A stretch of DNA of 64,000 bases from NCBI GenBank assembly GCA_026708185.1, contig JAPOVK010000025.1, positions 1 through 64,000 on the forward strand. The letters are read 5' to 3'. Both the position numbers and the translations under genes were made by a program. The notes beneath the pieces were generated by a model. It had not been told where the DNA came from, searched no databases, and worked only from the letters and a program-made list of their open reading frames with translations. This document shows positions 1 to 64,000 of the stretch, in pieces. How positions within the stretch are numbered: the first letter of the stretch is position 1; the number at the start of each line of letters is the position of its first letter. Origin of the DNA: Gammaproteobacteria bacterium (GTDB lineage: Bacteria > Pseudomonadota > Gammaproteobacteria > Pseudomonadales > Azotimanducaceae).

Positions 1-818
1 ACCCAGGTGTTGTTCGGGCCTTCGTATTCGTTGGTGCGCATGGCGGCGTAGAACGACAGCCGCTCCGAGAGCGGGCCCGCGATGGAGATGCGTCCACCGG
101 ACTCCGTGACAGCGCCGACGTTCGTGGGGTTGTCTGCGCGCATTCCGTTCACCCGCGCCGGGTTCTGGTTGATGAGATAGCCGTCATCCTCCGCCGCAAA
201 CGCGAAGGCCCGCACCGCCCAGCCGCCATCGCCGAGAGGCAGGTTGACGCTGCCTTCCAAGTCCATCGTCCCCTGCTCGCCGCCGAGCAGTTTGACCCGG
301 CCCGATACGGCCTCCGAATCCGGTCGCGCACTCACGAACTTGACAGCACCGCCGATGTTGCTGCCGCCGTAGAGTGTGCCCTGCGGACCCTTGAGCACCT
401 CGACCCGTTCCAAGTCCCCGAAGCGCGACGAAGCGTCCGAGAAGATCTGCGTATCGTCCAGGTAGAAGCCGACGCCCTGCGTATTGCCGAACGAGCCAAG
501 CCCCCGGATGGAGACGTTCGGGAATCCATCGAGACGCATCGACAGGTTCAGGTTTGGAACCTGGAACCCGATCTGCTCGAGTCCCTTCAGGTTCTGCCGG
601 TCGATGTCGGCACCAGAGATCGCCGCAACCGACTCGGGAATCTCGAGTAGGCTCTCCTCGCGCTTGCGCGCGGTAACGATGACTACTTCCAGCGCGTCCG
701 AGGCACTGGCTCCTTGAGCCTCGGCTTCCTGAGCGCCCGCGGGGTTCACCGCGAACAGCAAGATCATTGCCGACGCCACGGCCGATACGGCCAGCCGGCT
801 TTTCTCTCTCCCTAACAT
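1..818 (-). CDS. TonB-dependent outer-membrane receptor, 5' part (3' end lies outside the window)
   Basis: About 272 residues are visible, from an ATG whose Shine-Dalgarno GGAGG lies 8 nt upstream; the gene runs off the window edge. A signal peptide (LAVSAVASAMILLFAV...AGAQ) is followed by a TonB-box-like segment (EVVIVTARKREES) and a plug domain with the usual LKGPQGTLYG and GGAVKF motifs. The family imports large ligands (siderophores, cobalamin, glycans) through the outer membrane using TonB energy. Neither the ligand nor the barrel can be judged from this part. A candidate promoter lies directly upstream. The visible part aligns with the general plug pattern of receptors whose N-terminus reads as 'TARKREES', common in marine and environmental proteobacteria. 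It is divergent from the glyoxalase gene. Confidence 0.93.
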   Translation of the reverse strand, partial: MLGREKSRLAVSAVASAMILLFAVNPAGAQEAEAQGASASDALEVVIVTARKREESLLEIPESVAAISGADIDRQNLKGLEQIGFQVPNLNLSMRLDGFPNVSIRGLGSFGNTQGVGFYLDDTQIFSDASSRFGDLERVEVLKGPQGTLYGGSNIGGAVKFVSARPDSEAVSGRVKLLGGEQGTMDLEGSVNLPLGDGGWAVRAFAFAAEDDGYLINQNPARVNGMRADNPTNVGAVTESGGRISIAGPLSERLSFYAAMRTNEYEGPNNTW

Positions 819-848
819 GATTTCGTCCTCCCCTCAAGAGGACTCCTT

Positions 849-877
849 ATTCTGTGCCTGATCGGCCACCGGGGCAA
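849..877 (-). promoter_or_regulatory. Candidate promoter of the TonB receptor gene
   Basis: On the minus strand TTGCCC (872-877) is followed by exactly 17 bases and CAGAAT (849-854), about 31 bases before the ATG. The -35 hexamer and spacing equal those proposed below for nuoA and nuoG. This is pattern reading only; no transcript data. Confidence 0.45.
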
Positions 878-999
878 GCTGATTCGGTGTCCGAGGCCCC
901 GGGTGCCGCTCCGCTGGACAGTCGCGGAACGCTGCCGAGGTTTGCTTCCACGCGGCTTTCGTGCCAATAATCTTGGCTCCTTTCGCCCCGGAGTGCGCC

Positions 1000-1395
1000 A
1001 TGGCAAAAGCCATTCACACGATGATCCGCGTGCAGGAACTGGACCGCTCCATCGACTTCTACGACCAGGCATTCGGCCTCAAAGTGGCCGAGCGGGTGGA
1101 TTTCGACGATTTCACGCTGGTGTACCTGCGCAACCCCGAGAACGACTTCGAGCTCGAACTCACTTGGAACCACGACCAGGAAGGGGCTTATACGCACGGC
1201 TCCGGCTACGGCCACGTCGCCATGGTGGTCGACGACTGCGCCGCCGAACGGGAGCGATTCGACGGCGCGGGGTTCAACCCGAGGCCCGTGAGCGAACTGC
1301 ACCGCGACGGGGCGCTACTGGCCCGCTTCTTCTTCGTGGAGGATCCCGACGGCTACAAGATCGAGGTGCTGGAGCGCCACGGCCGGTACCAGTAG
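1000..1395 (+). CDS. gloA: Lactoylglutathione lyase (glyoxalase I), VOC family
   Basis: The 131-residue protein matches the length and layout of GloA, which isomerises the hemithioacetal of methylglyoxal and glutathione to S-lactoylglutathione. The metal ligands are at expected places: His6 in AIHTMIRV, Glu in FELELTWN, His in YGHVAM and Glu in DPDGYKIEVLE. It also has the N-terminal DRSIDFY pattern. The ATG at 1000 has GGAG seven bases upstream; an upstream in-frame GTG at 961 would add 13 residues without family support. It stands alone, divergent from the TonB receptor and followed by a MATE exporter. The four ligands fit the Ni/Co-type bacterial enzyme, though metal identity cannot be read from sequence. 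Confidence 0.93.
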   Translation: MAKAIHTMIRVQELDRSIDFYDQAFGLKVAERVDFDDFTLVYLRNPENDFELELTWNHDQEGAYTHGSGYGHVAMVVDDCAAERERFDGAGFNPRPVSELHRDGALLARFFFVEDPDGYKIEVLERHGRYQ

Positions 1396-1412
1396 GGGAC
1401 ACGCTTTGTCCC
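1396..1412. repeat. Short hairpin after gloA
   Basis: GGGACA and TGTCCC flank a 5-nt loop immediately after the gloA stop. There is no following T-run, so it may be a weak or factor-dependent terminator or one of the short palindromes scattered through this window. Confidence 0.4.
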
Positions 1413-1472
1413 AGTTGGCCAGCTTCGCCTAGCCCCATGCCCTTGCCGCCGCCAAGAGCGTAAGAGGCTGCA

Positions 1473-2873
1473 ATGTCCGAAGGCGACCCGGGCCGTCCCA
1501 TCGAGAGCGACGGTCGGGTCGTAACCGAACTGAAGCTCTTCGGCACGCTGGGCTTCCCGATCATCCTCACGCAGCTCTCCCAGATGGGCATCGGCGTGAT
1601 CGATTCCATCATGGCGGGACGGGTCAGCCCCACGGACCTCGCCGGGGTCGCGCTCGGCGGCAACTTCTACTTCCCGCCGGTCGTGCTCCTCGCCGGCATC
1701 GCGATGGCCGTCACGCCGACGATGTCCCAAATGCACGGTGCTGGCGACGAGGCGCGCGGTGGCGCCGTGGTCCGCCAGGCTCTTTGGATCGCCGTCGTCG
1801 GCGGCTTGCTGGCGATGGGACTCATGCAGTTCGGCGAGGCGGGCTACCGCCTGATCGGCGTCGACGAAGAAGCCATCCCCGTCGCCACCGCCTACCTCAC
1901 CTACATGAGCTTCGGCGTGGTGCCGACCATCGCCTTCTTCGTCCTGCGCTACCTCTGCGAAGGGCTGTCGTGGACGACGCCATCGATGGTCGTGGCCTTC
2001 GGCGGACTGGCGCTGAAGCTGCCGCTCAACTACCTCTTCGTGTACGGTGGCCTCGGCATACCTGCCATGGGTGGCGCCGGCTGCGGCCTCTCCAGCGCCA
2101 TCATCATGTGGCTCCAGCTATTCGCCATGATCTTCATCGTGCGCTACTCGCGCGTGCAGCGGGCGGGTGCGTTCTCCGAGTTCTCCCTGCCGGACTTCAG
2201 CGTCATCTGGCGACTGGTGAAGCTCGGCATCCCGATCGGCATCACCATGTTCTTCGAGGGCACGGTCTTCTCGGTGGTCACGCTCCTCATCGGGCGTTTG
2301 AGCGTCGAGGCCGTTGCGGCGCACCAAGTCGTCTTCAACGTGGGCAGCGTCACGTCGATGATCCCGGTCGCGCTGGGTGTCGCGGCGACCATTCGCGCGG
2401 GCTACAACGTGGGGGCCAAGGACTATCCCGGTGCCCGCCGTTCCGTCTACGTCGCGCTCGCCGCGGCGCTTACCTTCGCAGTCCTTGCCGCCACTGTCCT
2501 GCTGCTCTTCCGCGACCTGATCGCGAGCGCCTACACGACGGACATGAACGTCCTCGCAAGCGCATCGGCCTTGCTGATCATCCTCGCCCTCTACCAGTTC
2601 GTCGACGACACACAGACCACGGCCATCGGTTGCCTGCGCGGCTACAAGGACGTGCGCATCCCCATGGGGATCGTGCTCTGCTCGCACTGGGGCATCGGCA
2701 TCCCGGTTGGCAGCGTGCTGGGATACGGGCTGTTCGGTTTGGAGCCGTGGGGGGTCTCGGGCTTCTGGTGGGGGCTCATCACCGGCTTCGGAATCGCGAC
2801 CATCAGCCTCAATACCCGGCTTGCGTTCCTGTCCCGGAGCGAACAGCGCATACGCCGCTACGCCGAGGCTTAA
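1473..2873 (+). CDS. MATE-family multidrug/cation antiporter
   Basis: This 466-residue integral membrane protein has about twelve hydrophobic segments and the MATE signatures: the N-terminal half contains GFPIILTQLSQMGIGVIDSIMAG, and the second half repeats the pattern (VAAHQVVFNVGSVTSMIP). The family exports cationic drugs and metabolites in exchange for Na+ or H+. Length fits the NorM subgroup. It starts 77 bases after gloA on the same strand, so the two might be cotranscribed. The segment around CLRGYKDVRIPM is also NorM-like. The substrate cannot be inferred. Confidence 0.92.
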   Translation: MSEGDPGRPIESDGRVVTELKLFGTLGFPIILTQLSQMGIGVIDSIMAGRVSPTDLAGVALGGNFYFPPVVLLAGIAMAVTPTMSQMHGAGDEARGGAVVRQALWIAVVGGLLAMGLMQFGEAGYRLIGVDEEAIPVATAYLTYMSFGVVPTIAFFVLRYLCEGLSWTTPSMVVAFGGLALKLPLNYLFVYGGLGIPAMGGAGCGLSSAIIMWLQLFAMIFIVRYSRVQRAGAFSEFSLPDFSVIWRLVKLGIPIGITMFFEGTVFSVVTLLIGRLSVEAVAAHQVVFNVGSVTSMIPVALGVAATIRAGYNVGAKDYPGARRSVYVALAAALTFAVLAATVLLLFRDLIASAYTTDMNVLASASALLIILALYQFVDDTQTTAIGCLRGYKDVRIPMGIVLCSHWGIGIPVGSVLGYGLFGLEPWGVSGFWWGLITGFGIATISLNTRLAFLSRSEQRIRRYAEA

Positions 2874-2882
2874 GCCAGACCG

Positions 2883-3683
2883 TCAGTCGTCCGTGTAGCG
2901 GATCTCCAAACGGCGCAGGCGCCACGCGGCCAATGCGATCCCGGCGACGGTCAGGGCGAGCAGCGTGAGCATGGAAACCCATGGCAAGGGCGAGCGCGCC
3001 AAGATCGCGAACGGTCCGTCCGGGACGGGTAGCGGCACCGAGGTCAATGCCCCCAGGTAGTAGCGCACGCTGAGCGCCTGCAACGTCGGCGGCAGCAGGA
3101 AGTGGAGCCCCTCCCATGCCAGCAGACCCGCCACGGGCAGGATCGGATTGGCGAAGAGCAGGCCGAAAAGCAGGAACACGGCGCCGTAGGCCAGGCAGGC
3201 CAGCAACGTCGTGCCGAGGTCCTGGAGCAATGACGCCATCCACTCCCAGGGCATGGCGCCGCCCGGCAGCCCGAACAGAAGTACGCAAGCCAAGACCGTC
3301 GCGCCGCCGAATAACACCCACGACACGACCACGCCGGCCGCGTACTTGCCGAGCAGCAACGCATCGCGGTGTATCGGTGCCAGCAGGTAGTAGTGCAGCG
3401 TCCGCTCCAGGATCTCCGACCGGAAGAGCTTGGTGAAGATGAACGCACATCCGAAGAAGACGGTTACGCCGAGCAGGAGGTTGTAGAAAACGGCGGGGAA
3501 GGCGCCGCCTCGGTCGAGGGTGACCTGCGTGCTTACCACGACCGCGACACCCACGGGCAGCGCCGCGAGCAGGAAGGCCGGCAGCGAATGCCGGGGGCGC
3601 ATGATCCTCACCACCTCGATGCGGAACACCGCGCCCACTTGGTGAACGAAGGGAGCGGGGCTGGCCACGGGCAATGCGTCCAT
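2883..3683 (-). CDS. ABC-2 type transporter permease (second pair)
   Basis: This 266-residue protein has about six membrane segments with a short N-terminal cytoplasmic tail, and fits the ABC-2 permease layout. The stretch GCAFIFTKLFRSEILERTLHYYLLAPI resembles the loop of ABC-2/NosY-like permeases that contacts the ATPase. The stop of the upstream ATPase and its own ATG share one base (TGATG), so the two are probably made together as a transporter. It is the last gene of the sigma-FecR-ABC cluster and converges with the MATE gene. Its substrate is unknown. Confidence 0.85.
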   Translation of the reverse strand: MDALPVASPAPFVHQVGAVFRIEVVRIMRPRHSLPAFLLAALPVGVAVVVSTQVTLDRGGAFPAVFYNLLLGVTVFFGCAFIFTKLFRSEILERTLHYYLLAPIHRDALLLGKYAAGVVVSWVLFGGATVLACVLLFGLPGGAMPWEWMASLLQDLGTTLLACLAYGAVFLLFGLLFANPILPVAGLLAWEGLHFLLPPTLQALSVRYYLGALTSVPLPVPDGPFAILARSPLPWVSMLTLLALTVAGIALAAWRLRRLEIRYTDD

Positions 3684-4663
3684 CAGCGCTCCACGGCCGG
3701 CGCCGAGACCAGGTCCGCGTAGATGGCCTCAACCGACGCGTCGACCGGCGTCACGCCCTCGATGCGCACGTCGTCGAGGCACACCAGTTCGCCCAGCCTC
3801 TGAAAGAACGCGTCCGCATCGGCTGTGCGAACGGAAAGGCCCGCACCATCGTCGTGCAGCCGAACTTCAACAGCGGCATCGAGCGCGAACAGGCGCGAAG
3901 CGACATGAGCAGCACGGTCGCAGCGGATCGAGACGCGCGCCTGGCGGATCTGGCCTTGGGCGGCATCGGCGCCCGAGGCGACGCCCGTCCCAGCCCCGTC
4001 GCGGATCTCCGCCACGTCACCCGAGGCAACCAGGTAGCCGCCGTCGAGGAACACGACGCGGTCCGAGACGGCGTCCACCTCGTGGAGGATGTGGCTGGAG
4101 ATCAGCACCTGGGCACCGTCGTCCGCGAATGCGCGAAACAGCGCGATGGCCTCCGCCCGGGCTTGCGGGTCGAGTCCGTTGAGCGGCTCGTCGAGGAGCA
4201 GCACGCGCGGTCCGTGCCCGATCGCGCGCGCCACCTTCAGAGCCTGGCGCATACCCTTGCTGTAGACATCGATGCGCCGATCCGCAGCGGCGCCCAGGCC
4301 GACCCGGTCCAGGGCGATGGTCGCGCCCTCCTCGGCTTGCGTTGCCGCGTATCCATAGAGACGCAGCGAGCCGACCATGAACTGTCGCCCGCTGATGCCC
4401 GGCGGGAACGCGTCGTACTGCGCACAGTAGCCAAGATCGCGGGCGAAGAGACGCGCCTTTTCGACGGAACGGCCAAGCACCTCGATGTGTCCTCGGCTCG
4501 GCCTCACCAGTCCGGCGATGAGGTTCATGAGGGTCGACTTGCCGGCGCCGTTCGGTCCGACCAGACCCGTCACGCCCGGTTCGAGCGTCGTGGTGATGCC
4601 GTTGACGCCCATCACCTCGCCGTAGAACTTCGATACGTCGTCGAGGCGGATCGCTGCGTTCAC
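3683..4663 (-). CDS. ABC transporter ATP-binding protein (second pair)
   Basis: The 326-residue ATPase carries Walker A GPNGAGKS (about residues 36-43), a signature motif variant (YSKGMRQALKVA), Walker B LLLDEPLNGLD and the switch SSHILHEVD. A C-terminal extension of about 100 residues follows the ATPase core, as in CcmA/NosF-like exporters. I chose the GTG at 4663 because it overlaps the upstream permease stop as GTGA, the coupling used elsewhere in this cluster; another GTG at 4684 would add seven residues. It likely energises the permease directly downstream. Confidence 0.9.
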   Translation of the reverse strand: MNAAIRLDDVSKFYGEVMGVNGITTTLEPGVTGLVGPNGAGKSTLMNLIAGLVRPSRGHIEVLGRSVEKARLFARDLGYCAQYDAFPPGISGRQFMVGSLRLYGYAATQAEEGATIALDRVGLGAAADRRIDVYSKGMRQALKVARAIGHGPRVLLLDEPLNGLDPQARAEAIALFRAFADDGAQVLISSHILHEVDAVSDRVVFLDGGYLVASGDVAEIRDGAGTGVASGADAAQGQIRQARVSIRCDRAAHVASRLFALDAAVEVRLHDDGAGLSVRTADADAFFQRLGELVCLDDVRIEGVTPVDASVEAIYADLVSAPAVER

Positions 4664-5529
4664 AGTCGTAGCGCCAACGCCCACGTCGCAAGCGCCACCA
4701 GGCCGGCAACGACCAGGCCGGCGAGCGCGACGGGCATCGCCGGTTCGCCGATCCCCGAAAGCGTAGCTGAAATGCCCTGCACGGCATCGGCCAGGTCGAG
4801 GAAGCTCGCGGTCCGACCGCCGAGTGCCGATTGCAGGACGTCACCGAGGGTCGTGGTCACGATGTACGCGCCGAGCAGCCCCAAGGTCGCCGCGGGTCGC
4901 CATTTCACCCAAGCCGAAATCGCCAGCGCCAGCATCGCGAGGCTAAGCGTCCAAGCCAGCAGGCCGGTCGTGAACGCCGACGCCAGGCGTGCGGCACCGA
5001 GCCAGTCGACTTCGCCGCCATAGCCCGCATTCACGACGATGAGGACCAGGCCGGGGCACAGACCAACGGCCACACAGAGACCAACGAGGACCAGGAGTTT
5101 TCCAGCCACATACGAACGCCTTGGGACCGGTCGCGAAAGGTAGAGAGGCATCGCGTTGTTGGCCAGGTCCGGTGCCACCAGCCCGGGCCCCACCACGAGC
5201 ACGACAAGGAAGGTCACGACCTGGGCAATGTCGAGCGCGGTCTCGAAGAGCCACGCGTCGAGGTCCACAACGCTGGCGATCGCGGTTTCCGCGTCTTCGA
5301 TGGCTCCCACGTTGTGGCGCACGTAGACGGCAATCAGCAGCACGAGGCTCGGCACCAAGCAGGCGACCAGGAACGCGACGAAGAGCCGCGAGCGCATGGT
5401 CGCTGCCAGTGCAAAGCGGGCGATCACGTAGGCTCCGGCGCTTGCCGAAGGTCGGCCGTCCGCGCCGGTACTTCCCGGCGAGGCCCGGGGCCGCCGCTCC
5501 GTGCGCAGGACCGTCGACGCCGAGGTCAC
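4660..5529 (-). CDS. ABC-2 type transporter permease (first pair)
   Basis: A 289-residue membrane protein with a roughly 35-residue polar N-terminus and about six hydrophobic segments. It includes the ABC-2 family pattern of a long periplasmic loop after the first membrane helix and the motif [18 protein letters not shown] in the cytoplasmic loop that typically docks on the ATPase. The GTG start overlaps the previous ATPase stop (GTGA). It is clearly not a duplicate of the second permease at sequence level, which suggests a heteromeric or two-transporter system. Its substrate is unknown. Confidence 0.85.
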
Positions 5530-6467
5530 CGCGCAACGTCCGCGCGATCGGCCTCAGCCATCGTGCGCAGGAAGATGTCCTGCAACGAGTCGCGCTTGTG
5601 GTCAAGCTGGCGGATCTGCACCGACAGCTTGCCCGCGAGCGCATACAGGTCGCGGACATCGACTCCCTCCGGCAGCACGGCCTTCAACCGCCGGTCGCTG
5701 CTTCGCGCCACTTCGCAGCCGAGTTCGACCAGTCCATTGGCGAATCCGGCTTCGTCGCCTTTCACCTTGAGGAAGAGAAACCGCCGATTGCTGCGCCGCT
5801 CCGCCGCCAAGTCGCAGTGGTTCGCGATCCGCCCGTCCTTGAGCAGGACGACCTCGTCGCAGCAGGCCTCCACGTCCGGCAGCAAGTGCGAGGACACCAC
5901 GAGGCGCGTGCTGCCCTCGTCGCGTAGCTCCCGGATCAGGCCCAGCATGCGCTCGCGCCCGGTCGCGTCGAGGCCGTTGGTGGGCTCGTCGAGCAGCAAC
6001 AACCGGGGCGCGTGCGCTATCGCCTGCGCCAACTTGACGAGTTGCTTCATCCCGGACGAATAGGACTCGATGTTGCGGTAGCGCGCCTCCCCCAAGCCAA
6101 CGCTGAACAACGCTTGGTGGGCGCGGTCGAGCGCATCCTGTGCGGCGAGGCCTGACAGTTCCGCCATGAAGCGCACGAAACGCACGCCCGTCATACCCGC
6201 GATGAAGCTGTCCCGTTCCGGCATGTAGCCGATCAGCGCGCGCACCGCTTGCGTCTCGCGCACGACGTCGTGACCGAACAGGCGTGCGCTGCCGCGACGC
6301 GGCTTCAGGAAGCCTAGCAGGGTGTTCAAGAGCGTGGTCTTGCCGGCCCCGTTGGGACCGAGTAGGCCGATGCAGCGGCCTTGGATGCGAGCGTTCAAGC
6401 CATCGAGGATCGTCCGTCCACCAAGGTCGACGCCAAGGCTGTCAAACTCCGCCCACGCTTCACTCAA
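5526..6467 (-). CDS. ABC transporter ATP-binding protein (first pair)
   Basis: The ATPase has Walker A GPNGAGKT (about 37-44), the signature [16 protein letters not shown], Walker [13 protein letters not shown] and a switch histidine in [12 protein letters not shown]-terminal extension of about 90 residues follows. The family drives export or membrane-protein extraction by ABC-2 permeases. I place the start at TTG 6467, where TTGA overlaps the stop of the FecR gene; longer versions would run far into that gene, and the homologous domain starts only a few residues after this point. That gives 314 residues. Non-ATG coupling fits the rest of the cluster. Confidence 0.88.
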
Positions 6468-8902
6468 GTCCCACCGCTCCCGGGTATGGCACCTGCACTC
6501 ATACCCGCGAGTATGGCCAACTCGGGCAACGACAGTCCAAGGGGCCCGTTGACGACCACCCTGATGCGGTCGGGTTCTCGATAGACGGCGTGCATCCACG
6601 GCCCCGCGTCGGCGAGGATTTTGATGACGGCCTGTCGCTCGGCCGGGATCGCATCGCGGAGCAACGTCCGCACGCTGCCGGCCAAGTCGCCGAACTCCGT
6701 GTAGCCAACCGCCGAGAAGTCGAGATAGGTGTCGTCCGGCAGCAGTTCGCGGAATCGGCGCGAACCAGGCAGTGTCACCCCCGACTCGTACGTCCGCCGG
6801 GCCTGCTCCAGCAGGGCCGGGCTCGCCGCCGCGACCAGATAGCCGTCGAAGTACGCGTAGTGCGCGGACACCTTGCCGACGCTCAGTTGCACCACCGGAT
6901 AGGGGCCGGTGGTGTCCGTGAGCAGCGTTGCCCTGGTGTCGTCCCCCTGTCGCGCCGCGCGCTCGTTGAGCCGCGTCGCAGCGGTCTCGATGCCAAGCTG
7001 GAACGCCTCCCGGTCATAGACCTCGACCACGGCCTGCCACGTTGGTGTGGGCAGCAGGGCGCCGTCGAAGCCGATCGCCAGTTCGCCGCCCGCAGCGCGC
7101 ACCCAGTCCTCCACGAAGTCGAGGGAACCGAGTTCGTCCGACGCCTGCGCATCATCGGCTTGCTTGAGGAGCGCGGCGAGTTCGTCGACGTTGCCGAGGA
7201 GCAGCGCGGCCGCGATCTCCGCGTCCGGTGCAAAAAACTCCAGTGCGCCCATCGGACCCGGCTCGTCAAGCCACGTCAGCGCCTCGGGGACGTCGCCGAC
7301 GAACCGGACCTCCGCCGTCAGCCGCGTTCGGTCGTCCTCGGCAAGCCCCTCCACGATCAGCGTCTCGGCGCCGGCGATGCCGAGACCGGCTAATTCCAAG
7401 CCGTCCGCTTGCATCGGTGCGAGGTCCATGCCACCGAGGTAGTACGCGCCGCGGGCATACCCCTCCTTGAGCCGCGCGTAAAGCTTGCCGTCTGCGAAGG
7501 CGTGGTCCGCACCGCCCTGCAGTGCCTCGACCTGGCGCAGCGCGCCCGGATCACTGGAGACCACCAGCAAGTCATCGGTGAGCCACGCCGAGAGCACGCC
7601 TTCCCGCGCAAAGGCCGGCGAACCAACCACCTCGACGTCGACGCCCTCCGGCAACTCGAGCTCGGCCACGAGATCGGGGTTGAGTCCCTCGCGACTGACC
7701 TCGGCGAGCAGCACCGGCGGCGCATCCGCCCGGCGGAATGCAAACACCGTCTCCTCGCCTAGGTATTCGGCCACCTCGGCCAGCCACTCGACGTATTCGT
7801 CCACCGAGGCCCGCACCTCGGCATCGACGAAACGTGTGCGGACCATCCCGTAGCCCTTGGCGATCTTCGCAGGCGCATTCGGGATTGCGGCATAAGCCAC
7901 CGTGTCGTTCGGCACCAAGTCCAGCAGCCGCGGCGAATGGCGCGGCCTGGCGCTCAGCAGCGAGCCCAGTTCGCGCCGGAGCGCGGTGTATTCGGCCAGC
8001 ATGTCGGCATAGCGGTCGGCGTCGGCGCTCCAAGCGACATCGTCGACCACGCTCGTCACCACAACGCCGCGCGTGTCGAACTGTTCGCCGGCGCGCAGAC
8101 TCTTGCGGCTGCCGCTCGAACGCACTTCCACCTCTCCTTCCACCACCGCGACGCGCGTGCCCTTGGTGCCGTGGCTGAGCCCGAACACCGTGCCCTTCAC
8201 GGCCACCACGACATCGTCGGTCGCCACCTCCAGCGTGCTGCCGCCCTGGGCGGCGGCTTGCACGATGACGCGGCCCCGATCGACGTGCACGCGGTTACCC
8301 AAGCGCTGGCGTCGCAGGCGCAACTGGGTGCGCGCCTCGATCTCCAGCACGGAACCGTCGTCCAAGGCAAGCCACGTCGAGCCCTGCTTCCCCGTGCGCA
8401 GGACCTCGTTGCCGGAGACCCAGTCCCCGCCGGACAGACGGCTCAATCCGGCATCGGCGACGCGGTAGATGCCGCCCACGGAGGTGTCCACCCGCGCGAG
8501 CCGGGTTTGGTCGGCAACCGGCAGGGCCGGGTACACGAGTGCGAAACCGACCGCCGCAGCCAGCGCGGCCGCCACTGCCCATGGCCAGGCGCTCCGATTG
8601 CGGCGCGGGCCCGGCATCCGCCGGTCGCGCGCTCGAGGGGTCCGTCCCGCGTCGCGTAACGCACGGCGCAGGGCGACGGAGCTGTTCAACTCCTCCTCGA
8701 AGAGCAGTCGTCGGTCGGCGCTCAACGTCCCGGCCCGATAGTCGGGAATCAACGCACGATAATCATCGATCACCGCGGAGTGGCTCGACATTGCTGTCGC
8801 CGCCCGGCGCAGCGCTTTCGCTTCGGCCTGGGCATCGGGCACGTCGTCACGCACGGCGCGCAACGCCTGGTCGAGCAACCCGTCGTCGGTGTTTTCGTTC
8901 AT
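6464..8902 (-). CDS. FecR-domain membrane protein with very long C-terminal extracytoplasmic region
   Basis: This 812-residue protein has a cytoplasmic N-terminus (about 1-105), one membrane helix (about 107-125) and a FecR-type domain (about 130-290, with [30 protein letters not shown]). FecR proteins normally relay a signal to an ECF sigma factor, and the sigma gene lies ten bases upstream. Ordinary FecR proteins are about 320 residues; here some 500 more follow, rich in alpha/beta strands and resembling DUF3352-type secreted proteins ([16 protein letters not shown]). I do not recognise a catalytic motif in the extension. The N-terminus contains an acidic, helix-rich stretch that could bind the sigma factor; this is inference. 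Confidence 0.82.
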
Positions 8903-8911
8903 GACCTCCTC

Positions 8912-9502
8912 CTACCGATCGGCTGGATCGACGCGATCCGCCTCATCGGCATCCCCGGTTCCCCCAAGTACCCCACGCAAGCGCGCCCGCGCCCGGTGCA
9001 GCGTCACGGCCACCGTGGACGCCGACGTGCCGAGCAGTTCGGCGATTTCGACGTTGCTCAAGTCCTCGAAGTAGCGCAGGGCGACGATCTCGGCCCAATT
9101 GGGCGAAAGCGTCGACAGCGCCGCCCGGAGGCGCACGCGCAACTCCGCCTGCCAAACGCTCTGCGCAGCCCCTTGGGCCGCCGCGTCCGGCATTTCGCCG
9201 ACGGCGTCCGTGTCCGAGTCCAACCCGACGCGGCGTCGCCGCAGCACGTCGAGGGCGCCGTTGACCGCCGAACGGGCGAGGTAGGATCCAGGCGTTCTGC
9301 CGAGCCGACCGCCTGGCGTCGTCTGGTCGCTCCCCCGACGCAGCGTATTGAGGAACACCGTCTGCAGGACGTCCTCGGCATCTTCCACGTTGCCGGTAAT
9401 CCGGTACGCCGTGCGAAACACCTGGCGACCGTGCTGCTCGAATGCGGCTGCAACCGAGGCATCAGGGATACCGTTTGCGCAGGCGGGATCGGTCAGGTCC
9501 AT
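8912..9502 (-). CDS. RNA polymerase ECF sigma factor (sigma-70 family)
   Basis: This 196-residue protein has region 2 (FRTAYRITGNVEDAEDVLQTVFL) and region 4 (LSPNWAEIVALRYFEDLSNVEIAELLGTSASTVAVTLHRARARLR), with no region 1 or 3, as in ECF sigma factors. Its start is the ATG at 9502. Ten bases separate it from the FecR gene, so sigma, FecR protein and ABC exporters form one probable unit. The sigma factor would direct transcription of this and possibly other operons when released. Promoter specificity cannot be read from sequence. Confidence 0.92.
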   Translation of the reverse strand: MDLTDPACANGIPDASVAAAFEQHGRQVFRTAYRITGNVEDAEDVLQTVFLNTLRRGSDQTTPGGRLGRTPGSYLARSAVNGALDVLRRRRVGLDSDTDAVGEMPDAAAQGAAQSVWQAELRVRLRAALSTLSPNWAEIVALRYFEDLSNVEIAELLGTSASTVAVTLHRARARLRGVLGGTGDADEADRVDPADR

Positions 9503-9570
9503 CGTGCGGTAGAAACGTCCATTCGCGTCAAGGACGCTGGCGGAATGGCGTTCATTAACGGGAGGCTCGC

Positions 9571-9583
9571 GCGGCTACGCCGC
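9571..9583. repeat. Short palindrome GCGGC-TAC-GCCGC
   Basis: A 5-bp perfect stem with a 3-base loop lies between the ECF sigma start and the merR stop, in the 114-bp gap 9503-9616. It may end the translation operon transcript or belong to the short palindromes elsewhere in the window. Confidence 0.35.
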
Positions 9584-9616
9584 ATCGAGAACGGGCAGGC
9601 CCACTGCTGCCATGGA

Positions 9617-9997
9617 TCAGCCCCTGAGAGTCCGCCGCAGGTCCTCAAGCTCCGCGATCAGTTGGCGCACCACGAGCCTCGACTGCGTCTGCTCCTCGGC
9701 GCCCTGCTTGCCGGCCAGGCGCTGCCGCGCGCCATCGATGGTGAACCCCTGGTCGTAGAGCAGTTCGCGGATGCGGCGGACCATGATCACGTCGCGGGGC
9801 TGGTAGTAGCGGCGGTTGCCACGCCGCTTGACGGGATGGAGTTGCTTGAACTCGCGCTCCCAGTAGCGCAGCACATGGGGCTTGACGGCGCAGAGTTCGC
9901 TGACCTCGCCGATCGCAAAGTAGCGCTTGGCGGGGATCGGCGGCAACTGGTCTGCTACCGGCGCTGCGTCCTCAGAAGCCGACGGTCGGTCACTCAT
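9617..9997 (-). CDS. MerR-family transcriptional regulator downstream of ihfA
   Basis: A 126-residue protein with an N-terminal MerR helix-turn-helix (YFAIGEVSELCAVKPHVLRYWEREFKQLHPVKRRGNRRYYQPRDVIMVRRIRELLYDQGFTIDGARQRL) and a short coiled-coil tail. It has no C-terminal effector domain or metal-binding cysteines. The family member that sits directly after ihfA is conserved in many gammaproteobacteria, but its regulon is unknown. The ATG at 9997 has a plausible GGCGAG ribosome site. It is the last gene of the infC-ihfA operon, 20 bases after ihfA. Confidence 0.9.
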   Translation of the reverse strand: MSDRPSASEDAAPVADQLPPIPAKRYFAIGEVSELCAVKPHVLRYWEREFKQLHPVKRRGNRRYYQPRDVIMVRRIRELLYDQGFTIDGARQRLAGKQGAEEQTQSRLVVRQLIAELEDLRRTLRG

Positions 9998-10017
9998 CGA
10001 CTCGCCGCCGACCTGAA

Positions 10018-10326
10018 CTAGCCCGATTCGTCGCGCGGGACGTAGCCCACGACGCGGGCGCGCAGCTTCTGCCCCGGACGGAAGGTGACGACCCGTCGCG
10101 CCGTCACCGTCTTGGCCTCGCCAGTACGCGGATTGCGGCCGGGGCGTTCCTTCTTGTCGCGCAGGTCGAAATTGCCGAATCCCGAGAGCTTCACCGGTTC
10201 GTTGGCGGCAAGCGAGGCGCGTATTTCCTCGAAGAAGGACGCGACGATTTCCTTCGCCTCCCGCTTGTTGAATCCGTGGACCTCGACCAGCCTTTCGGCC
10301 AGCCGCGCCTTGCTCAATGCCCCCAA
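10018..10326 (-). CDS. ihfA: Integration host factor subunit alpha
   Basis: The 102-residue product aligns over its whole length with IhfA ([34 protein letters not shown], then [14 protein letters not shown], then [10 protein letters not shown]). IHF bends DNA at a degenerate consensus and acts in transcription, replication and recombination. The TTG at 10326 is chosen because it gives MGALSKAR, matching the IhfA N-terminus of Pseudomonas. Farther upstream starts would read through the tandem hairpins. It follows pheT after a 100-bp gap containing two palindromes and precedes merR. Confidence 0.96.
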
Positions 10327-10349
10327 AACCCAACCCACTCCGGTGAAGG

Positions 10350-10371
10350 CGCGTCGCCTACCGGCGACGCG
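10350..10371. repeat. Perfect hairpin, 9-bp stem, upstream copy of a tandem pair
   Basis: CGCGTCGCC, loop TACC, GGCGACGCG. Its stem sequence is identical to that of the next hairpin (10376-10397), and its first eight bases (CGCGTCGC) recur in the nuoN-nuoM gap hairpin at 17079-17098. Confidence 0.75.
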
Positions 10372-10375
10372 TACG

Positions 10376-10397
10376 CGCGTCGCCTGGCGGCGACGCG
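10376..10397. repeat. Perfect hairpin, 9-bp stem, second tandem copy
   Basis: CGCGTCGCC, loop TGGC, GGCGACGCG. Only the 4-base loop differs from the copy at 10350-10371, and four bases separate the two. It lies between pheT and ihfA. Two such stems in a 100-bp gap suggest a 3'-end stabilising or terminating role, or a small mobile repeat. Confidence 0.75.
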
Positions 10398-10426
10398 GAT
10401 GGAGACGCCGCTCGGGTTGACCAAAC

Positions 10427-14329
<3,903 letters not shown>

Positions 14330-14333
14330 GGCG

Positions 14334-14534
14334 CTACCTCCCCTTCTTGGGGATCATGCGCTTGACAGCCGGCAGGTCCGCCGGGGACACCGCATTGAAC
14401 CCTTTGAGGCGACGCTTTCGCTTCGGCGCCATCTTGGTGAGGATGTGGGCCTTGTTGGTGCGCTTGTGCTTGAAGCCGTTCGCAGTCCGGCGGAAGCGCT
14501 TCGCAGCCCCACGATTGGTCTTGAGCTTTGGCAT
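14334..14534 (-). CDS. rpmI: 50S ribosomal protein L35
   Basis: The 66-residue product matches L35 ([35 protein letters not shown]). The gene lies between infC and rplT, as in nearly all bacteria with this operon. The 203-bp gap upstream (14535-14737) holds three tandem palindromes and a larger inverted repeat, so the leader differs from the short E. coli leader where L20 binds. A ribosome site (GGAG) precedes the ATG. Confidence 0.97.
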
Positions 14535-14580
14535 GAATTTCTCCGTTGTCTTGGACGTCTCTTAACGTCGCATAAGCGAA

Positions 14581-14607
14581 TAGCCGCGGTCAGCCAGCCA
14601 GCGGCTA
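14581..14607. repeat. Inverted repeat in the rpmI leader
   Basis: TAGCCGC and GCGGCTA flank a 13-base loop rich in CAGC repeats, in the infC-rpmI gap. It may belong to an L20-type translational control region; this is inference from position only. Confidence 0.45.
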
Positions 14608-14666
14608 CGCGTTTCTTTTTTGCAGGATCCAGCGCAAGTCCCGCGCGTCGCAGTCGCATGGACTTG

Positions 14667-14689
14667 GAGAATTCGCGAAGCGAATTCTC
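14667..14689. repeat. Perfect hairpin with triloop, first of three
   Basis: GAGAATTCGC, loop GAA, GCGAATTCTC. It is the first in a row of three hairpins with three-base loops, 25-70 bases after infC on the minus strand. A hairpin with similar GAGAA arms lies at 17102-17122. Confidence 0.7.
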
Positions 14690-14692
14690 GAC

Positions 14693-14711
14693 CGGACCGC
14701 CCTGCGGTCCG
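14693..14711. repeat. Perfect hairpin with triloop, second of three
   Basis: CGGACCGC, loop CCT, GCGGTCCG. It starts three bases after the first hairpin, and the third follows after two bases. The stems differ but loop size and spacing are shared. Confidence 0.7.
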
Positions 14712-14713
14712 CA

Positions 14714-14732
14714 GCGACCGCGAAGCGGTCGC
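14714..14732. repeat. Perfect hairpin with triloop, third of three, identical to one at 63902
   Basis: GCGACCGC, loop GAA, GCGGTCGC. Its reverse complement is exactly the sequence at 63902-63920, so this 19-bp element occurs twice, about 49 kb apart. It ends five bases before the infC stop codon region on the opposite strand. Confidence 0.75.
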
Positions 14733-14737
14733 GTCGC

Positions 14738-15283
14738 CTACTTGCCGCGACGCTTGGGGGCTAGGACCATGGTCAACTGGCGTCCTTCGAGGCGGGGTTC
14801 GGTCTCCACGTTGGCCAACGGCTCAAGGTCGCCTTCGATCCGCTTCAGCAGGGTGGCACCGAATTCCGGATGTGCCATCTCGCGGCCCTTGAACCGCAAG
14901 CTGATCTTCGCCTTGTCGCCTTCCTCCAGGAAGCGTATGAGGTTGCGCAGTTTCACCTGGTAGTCGCCCTCTTCGGTACCAAGCCGGAACCGCACTTCCT
15001 TGACATGGGTCTGTTTCTGTCGCTTGCGCTGTGCGGCCTTCGCCTTCTTCTTGTCGAAAAGGTGCTTGCCGTAGTCCATCACCTTGACCACCGGCGGATC
15101 AGCATCCGGGGCGATCAACACCAAGTCGAGGCCCGCACTTCTCGCCTCGGCGAGCGCATCCTCGCGGGGCACGATGCCAACTTGCTTGCCGTCCGAAGCG
15201 ATCAGGCGCACCCGGTATGCGCGGATGTCCTCATTCAGTACCGCCCGGTCGGCGACCAAAGTCCTAGCGTTCGATCTCTTGAT
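14738..15283 (-). CDS. infC: Translation initiation factor IF-3, AUC start
   Basis: The product is 181 residues if translation begins at ATC 15281-15283, giving [28 protein letters not shown]. coli IF-3 is 180. GAGGAG lies six bases upstream of the ATC, whereas the first common start in frame, TTG 15259, has a poor site and cuts eight residues. The body is typical ([80 protein letters not shown]). IF-3 inspects start codons and in E. coli represses its own AUU-initiated mRNA; the same feedback is likely here. thrS, its usual upstream neighbour, is absent from this window. Confidence 0.93.
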
Positions 15284-15408
15284 ACACGTCTCCTCGTAGG
15301 GGCTTAGGCTAGCGCACCCGGTAGGGCGCGCCGCCGCCCAACTTGCTTAGCACACTCCATCGACATCCGCAACGCCCAGTCGGGCATCGCGAATCCGAAG
15401 CGGCGCGA

Positions 15409-15437
15409 ATTCTAATGGTGCCACCTCAGCCAAACAA
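15409..15437 (-). promoter_or_regulatory. Candidate infC promoter
   Basis: On the minus strand TTGTTT (15432-15437), 17 bases and TAGAAT (15409-15414) precede infC by about 125 bases. TAGAAT fits the -10 consensus at five of six positions; the -35 is weak. It would place a long leader before the AUC start. Confidence 0.4.
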
Positions 15438-15498
15438 CAGACGTTCTCTCGTGCAGATGTAGGAAATCGTCTATTCGTGATGGCCCAAGGTAGGGGGT

Positions 15499-15575
15499 TG
15501 GTAGGCGCGATTGGATTCGAACCAACGACCCCCACCATGTCAAGGTGATGCTCTAACCAACTGAGCTACGCGCCT
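15499..15575 (-). tRNA. tRNA-Val (anticodon GAC)
   Basis: A 77-nt cloverleaf with encoded CCA. The 7-bp acceptor AGGCGCG pairs with CGCGCCT, the D stem is GCTC/GAGC, the anticodon stem is TCACC/GGTGG with loop TTGACAT, and the T arm is GTTGG-TTCGAAT-CCAAT. Anticodon GAC reads GUC and GUU. It lies between nuoN and infC on the same strand. Confidence 0.97.
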
Positions 15576-15601
15576 GAGCCGACCCGAAGTCTAGCAGATT
15601 G

Positions 15602-15618
15602 GCGGGGTACGTTCCCGC
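15602..15618 (-). terminator. Candidate hairpin after nuoN
   Basis: GCGGG and CCCGC flank a 7-base spacer 15 bases past the nuoN stop, before tRNA-Val. No U-run follows. It may end or slow the nuo transcript. Confidence 0.35.
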
Positions 15619-15632
15619 GACACCAGATGCCG

Positions 15633-17063
15633 TCACGGCCCGCCGAGCGCGCGGACGAAGTCGACCACCGGCGACGGGAAGACGCCGAGGACGATGATCG
15701 AGGCCCCGAGAACCACGACCGAGACCACGCCTTCCCAGGCAACCGGCGGCGCTTGCGTCTCGGCCTCCGGGCGCTTGGTCATGGCGAACACGATGCGCAG
15801 GTAGTAGTAGATGCCGATGGCACTGCCGACGATGAGCGCCCAGACCAGAATCCACGCCGCTCCATCCACGCCAGCGGCTACCAGGTAGAACTTCGCGATG
15901 AACCCCACGGTGAGGGGAATGCCTGCGAGAGAAAGCGCCGCCGCGGCGAGCACCGCGGCAAGGACGGGCCGGCGCCAAAACAGCCCATCGTAGGCCGTCA
16001 ACTCCTCGGCATCCTCATCCGCGTTGGACAACACCGTCACGACCCCGAACGCAGCCAGCGTCATCAGCACGTAGCCGGCCAGATAGACCAGCGCCGTTTC
16101 CACGCCGAACGATCGAACCTCAGGCGTCGCCGCGACGACCACGGCGATCAACAGGTAGCCCATGTGAGCGATCGACGAATACGCCAATAGGCGCTTGATG
16201 TTGATCTGGAGGAGCGCCAAAAAGTTGCCAGCGATCATCGACAGCACGGCTACGACCACGATCACGTTGCGTAGCACCTCGGCATCCACGACGCCGACGG
16301 CGAGCGCGTAGCGCATGAGGACGGCGAAGACCGCGGCTTTCGACACCGTCGCGACAAAGCCCGTCACGGGCGCAGGTGCCCCCTGGTACACGTCGGGCGT
16401 CCACATGTGGAACGGTACGAGCGAAAGCTTGAAGAAAACGCCGATCAACAGCATGGCCTGGCCCACGGCGAGAAGCAGTTGTTCGTTCCGGCCCACCTCC
16501 CCGGCCGGGACGAACTCGAGGGTGCCCGTCACCACGTAGATCAGGGCCATGCCGAAGAGCATGGTGCTCGTGCCGGCCCCGGACAGGACCAGGTACTTGG
16601 CGGCGGCTTCGAGCGGACCGCGACCTTCCTGGGGGTAGGCGATCATGGCGTAGAGCGAGATCGACAGCACCTCGATCCCGAGCAGGAAACCGGCGAAGTG
16701 ATCGGTGGCAGCAGTGACGACCGCGCCGAGCGTCGCCACCAAGAGCAGGATGTAGAACTCCTGGGCATGGGCCGCCCGGGGCTTCAGGTAGCGGTACGAC
16801 AGGACCGCTGTCGCCACGGCGGCAAACGCGACGAGGCCGTGGAAGAAGAGCGCATAGCCATCGATCTCCAATAGACCATCGATGTCTTGCGTTCCCGCCC
16901 CGAGAGCCAACGGCGTGACCGCGATCGTCGCCGCCAAGACCACCAAAGCGCCGAGGAAAGCGACCGCGCCGGACCGCAGCCACGCGACGACGATGAGCAG
17001 GACGACGATGCCGCCCGAGAGCACGAGCAAGGGCAACAGCGCCGATATCTGCGCCGCCGTCAT
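15633..17063 (-). CDS. nuoN: NADH-quinone oxidoreductase subunit N
   Basis: The 476-residue protein has about fourteen membrane helices and the antiporter-like signature LLAYSSIAHMGYLLIAV with a conserved charged helix (KLSLVPFHMWTPDVYQGAPAPVTGFVATVSKAA). NuoN is one of three proton-pumping antiporter-like subunits of complex I. The ATG at 17063 gives MTAAQISALLP; an in-frame start farther upstream would cover the hairpins of the nuoM-nuoN gap. It is the last nuo gene, and a 57-bp gap leads to tRNA-Val. Confidence 0.96.
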   Translation of the reverse strand: MTAAQISALLPLLVLSGGIVVLLIVVAWLRSGAVAFLGALVVLAATIAVTPLALGAGTQDIDGLLEIDGYALFFHGLVAFAAVATAVLSYRYLKPRAAHAQEFYILLLVATLGAVVTAATDHFAGFLLGIEVLSISLYAMIAYPQEGRGPLEAAAKYLVLSGAGTSTMLFGMALIYVVTGTLEFVPAGEVGRNEQLLLAVGQAMLLIGVFFKLSLVPFHMWTPDVYQGAPAPVTGFVATVSKAAVFAVLMRYALAVGVVDAEVLRNVIVVVAVLSMIAGNFLALLQINIKRLLAYSSIAHMGYLLIAVVVAATPEVRSFGVETALVYLAGYVLMTLAAFGVVTVLSNADEDAEELTAYDGLFWRRPVLAAVLAAAALSLAGIPLTVGFIAKFYLVAAGVDGAAWILVWALIVGSAIGIYYYLRIVFAMTKRPEAETQAPPVAWEGVVSVVVLGASIIVLGVFPSPVVDFVRALGGP

Positions 17064-17078
17064 GGCAACACACCGAGG

Positions 17079-17098
17079 CGCGTCGCTGCCGCGACGCG
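17079..17098. repeat. Perfect hairpin in nuoM-nuoN gap, first of three
   Basis: CGCGTCGC, loop TGCC, GCGACGCG. The stem matches the first eight bases of the tandem pair at 10350-10397. Confidence 0.7.
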
Positions 17099-17101
17099 TT
17101 C

Positions 17102-17122
17102 GAGAAATGCTCCGCATTTCTC
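17102..17122. repeat. Perfect hairpin in nuoM-nuoN gap, second of three
   Basis: GAGAAATGC, loop TCC, GCATTTCTC, three bases after the first. Its arms start with GAGAA like those at 14667-14689. Confidence 0.7.
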
Positions 17123-17123
17123 C

Positions 17124-17137
17124 CACCGGCTTCGGTG
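17124..17137. repeat. Short hairpin in nuoM-nuoN gap, third of three
   Basis: CACCG, loop GCTT, CGGTG. Three stems within 60 bases fill most of the 104-bp gap between nuoM and nuoN. Confidence 0.55.
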
Positions 17138-17167
17138 ATGCAACCTGTCAGTAAACATCCGTCACTC

Positions 17168-18622
17168 TCAAGGCATCAGGGTTGCGATCGTGGCACCGGC
17201 GAGGTCGAGCACGGGCTGCGGATACACACCGACCCACACCAACGCGCCGGCCATCAGGATCATGACGCTCATGTCCCGTGCGCCGAAGTCGGGCATCGCG
17301 GCCACGTCAGGGTTCGGCGTGCCCTGGAAGGATCGTTGCATCAGGTAGAGGCCGTAAACGGCCGCCACCACGATGCCGACTGTCGCCGCGACAGCGAGCG
17401 GCACGTTCTTCCCGAAAGCGCCCAGGAGCGCCAGGAACTCGCCCACGAAGTTGCCGAGACCGGGCATTCCTACCGACGCAACGACGAAGAACAGGGTCAT
17501 CACGCCCATGCGCGGAGCGTGCACCCACAGCCCGCCCATGCGGGACATCTCCCGGGTGTGCAGCCGGTGCTGGAGGGCGCCGGCCATCATGAACAGGGCG
17601 GCGGTGGAGAAGCCGTGCGCCACCATTGTGACGACCGCGCCCTGCAAGCCGACCTCGTTGAAGGCGTAGACGCCGATCAGGATGAATCCCATGTGCGCGA
17701 TAGAACTGTACGCAACTAGGCGCTTGAAGTCGGATTGGCTGAAGGCCATGAAGCCGCCGTAGAGGATGCTCACCACGCCGAGCAGCATCGCCCAGAACGA
17801 AAAGTCCAGGGAGGCTTCTGGAAACAGCGGCACGGCGATGCGTATCAACCCGTAGGCCCCGGTTTTCAGCAGGATTCCCGCCAGGATGACGCTGCCCGCC
17901 GTGGGGGCCTGCGTGTGCGCATCGGGTAGCCACGTGTGAACCGGCACCGACGGCAGCTTGGTCGCGAAGGCGGCGAAAAAGCCCAGCATCAGCCACATCG
18001 CGATCCCCGGATCGATGTCGGCGGCTAGGAGGTCCTTATAGCTGAACGTGATCTCGCCGCCGGCGCGGAAATGGACGAACACCAGCGCCAGGATAGCGAG
18101 CAGCATGAGCAAGCCGCTGATCTGGGTGAACAGGAAGAACTTCATGGACGCGTAGCCCTTGTTCTCGTGCCCCCAGATGGCGATCAGGAAGTACATCGGG
18201 ATCAACATGACTTCCCAGAAGAAGAAGAACAGGAACAGGTCCATGGCTGTGAAAACGCCCACCACCCCGGCCATCACCCAGAGGATGTTGAACTGGAAGA
18301 ACCCGTGACCCGATTCGATCTCGTCCCACGACGAGACCACCGCGATGATGCCGAGAAACATCGTCAGCGCCACCATCAAGAGGCTCAAGCCGTCCATCGA
18401 CAGCGCGACGCTGATGCCGAAACGCGGGATCCACTCAATGTGCTGCGCGGCGTACAAACCCGTCGCCGCCGGCCCGCCAAGCCACTCGCTGATGGTCCAC
18501 GCCAACCCGACAGCGAAAGCAAGCAGGCTCACGACGCGCGGCGCATTGGCCCCGACGAAACGCTCGGACGCCCAGGCGAGGACGCCGGCCACAAGCAGCA
18601 GCAGGACGACCGCGAGAATCAC
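17168..18622 (-). CDS. nuoM: NADH-quinone oxidoreductase subunit M
   Basis: This 484-residue membrane subunit has the complex-I antiporter motifs: FFFFFWEVMLIPMYFLIAIWG, KLPSVPVHTWLPDAHTQAPTAGSVILAGILLKTGAYG and SSIAHMGFILIGVYAF. It pumps protons in the membrane arm beside NuoL and NuoN. The GTG at 18622 overlaps the nuoL stop (GTGA) and gives MILAVVLLLL, a typical hydrophobic N-terminus; longer open frames run into nuoL. It is followed by the palindrome cluster. Confidence 0.96.
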   Translation of the reverse strand: MILAVVLLLLVAGVLAWASERFVGANAPRVVSLLAFAVGLAWTISEWLGGPAATGLYAAQHIEWIPRFGISVALSMDGLSLLMVALTMFLGIIAVVSSWDEIESGHGFFQFNILWVMAGVVGVFTAMDLFLFFFFWEVMLIPMYFLIAIWGHENKGYASMKFFLFTQISGLLMLLAILALVFVHFRAGGEITFSYKDLLAADIDPGIAMWLMLGFFAAFATKLPSVPVHTWLPDAHTQAPTAGSVILAGILLKTGAYGLIRIAVPLFPEASLDFSFWAMLLGVVSILYGGFMAFSQSDFKRLVAYSSIAHMGFILIGVYAFNEVGLQGAVVTMVAHGFSTAALFMMAGALQHRLHTREMSRMGGLWVHAPRMGVMTLFFVVASVGMPGLGNFVGEFLALLGAFGKNVPLAVAATVGIVVAAVYGLYLMQRSFQGTPNPDVAAMPDFGARDMSVMILMAGALVWVGVYPQPVLDLAGATIATLMP

Positions 18623-20451
18623 AGGACTTCCAGCACGATCAGGAGCACCAGCACGAGACCTAGGCCTAGGTTGGCCGCATACCAACGCAGCCGCCCGGTC
18701 TGCGTCAGCGCGCCGACGTAATGCAGTCCGCGAGCCAGCGCGGCGGCGATCCGGAAGACGAGGTCGACGACGTCGTTCTTGTTGATCCGGGCCATGGCAA
18801 CGAACGGCTTGACGAAGACGCGGTCGTAGACCCAGTCGAAGCCCCAGCCCCCGTGCCAGTAGCGGCGCAGGCCATTTCCTAGGCCCGACTCGACCACCGC
18901 CGAGACATTCACCCGGCCACTGAAGACCACCCAACCGACGAGGACGCCCAAAATCGGCACGGCGATCGTGACCAGAGCGAGCGGCGTGAAGTGGTCCAAA
19001 GGTCCAATCGGCCCGAGCAGGTCGTCGAGGACCGCGATGCCGAACCAACCGCCGCCGATGGATAGGATTCCGAGCACGACGAGCGGCAACCACATGTTGG
19101 CCTTCGAGTCGTCGTGCGGCTCGGTCTTCGCCTGCCCGAAGAACGTCACGATCATCATGCGCGTGGTGTAGAGCGCCGTCATGCCGGCGGCGAGCGCGCC
19201 CCCGCCCCAGTACAGCCAGCCGCCGTTGTCATAGGCCGTCAGCAGGATGGCGTCCTTGCTCGCGAAGCCGGACGTGAGCGGCAGTGCCACCAACGCGGCG
19301 GAGCCGATCGCCATGCTCCAGAACGGGATCGGCAGCTTCTTCCACAGGCCACCCATCTTGAAGATGTCCTGCTCATGGTGCAGGGCGAGGATCACGGACC
19401 CGGATGCGAGGAACAGCAGGGCCTTGAAGAAGGCGTGGGTCATCAAGTGAAAGATCGCTGCGGACCAGGCACCGACGCCGAGCGCCATGAACATGTAGCC
19501 GATCTGGCTCATCGTCGAGTAGGCCAGGATGCGCTTGATGTCCGTCTGGGTCAGCGCCGTGAACGACGAGATCAGCAGCGTTACCAGGCCCACCACCGCG
19601 ACCACATGTTGCGCGTCCGCCGACAGCAGGTACACGTCCTGCATGCGGGCGATCAGGTAGACGCCGGCTGTCACCATGGTCGCGGCATGGATCAGGGCCG
19701 ACACCGGCGTCGGACCCGCCATGGCGTCCGGCAACCAGGTCTGCAACGGAACCTGCGCCGATTTCCCAACGGCGCCGCCGAGCAGCAGCAGACCGATGCC
19801 GGTGGCCATGCCCGGGGTCAACGAGTCCGCATCGGCGAGGATCGCCTGCACCTCCAGGGTCTTGAACTCCCAGAAGAGCAGGAACAGACCAAGGGCCATC
19901 AGCGTATCGCCGACGCGCGTCACGACGAACGCCTTGCGCGCCGCGTAGCCGTTGGCCGGGTCGCGGTGGTAGAAGCCGATGAGCAGGTAACTGCATAGGC
20001 CCACGCCCTCCCAACCGAGGAACAGCGTCAGGAGGTTGTCGCCGAGAACCAGCATCAGCATGGCGAAGACGAACAGGTTCATGTAGGCGAAGAACCGGCT
20101 GTAGCCCTTCGGCTCCTCGTGGTCCTGCCACATGTAGCCGGTCGCGTAGAGGTGGATCAGGAAGCCGACGCCCGTGATGACGCCCGTCATGACCAGCGAC
20201 AGGCTGTCGAGGTAAAGCGTGATCGACGGCGTGAAGTCGCCAACGGCGATCCACGTCCACAGCGGCAGGGAGAACGACGACTGGCCGCTGGCAACGAACT
20301 GCCAGCCGACACCGAGGGCGACGAGGGCGGCCATGCCCACCGAACCCGCACCGACGAACGCCACCACCTTGTCGGGCAACTTGCCCTCGGTGACGAACAG
20401 AACCAGGAAGCCGGCGAGCGGCAGTGCGGGTACGAGCCAGAACCAATCCAT
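18619..20451 (-). CDS. nuoL: NADH-quinone oxidoreductase subunit L
   Basis: The 610-residue subunit carries about sixteen membrane helices, including a C-terminal lateral helix, with the hallmarks FLGWEGVGLCSYLLIGFYHRDP, KSAQVPLQTWLPDAMAGPTPVSALIHAATMVTAGVYL and AYSTMSQIGYMFMALGVG. NuoL forms the distal proton channel of complex I. The ATG at 20451 yields MDWFWLVPALPLAG, a good fit for the NuoL start. It lies four bases after nuoK and overlaps nuoM. Confidence 0.97.
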   Translation of the reverse strand: MDWFWLVPALPLAGFLVLFVTEGKLPDKVVAFVGAGSVGMAALVALGVGWQFVASGQSSFSLPLWTWIAVGDFTPSITLYLDSLSLVMTGVITGVGFLIHLYATGYMWQDHEEPKGYSRFFAYMNLFVFAMLMLVLGDNLLTLFLGWEGVGLCSYLLIGFYHRDPANGYAARKAFVVTRVGDTLMALGLFLLFWEFKTLEVQAILADADSLTPGMATGIGLLLLGGAVGKSAQVPLQTWLPDAMAGPTPVSALIHAATMVTAGVYLIARMQDVYLLSADAQHVVAVVGLVTLLISSFTALTQTDIKRILAYSTMSQIGYMFMALGVGAWSAAIFHLMTHAFFKALLFLASGSVILALHHEQDIFKMGGLWKKLPIPFWSMAIGSAALVALPLTSGFASKDAILLTAYDNGGWLYWGGGALAAGMTALYTTRMMIVTFFGQAKTEPHDDSKANMWLPLVVLGILSIGGGWFGIAVLDDLLGPIGPLDHFTPLALVTIAVPILGVLVGWVVFSGRVNVSAVVESGLGNGLRRYWHGGWGFDWVYDRVFVKPFVAMARINKNDVVDLVFRIAAALARGLHYVGALTQTGRLRWYAANLGLGLVLVLLIVLEVL

Positions 20452-20455
20452 CGCG

Positions 20456-20767
20456 CTACCCGTTGAAGTCGCTCGCCGCGTCGATGTCGAGCGTGTCGAA
20501 GCGTCGCGAGATCTGCAGCACGATGCCGAGTGCCACGGCCACCTCGGCCGCCGCCAGGGCAAGGATGAACATGAACATGATCTGTCCGTCCGGCTGGCCC
20601 CAGACGGCCCCGGCGGCGATGAAGGCGAGGCCGGCCGCATTCATCATGACTTCCAGGGACATCAGCAGGAACATGATGTTGCGGCGTACGAGGACGCCCG
20701 CCAGGCCCAGCAGGAAGAGGATCCCTGCGAGTATCAGAACATGGAAGACCGGAACCTCGATGGCCAT
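20456..20767 (-). CDS. nuoK: NADH-quinone oxidoreductase subunit K
   Basis: The 103-residue protein has three membrane helices and the family's conserved acidic residues ([16 protein letters not shown] and [14 protein letters not shown]). It takes part in the proton channel that links NuoH to the antiporter-like subunits. It begins directly after the nuoJ stop and ends four bases before nuoL. Length and hydrophobicity are as in E. coli NuoK (100 residues). Confidence 0.96.
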
Positions 20768-21295
20768 CTAGGACAGTTCCCGGCGTTCTTCCAAGTACCG
20801 GCGTCCCAAATGGTACGCGCCCACCAGGGCCGCCAGCAGGAGGAAGCCCGCAAGTTCTACGGCCAGGAGGTACGGCCCCTCGCCGAACAAAGCCTCGCCG
20901 ACGGCACGCGGCCCGACCATCTCGCCCTTGGTGTCGACTCCGTCGACGCTCGCGAACGCATACGCGAACACGACCGCCAGGATGGCGACCAGAATGAACG
21001 GGCCAATCCACATCCCCGGTTGCAGCCAGCGGCTCTCGCGCATCACGGACGATCGGCCGAGATTCAGCATCATCACGACGAACAGGAAGAGCACGACGAT
21101 GGCGCCGGCGTAGACGACCACCTCCAGAGCGGCGGCGAACGGTGCCCCCAGCATGAAGAAGATCACCGCCACGGCGAGCAGCGATACGACCAGGTAGATC
21201 AGCGCCCGGGAGGCGTTCTTGCGGGTGATGACGGCTACCGTCGCCCCGATGGCGACGGCGCCAGGAATCCAGAACAGGACGAGGTCCAGGGTCAA
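20768..21295 (-). CDS. nuoJ: NADH-quinone oxidoreductase subunit J
   Basis: The 175-residue subunit has five membrane helices and the motif [25 protein letters not shown] conserved in the family. I chose TTG 21295, which overlaps the nuoI stop as TTGA and has GGAG nine bases upstream; it gives [12 protein letters not shown], a standard NuoJ start. An ATG start exists only deep inside nuoI, and a coding extension would duplicate its bases in another frame. Confidence 0.95.
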
Positions 21296-21810
21296 GGCAA
21301 GAGGCTCCGGACGTCCGTCGGCGGGGCCTCGCGCTGCGCTTCCCCTTTGTCCTTGCCGGCGATTGTCTTGCCGGCCACCTGCCAGAAGCTGTAGTCCGGG
21401 TACTTGCCCGGGCCATCGATGAGGAGGTGCTCCTTCTCGTAGACCATGTTGTTGCGGTCGAACTCGCACAGTTCGAAATCCGGCGTGAGCTGGATCGCGT
21501 AGGTCGGGCAAGCCTCTTCGCAAAGGCCGCACATGATGCAGCGCGAGAAGTTGATGCGGAAGAACTCGGGCAGCCAGCGGCCATCCTCCTCGCGCTCGGT
21601 CTTCTGCAGCGCGATGCAGTCCACCGGGCAGGCCACGGCGCAGAGATTGCAGGCCACGCAGCGCTCCTCGCCGTCGGGGTCGCGGGTGAGCACGATGCGC
21701 CCCCGGTAGCGCGGCGCCTGGTAGGGCATCTCCTCGGGGTACTTGACGGTCTCGTTGCGCATGAACGTGTGCTGAAGCACCGTCCACAACGTTCTGAGCT
21801 GGCTCAACAT
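21292..21810 (-). CDS. nuoI: NADH-quinone oxidoreductase subunit I
   Basis: The 172-residue peripheral subunit carries two ferredoxin-type [4Fe-4S] motifs, [15 protein letters not shown] and [15 protein letters not shown], for clusters N6a and N6b that pass electrons from NuoG to NuoB. The N-terminal helix [16 protein letters not shown] attaches to the membrane arm. The gene starts four bases after nuoH. Length fits E. coli NuoI (180). Confidence 0.97.
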
Positions 21811-21814
21811 GCTC

Positions 21815-22804
21815 TTAGAACCCCCTCGTCAAGCCCACGATCAAGCCCGTCGCCAGGATGTTCACAAGCGTCAGCGGCAGCAGGATCTTCCAACCGAGGC
21901 TCATCAACTGGTCGTAGCGCGGCCGCGGAATCGCCGCCCGCAACAGGATGAAGACGTGGATGAAGAACACGACCTTGATGCCGAACCAGGCGATCGGCGG
22001 CACGAAATCGAAATCCAGGAACACCGGCGCGTGCCAGCCGCCGAAGAAGAGCAGCGTGATCAGGCAGGACGTGGCGATCATGGCCACGTATTCGCCGCAC
22101 ATGACGAAGGCGAATTTCATGCCCGAGTACTCGGTGTGGAAGCCCGCCGTCAGCTCGTGCTCGGCCTCCGGCAGGTCGAAAGGCAACCGATGCGACTCCG
22201 CGAGGCCGGCGATGAAGAAGATCACGAAGCCGAGGAACTGCGGCACGATGAACCACAGATCCTTCTGGGCGTCGACGATCTGCACGAGGCTGAACGTTCC
22301 GGCGTGGATCACCACGCCCATGATCGACAGCCCCATGAACACCTCGTAGGTGACCATTTGCGCCGCCGCACGGAGGCTACCGAGTAGCGCGTACTTGTTG
22401 TTGCTGGCGAAGCCGCCGAGCAGCACGCCGTACACGGCAAGCGAGGACATGGCGAGGAACCACAACAGCGCGATGTTGACGTCGACGACGTACAGGCCCG
22501 GGGCGAACGGGATGACCGCGAGGATCATCAGCATCGACGCGGCGATGATCCCCGGGGCGAGCACGAACAGCGTCCGGTCGCCGAACGGCGGCACCCAGTC
22601 GTCCTTGGTGAAGAGCTTGATGCCGTCGGCTATGCCCTGCAGCACGCCGAACCAGCCGACGCGGTTGGGACCCAGGCGGTCCTGCCACCAGCCGAGCACG
22701 CGGCGTTCCCACCAGACCAGGAACATGACGCCGACCAGCGTCCCTCCCGTCAGCGGGAGGATGAGCACGTAGCTCCAGTTGATGTCGTATCCGAACACGC
22801 TCAA
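21815..22804 (-). CDS. nuoH: NADH-quinone oxidoreductase subunit H
   Basis: This 329-residue membrane subunit has eight or nine helices and the quinone-site loops ([28 protein letters not shown] and [27 protein letters not shown]). NuoH forms the quinone cavity with NuoB and NuoD and connects to NuoA/J/K. Its ATG overlaps the nuoG stop (ATGA). Length matches E. coli NuoH (325). Confidence 0.97.
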
Positions 22805-25518
22805 CCTCTGGCGATGAGGTCCGCCTCGCCGGCCGGCCGCGGGCCCACGGTCCGGACGAAGTCCGGATCGGCCGCCAAGGCCACGGTCGGTGTCGTCACC
22901 AGCCCCGCGCCGGGAATCCCCTGCGCGATGCCGACCACGCCGGGCTGCATGGCATCGTCCTCGTGGACTTCGACGCTGGTATCGAGTTCTTCGATGCGCA
23001 CTCCGTCCCCCGCGGCCACCTGCAGGCGCTTGGCGTCGGCCGGGTTGAGGACGGCGTACGGTGCGGGCGTTCTCTCCAGGACCGGAGCGGAGGCGGCCGA
23101 GAGTTCGTCGCCGCCGAAGACATGGCTCAACCGTGCGACGACGAAAGCCCCGTCGACGGGGCCTCCGCCTTCGGAGGTGCGCAGGGCGAACGGCTCGGGA
23201 TCGCGCGTTACCGGCACGTTCGGGATCAGGCGCACCCCGGGGTCGCCACCGCTCAGTGCGCCGCCCACCTCCTGCTGGAACTTGAACACCGACTGGTTGG
23301 AGTTCCAGCCCGGTGTCCAGACGTAGGGCACCAGCGCGCCCGGCTGCGCGCCGGTGTTCTGCCCCTCCATCGAGTAGGCGAACGGCGTCTCGTCGTCCAC
23401 CGGCGCCTTCGGCTCGTGGACGCTGACATCGGCGCGCATGGCCGTGCGGCCACTGTAGCGATGGGGCTGGCGCGGAATCCGCGTCTCGGCGGCCGTGGCG
23501 CGGAACTTAGCACTCGGCGCGCTGTCCTTGAGCGGTGTGAAAACGCCGGATGCTAACCCCGAGGTCACTTCATCGATGTGCGACCACGCGAGTCGATTGT
23601 CTGCGAGCGCCGCGAGCCAGCGCCACGACGGCGCCACCTCGTCCGTTGGTTCGAAGACCTGGTAGAACCGTTGCGCGCGCGTCTCGTAGTTGACGAAGGT
23701 ACCGGTCTGCTCGGCATACGTGGCGACCGGCATGACCACCGCCGCCGCCTCGGCGGTCGGATTCTCCAACGCGTCGAGCACGATGGAGTTTTCGAGGTCG
23801 ATCTGCTCCGCCGGGGCACGGCGGGTGAGGTCGTTCTCCATCACGATCGACGCCGCGCCGTCGCGCATGCGCCCAAGCGCATCGCTCAAGCGTAGACCCC
23901 CGCCCAGCATGGCGGCGCCGTAGCTGTTCGCCTCCGTCGCGGTCAAGGCGAGCATGGCCTCCCGGCCACCGCCATGACGGCGCAGCGACCAGGCGATGTT
24001 GGCGGCCGCGCGCAGCAATCCGGGTTCCCGGGCTTCGGAGCCCGCGATGATGAGCGGCCGCGCCGCACCGGCGAGCGCTTGGGCGGCGGCGCCCACGAAG
24101 TCGTCGGCGAAGCTCGCGGCATCGATCGCGTCGGCGATCGCAAACCCGGCACGGGCCAAGTCGGCGGCGGCACCGCGCAGCGTGCCGGCAGCGATTTCAT
24201 CAATTCGCGTGGACTTAGCCGATGCCACGTACAAGGGGCTCATGGCCGCCTGGGCATGACCCCGCACGCCGGCGTCCTGCCACTCGGGAATCCCGGCATC
24301 CCGGGCCATGTCGAAGGTCACGCCGCGCACCGCCTGGCGGATCGCCAAGGCCATGCGGGCCGCGGTATTGGAGACGTCCTCGCCGAGTACGAGCACGGCG
24401 TCGGCGCTCTCGATTTCGGTCAGCGAAGGGATTCGGAAGCCGCCTGCCCGGTAGATGTCCAGGGCAGCCGCCATGGTGTCCGCCTCGTCGTCCGCAAGGC
24501 CCGGGCAGAAGTTCTCATGGCCCACCAACTGCTTGAGCGCGTAGTTGGCTTCGAGCGACGCCCTCGGCGAGCCGATGCCGACCACGTCGCCCGACGCCAA
24601 GCGCTCCCCAGCAGCCGCCAGCACGGCGTCCCGGCCCGGCGCCTCGAATACGTCGTCCGCGGCGCGCACGCCCGCCTGGCGGATGCGCTTGTCGTGGTTG
24701 ACGAAGTGCGACCCGTAGCGACCGCGGTCGCAAAGGAAGTAGCCGTTGACCTCGCCGTGGTAGCGGTTGTGGACGCGCTTTAAAACGCCATAGCGCTCGG
24801 CGGAAAACGTGTTGCAGCCGACAGCGCAGTGCGGGCAGATGGACGGTGCCGACTGCAGGTCCCACTTGCGCGTGTAGACCTTGGAGAACGGCTTGTCCGT
24901 GAACACGCCCGTCGGGCAGACCTCGACCAGGTTGCCGGCGAATTCACTCTCAAGCACGCCGTCCTCCTCCCGGCCGAAGAACATCCGCGACCGGGAACCG
25001 AAGGCGTCGAGGTCCTTGCCGCCGGCGTAGTCCCGGTAGTAGCGGACACAGCGGTAGCAGGTGATGCAGCGGTTCATCTCGTGGCCGATGAAGGGCCCGA
25101 GGTACTGGTTCTGCCAGGTGCGCTTGGCACCCGAATAGCGACGCATCGAGTGGCCGGTCATGACCGTCATGTCCTGCAGGTGGCACTCGCCACCCTCCTC
25201 GCAGACCGGGCAGTCGTGCGGATGGTTCTCCATCAACCATTCGATGACCTGCTTGCGGAAGTCGGCGGCGAAGGCGGCCCCTATCGAGACGCGCATGCCG
25301 TCCTGAACCGTCATCATGCAGGCCATCTGCAGTCGGCCGCGCTGATCCGCTTCGTCCGCGTACTGGATGACGGCGCAAAGGCGGCAGGAACCCACGGAGC
25401 CCATGGCGGGGTGCCAGCAGAAGTAGGGGAGATCGAGTCGCTCGGAGAGCGCCGCATGGAGCAGGTTCTCGCCCTCGGGGAGGTCGTAGTCCTTGCCGTC
25501 GATATTGACCGTGGCCAT
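22801..25518 (-). CDS. nuoG: NADH-quinone oxidoreductase subunit G
   Basis: The 905-residue subunit holds an N-terminal [2Fe-2S] (CRLC and CMM), His-Cys3 and further [4Fe-4S] clusters (HDCPVCEEGGECHLQD, CITCYRCVRYYRDYAG), and the extra N7-type site (CPHCAVGCN ... CDRGR) known from gamma-type NuoG. A molybdopterin-oxidoreductase-like domain follows. It passes electrons in the peripheral arm. Its ATG at 25518 sits about 183 bases after a candidate promoter; in the family nuoG normally follows nuoF directly, but here nuoF is 2.6 kb away across three opposite-strand genes. Confidence 0.96.
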   Translation of the reverse strand: MATVNIDGKDYDLPEGENLLHAALSERLDLPYFCWHPAMGSVGSCRLCAVIQYADEADQRGRLQMACMMTVQDGMRVSIGAAFAADFRKQVIEWLMENHPHDCPVCEEGGECHLQDMTVMTGHSMRRYSGAKRTWQNQYLGPFIGHEMNRCITCYRCVRYYRDYAGGKDLDAFGSRSRMFFGREEDGVLESEFAGNLVEVCPTGVFTDKPFSKVYTRKWDLQSAPSICPHCAVGCNTFSAERYGVLKRVHNRYHGEVNGYFLCDRGRYGSHFVNHDKRIRQAGVRAADDVFEAPGRDAVLAAAGERLASGDVVGIGSPRASLEANYALKQLVGHENFCPGLADDEADTMAAALDIYRAGGFRIPSLTEIESADAVLVLGEDVSNTAARMALAIRQAVRGVTFDMARDAGIPEWQDAGVRGHAQAAMSPLYVASAKSTRIDEIAAGTLRGAAADLARAGFAIADAIDAASFADDFVGAAAQALAGAARPLIIAGSEAREPGLLRAAANIAWSLRRHGGGREAMLALTATEANSYGAAMLGGGLRLSDALGRMRDGAASIVMENDLTRRAPAEQIDLENSIVLDALENPTAEAAAVVMPVATYAEQTGTFVNYETRAQRFYQVFEPTDEVAPSWRWLAALADNRLAWSHIDEVTSGLASGVFTPLKDSAPSAKFRATAAETRIPRQPHRYSGRTAMRADVSVHEPKAPVDDETPFAYSMEGQNTGAQPGALVPYVWTPGWNSNQSVFKFQQEVGGALSGGDPGVRLIPNVPVTRDPEPFALRTSEGGGPVDGAFVVARLSHVFGGDELSAASAPVLERTPAPYAVLNPADAKRLQVAAGDGVRIEELDTSVEVHEDDAMQPGVVGIAQGIPGAGLVTTPTVALAADPDFVRTVGPRPAGEADLIARG

Positions 25519-25673
25519 TGCGCTATCCGTCGAAGCGGCTCACACCGCTATCCCGGCGGACCTTGGACAGGCGTGGATCGGCATACGGCCCCGCTTGGAA
25601 CATGACCCCTCCCAATCCGCATGACGCCGCTTGGCCCACGCGTGACTCCCAACAAAGCACTTGCGCGGGCGAG

Positions 25674-25707
25674 ACGCGAAAGCGCGCTAGTAAGCGCGAA
25701 AGCGCGC
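25674..25707. repeat. Two tandem GCGCGAAAGCGCGC-type hairpins in the nuoG leader
   Basis: On the plus strand CGCGAAAGCGCG occurs twice, 10-11 bases apart (around 25674-25685 and 25696-25707). Each can fold to a 4-5-bp stem with a four-base loop. Transcribed from the candidate promoter, they would sit at the very 5' end of the nuoG leader. Confidence 0.55.
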
Positions 25708-25736
25708 ACAATACAGATAGCAGGCGCATGGGGCAA
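25708..25736 (-). promoter_or_regulatory. Candidate nuoG promoter
   Basis: On the minus strand TTGCCC (25731-25736), exactly 17 bases and TATTGT (25708-25713). Both hexamers, the spacing and the bases ATCTG just before the -10 are the same in the nuoA candidate at 32833-32861, an 11-base match (ATCTGTATTGT). Confidence 0.6.
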
Positions 25737-25860
25737 GCCGAGGCGATCTCCTACAACGCATCGAGAGATCGTCCATTTTGCCGCCGTTCAGGACGCGTTC
25801 AAATGCTCATCTCGCGCTGACATGCGGCGGATGCGGAAAGGGCTGTGGTACGGTTTCGAT

Positions 25861-26649
25861 ATGGACAAACGGGAAAAAGCGATCGACCTCCACGGCGGTG
25901 TTTTGCAGCGTGCGCCGATTCCAACGACGCCGCCACACCCGTTGCCGGGCGGAGAGTATGACCGGGACGGTTTCCTGTACCGGTACCACGTTGTGGAGAG
26001 CCTCCGCCACGACCGCGTCCGTCTGACCACGGCGGCATTGCTGGTGCCGTACCTGAGACGCCTCCACGGGAATCGCGCGCTGGTTGCCAGCGACTGCGGC
26101 CTCTATCCGCGGCCGGTGGATCGATTCGCCAAGCCGCTTGCACCGGACATCATGGTCTCGCTCACAGCGGGCGACCTCGACGCCCCCGGGACCGCGCCGG
26201 ACGAGGACCGGATGTCCTACAAGCTCTGGCAGGAACCCGTGCCCGACCTGATCCTGGAGGTGGTCTCTTGGAGTTCCGTCACGCGCGACACCATCGAGAA
26301 GCCGAAACTCTACGAAAGGCTCGGCGTCTCCGAGTTCTGGCTCGTAGATCCGCATCGCCTCACCGATGCGCCCGACGGCTTGCGAGGGGCGTACTTGGTC
26401 GATGGCAGGTATCAGGGCGCGCGGGCACGGACTCCCGGGGCCGATGAAGCGCCGTTGCCACCCGGAGCCGTGGTCTACTGGAGCGACGTTCTTGGGCTCT
26501 ACCTCTATTCCGATGGACCCGAACTGCGTTTCCACCACCCCGTGACGGGGCGGATGCGGGACTTCGCGGAAGAATCCGATGCCCGTATCGCGGCGGAGGA
26601 ACGCATCCGGTCCCTCGAAGCCCAACTTCGCGCATCGCGCGGCGAGTAG
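25861..26649 (+). CDS. Uma2-family PD-(D/E)XK endonuclease-like protein
   Basis: A 262-residue protein with the restriction-endonuclease fold motifs of Uma2: Asp in APDIMVS (about 96) and PDLILEVVSWSS with Glu about 133, followed by KPKLYERLGVSEFWLVDP. A charged C-terminal helix ends the protein. Uma2 domains are frequent in cyanobacteria and planctomycetes, and their physiological role is largely unknown. I chose the ATG at 25861; no clear ribosome site precedes it. It is the first of three plus-strand genes inserted between nuoF and nuoG. Confidence 0.82.
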   Translation: MDKREKAIDLHGGVLQRAPIPTTPPHPLPGGEYDRDGFLYRYHVVESLRHDRVRLTTAALLVPYLRRLHGNRALVASDCGLYPRPVDRFAKPLAPDIMVSLTAGDLDAPGTAPDEDRMSYKLWQEPVPDLILEVVSWSSVTRDTIEKPKLYERLGVSEFWLVDPHRLTDAPDGLRGAYLVDGRYQGARARTPGADEAPLPPGAVVYWSDVLGLYLYSDGPELRFHHPVTGRMRDFAEESDARIAAEERIRSLEAQLRASRGE

Positions 26650-26661
26650 CTGACGACGAGC

Positions 26662-26686
26662 ACGCCCGGTTAAGCACATCGGGCGT
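26662..26686. repeat. Inverted repeat between Uma2 and isomerase genes
   Basis: ACGCCCG and CGGGCGT flank an 11-base spacer, 12 bases past the Uma2 stop. It may end that transcript or act as an operator for the isomerase gene. Confidence 0.45.
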
Positions 26687-26699
26687 TGCGATGCCGCGC

Positions 26700-26705
26700 T
26701 AGAAT
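26700..26705 (+). promoter_or_regulatory. Candidate -10 box (TAGAAT) giving a leaderless mRNA
   Basis: TAGAAT ends six bases before the isomerase ATG at 26712, so a transcript starting at the usual distance would begin at the A of the start codon. The six bases between are all C and no ribosome site is present. No good -35 is visible at 16-18 bases. Confidence 0.4.
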
Positions 26706-26711
26706 CCCCCC

Positions 26712-27332
26712 ATGCACACTGTCGAGTTTTTTTTCGATTGCAGCAGCCCGTGGACCTACCTCGCCTTCGAGCAGATCCAGCGCACACTCGACGAACCGAT
26801 CCGGTCCGGGGACGTGGCACTGCAATGGCGACCGATCCTCGTCGGCGGGGTGTTCAACACCGTGAACCCGAGCGTGTACGAAGCCCGCGCCAACCCGGTG
26901 CGGCGCAAGGCACGCTACCAGGGCAAGGATCTCGCGGACTGGGCGCGCTACGTCGGCGTCGGCATCGGCTGGACCCCGCCGGTCTTCCCGGTCAACAGCG
27001 TCAAGGCGATGCGCGGTGTCTTCGTCGCCGAGGAGGCCGGCTGCCTGGTGCCGTATTCACGGCGCGTCTTCGAGACCTACTGGGGCGAGCTTGCCGACAT
27101 CTCGCAGGACGACGTGCTGGCGAAGATCGTCCTGGAAGTGGGTCTCGACCGGGCGGCGTTCTTCGACAAGATACGATCGGACGACTACAAGGCGAGACTG
27201 CGCGCGAACACCGACGAACTGATCGAGCGCGGGGGCTTCGGATCGCCCACCATGTTCGTCGACGGCGACGACATGTACTTCGGCAACGACCGTATCCCGC
27301 TGTTGGCGTTTAGGCTGGGGCTAGGTCGTTAA
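26712..27332 (+). CDS. 2-hydroxychromene-2-carboxylate isomerase / DsbA-family (kappa GST-like) protein
   Basis: This 206-residue protein belongs to the DsbA-like family of NahD and kappa-class GSTs: the active Ser is in FDCSSPWTYLAFEQI near the N-terminus, and the C-terminal FGSPTMFVDGDDMYFGNDRI is typical. NahD isomerises 2-hydroxychromene-2-carboxylate in naphthalene degradation; related proteins have unknown or glutathione-linked substrates. No aromatic degradation genes are near. The ATG is probably leaderless. Its stop TAA touches the bpt GTG. Confidence 0.88.
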   Translation: MHTVEFFFDCSSPWTYLAFEQIQRTLDEPIRSGDVALQWRPILVGGVFNTVNPSVYEARANPVRRKARYQGKDLADWARYVGVGIGWTPPVFPVNSVKAMRGVFVAEEAGCLVPYSRRVFETYWGELADISQDDVLAKIVLEVGLDRAAFFDKIRSDDYKARLRANTDELIERGGFGSPTMFVDGDDMYFGNDRIPLLAFRLGLGR

Positions 27333-28049
27333 GTGGCCGGACCCGACGTGCTCAAGGTCACTCGGCATGTCGCCGGCCCACATCCGTGCGTCTACTTCCC
27401 CGAGCGCAAAATGCGTGCCGTCGTCGTCGGCGCCGCGCCCGAAGACAAAGCGGCGGTCTATTCACGCTTGGCGCCATTGGGATTCCGCCGAACCGGCAGC
27501 GTCTACTACGCGCCACGCTGCGAAGGCTGCAATGCGTGCATCTCCCTGCGCGTCAAGGCTGGCGAGTTCGCCCCGAACCGGCGCTTCCGCCGCGTGCTCC
27601 GACGTAACGCCGACTTGCAGACGGTGGCCACGGCACGCGACGAGGAGCCCGTCGAACACTTCGCGTTGTACCAACGCTACATCAAGGGGCGCCACGCGGG
27701 TGGCAGCATGGATCCGCCCTCGCCCGCCGACTACATTCAGCTCGCGCACCCGGCGGGAATGGAAACCATCGCCCTGGATATCCGGCAGGATGGCCGCCTC
27801 GTCGCATCGGCCGTCACCGACGTCCTCGACCACGGCCTCGCCGCCGTCTACACCTATTTCGACCCCTCGATGTCGGACCGAAGCCTGGGCGTCTTCGCGA
27901 TCCTCGAGCAGATCGCCGAGTGTCGCCGACGCGGGTTGCCGTACCTGTACCTGGGCTACTGGATCGAGGAATCGGACAAAATGCGCTACAAGGCGGATTT
28001 CGGGCCGGCCGAGGTGTTGATCAACGGCAACTGGTCGCCGCTCCCTTAG
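27333..28049 (+). CDS. bpt: Aspartate/glutamate leucyltransferase (Bpt, L/F-type N-end rule)
   Basis: The 238-residue protein has the Bpt/ATE-like layout: N-terminal FPERKMRAVVVG, the cysteine motif YYAPRCEGCNACISLRVKAGEF, then RRFRRVLRRNADL and the C-terminal LYLGYWIEESDKMRYKADFGPAEVL. It transfers leucine from Leu-tRNA to N-terminal Asp/Glu of proteins, marking them for ClpAP degradation. The GTG at 27333 directly follows the TAA of the isomerase gene (zero spacing). It converges with nuoF. Confidence 0.93.
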   Translation: MAGPDVLKVTRHVAGPHPCVYFPERKMRAVVVGAAPEDKAAVYSRLAPLGFRRTGSVYYAPRCEGCNACISLRVKAGEFAPNRRFRRVLRRNADLQTVATARDEEPVEHFALYQRYIKGRHAGGSMDPPSPADYIQLAHPAGMETIALDIRQDGRLVASAVTDVLDHGLAAVYTYFDPSMSDRSLGVFAILEQIAECRRRGLPYLYLGYWIEESDKMRYKADFGPAEVLINGNWSPLP

Positions 28050-28065
28050 CGCATCCTTGAGAGAA

Positions 28066-28083
28066 GCGGACGAGGACGTCCGC
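28066..28083. terminator. Hairpin between convergent bpt and nuoF
   Basis: GCGGACG, loop AGGA, CGTCCGC. It sits between the convergent genes and could serve both. It lacks a T-run. The stem recurs with another loop at 32924-32941. Confidence 0.5.
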
Positions 28084-28093
28084 ACACCGCCGA

Positions 28094-29374
28094 CTACCGG
28101 TAAGGGCACTTCCCTTGGCGGATGTGCTCCTCGAAATCATCGCGGAAGTAGCGCAACGCGCTGGCCAGGGGCTCGATCGCTCCCGGCGCATGCAGGCAGA
28201 AGGTGTTGGTCACGCCACCGATGAACATGGCGTTGCGGTCGAGGAGTTCCAAGTCGCCTTCCTTGCCGCGGCCCTCCTCGATCTCGATCAGGAGCTCTTC
28301 AACCCACGGCAGCCCCTCGCGGCACGGCGTGCAGAAACCGCACGATTCCTGGGCGAAGAAATGCTCGAGGTTCCGGCACATGTCCACCGGGCAGATCGAG
28401 TCGTCCATGAGGATCATCGTCCCGGTGCCCATCCTGCTGCCGGCCTTCTGGATCGTGCCGTAGTCCATGGCAAGGTCGAGATGCTCCTCGACGAGGAAGT
28501 CGGTGGACGCGCCGCCCGGCAGCAGGCCACGCAGCTTGTAGCCCTCGCGCATGCCGCCAGCGTGCTCCTCGATGATCTCGCGGATCGTGGTGCCGATCGG
28601 CAGTTCCCACAACCCCGGCTTGTTGACGCGACCGGAGACGCCGTAGATCTTGGTGCCCGCGTCGTCGCCGGTGCCGAGCGAGTGGTACCAGTCCGCGCCG
28701 TTGCGGACGATCCCGGGCACGTTGCACAGGGTCTCGACGTTGTTGACGATCGTCGGACGGCCCCAGGCACCGCTCGCAGGCGGGAACGGCGGCTTCTGCC
28801 GCGGCTGGGCGCGCTTGCCTTCCAGCGCATTCAGGAGCGCCGTTTCCTCGCCGCAGATGTAGCGTCCCGCGGAGCGATGAATGCGAAGCTCGAGGTTGAT
28901 GTCGGTGCCGAAGATGCCTCGACCGAGATATCCCTGCGCATACGCGTCGTCGATGGCCTTCGTAAGTTCCCGGAACGGCTCGTGGTACTCGCCGCGGAGG
29001 AAGACATAGGCCGTTTCGGCGTGGATGGCATGCGCCGCGACGATCATGCCTTCGATCAGGATGTGCGGGTTGTACTCCAGTAGATAACGGTCCTTGAAAG
29101 TGCCCGGCTCCATCTCGTCCGCGTTGCAGACCAAGTACTTGCCACCGGGCGTCCGTGCCGGACCCCGCGTGAAGCCCCATTTCATGCCCGTGCCGAAACC
29201 GGCACCGCCGCGCCCGCGCAAATTGGCTTCGGTCACCAGGTCGATGATGTCGTCCGGCTGCATGCCGAGCGCCTTGCGTGCCGCCTCGTAGCCGCCGTGC
29301 GACTCGTAGGCCAAGCGGTCCACCGCGCCGCCGACGGTGTCGATGATCCCGATCAGGGGGCGGGTGTCGTCCAC
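28094..29374 (-). CDS. nuoF: NADH-quinone oxidoreductase subunit F
   Basis: The 426-residue NADH-binding subunit shows the FMN/NADH glycine-rich region (LRGRGGAGFGTGMKWGF), the motif ICGEETALLNALEGKRAQPR and the [4Fe-4S] N3 site (ESCGFCTPCREG). NuoF accepts electrons from NADH. The GTG at 29374 is the last base of the nuoE stop (TAGTG) and gives MDDTRPLIGIID, as in homologues. It is the last gene of the first nuo half; the second half continues 2.6 kb away from nuoG. Confidence 0.96.
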   Translation of the reverse strand: MDDTRPLIGIIDTVGGAVDRLAYESHGGYEAARKALGMQPDDIIDLVTEANLRGRGGAGFGTGMKWGFTRGPARTPGGKYLVCNADEMEPGTFKDRYLLEYNPHILIEGMIVAAHAIHAETAYVFLRGEYHEPFRELTKAIDDAYAQGYLGRGIFGTDINLELRIHRSAGRYICGEETALLNALEGKRAQPRQKPPFPPASGAWGRPTIVNNVETLCNVPGIVRNGADWYHSLGTGDDAGTKIYGVSGRVNKPGLWELPIGTTIREIIEEHAGGMREGYKLRGLLPGGASTDFLVEEHLDLAMDYGTIQKAGSRMGTGTMILMDDSICPVDMCRNLEHFFAQESCGFCTPCREGLPWVEELLIEIEEGRGKEGDLELLDRNAMFIGGVTNTFCLHAPGAIEPLASALRYFRDDFEEHIRQGKCPYR

Positions 29375-29862
29375 TACGCGAACCTCGCGAAGATCTCTTC
29401 GAGCGCCTCCGGGGTCACGTCCCCGATGAGCTCGTCGTCGACCATCATCGTCGGCGCGCGGTCGCAGGCACCGAGACAAACGATCGGCAACAGCGTGAAA
29501 CGGTCGTCTTCCGTCGTCTCGCCCAAGGCGATGCCGAGGTGCTCCTCGACGGCTTTGCGCAACCCGTCGGCGCCCATCACGTAGCAGGACACGCTGTCGC
29601 AGACCATCACAACGTGCCGGCCCACCGGTTTGCGGTAGATGAGATTGTAGAAGGTCGCGATGCTGTCGAGATTCTCGACCGACATTCCCAAGAGTCGCGC
29701 GATGGCGCCGAGGCTCTCGTCGGACACCCAGCCCCGATAGCGTTGAACGATCATCATGGCGTCGATGGCCGCCGACTTACGGTCAGGCAGGTGCGCCGCT
29801 TCCTCTTCAATCTCACGAATCTCGTCGTCCGAGAGGATTTGGACGAGTGCCGCTTCGCTCAT
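29374..29862 (-). CDS. nuoE: NADH-quinone oxidoreductase subunit E
   Basis: The 162-residue protein has four cysteines for cluster N1a in CDSVSCY and CLGACDRAP, and the typical helical N-terminal domain ([32 protein letters not shown]). It sits with NuoF in the dehydrogenase module. The ATG at 29862 overlaps the nuoCD stop (ATGA). Length fits E. coli NuoE (166). Confidence 0.96.
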
Positions 29863-31622
29863 CGGTCCACGTCCGCCATCACGAAGTCGATGCTCGCGAT
29901 GATCGCGATCAGATCCGCCACCATGAACCCTCGGCTGATCAGCGGAATCTGCTGCAGCGCCGGGAACGAGGGGGTCCGGACCCGCGTCCGGTACGCCATG
30001 GTGCCGCCATCGGAGATCGAGTAGTAGGAGTTCCAGCCCTTGGTCGCTTCGATCAGGGTCGTCGACTCCCCGGGCGGAATCACCGGTCCCCAGCTCACGT
30101 TCAGGAAGTGGTGGATGAGCGTCTCGATGTCCTGCATCGTGCGCTCCTTGCGCGGCGGCGTGGTCAGCCGGTGGTCCGACTTCACCGGGCCGGACGGCAT
30201 GTTCTCCACGCATTGGCGCATGATCCGCAAGCTCTGGCGAATCTCTTCGACGCGGACCTCGCAGCGCGCGTAGCAGTCCCCTGCCTGCGCCGTGGGGATG
30301 TCGAAGTCGAACTCGTCGTACATGCTGTAGGGCCGGTTCTTACGCAGATCCCAGTCGTGGCCGGTGGCCCGCAGGGACGGTCCGGTGATGCCCCAGTCGA
30401 GGCCCTCTTCGGTGGTGTACGCGCCGATGCCCTGCGTGCGGCGCTTGAGGATCTTGTTCCTCATGGCCATCTTGTCGTAGTGGTCGAGGCGCGCGGGCAT
30501 GTAGTCGCAGAAGTCGAGGACCATCTTGTCCCAGCCGTCGGGCAGGTCCTGGGTCACGCCGCCGATGCGGAACCAGCTCGGGTGCATGCGCCCGCCCGTG
30601 ATCGCTTCGATGATCGAGAACAGGCGCTCGCGGTCCGCGAACATGTAGAAGACCGGCGACATCTGCCCGACGTCCTGGGCGAAGGTGCCGTAGAACAGGA
30701 GGTGGCTCGCGATCCGGAAGCACTCGGCGAGCATGACGCGGATGACCTGCGCGCGTGTCGGCACCTCGATGCCGGCCATCTTCTCCACGTTCAACACGTA
30801 AGGCAGGTTGTTCATCACCCCGCCGAGGTAGTCGACGCGGTCGGTGTACGGGATGTAGGTATGCCAGGACTGGCGCTCGGCCATCTTCTCCTGGGCCCGG
30901 TGGTGGTAGCCGATGTCCGGCACCGCCTGGACGATCACTTCACCGTCGAGCTGCAGCGCGATGCGGAAGACGCCGTGGACGCTCGGGTGGTTCGGGCCTA
31001 AGTTCAGGAACATGAAGTCGGTGTGCTTGGCGTCCATCTTCATGCCCCACTCCTCGGGCACGAAGCGCAAGGCGTCCTGCTGCGCCTTCTGGAACTCGGG
31101 CGTCATCTTGAACGGATCCATTTCCGTCGCCCGCGCCGGATGCTCCTTGCGCAGCGGATGGCCCTCCCAGAGGGCTGGCGTGAGGATGCGGCGGAGATTC
31201 GAGTGGCCGTCGAAGCCGATGCCGAACATGTCGAACGCCTCGCGCTCGTACCAGTTCGCAACCGGGTAGACAGATTCGATGGAGTCGATGCTCTCGCCGT
31301 CGGCCAACGCCACCTTGATCCGTACATCGTCGTCGTTGGAGACCGAGATCAGGTGGTAGAAGACGGTGAAATCGGACGCCGGCTGATCGTCCCTGTGCTG
31401 ACGGACGCGCTCGTCGATCGCGGAGAGGTCGAACATCAACTCGAAGCGCTCGGGGGCGTCGTTCTTGAGGTAGCGCATGACCGACTTGATGCGGTCCCTG
31501 GGCACCCAAACGGTGGTTATGCCGTCAACGCACGTCTGCGGGATGCACTCGGGTCCGAAGTGCGTGGCGAGGTCCGCGGCGATGTGGTGTTCATCCGCCG
31601 TCTGTGCGAGTGCTTCCGCCAT
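29859..31622 (-). CDS. nuoC: NADH-quinone oxidoreductase subunit C/D (fused)
   Basis: The 587-residue protein fuses NuoC (about 1-190, with [30 protein letters not shown]) to NuoD ([23 protein letters not shown] and [21 protein letters not shown]). The fusion is typical of Gammaproteobacteria such as E. coli; many other Proteobacteria have separate genes. It supports the quinone site in the peripheral arm. The ATG at 31622 leaves a 4-base gap after nuoB. The NuoD part has the conserved HP and R residues lining the quinone pocket. Confidence 0.97.
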
Positions 31623-31626
31623 GGGT

Positions 31627-32310
31627 TTACGCGCGCTTCTTGCCGAGCAGGTCCTTGGAGAGAGGCGCATCGCCGACCGTAGTCGGCTCTGCCAATTTCG
31701 TGGCCCGCATGCGCTCCGGCGTCATCAGGTCGCGCTGGCTCGGGTCGTACTTGGCCACGGAGCCGTCCTCGCCGATCATCCAGGACAGCGGTCGACGGGT
31801 GTTCTTCACGGCTTCCTGCAAGAGCGTCAGTCCCTGCATGAAGGCTTCCGGGCGCGGCGGACAGCCCGGTACGTAAACGTCAACCGGGAGAAACTTGTCG
31901 GCACCCTGCACGACGCTGTAGACGTCGAACATGCCCCCCGAATTGGCGCACGACCCCATGGAGATCACCCAGCGGGGCTCCAGGAGTTGCTCGTAGAGAT
32001 GTTGCAGCACGGGCGCCATCTTGCGGAACACGGTCCCCGACACGACGATCAGGTCGGCTTGGCGCGGCGTCGCGCGGATCACTTCCGCGCCAAAGCGCGA
32101 CAGGTCGTGGCGCGAGGTGAACGAGGTGGCCATCTCCACGTAGCAGCACGAGAGGCCGAAGTTGAACGGCCATATGGAGTTCGCGCGGCCCCATGCGACC
32201 AGGTCTTCGAGCCGCGCCGTGAGGAAACTCTTGCCGGCCTCCTCGTTGTAGGCGTCGTCGACGGACTGCATCGACGCGCCGGGTTCGGTCTTGATGAGCC
32301 GCCACTGCAT
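31627..32310 (-). CDS. nuoB: NADH-quinone oxidoreductase subunit B
   Basis: This 227-residue subunit holds cluster N2, the last electron donor to quinone, with the tandem CC in [13 protein letters not shown] and further cysteines in GSCANSGG and VPGCPPRPE. Its ATG shares one base with the nuoA stop (TGATG). The C-terminal 40 residues are basic and variable as in other NuoB proteins. It is next to nuoCD. Confidence 0.97.
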
Positions 32311-32762
32311 CAGGCGGCCCCCGCGGCCGTTGACGCCTCTTCCGCCCGCGCATAGCGCCCCGGACCGGCCACCCGCCGCTTCAGGCCCCAGTCGAGGGCA
32401 CCGGTGCGCCACTCGTAGAAGAGCGCCGCGAGCAGCAGCACGATGAAGAAGCTCGCACCGATGTAGCCTCGCCAGCCGACGTCGTTGAACGCCACGGCCC
32501 AGGCGATGATGAAGATCGTCTCGAGGTCGAATACCACGAAGAAGACGGCGATCAGGTAGAACTCGATCGATAGCCGCATCTCCTCGGCTTCGCCCACCGG
32601 AACGATCCCGGATTCGAACGGAAGGGTGCGGGCCCCGCCGTGTCGAGCCTTGGAACCGACGAACCATGCGGCGCCGAGCGACGCGGCGATGATGGCCGCC
32701 ACCACGGCGGCGTACAGGAAAAGCGGCAGGATGTCGGCAGCGACCGAACCGTCCTCAGGCAC
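32310..32762 (-). CDS. nuoA: NADH-quinone oxidoreductase subunit A
   Basis: A 150-residue membrane subunit with three helices; the second and third are separated by the conserved loop [36 protein letters not shown], which takes part in the quinone site. The GTG at 32762 has GGGAG seven bases upstream. It starts the first nuo half, with a strong promoter candidate about 65 bases upstream. Length is close to E. coli NuoA (147). Confidence 0.96.
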
Positions 32763-32832
32763 CCTCGTCTCCCTACGCGGAGGTCCTCACATCCGGGGGG
32801 CGTTGCGCGACGCGGTCCCGCGGAAAACCGGG

Positions 32833-32861
32833 ACAATACAGATCGGGTTTCCCTTGGGCAA
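32833..32861 (-). promoter_or_regulatory. Candidate nuoA promoter
   Basis: TTGCCC (32856-32861), 17 bases and TATTGT (32833-32838) on the minus strand, about 71 bases before the nuoA GTG. The arrangement is identical to that proposed for nuoG at 25708-25736. A hairpin GTCCCG...CGGGAC overlaps the -10. Confidence 0.6.
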
Positions 32862-32923
32862 GAGCGGGATCGGTAGCGCTCTTGGAGACCAAGGCCGCGA
32901 TTGCCCCCGGCGCTGGGCGGTAC

Positions 32924-32941
32924 GCGGACGTCCACGTCCGC
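32924..32941. repeat. Perfect hairpin upstream of nuoA
   Basis: GCGGACGT, loop CC, ACGTCCGC. The core GCGGACG/CGTCCGC is the same as in the bpt-nuoF hairpin at 28066-28083. It lies 36 bases downstream of the AAA-ATPase stop, so it may end that transcript. Confidence 0.6.
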
Positions 32942-32977
32942 ATTCCCGGCCTTGGCGCGAGGCGCAGTGCTCCTCCG

Positions 32978-34123
32978 CTATGTCGGCGGCACAAGGCCAC
33001 CGATGTGCGCCATCAAGCTGGGAATCCCCGGTCGCCACACGTGCCCCTCACCAGGCGGGTTCCACACGTAACCGACGGCTGCCAAATCGTCGCGGATGCG
33101 GATCGCCTCGTCCTGGCTCGCCGTGGTTCCGGATATCACTCGCGTTCCGGCGATGACCGCGTCCACCTCGGCCTGAGTCACCTGGTCCCGGTTGCCGAAA
33201 GCGCGTGCGATCGCGGATGCCACATCCAACAGACCGGCTCGCTCGAGTTCGTTGTGGCGATGGTGATAGTACGTTCCACGGCCTTGGTCGAATGCGCTGG
33301 CAGCTTGGGCCACCACGCCCCCGTCAATCGTCCCGTGCCCGTTGGCCGCTGCGACATCCCACAGCGCCGCGCCGATGAGCTGGACGAAGTACGGATAGCA
33401 CTGGCTCGCCTCGACAGCCCGCGACAGGGCGGCGGCCTCGAAGGTCGTCGGGGGCGTCTCGGCCTCGAACGGCCGGGACAGGGCGTCCGCGGCAGCTGAT
33501 TCGTCAAGTAGGCCCATTCCGATCTGCTCGGCGCGGTCCCAGAACGTCGCGGACATGGCGTTGAGTTGCGGCGCGATGCCTGGCGTACCGGCCAGCACAA
33601 GCAGAAAAGGCGCCAGCGCAGCGACGGACTGGCTCGCGTTCAAGAGTGCCTGGCCGACCACCGTGTCCAACGTGTGAGCCTCGTCGAGGAGAACGACGAG
33701 CGGTCGCTGGCGACAGCGCAAGGTCAGCAACTCCGACAAGGTGCCAAGATTGTCACCAAGCTCCCAGCCCACCCGGCCGGTCCCGATCGACAGCGACAGC
33801 GAATCCGGCAGCATGGCCTTGAAACGACCCGGCGGCACGAGCGAGGTCGCGAGCGCGTCTACGCTTGGCAAGTCGCTCGGCGTCCGCCACAGCACATCGA
33901 TGCGCCCGCCGAGTTGCTCGACCTCGCCTTGAAACCAACGTAGCAGGACCGTCTTGCCGTTGCCGCGTGGTCCGCTCAGCACCACGTCGCGCGGCGCCCC
34001 TCGGCCAGCTTCGACATAGCCGAGAACCCCCTTCAGTTTGCGCTTCTCCGCTTCCCGTCCGGCAAGATAAGGTGGCAGGACGCCCCGACCGGGAACGAAG
34101 GGATTCAGGGCACCCGTTGGCAT
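32978..34123 (-). CDS. AAA+ ATPase, Orc1/archaeal-ATPase-like
   Basis: A 381-residue protein with Walker A GPRGNGKT (51-58), Walker B PLVVLLDEAH (143-150) and sensor-like LVLAGTPG, followed by a helical lid and a C-terminal winged-helix-like region (TQAEVDAVIAG...DDLAAVGYVWNPPGEGHVWRPGIPSLM). It resembles ATPases of the archaeal Orc1/Cdc6-like group that occur in bacteria near mobile or defence genes. Its function is unknown. It reads away from the toxin-antitoxin pair and towards nuoA, sharing a divergent upstream region with mazE. Confidence 0.72.
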   Translation of the reverse strand: MPTGALNPFVPGRGVLPPYLAGREAEKRKLKGVLGYVEAGRGAPRDVVLSGPRGNGKTVLLRWFQGEVEQLGGRIDVLWRTPSDLPSVDALATSLVPPGRFKAMLPDSLSLSIGTGRVGWELGDNLGTLSELLTLRCRQRPLVVLLDEAHTLDTVVGQALLNASQSVAALAPFLLVLAGTPGIAPQLNAMSATFWDRAEQIGMGLLDESAAADALSRPFEAETPPTTFEAAALSRAVEASQCYPYFVQLIGAALWDVAAANGHGTIDGGVVAQAASAFDQGRGTYYHHRHNELERAGLLDVASAIARAFGNRDQVTQAEVDAVIAGTRVISGTTASQDEAIRIRDDLAAVGYVWNPPGEGHVWRPGIPSLMAHIGGLVPPT

Positions 34124-34298
34124 CCGACAAGACTAGCAGATGGCTCGCCGCGCCATGGCCTGGCGTGCCAACGACAGGGCGGCAACGGCTTCGTATCGAG
34201 ATTTCGCGATCCAGGGCCGCACCTGTCTTCCAGCAGGAGTAGCCCATGCCTCTTGGGAAGCCTGGTGACCGGACGTCCGCGCTCGGTGCGCTCGATGG

Positions 34299-34327
34299 TT
34301 GACCTGCAATAAAGGCAGACGTGCCTT
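34299..34327 (+). promoter_or_regulatory. Candidate promoter/operator of the toxin-antitoxin pair
   Basis: TTGACC (34299-34304) precedes an exact inverted repeat AAGGCA-GACG-TGCCTT (34312-34327). A clear AGGAGG ribosome site (34343-34348) sits before the ATG at 34354. An operator inside the promoter would suit autorepression by an AbrB-type antitoxin; no good -10 is visible. Confidence 0.4.
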
Positions 34328-34353
34328 ACGCTCGCCAGTGTCAGGAGGATTGA

Positions 34354-34605
34354 ATGACAGCGACGCTCACGATCACGGCCAAGGGACAGGTCACATTGCG
34401 CAAGGAGTTTCTCGCCCATCTCGGCGCGCGGCCGGGCGACCGCCTCACCGTCGAGTTGCTGGAAGGCGGCCGACTGCAGGTCGAGCCCAAGCGCGGGCAG
34501 CCTGCGGCATCCCTCTCCGGTCTGCTTGCCAAGTCAAACACCAAGCGCCTGTCGATCGCTGAAGTCAGCGATGCGACGGCCGCCGGCTGGGCTGGCGAAC
34601 GTTGA
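34354..34605 (+). CDS. AbrB/MazE-family antitoxin
   Basis: An 83-residue protein starting with the SpoVT/AbrB DNA-binding domain (TLTITAKGQVTLRKEFLAHLGARPGDRLTVELLEGGRLQVEP). The C-terminal half is probably the toxin-binding part. Its ATG has a strong AGGAGG site six bases upstream. The stop overlaps the toxin start (TTGA), the layout of classical toxin-antitoxin operons in which the antitoxin comes first. It is expected to bind the pair's own promoter. Confidence 0.88.
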   Translation: MTATLTITAKGQVTLRKEFLAHLGARPGDRLTVELLEGGRLQVEPKRGQPAASLSGLLAKSNTKRLSIAEVSDATAAGWAGER

Positions 34606-35015
34606 AAATCACGGCCGACACGAACCTCCTATTGCGCACGGTCCTTCAAGACGACCCGCCGCGGTCGCGCGAAGCGGACGCCCTATTGGCACAGGCTGCC
34701 GCGATCGCGGTACCACCCACCGTATTCTGCGAGTTCGCATGGGTGTCGCGCCGCGGCTACGGGTATTCCAACGACGAGATCGCCCACGGCATCACGGCGA
34801 TCTGCAACGTGGAGGCAGTCGCCACCGATGGTGCCGCCGTCGACTTGGGCCTCGCGATGCTCCGCGCTGGCGGCGACTTCGCCGATGGCGTCATCGCGCA
34901 CCAAGGCCGCACTCTCGGAGGGGGCGCGTTTGCCAGCTTCGACCGGGCCGCGGTAACAATGCTCAAAGGCGGGGGTGTCGAAGCCGAAGAACCCGTGGAT
35001 CTGCTCGTCGACTGA
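34602..35015 (+). CDS. PIN-domain ribonuclease toxin (VapC-like)
   Basis: The 137-residue protein has the PIN acidic residues: Asp in KITADTNLLLR, Glu in VFCEFAWVSRRG, then Asp in GGDFADGVIAH and Asp in FASFDRAAVTM. PIN toxins of the VapC type cleave tRNA or rRNA when the antitoxin is lost. The TTG start overlaps the antitoxin stop. Pairing an AbrB-type antitoxin with a PIN toxin is a common VapB/VapC layout. RecBCD genes follow 373 bases later. Confidence 0.88.
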   Translation: MKITADTNLLLRTVLQDDPPRSREADALLAQAAAIAVPPTVFCEFAWVSRRGYGYSNDEIAHGITAICNVEAVATDGAAVDLGLAMLRAGGDFADGVIAHQGRTLGGGAFASFDRAAVTMLKGGGVEAEEPVDLLVD

Positions 35016-35388
35016 AGAAGGCCTACTTCGCTTGGCGTGGCTGAGCACGACGTCGGCGGCCGCTCCCCCCGCGTCGTTACCCGGAGCGGAGAGTCGCACA
35101 GGCGCGGTCGGCGTTGTCGATCCCGCCCTGAATGAGCCGAACGCATTGCCGAGCTTCGTCTCAAGCTGTTAGTTTGCACGACAGCAAGCCGCATTGGGTC
35201 CCGATGGCGAGAAAACGGCACGAGCGTGACCGCAACGCGACGCAGATTGTCGCGTTGGCGTGCGAACGTGGACGCATGCTTGGCAACTCGCCCAGTCCCT
35301 GCCCGTCGCTCCGATTCGAGTACGGACCAACGAGCCCGCCTCGAGCGATGCGCATCACCCGAATGCCGAAGGACCGCGCGGGCATCCT
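35016..35388. other. 373-bp gap between the PIN toxin and recC
   Basis: I see no recognisable gene. A short open frame around 35132-35392 has no family resemblance and no ribosome site. Neither a convincing promoter nor a hairpin is visible, although recC must have a start signal here or in the toxin transcript. Confidence 0.5.
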
Positions 35389-38300
35389 GTGACTGAATCG
35401 CCGGCCACTGCATCCTTGTTCCACGTACACGCGTCCGAGCGCTTGGAAGCCCTCGCGGGACGCCTCGCCGCCACCATGCGCGCGCGGCCGGGCGACCCGT
35501 TGAGCGCGGAGCGCATAGTCGTGCCCCATCCCCTCATGGGGCAATGGCTGCGCCTGCAACTGGCGGAACGCCTAGGAATCGCAGCTCACCTGTGCGTCGA
35601 ACTGCCGTCGGAGTTCGCCTGGCGCGCGATGCGCGAGACCCTGCCGGAGTTGTCCGAGGAAGCGATCTTCGAGCCGGCCTACCTGCGCTGGCGCATCTTC
35701 GAGCGGCTGGCCGCCTGGACCGGGGACGACGAGATCGGTCGCTATCTCGCGGACAACGACGCCCGCAAGCGCTTCGAACTCGCCGACCGGCTGGCCATCG
35801 CCTACGACCGCTGTCTGGTGTACCGGCCCGGGCAAATCGGCACGTGGCAACGTGGCGGCTCAGACCGCTGGCATGCACGCCTGTGGAGCGAACTGGCGAT
35901 TGGCCAGGCGCCGGCGCTGCACTGGGTCGACGCCATCGCCGCCTACCGGCAAGCCCATGGCACAGCGCACGCGCGGACCCGGCCGCGCGTAAGCTTCTTC
36001 GGGGTCGCCACGCTGTCGCCGTCCTATCGCGACTTTCTCATCGTCGCCGCGCAGGCGTTCGACGTACACCTCTTCCTGCTGAGCCCGCGCGGGGACTTCT
36101 GGACGCATCCGCCGAGCCGCAACGCGACCGGCTACTACGACGAGGCCAACGAACTGTTGGAGGCGTGGGCGCGACCGGCGCGGGACATGCAGCGCCTCGT
36201 CCAGGACGCAAGCCGGCTGGTCGACGATGCCGACGGCGATCAGCCGGGCGCAGGGACCGCGGAGGCGACTTGCCTGGCGACCGTTCAGCGGGACCTGCTC
36301 GGCGCCGAGCAAGCGACCACCCCTGCGCCGTCGACACCGGACGACTCCCTCCAGATCCACGTCTGCCACTCCGCGACCCGCGAGATCGAAGTGCTCCACG
36401 ACCGGTTGCTTGGCCTCTTCGACGACCACCCGGACATCCAACCCGCGGACGTGATGGTGCTGACGCCGGACATGGACACCTATGCACCGATCATCAGGGC
36501 GGTGTTCAGTGCCACGGGCCGGATACGCTTCCAAGTCGGTCGAGAACGGTTCCGGGAGGGCGCCGCTATCACCGCATTCCTGGACCTGCTCGACCTGCCA
36601 GGGTCGCGCTATACCGCAAACGAAATGGTCGCGCCGCTCAGGGCAGAATCCGTGCGCGCCTGCTTCGGCATCGACGAGGGTGATCTCGAGGGCATCCGCG
36701 ACTGGCTGGGGCGCGCCGGAATCCGCTGGGGACTGGACGCCGAACATCGCACACCGCTGGGCGTTCCGCCTTCGCCCAACCACACTTGGCGCCACGGCCT
36801 GCGTCGCTTGCTCCTCGGCTACACGATCGACCGCGAGGACACTCTGCACGACGACATCACACCGTGTGTCCTCAACCGCTGGGGCAACGCGGGCGCCAAC
36901 GACTACGAACTGCTCGGACGATTCCACCGCTACTGCGAACTGGCCTTCGCCCTTGACGAATGGCACACCGATGAGCGGACCCCCGCGGAGTGGGCCGAGC
37001 GTCTGCGCGGCGAGATCCTCGCCCCTTTCTTCACCGCCGAGCGCCGGTTCCACCCTGAGATCGGCCGCGAAGTCGGGGCCGTGGCCCGCCTCATCGACGC
37101 GTTCGCCAGCGAATGCGAACAAGCACGGGCGGTCGCGCCATTGAGTTTCGCCGTGCTGCGCGACGTGCTCGCCGAACATGCCGCCACGTCGATCCGCGGC
37201 GTCCCGCGGCTGGCCGACGGGGTTACCGTGGCCGGGTTGGCGAGTGGGCAGGTCCTGCCCGCCAAGGTGGTGTGCGCCGTTGGAATGAACGACGGCGTGT
37301 TTCCCAGCCGGCCTCCACCGATGCCATTCGAGTTCGTCCAAAACCTGTTCGGGTCCGCTGACCATGCCGTGGGCGACCGGGATGTGCGCGACGACGACCG
37401 TTTCGCATTCCTCTCGGCCGTGCTCGCGGCGCGGCGCTTGCTCATCTTGACGTACACGGGTCGCGATCTGCAGGAGGACAAGCCGATTCCGGCCTCGGTG
37501 GTCGTGAGCGAACTGACGGCGTATCTAGAGCGGCGATTCCCGAGTACCAAGGGAACCTGGGAGACCCGCCATCCGCTGCAGCCGTTCAGTCCCCGTTACT
37601 TCGGCAACGACGAGCCGCGCCTCTTCAGCTATGCGAAACCCATGGCGGACGCGGCAAACGCGCTTGGCGCGAGCCATTCCCCGCCGCGCCGTTTCGCCGG
37701 CGAGTTCGAGCCGAGCGACGCAGCGAGCCGCGCTGAGCTCGACATCGAGGAGCTGGTCCGCTTCTCGGCGAGCCCGACCACCTATTTCCTGAGGCACGTC
37801 CTGCGCATCAATCTGGGCATCCGCGACAACGAGATCGACGACGACGAACCGTTCCAGCTCGACGCGCTGCAGGGATGGCAGTTGAAGAGCGACCTCGCGG
37901 GCTTCGGCAACGCCACCGACGACAGGACGCACGCATTGGCCAGCGCCAGTGGCTTGCTCCCGCCCGGCAACCTGGCACGTATCCAGCATCGCGAGTCCAG
38001 CGACGAGGTCGCCGGCCTTGTGGACGCCTTGACACCGTTCATCGACCACACCGCGTCCGCCGACGTTGACATCGACGTTGACGGCACTCGCATCATCGGC
38101 AGAGCCGAGGGACTCCACTGGGACAAGGCGGAACTGGTGTGGCACCGGATCGGCCGGGTGCGTACGAAGGACGAGATCGCGGTGTGGCTGCGTCTGCTGG
38201 CACTCATCTGCACCGAGGAGCAGCCGTTCGCCGCCTACCTGTTCGGCAGCAAGACCGCACCCACCCCCGTGGTCCTCAGCGGTCCGTCGCCGACAACCGC

Positions 38301-38547
38301 GCGCGAGTTTCTGAGCGACTGGGTCGCGGCGTGGCACGAGGGACAGTGCAAGGCCCTGCCGTTCTTCCCGGAGACATCATGGGCAGTCATGGCGGGTAAG
38401 AAGCTCGAGTCACCGTGGGCGAGCATGGCGTGGAGCGAGGGCAACGACGACTACCACCGGCTGGTCTACCCCGACGGGCCTCGCGCGGAGGGCTTCGAGG
38501 CACTGGCCGAACGCCTTCTCTTACCACTCCGGGAGGCACGGTCGTGA
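35389..38547 (+). CDS. recC: Exodeoxyribonuclease V subunit gamma (RecC)
   Basis: The 1052-residue protein follows RecC in order: N-terminal MAQWL-like region (LMGQWLRLQLAERLGIAAHLCVELPSEF), LVYRPGQIGTW, RVSFFGVATLSPSYRDFL, ADVMVLTPDMDTYAPIIRAVF and a nuclease-like C-terminal domain. RecC recognises Chi and splits the DNA duplex. The GTG at 35389 starts MTESPATASLFHVHASERLEALAGRL, aligned with the family; upstream in-frame sequence is not conserved. Its stop overlaps the recB GTG (GTGA). Confidence 0.93.
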   Translation: MTESPATASLFHVHASERLEALAGRLAATMRARPGDPLSAERIVVPHPLMGQWLRLQLAERLGIAAHLCVELPSEFAWRAMRETLPELSEEAIFEPAYLRWRIFERLAAWTGDDEIGRYLADNDARKRFELADRLAIAYDRCLVYRPGQIGTWQRGGSDRWHARLWSELAIGQAPALHWVDAIAAYRQAHGTAHARTRPRVSFFGVATLSPSYRDFLIVAAQAFDVHLFLLSPRGDFWTHPPSRNATGYYDEANELLEAWARPARDMQRLVQDASRLVDDADGDQPGAGTAEATCLATVQRDLLGAEQATTPAPSTPDDSLQIHVCHSATREIEVLHDRLLGLFDDHPDIQPADVMVLTPDMDTYAPIIRAVFSATGRIRFQVGRERFREGAAITAFLDLLDLPGSRYTANEMVAPLRAESVRACFGIDEGDLEGIRDWLGRAGIRWGLDAEHRTPLGVPPSPNHTWRHGLRRLLLGYTIDREDTLHDDITPCVLNRWGNAGANDYELLGRFHRYCELAFALDEWHTDERTPAEWAERLRGEILAPFFTAERRFHPEIGREVGAVARLIDAFASECEQARAVAPLSFAVLRDVLAEHAATSIRGVPRLADGVTVAGLASGQVLPAKVVCAVGMNDGVFPSRPPPMPFEFVQNLFGSADHAVGDRDVRDDDRFAFLSAVLAARRLLILTYTGRDLQEDKPIPASVVVSELTAYLERRFPSTKGTWETRHPLQPFSPRYFGNDEPRLFSYAKPMADAANALGASHSPPRRFAGEFEPSDAASRAELDIEELVRFSASPTTYFLRHVLRINLGIRDNEIDDDEPFQLDALQGWQLKSDLAGFGNATDDRTHALASASGLLPPGNLARIQHRESSDEVAGLVDALTPFIDHTASADVDIDVDGTRIIGRAEGLHWDKAELVWHRIGRVRTKDEIAVWLRLLALICTEEQPFAAYLFGSKTAPTPVVLSGPSPTTAREFLSDWVAAWHEGQCKALPFFPETSWAVMAGKKLESPWASMAWSEGNDDYHRLVYPDGPRAEGFEALAERLLLPLREARS

Positions 38548-41500
38548 GCGCACGGTCCCCTTACACCGCGCCGTTAAACGGCGGCTTGGTCGTCGAGGCC
38601 AGCGCGGGGACCGGCAAGACGTACACGCTCACGACACTCGTCGCGCGGCTCGTGGTAGAGGCGCATCACCGCATCGACGACCTGTTGATCGTCACCTTCA
38701 CCGTTGCCGCCACCGGAGAACTGCGCACCCGCGTCTGGGAGACGCTGTGCGCCGCCCGCGATGCCGCCGCCGGGCGGACGGCGGCCACGAGCCAGGCCCG
38801 GGAACTCGCTGGACATTGGCGGAAGGCAGGCCTGCTCGACGCCGCCGAAGCGCGGCTAACGCGAGCGATTCGCGACTTCGACCGGGCCAACATCACCACT
38901 ATCCACGGCTTCTGCCAGCGCGCGCTTGGCGAGTTCGCACTCGAGGCCGGACTGCCGTTCAGGTTCGGCGTCAGCGGCGACGGCGCGTTGGAGGTCGAAT
39001 CCGCGGCACGCGACTTCTGGCGGAAGGAGATGGCTGGCGAACCGGTCCCGCTGCTCGAGTACGCGAGGGCGCGCAAGTTCCTGTTGGATCAAAGCGCCGA
39101 CTGGTCGGGACAGGCGCTGGCACGATCGAGCGTACTGCGACCGGCCATGTCTGCCACTGAATTCGCCCGGCTGTGGGCGAAGCGGCGCGATGCGTGGCAC
39201 GATGCGTTCAAGGCGGCCCGTGCGGACTGGATCGCGCCGAGGCAACCCGTGGCGCTTCGCGAATTCTGGGAGTCGGACGCCTACACGTGGAGGAAGAGCA
39301 AGACGTACTTCAAGGACCAAGCGGCCTTTGAAGCGCTGACCGCGGCATTCGACGCGAACGAGCCCGACCTGCTGTCCCTTGGCACGGCAGGCTACTTCGG
39401 CCGTGAATCACTGACGGCGCAGCTCTACAAGAACACGCCGCCCCCCGACACCCCGCCGTTCGACCGCCTGGATCAGCTCGCTTACGCGGCCAGCCAACTC
39501 GGCGAATTCTGGCTGCTCGGCCGCCGCCGGGGCTTGCTGACCGAGGCAGCAGCGACCCTGCACGACGGCGTCTGGCGTAATCGCCAATTGACCTTCGACG
39601 CGCTCCTGAGCGAATTGCACGATGCGCTGTACGGCGAGAACGCGAACGCGCTCGCCGCGCGCATGCGGGCCCGGTATCCGATCGCGCTGATCGACGAGTT
39701 CCAGGACACGGATCGCCTCCAAGCGCGGGTCTTCGAGGCGGTCTACCCCCGCGACGGACTGATCGTAGTTGGCGACCCGAAGCAGTCCATCTTCCGGTTC
39801 CGCGGCGCAGACGTATACGCGTATGTCGACGCCAAGCGACGGTTGGATGGCGGTCAACTACAGCTAACACAGAACTACCGCTCGACACCCCGCCTCGTGG
39901 AGGCGGTGAACGCGGTCTTCCAACACGATGACGCGCTCGTGCTGGAGGAGGTCGGCTTTGAACCCGCCATTGCCGCCGGCGGTGCCGGCGAGCTGCGGGT
40001 CGAAGACCCGGATTTCGATCACAGGCCATTCCAGCTGCATGTCTTCGGGTCAAGCGAGGACGGCAAGCCGTGGACCAAGCCCGCCCTGACGGACCATGCA
40101 GCGACGCACGCAGCGAACCGCGTAGCAGCGCTGATCGGCATGGGCGCCGCAGGCAAGGCCGTGCTCGCGCGAGGGCAGACAACGCGACCGTTGGCTGCCG
40201 CCGACGTCGCCGTGCTCGTGCGCACCGGCGAGCAGGGCCGCGCGATGATCCGGGAACTTCGCGCCCGTGGTCTACGTACCGTCGAGATCGGCACCGAAAG
40301 CGTCTTCGACAGCGACGAAGCGGCGACCTTGCACCGGCTGCTCCAGGCCCTCGCCACCGACGAGGCCGAATTCGATGCGGCGGCACGCTTGCGCGGCGCG
40401 CTCGCCGCTGAAATGTTCGACCTCGACATGGCGGACCTCGATCGGCTTCGGGAGGACGACCGGATCTGGGCACGATGGCTTGACCGCGCGCGAGACTGGC
40501 GACGCCTTTGGGCCTCCGGTGGCATCGCTTCGCTAATGCGTCATCTGCTGTTCGCCGACGACCCGGCGTGCGCCGGGAATCTGCTCGCCCATCCCAACGG
40601 TCCTCGCCGGCTGACGAACTTCCTGCACCTCACGGATCTGCTGCACGACGCCGAAACCCGCCACCGCCTGTCGAGGCGCGGCCTCCTGGACTGGTTCGCC
40701 CACTTCAAGGCCCAGCCCAAACGCGGTGGCGAGACGGCCCAGCTTCGCCTCGAAAGCGACGAGGACCTGGTTAAGGTCGTCACGATCCACCGTGCCAAGG
40801 GGCTGGAGTTCCCGATCGTTTTCTGTCCCTTCGCGTGGTGGGGCCGCAAGCCCGACAAGAACGCGACGGCGCAGTACTACGACAGCGAGTCCAACGAGCC
40901 CGTATTGGATCTACAGCCCTCGCTCAAGGCCTTGGAGCGCGAACAGCAGGAGGAGTTCGCGGACGAAGTGCGGCTGTCGTACGTCGCATTGACGCGGGCC
41001 AAGTACCGATGCGAGGTGACCTGGGGGTCGGCGAACGACTCCGAGCACGCGCCATTGGACTGGCTGTTGCCAGCCGACATTGACGACTTCGCGCGCCGTG
41101 CGCCAGAGGCCATCTCCGTGCTGGACGCCACGGTTGCAGACGAGGCCACGACGGTGCCGCGTCCCGACCTTGGCAACGAGACCTTGCGCGCTCGCGAACT
41201 CAACCGGCCATTGGGCGGCACACGGCAATTGACGAGCTATTCGGCGCTGACTGCCGGAATGTCGGCAGCGCACGATGAAGCGGTCGACGAGCCGGATCAC
41301 GACGCCGACGAACCGCTCGCCGAAACCCCGGCGGAGCCCGCGCTGGACGTGTTTGGCTTCCCCGCCGGCAGTCGGGCCGGCAACTGTCTGCACGAGATCC
41401 TGGAGCGCCATGTCGAACACGGCGACATGGAGGCAACCTGTCGCGACGCCCTAGCCCGTTACGGCATCGACGCCAAGTGGCTCCCCGTGGCGCAATCCAT

Positions 41501-42050
41501 GGTGTCCAACGCGTGGGATGCGCCGCTCGGCACGATCGAACCGACGTTCCGGCTGGCCGACGTCGAACGGCCGGTCGCCGAGATGGAGTTTCATCTGCCC
41601 GTGCGGGGTTTCCGGCGCGACCGGCTCGCCGACATCCTTGCCGAGCACGGCTACGACAGCCGGATTCCGGAAGACGTCCAGACGATCAACGGCTTCCTGC
41701 ACGGCTTCATCGACCTGGTGGCACAGCACGACGGCCGCTGGTATGTGCTCGACTACAAGTCGAACTGGCTGGGTGGCAACGTCGTGGCTTACGACCCGGC
41801 GTCCATCCAAAGGTCCATGCGCCACCACGGCTACCACCTGCAGTACCTGCTCTACCTGACCGCGCTCGACCGGCTGCTGCGAGTCCGTCTGCGCGGCTAC
41901 GACTACGACCGCCACATCGGCGGGGCCTGCTACCTGTTTCTGCGCGGCATGCACCCGGATGCGCCGGGACGTGGCGTCCACTTCGACCGGCCCGGTCGTG
42001 AGTGCATAACGGCGATCGACGGCTGCCTGTCCGGAGGACGGGATGACTGA
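38544..42050 (+). CDS. recB: Exodeoxyribonuclease V subunit beta (RecB)
   Basis: A 1168-residue UvrD-type helicase with Walker A EASAGTGKTYTL (about 20-31), motif II LIDEFQDTDRLQ, VVGDPKQSIFRFRGADVYAY, VKVVTIHRAKGLEFPIVFCPFAWW and a C-terminal nuclease domain (FIDLVAQHDGRWYVLDYKSNW, holding the Asp-Lys active site). RecB is the 3'-5' helicase and nuclease. GTG 38544 overlaps the recC stop. The recD ATG overlaps its stop by eight bases. Confidence 0.95.
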   Translation: MSARSPYTAPLNGGLVVEASAGTGKTYTLTTLVARLVVEAHHRIDDLLIVTFTVAATGELRTRVWETLCAARDAAAGRTAATSQARELAGHWRKAGLLDAAEARLTRAIRDFDRANITTIHGFCQRALGEFALEAGLPFRFGVSGDGALEVESAARDFWRKEMAGEPVPLLEYARARKFLLDQSADWSGQALARSSVLRPAMSATEFARLWAKRRDAWHDAFKAARADWIAPRQPVALREFWESDAYTWRKSKTYFKDQAAFEALTAAFDANEPDLLSLGTAGYFGRESLTAQLYKNTPPPDTPPFDRLDQLAYAASQLGEFWLLGRRRGLLTEAAATLHDGVWRNRQLTFDALLSELHDALYGENANALAARMRARYPIALIDEFQDTDRLQARVFEAVYPRDGLIVVGDPKQSIFRFRGADVYAYVDAKRRLDGGQLQLTQNYRSTPRLVEAVNAVFQHDDALVLEEVGFEPAIAAGGAGELRVEDPDFDHRPFQLHVFGSSEDGKPWTKPALTDHAATHAANRVAALIGMGAAGKAVLARGQTTRPLAAADVAVLVRTGEQGRAMIRELRARGLRTVEIGTESVFDSDEAATLHRLLQALATDEAEFDAAARLRGALAAEMFDLDMADLDRLREDDRIWARWLDRARDWRRLWASGGIASLMRHLLFADDPACAGNLLAHPNGPRRLTNFLHLTDLLHDAETRHRLSRRGLLDWFAHFKAQPKRGGETAQLRLESDEDLVKVVTIHRAKGLEFPIVFCPFAWWGRKPDKNATAQYYDSESNEPVLDLQPSLKALEREQQEEFADEVRLSYVALTRAKYRCEVTWGSANDSEHAPLDWLLPADIDDFARRAPEAISVLDATVADEATTVPRPDLGNETLRARELNRPLGGTRQLTSYSALTAGMSAAHDEAVDEPDHDADEPLAETPAEPALDVFGFPAGSRAGNCLHEILERHVEHGDMEATCRDALARYGIDAKWLPVAQSMVSNAWDAPLGTIEPTFRLADVERPVAEMEFHLPVRGFRRDRLADILAEHGYDSRIPEDVQTINGFLHGFIDLVAQHDGRWYVLDYKSNWLGGNVVAYDPASIQRSMRHHGYHLQYLLYLTALDRLLRVRLRGYDYDRHIGGACYLFLRGMHPDAPGRGVHFDRPGRECITAIDGCLSGGRDD

Positions 42051-43743
42051 CCTAGCCGCCTTGACCGACGCAGGCGTCCTTGCGGACATAGACCGCTACT
42101 TCGGCGAGTCCTTAGCCGATCTCGGTGGCACGCCGGAGATATGTCTGTCTGCTGCCGTGGTGAGCGCGATGTACAGGGCCGGCCATGCTTGCCTCCCACT
42201 GGCGGAGGCGGGAAAGCCGATCAACGAGGTGGCACCTAGGGCGACGAACGAAATCGACGAGGCGATGGGCCAGGCAACCGGAGTGCGACTGCCTGCGCAC
42301 GATGCGTGGCGCGACGCTTTGGCTGCGAGCCCGGTGGTTGCGACCGACGGTGCCTTCGATCCGCCGCGTCCCCTCGTCCTCGATCAGGACCGCCTGTACC
42401 TGCATCGTCTGCATCAGGCGGAATGCCGGCTCGCTGCACGGATGCTCGCGCTCGCGGCCCGGCGTGCGCCCGAGCCGGTACCGGACGCCACCGGCTTCTC
42501 AGACATTCCTGACGCTGCGATCAAGGCCGCGATGGACGGGCTTTGCATCGTCACCGGCGGCCCCGGCACCGGCAAGACGACCTTGGCGGCCAGCCTCATC
42601 GGGCTGCTCGTGGCCACCGGCACCGCCAAGCCCTCGCGGATCGGCCTCGTCGCGCCAACGGGCAAGGCCGCGACGCGCCTGCAGGAGGCCGTTAAGAGTC
42701 AGCTTGGTGAACGCAGCCTCAGCAGCCGCGTTCCCGCCCTCGCCGGTTTCCAACCGGACGCCAGCACTATCCATCGTCTGCTGAACCGCCCGGCGTTGCC
42801 GCTCGACGCGTTGATCGTCGACGAATGCTCGATGGTCGACCTCTCACTGATGACACGCCTCGCCGACGCCCTGCCGGACGCCTGCCGGCTCGTCCTGCTC
42901 GGCGACGCCGAGCAGCTCGCGTCGGTGGAGCCCGGGTCCGTGTTCAGCGACCTGTGCGGCGTCGGCGAGGAATCCCCTCTCGCCCACTGCATCGTCCGCC
43001 TGACCCACAGCCATCGATTCGACCCCGCCCAGGGCATCGGCCGCCTGGCTGACGCCATAGTTCGCGGCGACGCCACCGCGGCTCTGGCCACGCTGCGTTC
43101 GGACGCCGACGGGCAGACCTGCCTGGCCCCCCTCGATGACGAAATCGCGTTCGAGTCCTTCGCTGACGAATGCGCCACCCAATGGCGCGGGCACATCACG
43201 GCGCTGCGCACAGAGCCGGGGGCCGCCCTGCCGTTCCCGTCGCGCCGCGTTCTCTGCGCCCACCGCCACGGCCCCTACGGCGTCAACCGCCTCAACCGCT
43301 TGGTGGAACGTCGCCTACGCGAAATCGGTGCGATCAGCGACGAAGAGTTCTTCGTCGGCCGCCCGATCATCGTGACGCGCAACGATCGCCACACGGGCCT
43401 GTCCAACGGCGATACCGGCGTTGTCGTAGACACCGACGGGCGACACCAGGTCTGGTTCCCGGAGTTGGACAACGCCGAGGGTCGATTCCTGGTCTCCCCG
43501 TACCGGCTACCCCAGCACGAGAGCTTCTTCGCGCTCACCGTTCACCGCGCACAAGGCTCCGAGTATGACGAAGTGCTGTTCGTGCCCGGGCGCGCCGAGT
43601 CGCCGGTGTGCACGCGCGAGTTGTTCTACACCGCCGTCACGCGGGCCAGGGAGCGGGTCACCGTGCTTGCCCAGGAACCGGCCGTTGAGGCTGCCGTCGA
43701 GCGCGTCACGACCCGCGCAAGTGGACTGGGCACTCGGCTCTAG
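42043..43743 (+). CDS. recD: Exodeoxyribonuclease V subunit alpha (RecD)
   Basis: The 566-residue SF1B helicase has Walker A GGPGTGKTT, the motif II DECSMVDLSLM, DAEQLASVEPGSVF and a C-terminal SH3-like/motif VI region (FFALTVHRAQGSEYDEVLFV and ELFYTAVTRARERV). RecD is the fast 5'-3' motor of RecBCD. The start overlaps recB by eight bases. The order recC-recB-recD is the same as in many gammaproteobacteria, without ptrA between. Confidence 0.95.
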   Translation: MTDLAALTDAGVLADIDRYFGESLADLGGTPEICLSAAVVSAMYRAGHACLPLAEAGKPINEVAPRATNEIDEAMGQATGVRLPAHDAWRDALAASPVVATDGAFDPPRPLVLDQDRLYLHRLHQAECRLAARMLALAARRAPEPVPDATGFSDIPDAAIKAAMDGLCIVTGGPGTGKTTLAASLIGLLVATGTAKPSRIGLVAPTGKAATRLQEAVKSQLGERSLSSRVPALAGFQPDASTIHRLLNRPALPLDALIVDECSMVDLSLMTRLADALPDACRLVLLGDAEQLASVEPGSVFSDLCGVGEESPLAHCIVRLTHSHRFDPAQGIGRLADAIVRGDATAALATLRSDADGQTCLAPLDDEIAFESFADECATQWRGHITALRTEPGAALPFPSRRVLCAHRHGPYGVNRLNRLVERRLREIGAISDEEFFVGRPIIVTRNDRHTGLSNGDTGVVVDTDGRHQVWFPELDNAEGRFLVSPYRLPQHESFFALTVHRAQGSEYDEVLFVPGRAESPVCTRELFYTAVTRARERVTVLAQEPAVEAAVERVTTRASGLGTRL

Positions 43744-43756
43744 CAATAGCCGGACT

Positions 43757-45019
43757 TCACGGGGCGCCGTCGGGCGCGCCCACCACCCCGCGGGAGATCA
43801 TGGCCTCGATGTCATACGCATCGACGCCCGCCTGAGCCAGGACTTCGCGGGTATGCCGGCCAAGCACGGGCGATGGCGCCGCGCTGGCCAGTGGCGTGGC
43901 CGAGAACTTCACCGGGGGCGCCACCACCGTCATCGGGCCGACCTGCTCGTGATCCAGCCGCACAACGTAGTCGTTCGCCAGCACCTGCGCATCGGTCAGC
44001 ACCTGGTCCTTCAGCAGCACAGGACCCGCCGGCACGCTGATGCGCTCGAACTCGGCAAGCCAGTGCGCAACCGGTCGACCGCGGATCGCCGCTGCGACCC
44101 GGCCGCGCATGGCACGCGTGTGCGCCGCGATGTCCTCGGGCACGAAACCCTCCTGGTCGAGCGTCGGGTCGGTCACGCCGAGCACCGCGACGGCCCGTCG
44201 CTGCAGGCCGCGTCCGCCCGCGGCCAACGCCAGCAACCCGTCCTGCGCCTGGAAGACGCCGTAGTACGGCGGTTCGATCGCCGGCTTGACGGTGTTCCGG
44301 TGCTCCAGGACGTCCCCGAGCGACCGCCCATCCCGGAAGGCGCGCTCCAGGTAGTCGACGAAGTCGTCCCGCCAGCCGTCCACTGCGTCGATATGGTTAA
44401 CCGAGTTGTTCTGCAAGACCAGCGCAGCCTGCAGCAGGGACACGTCGAGACGTTGGCCCCGCCCGCGGCGCTCGCGGTCGTAGAGGGCGGTGGCGATGCC
44501 CCAGGCCAGGAGCATGGCGGCCGTGTAGTCGACCACCGGGTCGTTCAGCGGCACCGGACCGTCCGCCCCCACCGGTGCGAGACCCGTATAGGCCTGCAGG
44601 ACCATGTCCATGCCCGCCTTGTGGCTGAGCGGTCCGTGCTTGCCGAAACCGGTGTTCTCGGCGTAGATCAGTCGGGCGTTGGTCGCCGCGAGCGTGTCGT
44701 AGTCCAAGCCAAGTTCTGCCGCCTGCCCCGGACGGAAGTTCGCGATCACGACATCCGTGCGATCGAGTAGGCGATGCAAGGCCTGCAGCACATCGGCGTC
44801 GGAGAGCTTCACGGCGATGCTGCGCTTGCCGCGGTTCTTGTTCAGGAACTGGCGCGCCTCGGTCGGCGACAGCCGCGTCCCGTTGCGACGCGCATCGTCG
44901 CCGTGCAGCGGCTCCACCTTGATGACGTCGGCACCGCCGTCGGCCATCAACTGCCCGCAATAGGGCGCGGCGATGAAGCGCCCGAACTCGACGACGGTCA
45001 ACCCATGGAACGGACCCAC
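43757..45019 (-). CDS. CaiB/BaiF-family (class III) CoA-transferase
   Basis: A 420-residue CoA-transferase with the family's N-terminal GLTVVEFGRFIAAPYCGQLMADGGADVIKVEP, the nucleophilic Asp138 in KAGMDMVLQAYTGL, and GVFQAQDGLLALAAGG. Family members move CoA between carboxylic acids such as oxalate, carnitine or bile acid derivatives; the substrate is not evident. The GTG start has an excellent AGGAGG five bases upstream. It converges with recD and is divergent from the ankyrin gene. Confidence 0.92.
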   Translation of the reverse strand: MGPFHGLTVVEFGRFIAAPYCGQLMADGGADVIKVEPLHGDDARRNGTRLSPTEARQFLNKNRGKRSIAVKLSDADVLQALHRLLDRTDVVIANFRPGQAAELGLDYDTLAATNARLIYAENTGFGKHGPLSHKAGMDMVLQAYTGLAPVGADGPVPLNDPVVDYTAAMLLAWGIATALYDRERRGRGQRLDVSLLQAALVLQNNSVNHIDAVDGWRDDFVDYLERAFRDGRSLGDVLEHRNTVKPAIEPPYYGVFQAQDGLLALAAGGRGLQRRAVAVLGVTDPTLDQEGFVPEDIAAHTRAMRGRVAAAIRGRPVAHWLAEFERISVPAGPVLLKDQVLTDAQVLANDYVVRLDHEQVGPMTVVAPPVKFSATPLASAAPSPVLGRHTREVLAQAGVDAYDIEAMISRGVVGAPDGAP

Positions 45020-45124
45020 ATCCGCCTCCTCATTCCCATGCCGCGAGGATCATACGCTGCCAACAGCCGCGGTCGCGGGCTGCCTTCCGCTATAGTCACC
45101 CCGCGACGCTGGTGCAGACGGACG

Positions 45125-45847
45125 ATGCTGAGCCTAGACAAGGACGACCCTCGGGCCATCGAGATCACGGCGGCGATCCGGGTTGGCGACACCGACCGGG
45201 TTGCCGCCGCCTTGAAGGCCAATCCGGGACTTGAGACAGCGGTGATCCGCGACGGCAAGGGCGCCGGACGCACACTCCTGCACATGGCCACGGATTGGCC
45301 AGGCCACTTTTCGAACGTGGCCGCCACGATCGCGGTGCTGGCCAGCGCCGGCGCGGATCCAAACGCCGGGCTCTACGACTCGCCGATCGATGCATGCGAG
45401 ACGCCGTTGCACTGGGCCGCCTCTTCGGACGACGTTGCGGCCATCGACGCCTTGCTTGACAACGGCGCGGACATCGAAGCCCCGGGCGCCGTCTTGACCT
45501 GGGGGACGGCGATGTCGGACGCGGTGATCTTCGCCCAGTGGAACGCCGCTCGCCGTCTGCTCGCACGCGGGGCGAAGACGACCCTCACGCAAGCCGCGGC
45601 GCTGGGTCTCCTCGACCGCGTCCGCGAACTGTGCACGGGGAGCGAACCGGCGAGGAACGAGGTCACTGCGGCGCTCTGGCACGCGTGTCGCGGCGGGCAG
45701 CAGTCCACGGCGGACTACCTGCTCGGCCAAGGCGCCGACCTGCATTGGGTCGGGTTCAAGGACTGGACGCCGCTGCAGGCCGCCGAGGACAGCGGCAACC
45801 ACGCCCTTGTCGACGCGCTATGCTCCCGGGGCGCTCGCCGCGCTTAG
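45125..45847 (+). CDS. Ankyrin-repeat protein
   Basis: The 240-residue protein has several ankyrin repeats: AGRTLLHMATDWPG, ETPLHWAASSDDVAAIDALLDNGADIEAPGAV, NAARRLLARGA and DWTPLQAAEDSGNHALVDAL. Ankyrins bind proteins; in bacteria they are often effectors or cytoplasmic scaffolds. No signal peptide or secretion motif is visible. TATAGT at 45091-45096 may be a -10 box. A similar ankyrin gene lies at 59068. Confidence 0.85.
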   Translation: MLSLDKDDPRAIEITAAIRVGDTDRVAAALKANPGLETAVIRDGKGAGRTLLHMATDWPGHFSNVAATIAVLASAGADPNAGLYDSPIDACETPLHWAASSDDVAAIDALLDNGADIEAPGAVLTWGTAMSDAVIFAQWNAARRLLARGAKTTLTQAAALGLLDRVRELCTGSEPARNEVTAALWHACRGGQQSTADYLLGQGADLHWVGFKDWTPLQAAEDSGNHALVDALCSRGARRA

Positions 45848-45863
45848 GCCGGAGGCATTCGCG

Positions 45864-47390
45864 TCACGGCGCTCGGCAATCGAAACTCGCCGCGTCGTCC
45901 TTGTCGCCTTCGCCGCGGTAGCGCGCCAGTTCCGGATAGGGGCACAACGGGCGACTGAAGCGACGCTGCTGCGCAACGCTCTCGTCAGGCGCCAAGTGCG
46001 CCATCTCGACCGGTTCCGGCGTCTTGGCGACGAGCCGGTCAGGCGCCGTCCCCTGCTCGCGCCAAGCGACCAGCGGCTCGACGTAATCCGTCTCCCAAGC
46101 GCCGGGCCCGCCGGCGCAATGCACCATGCCGGGCACCATGAACAGCCGTAGGAAGTCGTCGGTGGCCCAGTCGCCCATGGTCTGCTTGACGCCATTCAGG
46201 TAGTCGATAGCGCGTTGCGGGCGCAGTGGGAAGTCATTCCATCCTTGATACATCAATAACTTGCCACCGCGATCACGAAACTCGCTCAAGTCGTAGGTGC
46301 CGACGTCCAAGGGCGACGTGGCATCGGCGATCACGTCCCGATCCGCCACGGGGTCGAAGACTTCGACGTCGAAGCCCGGCGTGTGGCGCATCATCAACGT
46401 CAGCAGTTCGCCTACCCCGGCGAGAATGGACTCGCCGCCGAAGGCCTCGTTGGGGAGCATCCAGAATCGCCAGTCGCCGGCCGCCTCCGCGCCGGGCGGC
46501 ACGCCCGGCGAGAGCACGTTGCCGTCGGCGTCGGTCATGTCCGCGTAGACGAAGCGGGCCGTGTCGATCTGGCCGGCCGTCAGGCAGCCGTCCGTTTCGC
46601 CGTCTTCGCACAGGAGCGCACCGGCGTCGAAGACCTCGCTCGTACACAGACGCGGGTCGTTGATCACCCCGTCCTCCACGCCGTCCAAGCCATCGCAGGC
46701 TTTGCGCGATGCGTTGTCGAGGACGCGCAGGGCGTCCGGCGTGAGCGGGTTCTTGCTGTGCACGCGGTGGACGCCGACCGCCCACGGCACGAACTCCTCG
46801 AATCGAAACACGGGCGCGCCGGCGATGATGCCGTCGTAGTCGTTCGGGAACCGAGTCGCTTCCAGCATGGCGGCACGGCCGCCGTTCGAGCACCCCTGAA
46901 GGTACGAGAACTCGATGTCCCGGCCATAGAAATGCGTGACGATCCGTTTCGCGGCCTGGGTCGCGAGGTGGACGCCGCGATAGGCGTAGTCCAACAGCGC
47001 CTCCGGTTGCCGGTAGAACGCGTTGCCCTCGCTCGCTTCGTGACCCGTGTCTGTCGACGCCATCGCGAACCCGCGCGACAGGAGGCTGGTCGTATCGCCG
47101 ATGACGCCTGCGCCCCCGCCGACGGTCGAGAACATGAGGCGACCGTTCCAGGTCACCTCGTTGGCGACGATGGGCATCCTCACCTCGAAGCGAATGGCCC
47201 GGTTGATCACGCCGCGAACCCTGCAGTGCCAAGGGGCTTCGTCGGTTCCCAGCACCTCGATCCCCGGCTCGATCGCGTGGGAAAGATCCGTGAGCCGTAC
47301 GAGGTTGTGGCACCTGAGCCCCCAGGCGCCGGCCGTCGCAGGCAATGCGAAAAGCACAAGGACGCTGGCGACAAGGGTTGCCTTTGCCAT
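45864..47390 (-). CDS. Tannase/feruloyl esterase-family hydrolase, secreted
   Basis: The 508-residue protein starts with a signal peptide (MAKATLVASVLVLFALPATAGA) and shows the tannase-family CS-D-HC pattern: Ser nucleophile in GCSNGGRAAML and the histidine in GMVHCAGGPG, with the neighbouring cysteines that form the family's disulfide. Tannases and feruloyl esterases cut ester bonds of plant phenolics; substrate here is unknown. The ATG at 47390 was chosen over the one nine bases upstream, which would add three residues. Many cysteines suggest a secreted, disulfide-rich fold. Confidence 0.88.
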   Translation of the reverse strand: MAKATLVASVLVLFALPATAGAWGLRCHNLVRLTDLSHAIEPGIEVLGTDEAPWHCRVRGVINRAIRFEVRMPIVANEVTWNGRLMFSTVGGGAGVIGDTTSLLSRGFAMASTDTGHEASEGNAFYRQPEALLDYAYRGVHLATQAAKRIVTHFYGRDIEFSYLQGCSNGGRAAMLEATRFPNDYDGIIAGAPVFRFEEFVPWAVGVHRVHSKNPLTPDALRVLDNASRKACDGLDGVEDGVINDPRLCTSEVFDAGALLCEDGETDGCLTAGQIDTARFVYADMTDADGNVLSPGVPPGAEAAGDWRFWMLPNEAFGGESILAGVGELLTLMMRHTPGFDVEVFDPVADRDVIADATSPLDVGTYDLSEFRDRGGKLLMYQGWNDFPLRPQRAIDYLNGVKQTMGDWATDDFLRLFMVPGMVHCAGGPGAWETDYVEPLVAWREQGTAPDRLVAKTPEPVEMAHLAPDESVAQQRRFSRPLCPYPELARYRGEGDKDDAASFDCRAP

Positions 47391-47483
47391 GGGATCCAAC
47401 CGGTCAATACGAAGCGTCGCAGCTTACCACCCCGTCCACGTTGGCACCTTGTCGCGCCGCACGTCTTACCCCAAACTCGCCCG

Positions 47484-48128
47484 ATGCTTGAGACCATAGA
47501 GATCGACGCCCGCGACGCCGCCGGCACGGTGATCTGGCTGCACGGGCTTGGCGCCGACGGCAACGACTTCGAACCGGTGGCGGCCATGCTCGACTTGGCG
47601 AACCCGGTGCGTTTCGTGTTCCCGCATGCACCGACGCGGGCAGTGACCATCAACGGCGGCATGGAGATGCGCGCCTGGTACGACGTGGATCCTCGCGCGC
47701 CGCTTTCCGGAACTGCGGACATCGAAACATCGGCTAGCCAAGTCGAGGAACTCGTCGAGGCCGAGGAGGCCCGCGGCATCCCCCGAGACCGGGTCGTGCT
47801 CGCCGGCTTCTCACAAGGCGGCGTCATCGCCTTGCACCTCGGCCTTCGCTCCACCGCCCGATTCGCCGGCATCATGGCGCTGTCGACCTACGTGCACGAC
47901 CATGAACACATCGGCGAGGAAGTCAGCTTCGCAAGCATCGACGTGCCGATCCTCATGGCGCACGGCCAAATGGATCCCATGATCCCCATCGCCCGCGCCA
48001 TCACCTCCCGCGAGAGCCTGACCAGCCTCGGCTACGACGTCGACTGGCGCGTCTACGGGATGGGGCACCAAGTCTGTCCCGAGGAAATTGCCGACATCTC
48101 GGCCTGGCTCGACGCCCGTTTCGGCTAG
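47484..48128 (+). CDS. Carboxylesterase/phospholipase, alpha/beta hydrolase
   Basis: The 214-residue enzyme has HGLGADGNDF near the N-terminus, the nucleophile elbow VVLAGFSQGGVIAL, Asp in HGQMDPMIPI and His in YGMGHQVCPEEI, a complete catalytic triad in the acyl-protein thioesterase/carboxylesterase family. It hydrolyses short acyl esters or thioesters. The ATG at 47484 gives MLETIEIDARDAAGTVIWLHG. It is divergent from the tannase gene. Confidence 0.9.
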   Translation: MLETIEIDARDAAGTVIWLHGLGADGNDFEPVAAMLDLANPVRFVFPHAPTRAVTINGGMEMRAWYDVDPRAPLSGTADIETSASQVEELVEAEEARGIPRDRVVLAGFSQGGVIALHLGLRSTARFAGIMALSTYVHDHEHIGEEVSFASIDVPILMAHGQMDPMIPIARAITSRESLTSLGYDVDWRVYGMGHQVCPEEIADISAWLDARFG

Positions 48129-48141
48129 CAAACCACGGCCT

Positions 48142-48170
48142 GCGCGGCGAAATCTATATAATCGCCGCGC
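48142..48170 (+). promoter_or_regulatory. Candidate argC promoter with a -10 box inside an inverted repeat
   Basis: TATAAT (48157-48162) is inside the 13-base spacer of a perfect inverted repeat, GCGCGGCG and CGCCGCGC, ending 22 bases before the argC ATG. The AT-rich spacer contrasts with the GC-rich arms. It may be an operator or a regulated promoter. Confidence 0.5.
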
Positions 48171-48191
48171 CGTGCCACCTTTGCCCCTGCC

Positions 48192-49178
48192 ATGACCTAT
48201 ACCGTGTTCATCGACGGCCAAGCCGGCACGACGGGTCTGGAACTGGCCGCGCGCCTCTCGACACACCCGCTCATCGACCTGCTCGCCATCGAAAACCGGT
48301 TCCGCAAGGACGCGGAGCGCCGTCGCAGCCTGTTCGAACAAGCGGACGTGGTGGCGCTCTGCCTGCCCGACGACGCCGCCCGCGAGGCGGTGCGGCTCGA
48401 GCCCGGTGCACGCTTCCTCGACGCCAGCACCGCCCACCGGACGAGCCCGGACTGGACCTACGGCCTGCCCGAACTCGGCGAAGGCCAGCGCGAGGCGATC
48501 CACGCAAGCGCGCGGGTCGCGAACCCGGGCTGCTATCCCACGGGTTTCGTGCTGTCCATTCGACCGTTGATCGAAGCCGGGCTGCTCGACCCCGCCCTGC
48601 CCCTGCGGCTGAACGCCGTCTCGGGCTACTCGGGGGGCGGCAAAAGCATGATCGCCAAGTACCAGTCGTGCGACAAGCCGGCCTTGCGGACCCGGCCGTA
48701 CGGTTTCGGCCTGGCCCACAAGCACGTGCCCGAAATGCACCGCTACGCGAAGACGGACTCGGCCCCGCTGTTCACACCTTCCGTCGGCCACTACTACCGC
48801 GGGATGCTCGTCCAGGTGGCGCTCTTCACACGCGAACTCAGTGGCAAGGCGAAGCCCTCCGACGTCTGGCGCGCGCTCGCCGACCGCTACCGTGACGAAC
48901 CCTTCGTCCATGTCCACGGCCTGCACCCGGAGAACGCGCTGGACGACGGATTCCTGTCGCCGACATCGCGCAACGGCTCTAACCACCTCGATCTCATGGT
49001 CTTTGCCAGCGACGAGCAACTGCTTATCGTGAGTCGCTACGACAACCTCGGCAAGGGAGCGGCAGGCGCTGCCGTACAGAACCTCAACCTGATGCTCGGT
49101 CTGACGGAGACCGAAGGTCTGCTCGTCGCACCGGCGACATGCGGCGATGGCCAAGGGAGTCCCAACGAGAATGTCTGA
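48192..49178 (+). CDS. argC: N-acetyl-gamma-glutamyl-phosphate reductase, type 2
   Basis: The 328-residue protein has the NADP-binding DGQAGTTGLELAARL, the catalytic Cys in VANPGCYPTGF and the motif SGYSGGGKSM of the type-2 ArgC. It reduces N-acetylglutamyl phosphate in arginine synthesis. It starts an overlapping block of seven plus-strand genes or so; no other arg genes are in this window. The aspartate aminotransferase gene overlaps its end by eight bases. Confidence 0.93.
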   Translation: MTYTVFIDGQAGTTGLELAARLSTHPLIDLLAIENRFRKDAERRRSLFEQADVVALCLPDDAAREAVRLEPGARFLDASTAHRTSPDWTYGLPELGEGQREAIHASARVANPGCYPTGFVLSIRPLIEAGLLDPALPLRLNAVSGYSGGGKSMIAKYQSCDKPALRTRPYGFGLAHKHVPEMHRYAKTDSAPLFTPSVGHYYRGMLVQVALFTRELSGKAKPSDVWRALADRYRDEPFVHVHGLHPENALDDGFLSPTSRNGSNHLDLMVFASDEQLLIVSRYDNLGKGAAGAAVQNLNLMLGLTETEGLLVAPATCGDGQGSPNENV

Positions 49179-50390
49179 CCGATCCGAGCTGGAGTCGCGC
49201 TACCTTGCCCTGAAGGGCGCGAACCTCGCGCTCGACCTCACCCGCGGCAAGCCCGCGGCCGACCAGTTGGACCTCTCCAATGCCCTGGACGGCATCCTGG
49301 CGGGGAACTACTGCGCCGAGGACGGCACGGATGTGCGCAACTACGGCAACCTGCGCGGTCTCCCCGAGGCACGTGCCCTCGGCGCGCGCCTCCTCGATGT
49401 CGATCCGGACGAGGTCATGGCCGGCGGAAACGCCAGCCTGACGATCATGTTCTTCGTCCTCGATGCGGCCATGAACGCCGGCCTCCGCAGCGCCCCGTGG
49501 CGTGAATCGGGTCCGGCCAAGGCGATTTGCCCCGTGCCCGGCTACGACCGGCATTTCGTCGTCGCCGAGGCGGTGGGCATGGAGCTGGTGAGCGTGCCGA
49601 TGACCGACGACGGACCGGACATGGACGCCGTCGAGGACCTTGTCGCCAACGACCCCGCGATCCGGTGCATCTGGTGCGTGCCGAAGTACTCCAACCCCAC
49701 CGGTTGCATCTATTCGCCGGAAACTGTGCGCCGACTCGCCGCGTTGCCGCGCAAGGCCGCAGGCTCGTTCCTGGTGCTATGGGACAACGCCTACGCCGTG
49801 CACGACTTCCACTTTCCGCCGCGACCTCTGACGCCGATACTGCCCTTGGCGAAGGCTGCGGGCACGGTCGACTCGATCGCCATGTTCGCATCGACCTCGA
49901 AGGTCACATTCTCCGGCGGCGGGATCGCCTTTCTCGGCGGTTCCGAGAACTTCCTGGCCGCCATGGACGCCCGGCTCTCGACGTACATGATCGGGCCGGA
50001 CAAGGTGAATCAGCTTCGCCACGTGCGCTTCCTGGGCGACGGACTCGAAGAACACATGCGCGCGCACGCCGACCTTGCCCGCCCGAAATTCGAAGCGGTC
50101 CAGCGCGGTCTCGAACGCGGCCTGGCCGGGACCGGCCTCGCGACCTGGACCAAGCCCGAGGGCGGCTATTTCGTCTCGGTCGATACCGTGCCGGGGCTCG
50201 CGAAGTCCGTAGTCGCCCTCGCCGCCGAGCTGGGCGTAGCGCTGACGCCGGCAGGTGCGACCTTCCCGCACGGCAAGGATCCGGAAGACCGCAACATCCG
50301 CCTGGCGCCGACCTTCGCCACCCTCGAGGAAGTCGAGGCTAGCGTGGATGTCTTCACCCTCTGCGTCCGACTTGCGGCGGCGCAACGCGG

Positions 50391-50394
<4 letters not shown>
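49171..50394 (+). CDS. Aspartate aminotransferase-type PLP enzyme (fold I)
   Basis: The 407-residue product resembles the AspT-like group with a MocR-type layout: LDLTRGKPAADQLDLS at the N-terminus, PKYSNPTGCIYS, DNAYAVHDF and the PLP lysine in FASTSKVTFSGGGIAFLGG. It probably moves amino groups between aspartate and 2-oxoglutarate. I chose ATG 49171 over 49147; it overlaps argC by eight bases. The neighbouring helicase follows with a 4-base ATGA overlap. Confidence 0.85.
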
Positions 50395-51557
<1,163 letters not shown>

Positions 51558-51559
51558 CA

Positions 51560-52381
51560 ATGGGTGAGAAAACGACCGTCGGCATCGTGCAGATGTGCGC
51601 GACGAACGACGTCGAGCGGAACGTCGACACCACCCTGTCCCTGACCAAGGCAGCGGCCGATGCGGGCGCTCGCGTTGTTTTCGTGCCAGAGGCCTTTGCC
51701 TTCATCGGCCCGGAGCGCGAGCGCAGACTCATCCTGGAACCGCTGCCATCGGGCGGGCCGATCCTCAGGAACTGCGCCGAAGTCGCCCGCAGTGCCGGGA
51801 TCGACCTCGTCCTCGGCGGCTTCGCCGAAGCCGCCGAGGACGGTCGGGCGTTCAACACCTGCGTGCACATCGGACCAAGCGGCGGAATCGCCAGCCTGTA
51901 TCGCAAGATCCACCTTTTCGACGTGGACATGGTGGACGGTACGCGCGTACTGGAGTCGCGGGGCACGGCACCGGGCGACCGCGCGGTGGTCACCGACACC
52001 CCTTTCGGTCCGCTAGGCCTCACGGTCTGCTACGACGTGCGCTTTCCCCTCCTCTACCAAGCCCTGGCCGATCTTGGCGCCACGGCCATCACGGTCCCCA
52101 GCGCGTTCTTCAAGAACACCGGCAAGGCCCATTGGCACGTCCTCCTGCGAGCCCGGGCCATCGAATGCCAGTGCTACGTCATCGCCCCTGCACAGCACGG
52201 CGACCACGGCCACCGCGGCCGACAGTCCTATGGGCACGGACTCGTGGTCGATCCCTGGGGCGACGTCATCGCTGAATGCGACGAGGGCGACGGCTTTGCG
52301 CTGACCGACATCGACCCCGAACGCGTAGCGAGCGTAAGGGCGGAGTTGCCGAGCCTTGACAACCGGCGCGCGTTCTCGTGA
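51560..52381 (+). CDS. Carbon-nitrogen hydrolase (nitrilase family, Nit1-like amidase)
   Basis: The 273-residue protein has the Glu-Lys-Cys triad of the nitrilase family: Glu44 in VFVPEAFAFIG, Lys116 in LYRKIHLFD and Cys157 in LTVCYDVRFPLLY. Nit1-type enzymes remove deaminated glutathione by amide cleavage; omega-amidases are an alternative. The ATG at 51560 follows the helicase stop after two bases. It has no signal peptide and is probably cytoplasmic. Confidence 0.9.
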   Translation: MGEKTTVGIVQMCATNDVERNVDTTLSLTKAAADAGARVVFVPEAFAFIGPERERRLILEPLPSGGPILRNCAEVARSAGIDLVLGGFAEAAEDGRAFNTCVHIGPSGGIASLYRKIHLFDVDMVDGTRVLESRGTAPGDRAVVTDTPFGPLGLTVCYDVRFPLLYQALADLGATAITVPSAFFKNTGKAHWHVLLRARAIECQCYVIAPAQHGDHGHRGRQSYGHGLVVDPWGDVIAECDEGDGFALTDIDPERVASVRAELPSLDNRRAFS

Positions 52382-52411
52382 TCGCCACGAGACCACATCG
52401 GGCAAGGCCGG

Positions 52412-53458
52412 ATGGCTGAACGTCGCACGGCGACGGCGCATCCACTGCTGGTCGCGGCTGGCCTGGTGGTGGTGATCGCCGGCGTCAAGGCCGCCGAGCA
52501 GATCGCCGTGCCGTTCCTGCTGGCCGCGTTCATCGCCACCATCGCGGCAACGCCCGTGTTCTGGCTGAACCGGTTCCGCGTCCCGGTGGGGGTCGCCATA
52601 GCATTGGTGGTTCTTTTCCTGGTCGCCGTACTGATCGGCGTCGGTGCCGTGGTCGCCCAGTCGGCGACCACTTTCCAGGAGCAGTTGCCGAGTTACCAGG
52701 CCAAGCTCGGGACGCGCCTCGCGGGCGTCCAGTCGTGGCTCGCCGGCCTCGGGATCGAACTGTCCGCGGAGACTCTGGACCCGGGACGGGCCTGGAACCT
52801 CGCCGCCGAAGCCCTGGTCGGCCTCGGCAACATGCTCTCCAACGGCTTCCTGATCCTGCTGACGGTGCTCTTCATCCTCGGCGAGGCATCGAGTTTCCCA
52901 CGCAAGCTGAAGGCCGTGCTGGCCGACCCGGACGAAGATCTGCCGCACTTCGAGCGCTTCGCGGCCAACGTCAACCGCTACATGGCCATCAAGACCTCGG
53001 TGAGCCTCGCGACCGGCGTCTTCGTCGGTTTCGCACTGTGGATCATCGGCGTCGACTTCCCCATCTTGTGGGGCTTGCTGGCCTTCCTCCTGAACTACGT
53101 GCCGAACATCGGCAGCATCATTGCCGCCGTACCGCCCGTATTGCTCGCGATCGTGCAACTCGGCGCCGTACACGCCATCGCCACGCTGGCGGTGTTCGTC
53201 GTCGTGAACGTTGCGATGGGCAGCGTCGTGGAGCCCCGCTTCATGGGCCGCGCCCTGAGTCTGTCGACGCTGGTCGTATTCCTGTCGCTGGTGTTCTGGG
53301 GCTGGGTGCTCGGTCCGGTGGGGATGCTGCTGTCGGTGCCGCTGACCATGACGGCCAAGATCGCCTTTGAGGCCAATCCGTCGACCGAGTGGATCGCGCA
53401 CCTGCTCGACCCGGCAGAGCGGACCGACGCAGTCAGCAAGCCCACCAAGGCCCAATGA
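52412..53458 (+). CDS. AI-2E family transporter (PerM/YdiK type)
   Basis: The 348-residue membrane protein has a cluster of about eight helices and the family's long extracytoplasmic loop after the first hairpin (ATTFQEQLPSYQAKLGTRLAGVQSWLAGLG), then NYVPNIGSIIAAVPPVLLA and VEPRFMGRALSLSTLVVFLSLVFWGWVLG. The family is named for autoinducer-2 export, yet many members move other solutes. It overlaps hisC by four bases (ATGA). Confidence 0.9.
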   Translation: MAERRTATAHPLLVAAGLVVVIAGVKAAEQIAVPFLLAAFIATIAATPVFWLNRFRVPVGVAIALVVLFLVAVLIGVGAVVAQSATTFQEQLPSYQAKLGTRLAGVQSWLAGLGIELSAETLDPGRAWNLAAEALVGLGNMLSNGFLILLTVLFILGEASSFPRKLKAVLADPDEDLPHFERFAANVNRYMAIKTSVSLATGVFVGFALWIIGVDFPILWGLLAFLLNYVPNIGSIIAAVPPVLLAIVQLGAVHAIATLAVFVVVNVAMGSVVEPRFMGRALSLSTLVVFLSLVFWGWVLGPVGMLLSVPLTMTAKIAFEANPSTEWIAHLLDPAERTDAVSKPTKAQ

Positions 53459-54531
53459 GCTACGAACGAAGCAACGTCGCTCGCATGGCGGGCTACGTCT
53501 ACGGCGAGCAACCGGACGGGAACCACATCGTCAAGCTCAACACCAACGAGAACCCCTACCCGCCATCGCCGGCCGTCGCTGAGGCGCTCGCGGGTTTCGA
53601 TGTGGCGACCTTGCGCCGCTATCCGCCGGCCACCGCCGACGACCTGCGCGGCGTCCTCGCGGGCCGGCTCGGCATCGAGCCTGGCAACGTCGTCGCCACG
53701 AACGGCGGCGACGAGGGGCTGCGCCTTGCGATCACCACGTTCGTCGATCCGGGCGCAACCCTGGGCTTGGCGGAACCGAGCTACTCGCTTTACCCGGTCC
53801 TCGCCGCCGTGCAGGACTGCACCGTTGCCAAGGTTCCGCTGGACGCGGATTGGAAGCCGCCAACGGACCTGGCCAGTCGGCTCAATGCGGTCGGCGCTCG
53901 GCTGACCTGCCTCGTCAACCCCCATGCCCCGTCCGGCGTGCTGCTGGACGGCGAAACCATCGCCCGCACCGCCACCGAACTCGACGGCGTGCTGCTCGTG
54001 GACGAGGCCTACGTGGACTTCGCCGATCCGGAACGCGAACACGACCTGGCGCCGCTGATCCACCGCCATGACAATCTGCTGCTCTTGCGCACGCTGTCCA
54101 AGGGCTATTCGCTGGCCGGACTCCGCGTCGGCTTCCTGGTCGGCAACGCCGGCCTGATCGAGCCGATCCGCGTCAAGACCCGCGACAGCTACAACGTCGG
54201 TACGCTCGCCCAGTCCATCGCGATCGCCGCGCTCTCGGACGCCGACCATGCCGAGCGGTCATGGCGAGCGATCCGCAGTGAACGTGCGCGATTGGCCGAT
54301 GCCCTGCGCGCCCAGGGTTGGGTCGTGCCGGAGTCCCAAGCCAACTTCGTTCTCGCCCGGAAGTCCCAGGCCGCCGAGGTCTATCGATCGCTGCGGGAGC
54401 GCGGCGTATTCGTTCGCTACTTCGACCAGCCGCGCTTGGCCGACTGCCTGCGGATCACGGTGGGCACGCCCGAGGAGAACGCCAAGCTGCTCGATGCCAT
54501 GGACCAGATTGCGGACCGTCTCGGGAATTGA
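53455..54531 (+). CDS. hisC: Histidinol-phosphate aminotransferase
   Basis: A 358-residue PLP aminotransferase with the HisC pattern: KLNTNENPYPPSP at the N-terminus, TNGGDEGLRLA, NPHAPSGVLL, DEAYVDF and the PLP-binding lysine in LLRTLSKGYSLAGLRVGF. It makes histidinol phosphate from imidazole-acetol phosphate. It ends the argC-hisC block of the window. No other his genes are visible. Confidence 0.93.
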   Translation: MSYERSNVARMAGYVYGEQPDGNHIVKLNTNENPYPPSPAVAEALAGFDVATLRRYPPATADDLRGVLAGRLGIEPGNVVATNGGDEGLRLAITTFVDPGATLGLAEPSYSLYPVLAAVQDCTVAKVPLDADWKPPTDLASRLNAVGARLTCLVNPHAPSGVLLDGETIARTATELDGVLLVDEAYVDFADPEREHDLAPLIHRHDNLLLLRTLSKGYSLAGLRVGFLVGNAGLIEPIRVKTRDSYNVGTLAQSIAIAALSDADHAERSWRAIRSERARLADALRAQGWVVPESQANFVLARKSQAAEVYRSLRERGVFVRYFDQPRLADCLRITVGTPEENAKLLDAMDQIADRLGN

Positions 54532-54712
54532 CTCGTTCCCAGTATTCCGACTCTTCGCCGTGGCTGGCCAACGCAGCGATCCGTAGAAGGGATCCGTGCC
54601 ACGAGGTTGCTGTCCGTTGTACGATCAGCGTCTCGTTTCCGGGCCGCGATGCCGTGCTGCTAACTCGCTCACGACCCGGGCCGCCACTCTTGAAGCCTAT
54701 GACACCAAACCC

Positions 54713-55867
54713 ATGAACACACGCCAGGACAGGAGCTCATCGACCTCGGGAAGCCTCCCGGTCGTACCCGATCAGGGCGACGCGCTCGCTCGACTCCGCG
54801 ACGAAAACGCCCGGTTGCGTGCCGAGTTGGCGCAAATGCGGGCGTTCCAGGACGCACCGTCCGGCGATGAGGATTGGGAGGCGGCGATGGACCAAGGCAT
54901 CGGCTACGCGGACGGTCGCTCGCCTACCAGTGCGCTATCCGCCGGGCGACTGCTCCGGCAACTGACCGGGTTGACAAAGGAACGTCTGAAGGCGGGCGCT
55001 ATCCGCGACAGCAGCGATTTCGACTACCTGCCTAAACCCAGCGCGGACGAGGCGAAGCTGGAGGCCGACTTCGTGCGCTGGGGCTACTGCCTGGTCGAGG
55101 ATGCCATGTCGCCGAGCCAGATTCGCGACCAGGTGGATCGGATGACCGAGCAGGCTGCTGCGGAGCGGAACCTCGGTGTCGCCATCATGACCAGCCGCAG
55201 CGACGCCGCGCAACTCGTCAACAACCTCGTCCTCAAAGGCGCCGTGTTCCGTGATGCGGTGGAGTTCAAGGCTTCGGCCGCCCAGCGGGGCCCGCTGGTG
55301 GATCGCCTCTTGACCAAGATCATGGGCGAAGGTTTCGGACTCGGATGTGCCCACGGGTCCATCGTGCACACCGGCGGTGGGCTGCAGGACCTGCACGTCG
55401 ACCAAGGCGGCATGCCGCTGCCGTATCCGCCGTTCCCTTTCGGTTCGCTCATCATCTGGTGCTACACCGAGTTCAACCTGGCCAACGGCGGCACCTACGT
55501 CGTGCCGGGCTCGCACCGCACTGCCGAAGGCCGGACGAGTTTCCACGACGGCGCCGACCTTCTCGCGTTGGTCGACGGCGAGCCGGGGTTGGTGGCCATC
55601 TGCGCGCCGGCGGGAACCTGCATCCTCACCGACACTCGAGTTTTGCACGGCGGCGGCCGACGGACGGCACCCGGTACCCGCTACGCCATGCGCTGCCACT
55701 ACAACCGCCACTACATCCGCGCCTTGCACGAGCAGTCGACCGCCAATCTGCACGTCCCCGACGACGTCTACGAACTGCTGTCCCCGCGCCTCAAGCAGAT
55801 GATGGGCATCACCGTCAACAACCACGAGCCGGTTGGCGAACTCTCTCTTGCCAGCAGCCCCGGCTGA
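54713..55867 (+). CDS. Phytanoyl-CoA dioxygenase (PhyH)-like Fe(II)/2-oxoglutarate oxygenase
   Basis: The 384-residue protein begins with a coiled-coil region (LARLRDENARLRAELAQMR), then the PhyH domain with the iron-binding HxD in DLHVDQGG and the distal His in TRVLHGGGRR with an Arg for 2-oxoglutarate. Such enzymes hydroxylate diverse substrates. The ATG at 54713 lacks a clear ribosome site. An LLM flavin oxidoreductase gene follows 45 bases on, so the two may serve one oxidation pathway. Confidence 0.85.
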   Translation: MNTRQDRSSSTSGSLPVVPDQGDALARLRDENARLRAELAQMRAFQDAPSGDEDWEAAMDQGIGYADGRSPTSALSAGRLLRQLTGLTKERLKAGAIRDSSDFDYLPKPSADEAKLEADFVRWGYCLVEDAMSPSQIRDQVDRMTEQAAAERNLGVAIMTSRSDAAQLVNNLVLKGAVFRDAVEFKASAAQRGPLVDRLLTKIMGEGFGLGCAHGSIVHTGGGLQDLHVDQGGMPLPYPPFPFGSLIIWCYTEFNLANGGTYVVPGSHRTAEGRTSFHDGADLLALVDGEPGLVAICAPAGTCILTDTRVLHGGGRRTAPGTRYAMRCHYNRHYIRALHEQSTANLHVPDDVYELLSPRLKQMMGITVNNHEPVGELSLASSPG

Positions 55868-55912
55868 GGACTCTCCGCCACGCGGGGCTGACCGAAAAAC
55901 CAAGGAATACGC

Positions 55913-56821
55913 ATGACCCGGCAACTTCCCGCACTCAGCCTGGCGGCCGTACCCGGCCGCCGCCGCGCAACGCTCGAGCTCGCCCGCGAGATCGAGACGC
56001 GCGGCTACCCCGGCATCTATTGCCCGAGCCTGGGCGACGGGCTGTCGCTCTGCGCGGCACTCGCCATGGTCACCGAACGCGTGCGCTTCGGGACCAGCAT
56101 CCAACCCATCTACACGCGTCACGCGCAGGACTTCGCGCAGGCGGCGAGCTTCATCCACGAGGCCTCGGACGGGCGTTTCGACTTCGGCATCGGCGTCAGT
56201 CACGCCCCCGCGATGGACCGCCTTGGCGTCGCGACCGGCAAACCGCTTGGCGACATCCGCCGTTTCGTGGCCGATCTGCGGGCCGTACCACGCGCGGGCG
56301 AACTGCCCCGGCTGGTGCTGGCGACGCTGCGTACGAGGATGATCCGCTTGGCGGCCGAGATCGCTGGCGGCATGGTTTTCGCCAACGGTGCGCGCTCACA
56401 CATGAAGGCCTCGTTGAGCGTTCTCGACCCGACAAGCCGTTCCGACGACGCCTTCTTCATCGGCAACATGATCCCGACGGTCGTTTGCGATGACGTCGAA
56501 GCGGCCAAGGCACGCAACCGGCGCACTTTGGCCAGCTACGCGATGCTGCCCAACTACCGGGCCTACTGGAAGGAAGCCGGCTACGTGGAAGAGATGGCGG
56601 CCGTGGAAGCAGCGATGGCATCCAAGCAGTTCGACCGGATCCCGGCGTGCCTTTCCGACCGTTGGCTAGCCGATACCACCCTCTTCGGCTCCGCGTCCGC
56701 TGTGCGCGAAGGCATCGAGGCCTGGTACGACGCCGGCATCAAAACCCCGATCATCGTGCCGTCATCGGCCAGCGGCGGACAGTTCGACGCCTTTGCCGAG
56801 TTTTTCGCCATCTGGGACTGA
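55913..56821 (+). CDS. LLM-class flavin-dependent oxidoreductase
   Basis: The 302-residue protein has the luciferase-like monooxygenase TIM-barrel features: RGYPGIYCPSLGDGLSLCAALAMVTERVRFGTSIQPIYTRHAQDFAQAASFIHEASDGRFDFGIGVSHA and the C-terminal AVREGIEAWYDAGIKTPIIVPS. The cofactor is FMN or F420. AGGA lies before the ATG. It follows the PhyH gene and precedes the SixA-like phosphatase by six bases. Confidence 0.9.
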   Translation: MTRQLPALSLAAVPGRRRATLELAREIETRGYPGIYCPSLGDGLSLCAALAMVTERVRFGTSIQPIYTRHAQDFAQAASFIHEASDGRFDFGIGVSHAPAMDRLGVATGKPLGDIRRFVADLRAVPRAGELPRLVLATLRTRMIRLAAEIAGGMVFANGARSHMKASLSVLDPTSRSDDAFFIGNMIPTVVCDDVEAAKARNRRTLASYAMLPNYRAYWKEAGYVEEMAAVEAAMASKQFDRIPACLSDRWLADTTLFGSASAVREGIEAWYDAGIKTPIIVPSSASGGQFDAFAEFFAIWD

Positions 56822-56827
56822 CGGGCC

Positions 56828-57277
56828 ATGGCAAAACGCATCTGGATCATCCGCCACGGCAAGTCCTCACGCCCATTCGGCGTCATTGACCACAAGCGCC
56901 CGTTGGCCAAGCGCGCTAGCAACGATGCGGTAGGGATTCGCCGGCATCTCGGCGACGAACCGGTCCTGTACGTCTCGAGCACCGCCTTGCGCGCGATGGA
57001 GACGGCCCGCATGCTGGCCGGCAAACGCGAGATCCAGCCGAGCGAGCAACTCTACGAGGCCACCACCGACGAGTTCCTGGCCGTCGTTGAAGAGTTCCTG
57101 TCCACATCGAACCACGTCGCGTTCGTCGCCCACAATCCGGCCGTCACGGCCCTGATCAACCACCTTAACGGGCACGACCTCACGGACAACGTTCCGACCC
57201 TGGGCGTGGCCTGCTTCGAGCGCAGGAAGTCGCGCTGGCGGCTATTGAACTACGTCACGCCCAAGGAGCTTCGTTAG
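56828..57277 (+). CDS. SixA-like histidine phosphatase
   Basis: A 149-residue member of the histidine phosphatase superfamily: RHG in IWIIRHGKSSRP near the N-terminus, then SSTALRAMETARML and the second His in VAFVAHNPAVTALINHL. SixA dephosphorylates phosphohistidine domains; other small family members have unknown targets. Its end overlaps the RNA methyltransferase gene on the opposite strand by 36 bases (57242-57277). Confidence 0.87.
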   Translation: MAKRIWIIRHGKSSRPFGVIDHKRPLAKRASNDAVGIRRHLGDEPVLYVSSTALRAMETARMLAGKREIQPSEQLYEATTDEFLAVVEEFLSTSNHVAFVAHNPAVTALINHLNGHDLTDNVPTLGVACFERRKSRWRLLNYVTPKELR

Positions 57278-58135
57278 TCGCGCGACGTAGAAACCGTCGA
57301 ACGTGGCGTCCGGATGGATGCGCACGGTACCGTCAATGCCGCAGGCGCGTGCGACGGTGAGTTCCGGCCACGCCAGCGGAACAATCCGCGCCGTCGGCTC
57401 CCGCTTGATCAGGTATTCCACGATCCCCTCGTTCTCCTTGCGTCCGAAGGAGCAGGTGCAGTACACGAGCGTGCCGCCCGGCTTCAGGCAGGCGAAGGCG
57501 GCCCGGATGAGTCCGCGCTGCTTGCGCGTCGTCTCGCGGACCTTGCGCGGCGACCAATGGGAGAACGTGCCCGGCGTGCCAGCCCGGAAACGGGCCTCCG
57601 ACGAACACGGCGCATCGAGCAGCACACGATCGAACATCTTGGGCATGCGTCTACCTAAGTTGCGGCCGTCGTCCAACCAGCAATGGACGTTGGTGGCGCC
57701 GCAACGCTCGAGGTTGGCGCGCATCCGGTAGTATCGGCTCTTGATGGCGTCGACCGCGGTGATGGTGCCCGTGTTGCGCATCCTCGCCGCCGCGATCAAC
57801 GTCTTGCCGCCCGGCGCAGCGGCCAGATCGAGTACGGCCTCTCCCGGCTGCGGATCGAGTGCCGTCACGGCGAGCACGCTGGACGGATTGACGACGTAGA
57901 TGCGTCCCGTGGTGGCCGCTGGGTGGCGCACTACGGCCTCCCGCGCATCGGCGACCGAGTACACTTGGTCAAGACCGGGCACCGGGTCGCCGATGGCGGG
58001 GACCTCGCCTTCGCGCAAGGGGTTGACCCAGTAGCTCGTCCGTTTGCTGGCCTGCATAGTGGCAAGGACTGCCCGGGCATCGTCGTCGCCGTACTCCGAG
58101 GCCAAACGAGCGACGAATGCGGTTGGCAGGTCCAT
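57242..58135 (-). CDS. RNA (cytosine-C5-)-methyltransferase, NOL1/NOP2/sun family
   Basis: The 297-residue protein has SAM motif I (VLDLAAAPGGKTLIAAARM), the Pro-Cys motif IV (LLDAPCSSEARFR) and the catalytic Cys region (VYCTCSFGRKENEGIVEYL). It methylates C5 of rRNA or tRNA cytosines (RsmF/RsmB/TrmF group); the position cannot be told. ATG 58135 is preferred over the GTG at 58144. It overlaps the SixA-like gene tail to tail. Confidence 0.9.
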   Translation of the reverse strand: MDLPTAFVARLASEYGDDDARAVLATMQASKRTSYWVNPLREGEVPAIGDPVPGLDQVYSVADAREAVVRHPAATTGRIYVVNPSSVLAVTALDPQPGEAVLDLAAAPGGKTLIAAARMRNTGTITAVDAIKSRYYRMRANLERCGATNVHCWLDDGRNLGRRMPKMFDRVLLDAPCSSEARFRAGTPGTFSHWSPRKVRETTRKQRGLIRAAFACLKPGGTLVYCTCSFGRKENEGIVEYLIKREPTARIVPLAWPELTVARACGIDGTVRIHPDATFDGFYVARLTKLLGRDVVQ

Positions 58136-58237
58136 CGGCGCCACACTACCGGAAACCCGCTCGATCAGGGCGGCGTTGTGCGCCGCTGCGAATCGCGCTT
58201 AACTTGGCAGCGAGACTCGTTGAGCCGGGGGCGGCAA

Positions 58238-58435
58238 ATGACCTTTTTGATCCTGGTGGCGGTGGTTGTCATCGCCTACTTTGCGTGGCGCATCGTCGAT
58301 CAGCTTCCGGACGTCGTCTACCGGCTGAGCGAAATCCAACAGGACGTGGCGGAGATGCGCCGCCGGCTCGGGGACGACCGCGCGGTCGAAGACGACCAGG
58401 CCGACGACGACGGATCGAAGGACGACGATGACTAA
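58238..58435 (+). CDS. Small single-helix membrane protein, unknown function
   Basis: The 65-residue product starts with one membrane helix (MTFLILVAVVVIAYFAWRIV), followed by a short helix and a highly acidic tail (DDQADDDGSKDDDD). I do not recognise the family. The ATG at 58238 lies just after a GGGGGCGG-type stretch. It precedes the PNPOx-family gene by 30 bases on the same strand. Confidence 0.6.
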   Translation: MTFLILVAVVVIAYFAWRIVDQLPDVVYRLSEIQQDVAEMRRRLGDDRAVEDDQADDDGSKDDDD

Positions 58436-58465
58436 AGGGTTCGCCGGGCAGCGGCGCAGGCCGGA

Positions 58466-59035
58466 TTGAGCGCGGTCGACCCCGTTGCGCTCCTGAAGGC
58501 GGATCGGATCCGCGCGCGAGCCAACGAAGATCCGATGGCCAACCTGTGCGTTCTAGCGACGGTTGGCGCCGATTCACCGGAGGTACGGACTCTCGTACTA
58601 CGCGACGTCGACGACCGCCTCGGCCTGTTCTTCAACGGCCTGAGCCCCAAGGCTCGCGAGGTCAGCCAGTCCGACTTGGTGGCCGTCGTGGTGTACTTGC
58701 CGAGCCTGTCGCTGCAGTACCGGCTGCGCACGCGGCTGACAGCCATACCCGCAGACATCGTGCACGCGAACTGGCAGTACCGCCCGGACGTGCCCAAGAA
58801 GATGGACTGGCTCTACGAACGGCACCCGCAGAGCAGCGCAATCGCCAGCAGGCAGCGGCTGATCGAGGAGCTGCCCACAGCAACACCCGACCGCGCGCCG
58901 GCGTCCGCAATCGGTTACTTCCTGGCGCCGGTGGCCGTTGAACGGCTGGACCTTGGACAGGACAACGGCGTGCACGACCGCCGACGGTATACGCTTCGAG
59001 GCGACGGCTGGCGCGAGCAAATCCTCGTTCCGTGA
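58466..59035 (+). CDS. Pyridoxamine 5'-phosphate oxidase-family flavoprotein
   Basis: This 189-residue split-barrel FMN protein has the PNPOx pattern (PMANLCVLATVGADSPEVRTLVLRDVDDRLGLFFNGLSPKAREVSQSDLVAVVVYLP) and a C-terminal domain ending in WREQILVP as in PdxH. It is shorter than PdxH (about 215) and some PLP-site residues differ, so I call the family rather than the enzyme. The TTG at 58466 is the first in-frame start. It probably uses FMN. Confidence 0.72.
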   Translation: MSAVDPVALLKADRIRARANEDPMANLCVLATVGADSPEVRTLVLRDVDDRLGLFFNGLSPKAREVSQSDLVAVVVYLPSLSLQYRLRTRLTAIPADIVHANWQYRPDVPKKMDWLYERHPQSSAIASRQRLIEELPTATPDRAPASAIGYFLAPVAVERLDLGQDNGVHDRRRYTLRGDGWREQILVP

Positions 59036-59067
59036 CCTCTAGACCTACCGCAAGCAGGAGACGCCAC

Positions 59068-60057
59068 ATGGCCGAAGACACTTTGCTGCAGGCCGCGACG
59101 GCCGCCCATGACGGCAACCTCGAACGACTGCGCGAGATCCTGGCCGCCTCACCTGCGGTGCTGACCGCCCGCGACGAAAGCGGGCGAACCCTGCTCGACT
59201 TGGCCTGTCGCGCCGCGACCGGTGGCATCGCCATTCCGCTCGTGTCGGGGACGGCGGAGCAGCACGCCGCGGTCGACATGGTGCTGGCCGCCGGAGCCGA
59301 CCCATCGGCGGCCGACGAGGATGGTTGGACGCCCCTGCACACGGCCGGCATGGCCGGTCACGTCGACCTGGCGCGGCGCCTGGTCGAAGCTGGGGGGTCG
59401 GTCCGCGCCGATGCGTACGGCAAGGAAGGCGGCTCGCCGCTGTCGTACGCATTGTTCTACGCCAAGGCGTACATGGGCGAGGCGCTCGAGCCCGTTTACC
59501 CGGACAACCTCCGTGCCGCTGCGGCACTCGGCCGCGACCTCGGGCGCTTCGTCGTCGGCGATGACCTGACCGACGCCGCGTACACCGGTCTCGGTTTCTA
59601 TGCACCGGTGTTCTTCCCCGACTGGCAACGCACCCGCAGTCGGCAGGAAGTCCTCGACGAGGCGCTCAGTTGGGCGTCGCGCAACGACCAATGCAGCACC
59701 ATGGCCAGCCTCGTAGACCTCGGCGCCGACGTGAACGCGAACGCGTTTCGCGGCACGGCCCTGCTTTGGGCCTGCTACGCCGACAAGGTGGACGCTGCCC
59801 GGTGGCTGCTCGACCACGGCGCGGACCCCGACCTGCGCCACGACTGGGGTGGCGAGGGCCACGGCGTCGCTGCGGTCGCCATGCACCTGGCCGCGCAGCA
59901 CAACTGCGTCGGTTGCGTACGGTTGTTGCTAGACCGGGGCGCGGATCCCGACATCGTGGACGGCGCGCACGGCGGGACGCCGGCCGGATGGGCCGAGTTC
60001 GGTGGTGCCGAAGATACGCTGAAGATCCTCCGCGAAAGCGCCGACCGCCAACGCTAG
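59068..60057 (+). CDS. Ankyrin-repeat protein
   Basis: The 329-residue protein has several ankyrin repeats (DGWTPLHTAGMAGHVDLARRLVEAGGSVRADAYG, GTALLWACYADKVDAARWLLDHGADPDLRHDW, CVGCVRLLLDRGADPDIVDG). A non-repeat insert of about 60 residues (YMGEALEPVYPDNLRAAAALGRDLGRFVVG...) separates two blocks. The ATG at 59068 has AGGAGA eight bases upstream. Together with the gene at 45125 it makes two ankyrin proteins in 15 kb. No secretion signal is seen. Confidence 0.87.
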   Translation: MAEDTLLQAATAAHDGNLERLREILAASPAVLTARDESGRTLLDLACRAATGGIAIPLVSGTAEQHAAVDMVLAAGADPSAADEDGWTPLHTAGMAGHVDLARRLVEAGGSVRADAYGKEGGSPLSYALFYAKAYMGEALEPVYPDNLRAAAALGRDLGRFVVGDDLTDAAYTGLGFYAPVFFPDWQRTRSRQEVLDEALSWASRNDQCSTMASLVDLGADVNANAFRGTALLWACYADKVDAARWLLDHGADPDLRHDWGGEGHGVAAVAMHLAAQHNCVGCVRLLLDRGADPDIVDGAHGGTPAGWAEFGGAEDTLKILRESADRQR

Positions 60058-60989
60058 GTCGCCGCGGCGACATCCTCGTCGGCCGGTACGATGCCGACGA
60101 GGGTTTTGAAGCACATCTGCTTGGCAAGCGTGACGAAGGCGGCAATGTACGGCGTGTCGCGCTGCTCCGTGCGCACCGCAGCGTAGAGGTTGGGCCAGAT
60201 GCCTTCCTCGCCGAGCGAACACGAGGCCACCGCGCCCCGAGCCGTGTACTCGTAGAGCGCCCAGTTCGGTAGGCAGCAGACGCCACGGCCGCTGGCCACG
60301 AGTTGCACCATTACGGGTGTCAGTTCGGCGGTACGGGTGCGCTCCGGCTCGATCCCGTGGGGATCCAGGAAGCGGGTGAACACGTCGAGGCGAGCCCGGG
60401 AAACCGGATAGGTGATGAGGGTCTCGGATACGAGGTCGGCGGGCACGACCCAGTCGCGGGAAGCCAGCGGATGCATCTTTGCCAGCGCTAGCCGAGCCTC
60501 GTAGCTGAACAAGGGCAGGTACGCCAACTCCGTTCCCGCCATGGGATCCGCCGTGACGACCAGGTCAAGGTCGCCCCGGATCAGCGCCGGCAAGGCCTCG
60601 AAGCTGAAACCGCTCGCGATGTCGAGTTCAACGTCCGGCCAATCCTCCCGATACGCGTCGATCGCGGGCAGCAGCCACTCGAAGCAACTGTGGCACTCGA
60701 TCGCCATGGACAGTCGACCACGGTCGCCTCCGGCCAGCCGCACCAGGGCCGCAGACGCCGCTCGCAGCCGGGGCAGGACCTCGTCCGCCAGTTCGACCAG
60801 CAGTCGACCGGCCGAGGTAAACCGAACCGGCTTGGTCTTGCGGATGAAGAGCGGACAACCGACACGATCCTCCAGGTCCTTCATCTGGTGCGACAGCGCC
60901 GATTGCGTCAAGGCCACACGCTCCGCGGCTTCCACCAAGCTGCCCGTGTCGCGCAACGCCGCCAACGTGCGCAAGTGCCGCAATTCCAC
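60054..60989 (-). CDS. metR: LysR-family regulator, MetR type
   Basis: The protein matches E. coli MetR from its first residues (ELRHLRTLAALRDTGSLVEAAERVALTQSALSHQMKDLEDRVGCPLFIRKTKPVRFT) through the effector domain (AIECHSCFEWLLPAIDAYREDWPDVELDIASGFSFEALPALIRGDLDLVVTADP). MetR activates methionine genes with homocysteine as effector. I use GTG 60989 because it aligns with the MetR start; ATG 61040 has a better ribosome site (GAGG) but would add 17 residues across a palindrome. It converges on the ankyrin gene; metE is not in the window. Confidence 0.88.
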   Translation of the reverse strand: MELRHLRTLAALRDTGSLVEAAERVALTQSALSHQMKDLEDRVGCPLFIRKTKPVRFTSAGRLLVELADEVLPRLRAASAALVRLAGGDRGRLSMAIECHSCFEWLLPAIDAYREDWPDVELDIASGFSFEALPALIRGDLDLVVTADPMAGTELAYLPLFSYEARLALAKMHPLASRDWVVPADLVSETLITYPVSRARLDVFTRFLDPHGIEPERTRTAELTPVMVQLVASGRGVCCLPNWALYEYTARGAVASCSLGEEGIWPNLYAAVRTEQRDTPYIAAFVTLAKQMCFKTLVGIVPADEDVAAAT

Positions 60990-60990
60990 A

Positions 60991-61012
60991 TGCGAGGGGC
61001 TCGCCCCTCGCA
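60991..61012. repeat. Perfect palindrome just upstream of the metR GTG start
   Basis: TGCGAGGGGC, centre TC, GCCCCTCGCA: ten base pairs per arm. It hides any GAGG ribosome site before the GTG. It resembles the palindromes elsewhere in intergenic DNA of this window. Confidence 0.7.
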
Positions 61013-61071
61013 CTCCCCCGCTGAAGGCTCTACCGTGCATGAGCCAACCTCAAGCAGTAGCGAATAACTTG

Positions 61072-61100
61072 ATTGTAGCTAATATTTGGCAGTCTGGACA
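61072..61100 (-). promoter_or_regulatory. Candidate metR promoter
   Basis: TGTCCA (61095-61100), 17 bases and TACAAT (61072-61077) on the minus strand. The -10 fits five of six positions. The -35 is weak. A start near 61065 gives a leader that includes both possible metR starts. Confidence 0.4.
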
Positions 61101-61104
61101 CTGC

Positions 61105-61746
61105 CTACCGATCGGCGGGAGTCCTCTTGTCGCGGTCGGCGAGCTGCAACCGCCAACCACGGAAGAACCGACCCGCGCCCGCGGCGACCGTGCAGTCGGG
61201 CGTCATCAGTTCAGCAGACTGGCAGGTGGCCAGCAGTGGCTCCAACGCGTCGATCTCGCGCTCGTCTATTGTCAGGCCGTACTTTCGGCGAACGTCGACG
61301 ATGCGGTTGGCGAACCAGCAACGGTTTTGCGCGGGCAGCCAGGCAGACGCATCCTTGGCACCCTTCTGGTAACGATTCACCTCGGGGCTGGCCAAGGTCA
61401 GATTGGCAAGGTCGGCCGCGAACCGCCGTCGCGTCGCGACATCGGCGGCGCACAGGCCGCTGTCGTGCGCCTCCGAGCGCGCGACGATGTGTTCGATGTC
61501 GGTCTCCCGAGCGTCGTCGAAACAGCGGCCGGTGTACGGCGAGAAGATGTCGCCCAAGCGGGCGACGATCCGCACTTCTAGGGACTGCGCGTAGGAGTAG
61601 TCGTTGCTGTCGTACGCGCTGCAACGGTGCTCCGGGGCGACGACAAGGCCCCGCCAAGTGTCCTCGGCCCCACTGGCGACGGCGCCACCCACGGCGGCGC
61701 ACGCGACCGCCCAGCGGATCCCACGCAGGCCGATGGTGTTGAACAC
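61105..61746 (-). CDS. Secreted HNH-family nuclease (DUF1524/GmrSD-C-like)
   Basis: The 213-residue protein starts with a signal-peptide-like segment (IRWAVACAAVGGAVASGA) and carries the DUF1524-type motifs: DIEHIVARSEAHDSGLC, then NLTLASPEVNRYQKGAKDASAWLP. These include the HNH His and the Asn/Lys pairs. The family cleaves DNA. Cysteines (CRC, CF, CW, CQ) suggest disulfides in a secreted enzyme. GTG 61746 has GAGACGAG before it; a TTG at 61767 would add seven residues. It is divergent from vsr. Confidence 0.72.
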   Translation of the reverse strand: MFNTIGLRGIRWAVACAAVGGAVASGAEDTWRGLVVAPEHRCSAYDSNDYSYAQSLEVRIVARLGDIFSPYTGRCFDDARETDIEHIVARSEAHDSGLCAADVATRRRFAADLANLTLASPEVNRYQKGAKDASAWLPAQNRCWFANRIVDVRRKYGLTIDEREIDALEPLLATCQSAELMTPDCTVAAGAGRFFRGWRLQLADRDKRTPADR

Positions 61747-61780
61747 CTCGTCTCTCTGCCCCGTCAACTCGTACAGCCAT

Positions 61781-61800
61781 GGTAATCACAATCGGTTACC
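61781..61800. promoter_or_regulatory. Inverted repeat GGTAA-N10-TTACC between divergent nuclease genes
   Basis: The exact inverted repeat lies in the 70-bp gap between the HNH nuclease (-) and vsr (+). Its position suits a shared operator. No binding protein is known; this is a position-based guess. Confidence 0.35.
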
Positions 61801-61816
61801 TGTGTACGAGCTTGAT

Positions 61817-62263
61817 ATGCTGGCGCCGATGGACACGCTCACGGCGGCCGAGCGCAGTGCCTTGATGTCGCGCATTCGCGGGAAGGACACGAAGCCTGAG
61901 CTGGCCGTGCGCCGCGCATTGCATGCGTTGGGCTACCGCTACCGCACCCACGGCAGCGGCCTGCCGGGCAGGCCGGACCTCGTGTTCTCCAAGCGGCGCA
62001 CGGCCGTTTTCGTCCACGGCTGTTTCTGGCACCGACACGGTTGCGCCAAGACGTCGATGCCGAAGACACGAACCGACTACTGGGCGGCGAAGTTCGCGGC
62101 GAACGTGGAACGCGATCAACGCAATGCCGAGCGCCTGGCCGAGGCTGGTTGGCGCGTGTTCGTGGCGTGGGAATGCGAGATCGATCAAGGGGACGTGATG
62201 CAACGCCTCGTCGAGTTCCTCGGTCCCCCGCGGGTGGACCGACGCATTCCCGAAAAGGCGTAG
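61817..62263 (+). CDS. vsr: Very short patch repair endonuclease
   Basis: The 148-residue protein carries the Vsr motifs: GRPDLVF with Asp54, AVFVHGCFWHRHGC with His67 and the zinc Cys/His set, and a last Cys in FVAWECEID. Vsr nicks at T:G mismatches left by deamination of 5-methylcytosine at Dcm-type sites. ATG 61817 has GAG seven bases upstream; ATG 61829 is an alternative. No cytosine methyltransferase is near. Confidence 0.93.
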   Translation: MLAPMDTLTAAERSALMSRIRGKDTKPELAVRRALHALGYRYRTHGSGLPGRPDLVFSKRRTAVFVHGCFWHRHGCAKTSMPKTRTDYWAAKFAANVERDQRNAERLAEAGWRVFVAWECEIDQGDVMQRLVEFLGPPRVDRRIPEKA

Positions 62264-62276
62264 TCGCGCGGTGGGA

Positions 62277-63833
62277 CTACGGCCGCATGGGAAATGTCGT
62301 GGGCCCGATCAGGTCGTCGAGCTGCGGCTGGATCCAGTCGACCCAACGGCACAGCATCGGCCGCGTCTCCCGCGGGTCAATCAGTTCATGGACCGCGAAG
62401 GACTCCGCGCGCGGATACGGCGAACGCGCGCTTCGCAAGCGGTCTTCGAGCTCTGCGCGCTTCGCGTCCGGATCGTCGGCCGCCGCAATCTCGCGGTGGA
62501 AGGCGACGGCAACGCCCCCTTCCAACGGCAGCGCGCCGCTTTCGACCGACGGCCACGCCAGCACGTAGTTATTGGGCGCATAGTGCGCGGCCGTCGCCAC
62601 GCCGAAGCCCTTGTGCACCTGGATGGCAGCCCACGGAACGCTCGCTTGGGCGGCAGCGCAAACGGCTGCCATGCCGTAGCGTATGGTCGCGCTGCGCTCG
62701 GCTTCCGGCCCGATCATGAACCCGGGCTGATCGATGAAGTTGACGATGGGTAGGTGGAACGTGTCGCACATCTCCACGAAGCGGCGGTATTTCTGCCCGG
62801 CCTCGGCGGTCATCGCACCGGCGTAGACGCGGTTGTCGTTCGCCAGCACGCCGACTGGCTGGCCGTCCAGGCGCGCGAGCCCCGCGATCTGGCTGGGCCC
62901 GTAGTCGCGGCCGATCTCGAAGAAGGACCCCTGGTCCATGATCATGGTCAGGATCTCGCGCATGTCGAAGGGTTCGTTCGAGTCCCGGGGCACGGCGTTG
63001 AGCAGTTCCTCCTCCATGCGCTCCGGGTCGTCCTCGGAACCGATGCGGGGCGTGCGTTGATGGACGCTGCTCGGCAGGTAGCTCAGGAACCGCCGGACCT
63101 GGTCGAACATGTCGTGCTCGTCCTCGGCGATGTTGTCCACGATGCCGGTTTTGGCGTGGACGGCCGAGCCGCCAAGCTCGTCCTTGGTCAGCCGGACCCC
63201 GAGGGCGCGCTCCACCAAGGCGGGGCCGCCGATCATGATCTGAGCGGTGTGCCGCGTCATCACTGAGAAGTGCGCGGCCACCAGGCGCCCGGCCGGGAAG
63301 CCGGCGACGGCACCCGCGGCCATCGAGACCACGGGTACGGCGCCCATCGCGTCGGCTATGATGCGGAACCGCGGCGTCGCGAAAACGGGCTCGCCGACGG
63401 TGCCGCCACGGCGACCGCCGCCGCCCTTGACACTGCCGCCGCCGCCTTCCAGCGACCGCACGAGGGGTACCTTGTACTGCACGGCAAGGTGTTCGGCGTA
63501 GACGCTCTTGCGCAGCCCGGCGGCGTTCGGCGAGCCGCCCTTCAGGGTGAAGTCCTCGCCCCCGACAACGACTCTGCGGCCGTCGATGCGACCGAAGCCG
63601 ACGACGTAGTTGGCAGGCACGTAGCCGAGCAGGCGGTCGTCGTCGTCATAGTCGGGGATTGCCGTCGCGAGCCCCTGTTCCTGGAACGAGCCGTCGTCGA
63701 GCAGAGCGTCGATGCGTTCGCGGATCGTCAGCCGCCCGCGCGCATGCTGCTTGGCGATGCCGTCCTTGCCCCCTTGCTGCTTCGCAAGGTGGCGGCGGCG
63801 GCGTATCTCGCGGACTTCCTCTTCCCAACTCAT
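62277..63833 (-). CDS. Acyl-CoA carboxylase carboxyltransferase subunit
   Basis: The 518-residue enzyme has the two crotonase-like halves of the PccB/MccB family: N-terminal SPNAAGLRKSVYAEHLAVQYKVPLVRSLEGGGGSVKGGGGRRGG with the CoA site, and C-terminal VGVLANDNRVYAGAMTAEAGQKYRRFVEMCDTFHLPIVNFIDQPGFMIGPEAERS. It transfers CO2 from carboxybiotin to an acyl-CoA. Which acyl-CoA cannot be told. It is preceded on the same strand by a probable biotin-carrier gene. Confidence 0.9.
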   Translation of the reverse strand: MSWEEEVREIRRRRHLAKQQGGKDGIAKQHARGRLTIRERIDALLDDGSFQEQGLATAIPDYDDDDRLLGYVPANYVVGFGRIDGRRVVVGGEDFTLKGGSPNAAGLRKSVYAEHLAVQYKVPLVRSLEGGGGSVKGGGGRRGGTVGEPVFATPRFRIIADAMGAVPVVSMAAGAVAGFPAGRLVAAHFSVMTRHTAQIMIGGPALVERALGVRLTKDELGGSAVHAKTGIVDNIAEDEHDMFDQVRRFLSYLPSSVHQRTPRIGSEDDPERMEEELLNAVPRDSNEPFDMREILTMIMDQGSFFEIGRDYGPSQIAGLARLDGQPVGVLANDNRVYAGAMTAEAGQKYRRFVEMCDTFHLPIVNFIDQPGFMIGPEAERSATIRYGMAAVCAAAQASVPWAAIQVHKGFGVATAAHYAPNNYVLAWPSVESGALPLEGGVAVAFHREIAAADDPDAKRAELEDRLRSARSPYPRAESFAVHELIDPRETRPMLCRWVDWIQPQLDDLIGPTTFPMRP

Positions 63834-63901
63834 GGTAGAAGCGCCTCAATCTCTCGACGGCGCCGAATGCTTACACTTGGGTTGCGCTTTGTCACGCCGA
63901 C

Positions 63902-63920
63902 GCGACCGCTTCGCGGTCGC
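63902..63920. repeat. 19-bp palindrome, copy of 14714-14732
   Basis: GCGACCGC, loop TTC, GCGGTCGC, exactly the reverse complement of the element at 14714-14732. It lies in the gap before the carboxyltransferase gene. Confidence 0.75.
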
Positions 63921-63940
63921 CGGCGGCGAGGCGGTGCCCG

Positions 63941-64000
63941 CTAGGTGTCAAGCACCGCGACGACCTGGTCTTCCTGAACGGCGTCTTCCACAGCGACCAG
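63941..64000 (-). CDS. Biotin/lipoyl-attachment domain protein, C-terminal end only
   Basis: The last 19 residues of a gene entering from the right edge read LVAVEDAVQEDQVVAVLDT and stop. This matches the C-terminus of biotin-carrier domains (…VxxGDxVxxGQxLxxL). Together with the carboxyltransferase it suggests an acyl-CoA carboxylase operon. The attachment lysine lies outside the window, so the reading is from pattern only. Confidence 0.5.
   Translation of the reverse strand: MVAVEDAVQEDQVVAVLDT

What the first reader, a model, noticed from the sequence alone, without database searches (positions are those of the whole stretch)
25708..32861. Split NADH dehydrogenase operon with two look-alike promoters
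nuoA-F and nuoG-N are both on the minus strand but are separated by three plus-strand genes (Uma2, isomerase, bpt; 25861-28049). In most known operons nuoF runs straight into nuoG. Each half has the same promoter candidate, TTGCCC-N17-TATTGT, with ATCTG just before the -10. The 11-base match could show that the promoter was copied when the operon was split, or that both halves keep coordinated expression. The alternative is chance, given short motifs.
Basis: partly seen in the sequence, partly recalled or inferred. Interest (0 to 1): 0.75.

Follow-up and report, generated by a model that had tools for sequence, protein, structure and literature searches.

The report
Split respiratory operon with matching promoters
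In a group of gammaproteobacteria the genes for respiratory complex I have been broken into separate pieces more than once, and most cut-off pieces examined carry the same kind of start signal as the first piece, which suggests a way for an operon to come apart without losing its joint control.

Summary
nuoA-F (28094-32762) and nuoG-N (15633-25518) lie on the minus strand, split by three plus-strand genes, and both carry CTTGCCC-N12-ATCTGTATTGT. The exact 17-base pattern occurs only at these two places in the 5.13-Mb genome, so chance is excluded. In relatives the operon was split at nuoF|nuoG at least three times on an RpoB tree (the nuo tree separates fewer), and also at D|E and E|F. A matrix trained on nuoA promoters alone finds a site above the maximum of 20,000 random windows before 16 of 21 orphaned first genes (16 of 25 counting four nuoF genes behind codirectional inserts) and before 0 of 23 nuoG genes joined to nuoF. 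A two-box pattern hits 18 places in 16 genus genomes, all at nuoA or nuoG. I read this as a nuo-specific promoter re-established ahead of orphaned pieces, most likely by copying the nuoA 5' region; leaders in seven relatives resemble the start of nuoA. In the window itself nothing beyond the boxes supports copying, so convergence on a regulator site stays a live rival. No transcript data were available.

The parts
25708..25737 (-). nuoG promoter candidate: -35 CTTGCCC (25731-25737), 17-nt spacer ending ATCTG, -10 TATTGT (25708-25713); predicted start about 25701
32833..32862 (-). nuoA promoter candidate: -35 CTTGCCC (32856-32862), 17-nt spacer ending ATCTG, -10 TATTGT (32833-32838); predicted start about 32826
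25519..25701 (-). predicted nuoG leader, about 180 nt; the corresponding leader resembles a nuoA start in relatives G001-G011 but not detectably here
15633..25518 (-). nuoGHIJKLMN half
25861..26649 (+). Uma2-family gene between the halves (start 25831 or 25861)
   Evidence: PF05685
26712..27332 (+). DsbA-like thioredoxin-fold gene (2-hydroxychromene-2-carboxylate isomerase type by recall)
   Evidence: PF01323
27333..28049 (+). bpt, aminoacyl-tRNA-protein transferase, tail to tail with nuoF
   Evidence: PF04376/PF04377
28094..32762 (-). nuoA-B-CD-E-F half (NuoCD fused)

Best explanation
The ancestral single nuo operon of this clade was driven by a nuo-specific promoter ahead of nuoA (CTTGCNC-N17-TATNGT followed by a GC-rich stretch). 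The operon broke between nuoF and nuoG (elsewhere also at D|E and E|F). The orphaned nuoG-N half kept expression because a nuoA-type promoter came to stand in front of nuoG, most likely as a copy of the nuoA 5' region left by duplication of the operon or of its 5' end followed by complementary loss. Shown: the split, the paired sites, their near-exclusive position at nuo, and their association with most splits. Inferred: the ancestral state, that these are sigma70-type promoters, that they keep the halves co-expressed, and the copying step.
For: Two exact sites only in the own genome. TTGCNC-N16..18-TATNGTGNCGC: 18 of 18 hits in 16 genus genomes lie at nuoA or nuoG, backward control 1 (positions). 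nuoA-trained matrix: 16 of 21 orphaned first genes exceed the maximum of 20,000 random own-genome windows, 0 of 23 contiguous nuoG exceed the 99th percentile; among 354 own-genome upstream regions the two nuo sites rank 1 and 2 (38.9, itself a training site, and 27.4; next 9.4). Near intact relatives have the site at nuoA only. RpoB tree: the F|G-split lineages are separated by intact ones. In G012 the separated nuoF also carries it. Copying: the nuoG leaders of G001, G003, G004, G006, G008, G010, G011 resemble the start of nuoA more than that of ten other nuo genes (7 of 7 of that clade; 9 of all 16 leaders tested); best pair G013 nuoA vs G008 leader, z 6.3, 0 of 150 shuffles; 14 of 270 pairs beat all 150 shuffles. 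In 6 of 13 genomes the nuoA and nuoG upstream regions, boxes included, align beyond all 200 shuffles.
Against: In the window and its sister G007 the upstream regions do not align beyond shuffles even with the boxes included (14 against maxima 16 and 18), and nuoA ranks 8 and 10 of 11 for their leaders. Starts of other nuo genes also reach z 4-5 against some leaders (F 5.3 and K 4.6 for G011, I 5.1 for G012, H and K 5.1 for G046), so single z values are weak. Same-genome nuoA and nuoG promoters are not clearly closer than cross-genome ones (7 representatives: whole core p 0.15, spacer p 0.69, downstream part p 0.048; with all 9 genomes 0.36, 0.89, 0.07), and same-genome leaders mostly align at chance (9 tested: 3/500 shuffles as good for G012, 11/500 for G004, 39/500 or more for the others). 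5 of 21 orphaned first genes lack the strict site (G013 nuoF; G005 and G014 nuoG and nuoE), though four of these match looser boxes with 0-1 mismatch. Four further nuoF genes, cut from nuoE by 0.6-3.2 kb with codirectional ORFs (G003, G004, G008, G038), have no site. 11 of 37 nuoA rows lack even the loose boxes, so the ancestral nuoA promoter is inferred. The G038 nuoG promoter is closest to G004 nuoG, not to its own nuoA. No nuo remnant was found in the gaps except one weak 29-residue hit in G004.
Confidence: 0.55

Rival explanations
1. Convergence: a nuo-dedicated activator or alternative sigma factor reads CTTGCNC-N17-TATNGT, and each orphaned piece evolved the site anew under selection for balanced complex I subunits.
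For: Spacers differ while boxes are kept; G038 and G039 nuoG match the genus motif exactly while the G038 nuoA promoter has only the loose boxes; no clear concerted similarity within genomes; the site is nearly confined to nuo.
Against: Similarity among nuoG and nuoA sites runs past the -10 (GGCGCGGTTTTCGC shared by G038 and G003-G011 nuoG), and a nuoA-start-like stretch lies in the nuoG leaders of one clade.
Confidence: 0.28
2. Promoter first: an internal nuoA-type promoter arose in a widened nuoF-nuoG junction, which only then became tolerant to insertions; G013 is such an intermediate.
For: G013 keeps nuoF next to nuoG but with a 157-nt gap (11-46 nt in 27 intact rows of near relatives) holding CTTGCTC-N18-TATGGT, which aligns above 200 shuffles with 3 of 11 regions tested, the nuoG upstreams of G001, G008 and G011.
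Against: G013 could instead be a re-fusion by deletion. Its site fails the strict matrix (-1.5). More distant intact loci such as L041, L049, L067 and L076 also show 130-350 nt between the aligned ends, so a wide junction is not by itself telling.
Confidence: 0.13
3. Generic housekeeping promoter that many genes share.
For: The architecture is sigma70-like. The -10 with its discriminator alone is not special (100 hits vs 96 in the backward control). The loose 3-mismatch pattern has 108 non-nuo matches in 38 genomes against 71 in the backward control.
Against: CTTGCNC-N15..17-TATNGT occurs only at the two nuo sites in 864 kb of own genome; 354 upstream regions give no third strong site; all matches with 0-1 mismatch are at nuoA or nuoG.
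Confidence: 0.03
4. Chance match of short motifs.
For: Within the window alone the 2-mismatch two-hexamer pattern is not significant.
Against: Exact pair unique in 5.13 Mb and the motif kept at the same genes across the genus.
Confidence: 0.01

Closest known systems
Operon splitting in bacterial gene-block evolution (PMC4481853, passages seen; Price, Arkin and Alm 2006 'The life-cycle of operons', not held, known by recall and as a reference in PMC2653477, of which passages were seen)
   Same: A conserved operon broken by insertion or translocation in some lineages.
   Different: Here splits at one junction recur and most orphaned pieces carry the operon's own promoter type; the word search in PMC4481853 found 0 for 'promoter' and 'nuo'.
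Gap widening with internal promoters in haloarchaeal operon-like structures (PMC7760734, passages seen)
   Same: Widened gaps coincided with an internal promoter in 108 of 466 cases, like G013.
   Different: Archaeal generic BRE/TATA motif, not an operon-specific promoter repeated at the pieces.
nuoA-N operon of Escherichia coli and other gammaproteobacteria (recalled)
   Same: Same genes, order within each half, NuoCD fusion.
   Different: Contiguous nuoF-nuoG with the main promoter region before nuoA.

Membership tests
NDH-1 (complex I) nuo operon | homologues of NuoA-N in conserved order | tested here: met
NDH-1 (complex I) nuo operon | one contiguous cluster | tested here: not met
   2.6-kb gap with three opposite genes
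Operon splitting by insertion | intact in outgroups, split derived | tested here: met
   number of separate splits depends on the tree used
sigma70-type promoter | two hexamers 16-18 nt apart upstream of the first gene | tested here: met
   sequence shape only
sigma70-type promoter | transcription starts there | not testable with these tools
   no transcript data
Duplicated promoter (common descent of the two copies) | homology beyond the functional boxes | tested here: inconclusive
   suggestive in the G001-G011 clade, negative in the window and G007; one search included the boxes and does not test this
Co-regulated split operon | both halves expressed together | not testable with these tools
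   none

The most novel reading that the evidence does not exclude
The nuo operon in this clade is repeatedly duplicated and reciprocally decayed, each time leaving the same nuo-only 5' cassette (promoter, ribosome site and start of nuoA) ahead of the orphaned half. A dedicated, still unknown regulator reads that promoter, so that operon integrity has been replaced by a one-promoter, several-loci nuo regulon.
Probability: 0.25. Interest if true: 0.8.

Novelty: new variant of a known kind. Interest (0 to 1): 0.6.

Why it matters
How operons come apart while their products must still be made in balance is an open question. This clade offers a natural series: intact (G015), widened junction (G013), split nearby (window), and three distant loci in a one-contig assembly (G012), with a promoter specific enough to trace. 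It makes copy versus convergence, and the existence of a nuo-dedicated regulator, testable.

Tried and rejected
Chance and generic-promoter readings were rejected. The -10 plus discriminator alone was uninformative (100 hits against 96 in the backward control). A first matrix test had a background contaminated by the nuo loci themselves and was replaced, whose background is the own genome only. Closeness of nuoA and nuoG promoters within genomes: whole core p 0.15, downstream part p 0.048, spacer p 0.69 for 7 representatives, weaker for all 9. Same-genome leader alignment: mostly at chance. nuo gene remnants in the gaps: none but one weak hit. The crude gene finder called 621 genes in 864 kb, so its 354 upstream regions are a sample.

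Rows dropped or chosen: the 21 orphaned first genes leave out four nuoF genes behind codirectional inserts after nuoE (scores -9.0, 8.2, -7.4, -2.6, all below 13.9; with them 16 of 25), the G013 nuoG (scored apart, -1.5) and G002 and G009 (no usable nuoG upstream). The 23 contiguous nuoG rows and the 27 rows are the nearer relatives, not all 80 loci; in the 23, two genomes appear twice (L031/L101, L038/L102, judged from contig lengths and positions). The two-box pattern was chosen after seeing nuoA and nuoG sites, trained on 17 nuoA sites only, is the non-circular test. The RpoB tree holds 28 of the 30 genomes searched (one without a match, and G002 left out by me).

Literature searches (open-licence PMC only) listed no report of this clade's nuo splitting; that is not proof of absence.
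Full report
Observation. nuoG-N (15633-25518) and nuoA-F (28094-32762) are on the minus strand, with Uma2, a DsbA-like gene and bpt on the plus strand between them. Both halves carry CTTGCCC, 12 free bases, and ATCTGTATTGT. The exact 17-base pattern occurs twice in 5,132,981 bases, here only; with up to 3 mismatches two further, poor places appear. Chance is excluded.

Specificity. The pattern TTGCC-N15-CTGTATTGTGNCGC with up to 3 mismatches gives 131 matches in 38 related genomes (sum of the table). By position 23 of these are at nuo genes, including all matches with 0-1 mismatch; 108 lie elsewhere, against 71 in the backward control, so the loose pattern has a background. The window's own two sites score 2 and 3 mismatches there because their discriminators differ. 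The stricter variable-gap pattern TTGCNC-N16..18-TATNGTGNCGC hits 18 places in 16 genus genomes, and all 18 lie upstream of nuoA or nuoG (positions compared); the backward control has 1, and the own genome has 0 for the same reason. In 864 kb of the own genome CTTGCNC-N15..17-TATNGT occurs only at the two nuo sites. So this is not the general promoter of the organism.

Relatives. In 27 intact rows of near relatives nuoF and nuoG are 11-46 nt apart (some genomes twice); some more distant intact loci show 130-350 nt between aligned ends. In the window's genus and two other lineages the operon is broken: F|G in the window, G007, G001, G003, G004, G008, G010 and G011 (gaps 2-7 kb); F|G far apart in G041 and G042; F|G in G038, G039 and G046; D|E plus F|G in G005 and G014; E|F plus F|G in the one-contig assembly G012 (nuoG at 0.45 Mb, nuoA-E at 3.30 Mb, nuoF at 3.71 Mb); E|F only in G013. 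G003, G004, G008 and G038 also have 0.6-3.2 kb between nuoE and nuoF. G002 (no nuoG found), G006 and G009 (short contigs) are incomplete. Inserted genes differ: bpt with DsbA-like and Uma2 in the window; a DUF4143 ATPase, bpt, a sodium:alanine symporter, an AAA ATPase and a PLP enzyme in G011; one codirectional ORF in G001 and in G008; an AMP-binding enzyme in G046.

Number of splits. An RpoB tree of 28 genomes places intact genomes between three F|G-split groups: G038/39/46 (support 1.0), G041/42 grouped with intact L071 (1.0), and the genus clade beside intact G015 (0.99); deeper nodes are partly weak (0.31-0.92). That gives at least three separate F|G splits unless exact re-joining is assumed. 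The nuo protein tree separates G038/39/46 equally well, but puts G041/42 next to the genus clade, where only G015 (position weakly supported, 0.37) and G013 are not split at F|G; it also places the window next to G001-G011, whereas RpoB places it next to G012/G013. Within the genus the number of splits is therefore open.

Promoters follow the splits. A matrix trained on 17 nuoA sites only, scored on 320-nt upstream regions, exceeds the maximum (13.9) of 20,000 random own-genome windows at 16 of 21 orphaned first genes and at 0 of 23 nuoG genes joined to nuoF, where none passes even the 99th percentile. The misses are G013 nuoF and nuoG and nuoE of G005 and G014; the latter four match looser boxes with 0-1 mismatch. 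Counting also the four nuoF genes cut from nuoE behind codirectional ORFs, which have no site, the figure is 16 of 25. With the loose boxes (at most 1 mismatch) it is 18 of 21 orphaned genes, 26 of 37 nuoA rows, 1 of 23 contiguous nuoG, 0 of 4 of those nuoF genes, 0.2% of 3,000 random windows and 4 of 354 own-genome upstream regions, two of these being nuo. Rows are related genomes, so 16 of 21 is not 16 events; the hits include all three F|G groups of the RpoB tree. The near intact relatives L013-L017 and G015 have the site at nuoA only.

Origin. Copying is favoured by the nuoG leaders of G001, G003, G004, G006, G008, G010 and G011. There a ribosome site, a GTG and the following bases align to the start of nuoA of other genomes (best G013 against G008, z 6.3, 0 of 150 shuffles, about 60 columns), and nuoA ranks first of 11 nuo gene starts in 7 of 7 of this one clade and in G041 and G038, 9 of 16 leaders in all. 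Against this, starts of other nuo genes also reach z 4-5 with some leaders; the window and G007 rank nuoA 8th and 10th; the upstream regions, boxes included, align beyond shuffles in 6 of 13 genomes but not in the window or G007; same-genome pairs are at best marginally closer than cross-genome ones; same-genome leader alignments are mostly at chance. The G038 nuoG promoter is closest to G004 nuoG rather than to its own nuoA (the G039 nuoA was not in that comparison). Convergence on the site of a dedicated regulator therefore stays open, as does a promoter-first path suggested by G013, whose 157-nt junction holds a similar but weaker site that aligns above shuffles with 3 of 11 regions tested.

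Mechanism proposed. Each half is transcribed on its own from a nuo-type sigma70-like promoter, which would keep the stoichiometry of complex I after the split. Promoter activity and co-expression are inferred from sequence only.

Literature. Operon splitting is well known (PMC4481853 and PMC2653477, passages seen). Widened gaps with internal promoters are described in haloarchaea (PMC7760734, passages seen). Searches listed no paper on repeated nuo splitting with promoter re-use; only the listings (titles and abstract starts) were seen for the rest.

Noticed in passing
L145, L146, L147, L148, L155, L159, L160 (nuoA start, G001-G011 clade): nuoA has no ATG, GTG or TTG between its promoter region (or the last upstream stop) and the conserved ILPL stretch; a GAGGAG ribosome site stands a few bases before an in-frame ATC. 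Candidate AUC start codon in seven genomes.
   Followed up: partly
nuoG leaders of L145, L147, L148, L152, L155, L159, L160; window 25523-25603(-): A short leader ORF (29-44 aa in the clade, 26 aa in the window) with a ribosome site ends 3-5 nt before the nuoG start, as if translationally coupled; the frame is not kept in G007.
   Followed up: partly
L161, L162, L163 (G012): In a one-contig 4.3-Mb assembly nuo lies at three distant loci (A-E, F, G-N), with a nuoA-like promoter at each.
   Followed up: yes
window 32978-34123 and L160:12065-13339: AAA_16 ATPase genes sit next to nuo pieces in both the window and G011; possible mobile or recurrent neighbours.
   Followed up: no
L033:8939-9706: Transposase_31 (YhgA-like) gene in the F|G gap of G039, a possible agent of the split there.
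   Followed up: no
G000:C62 about 100738-104117: Second, distant NuoF/NuoG-like pair (about 31-40% identity) outside the nuo operon, probably an NAD-linked formate dehydrogenase by recall.
   Followed up: no
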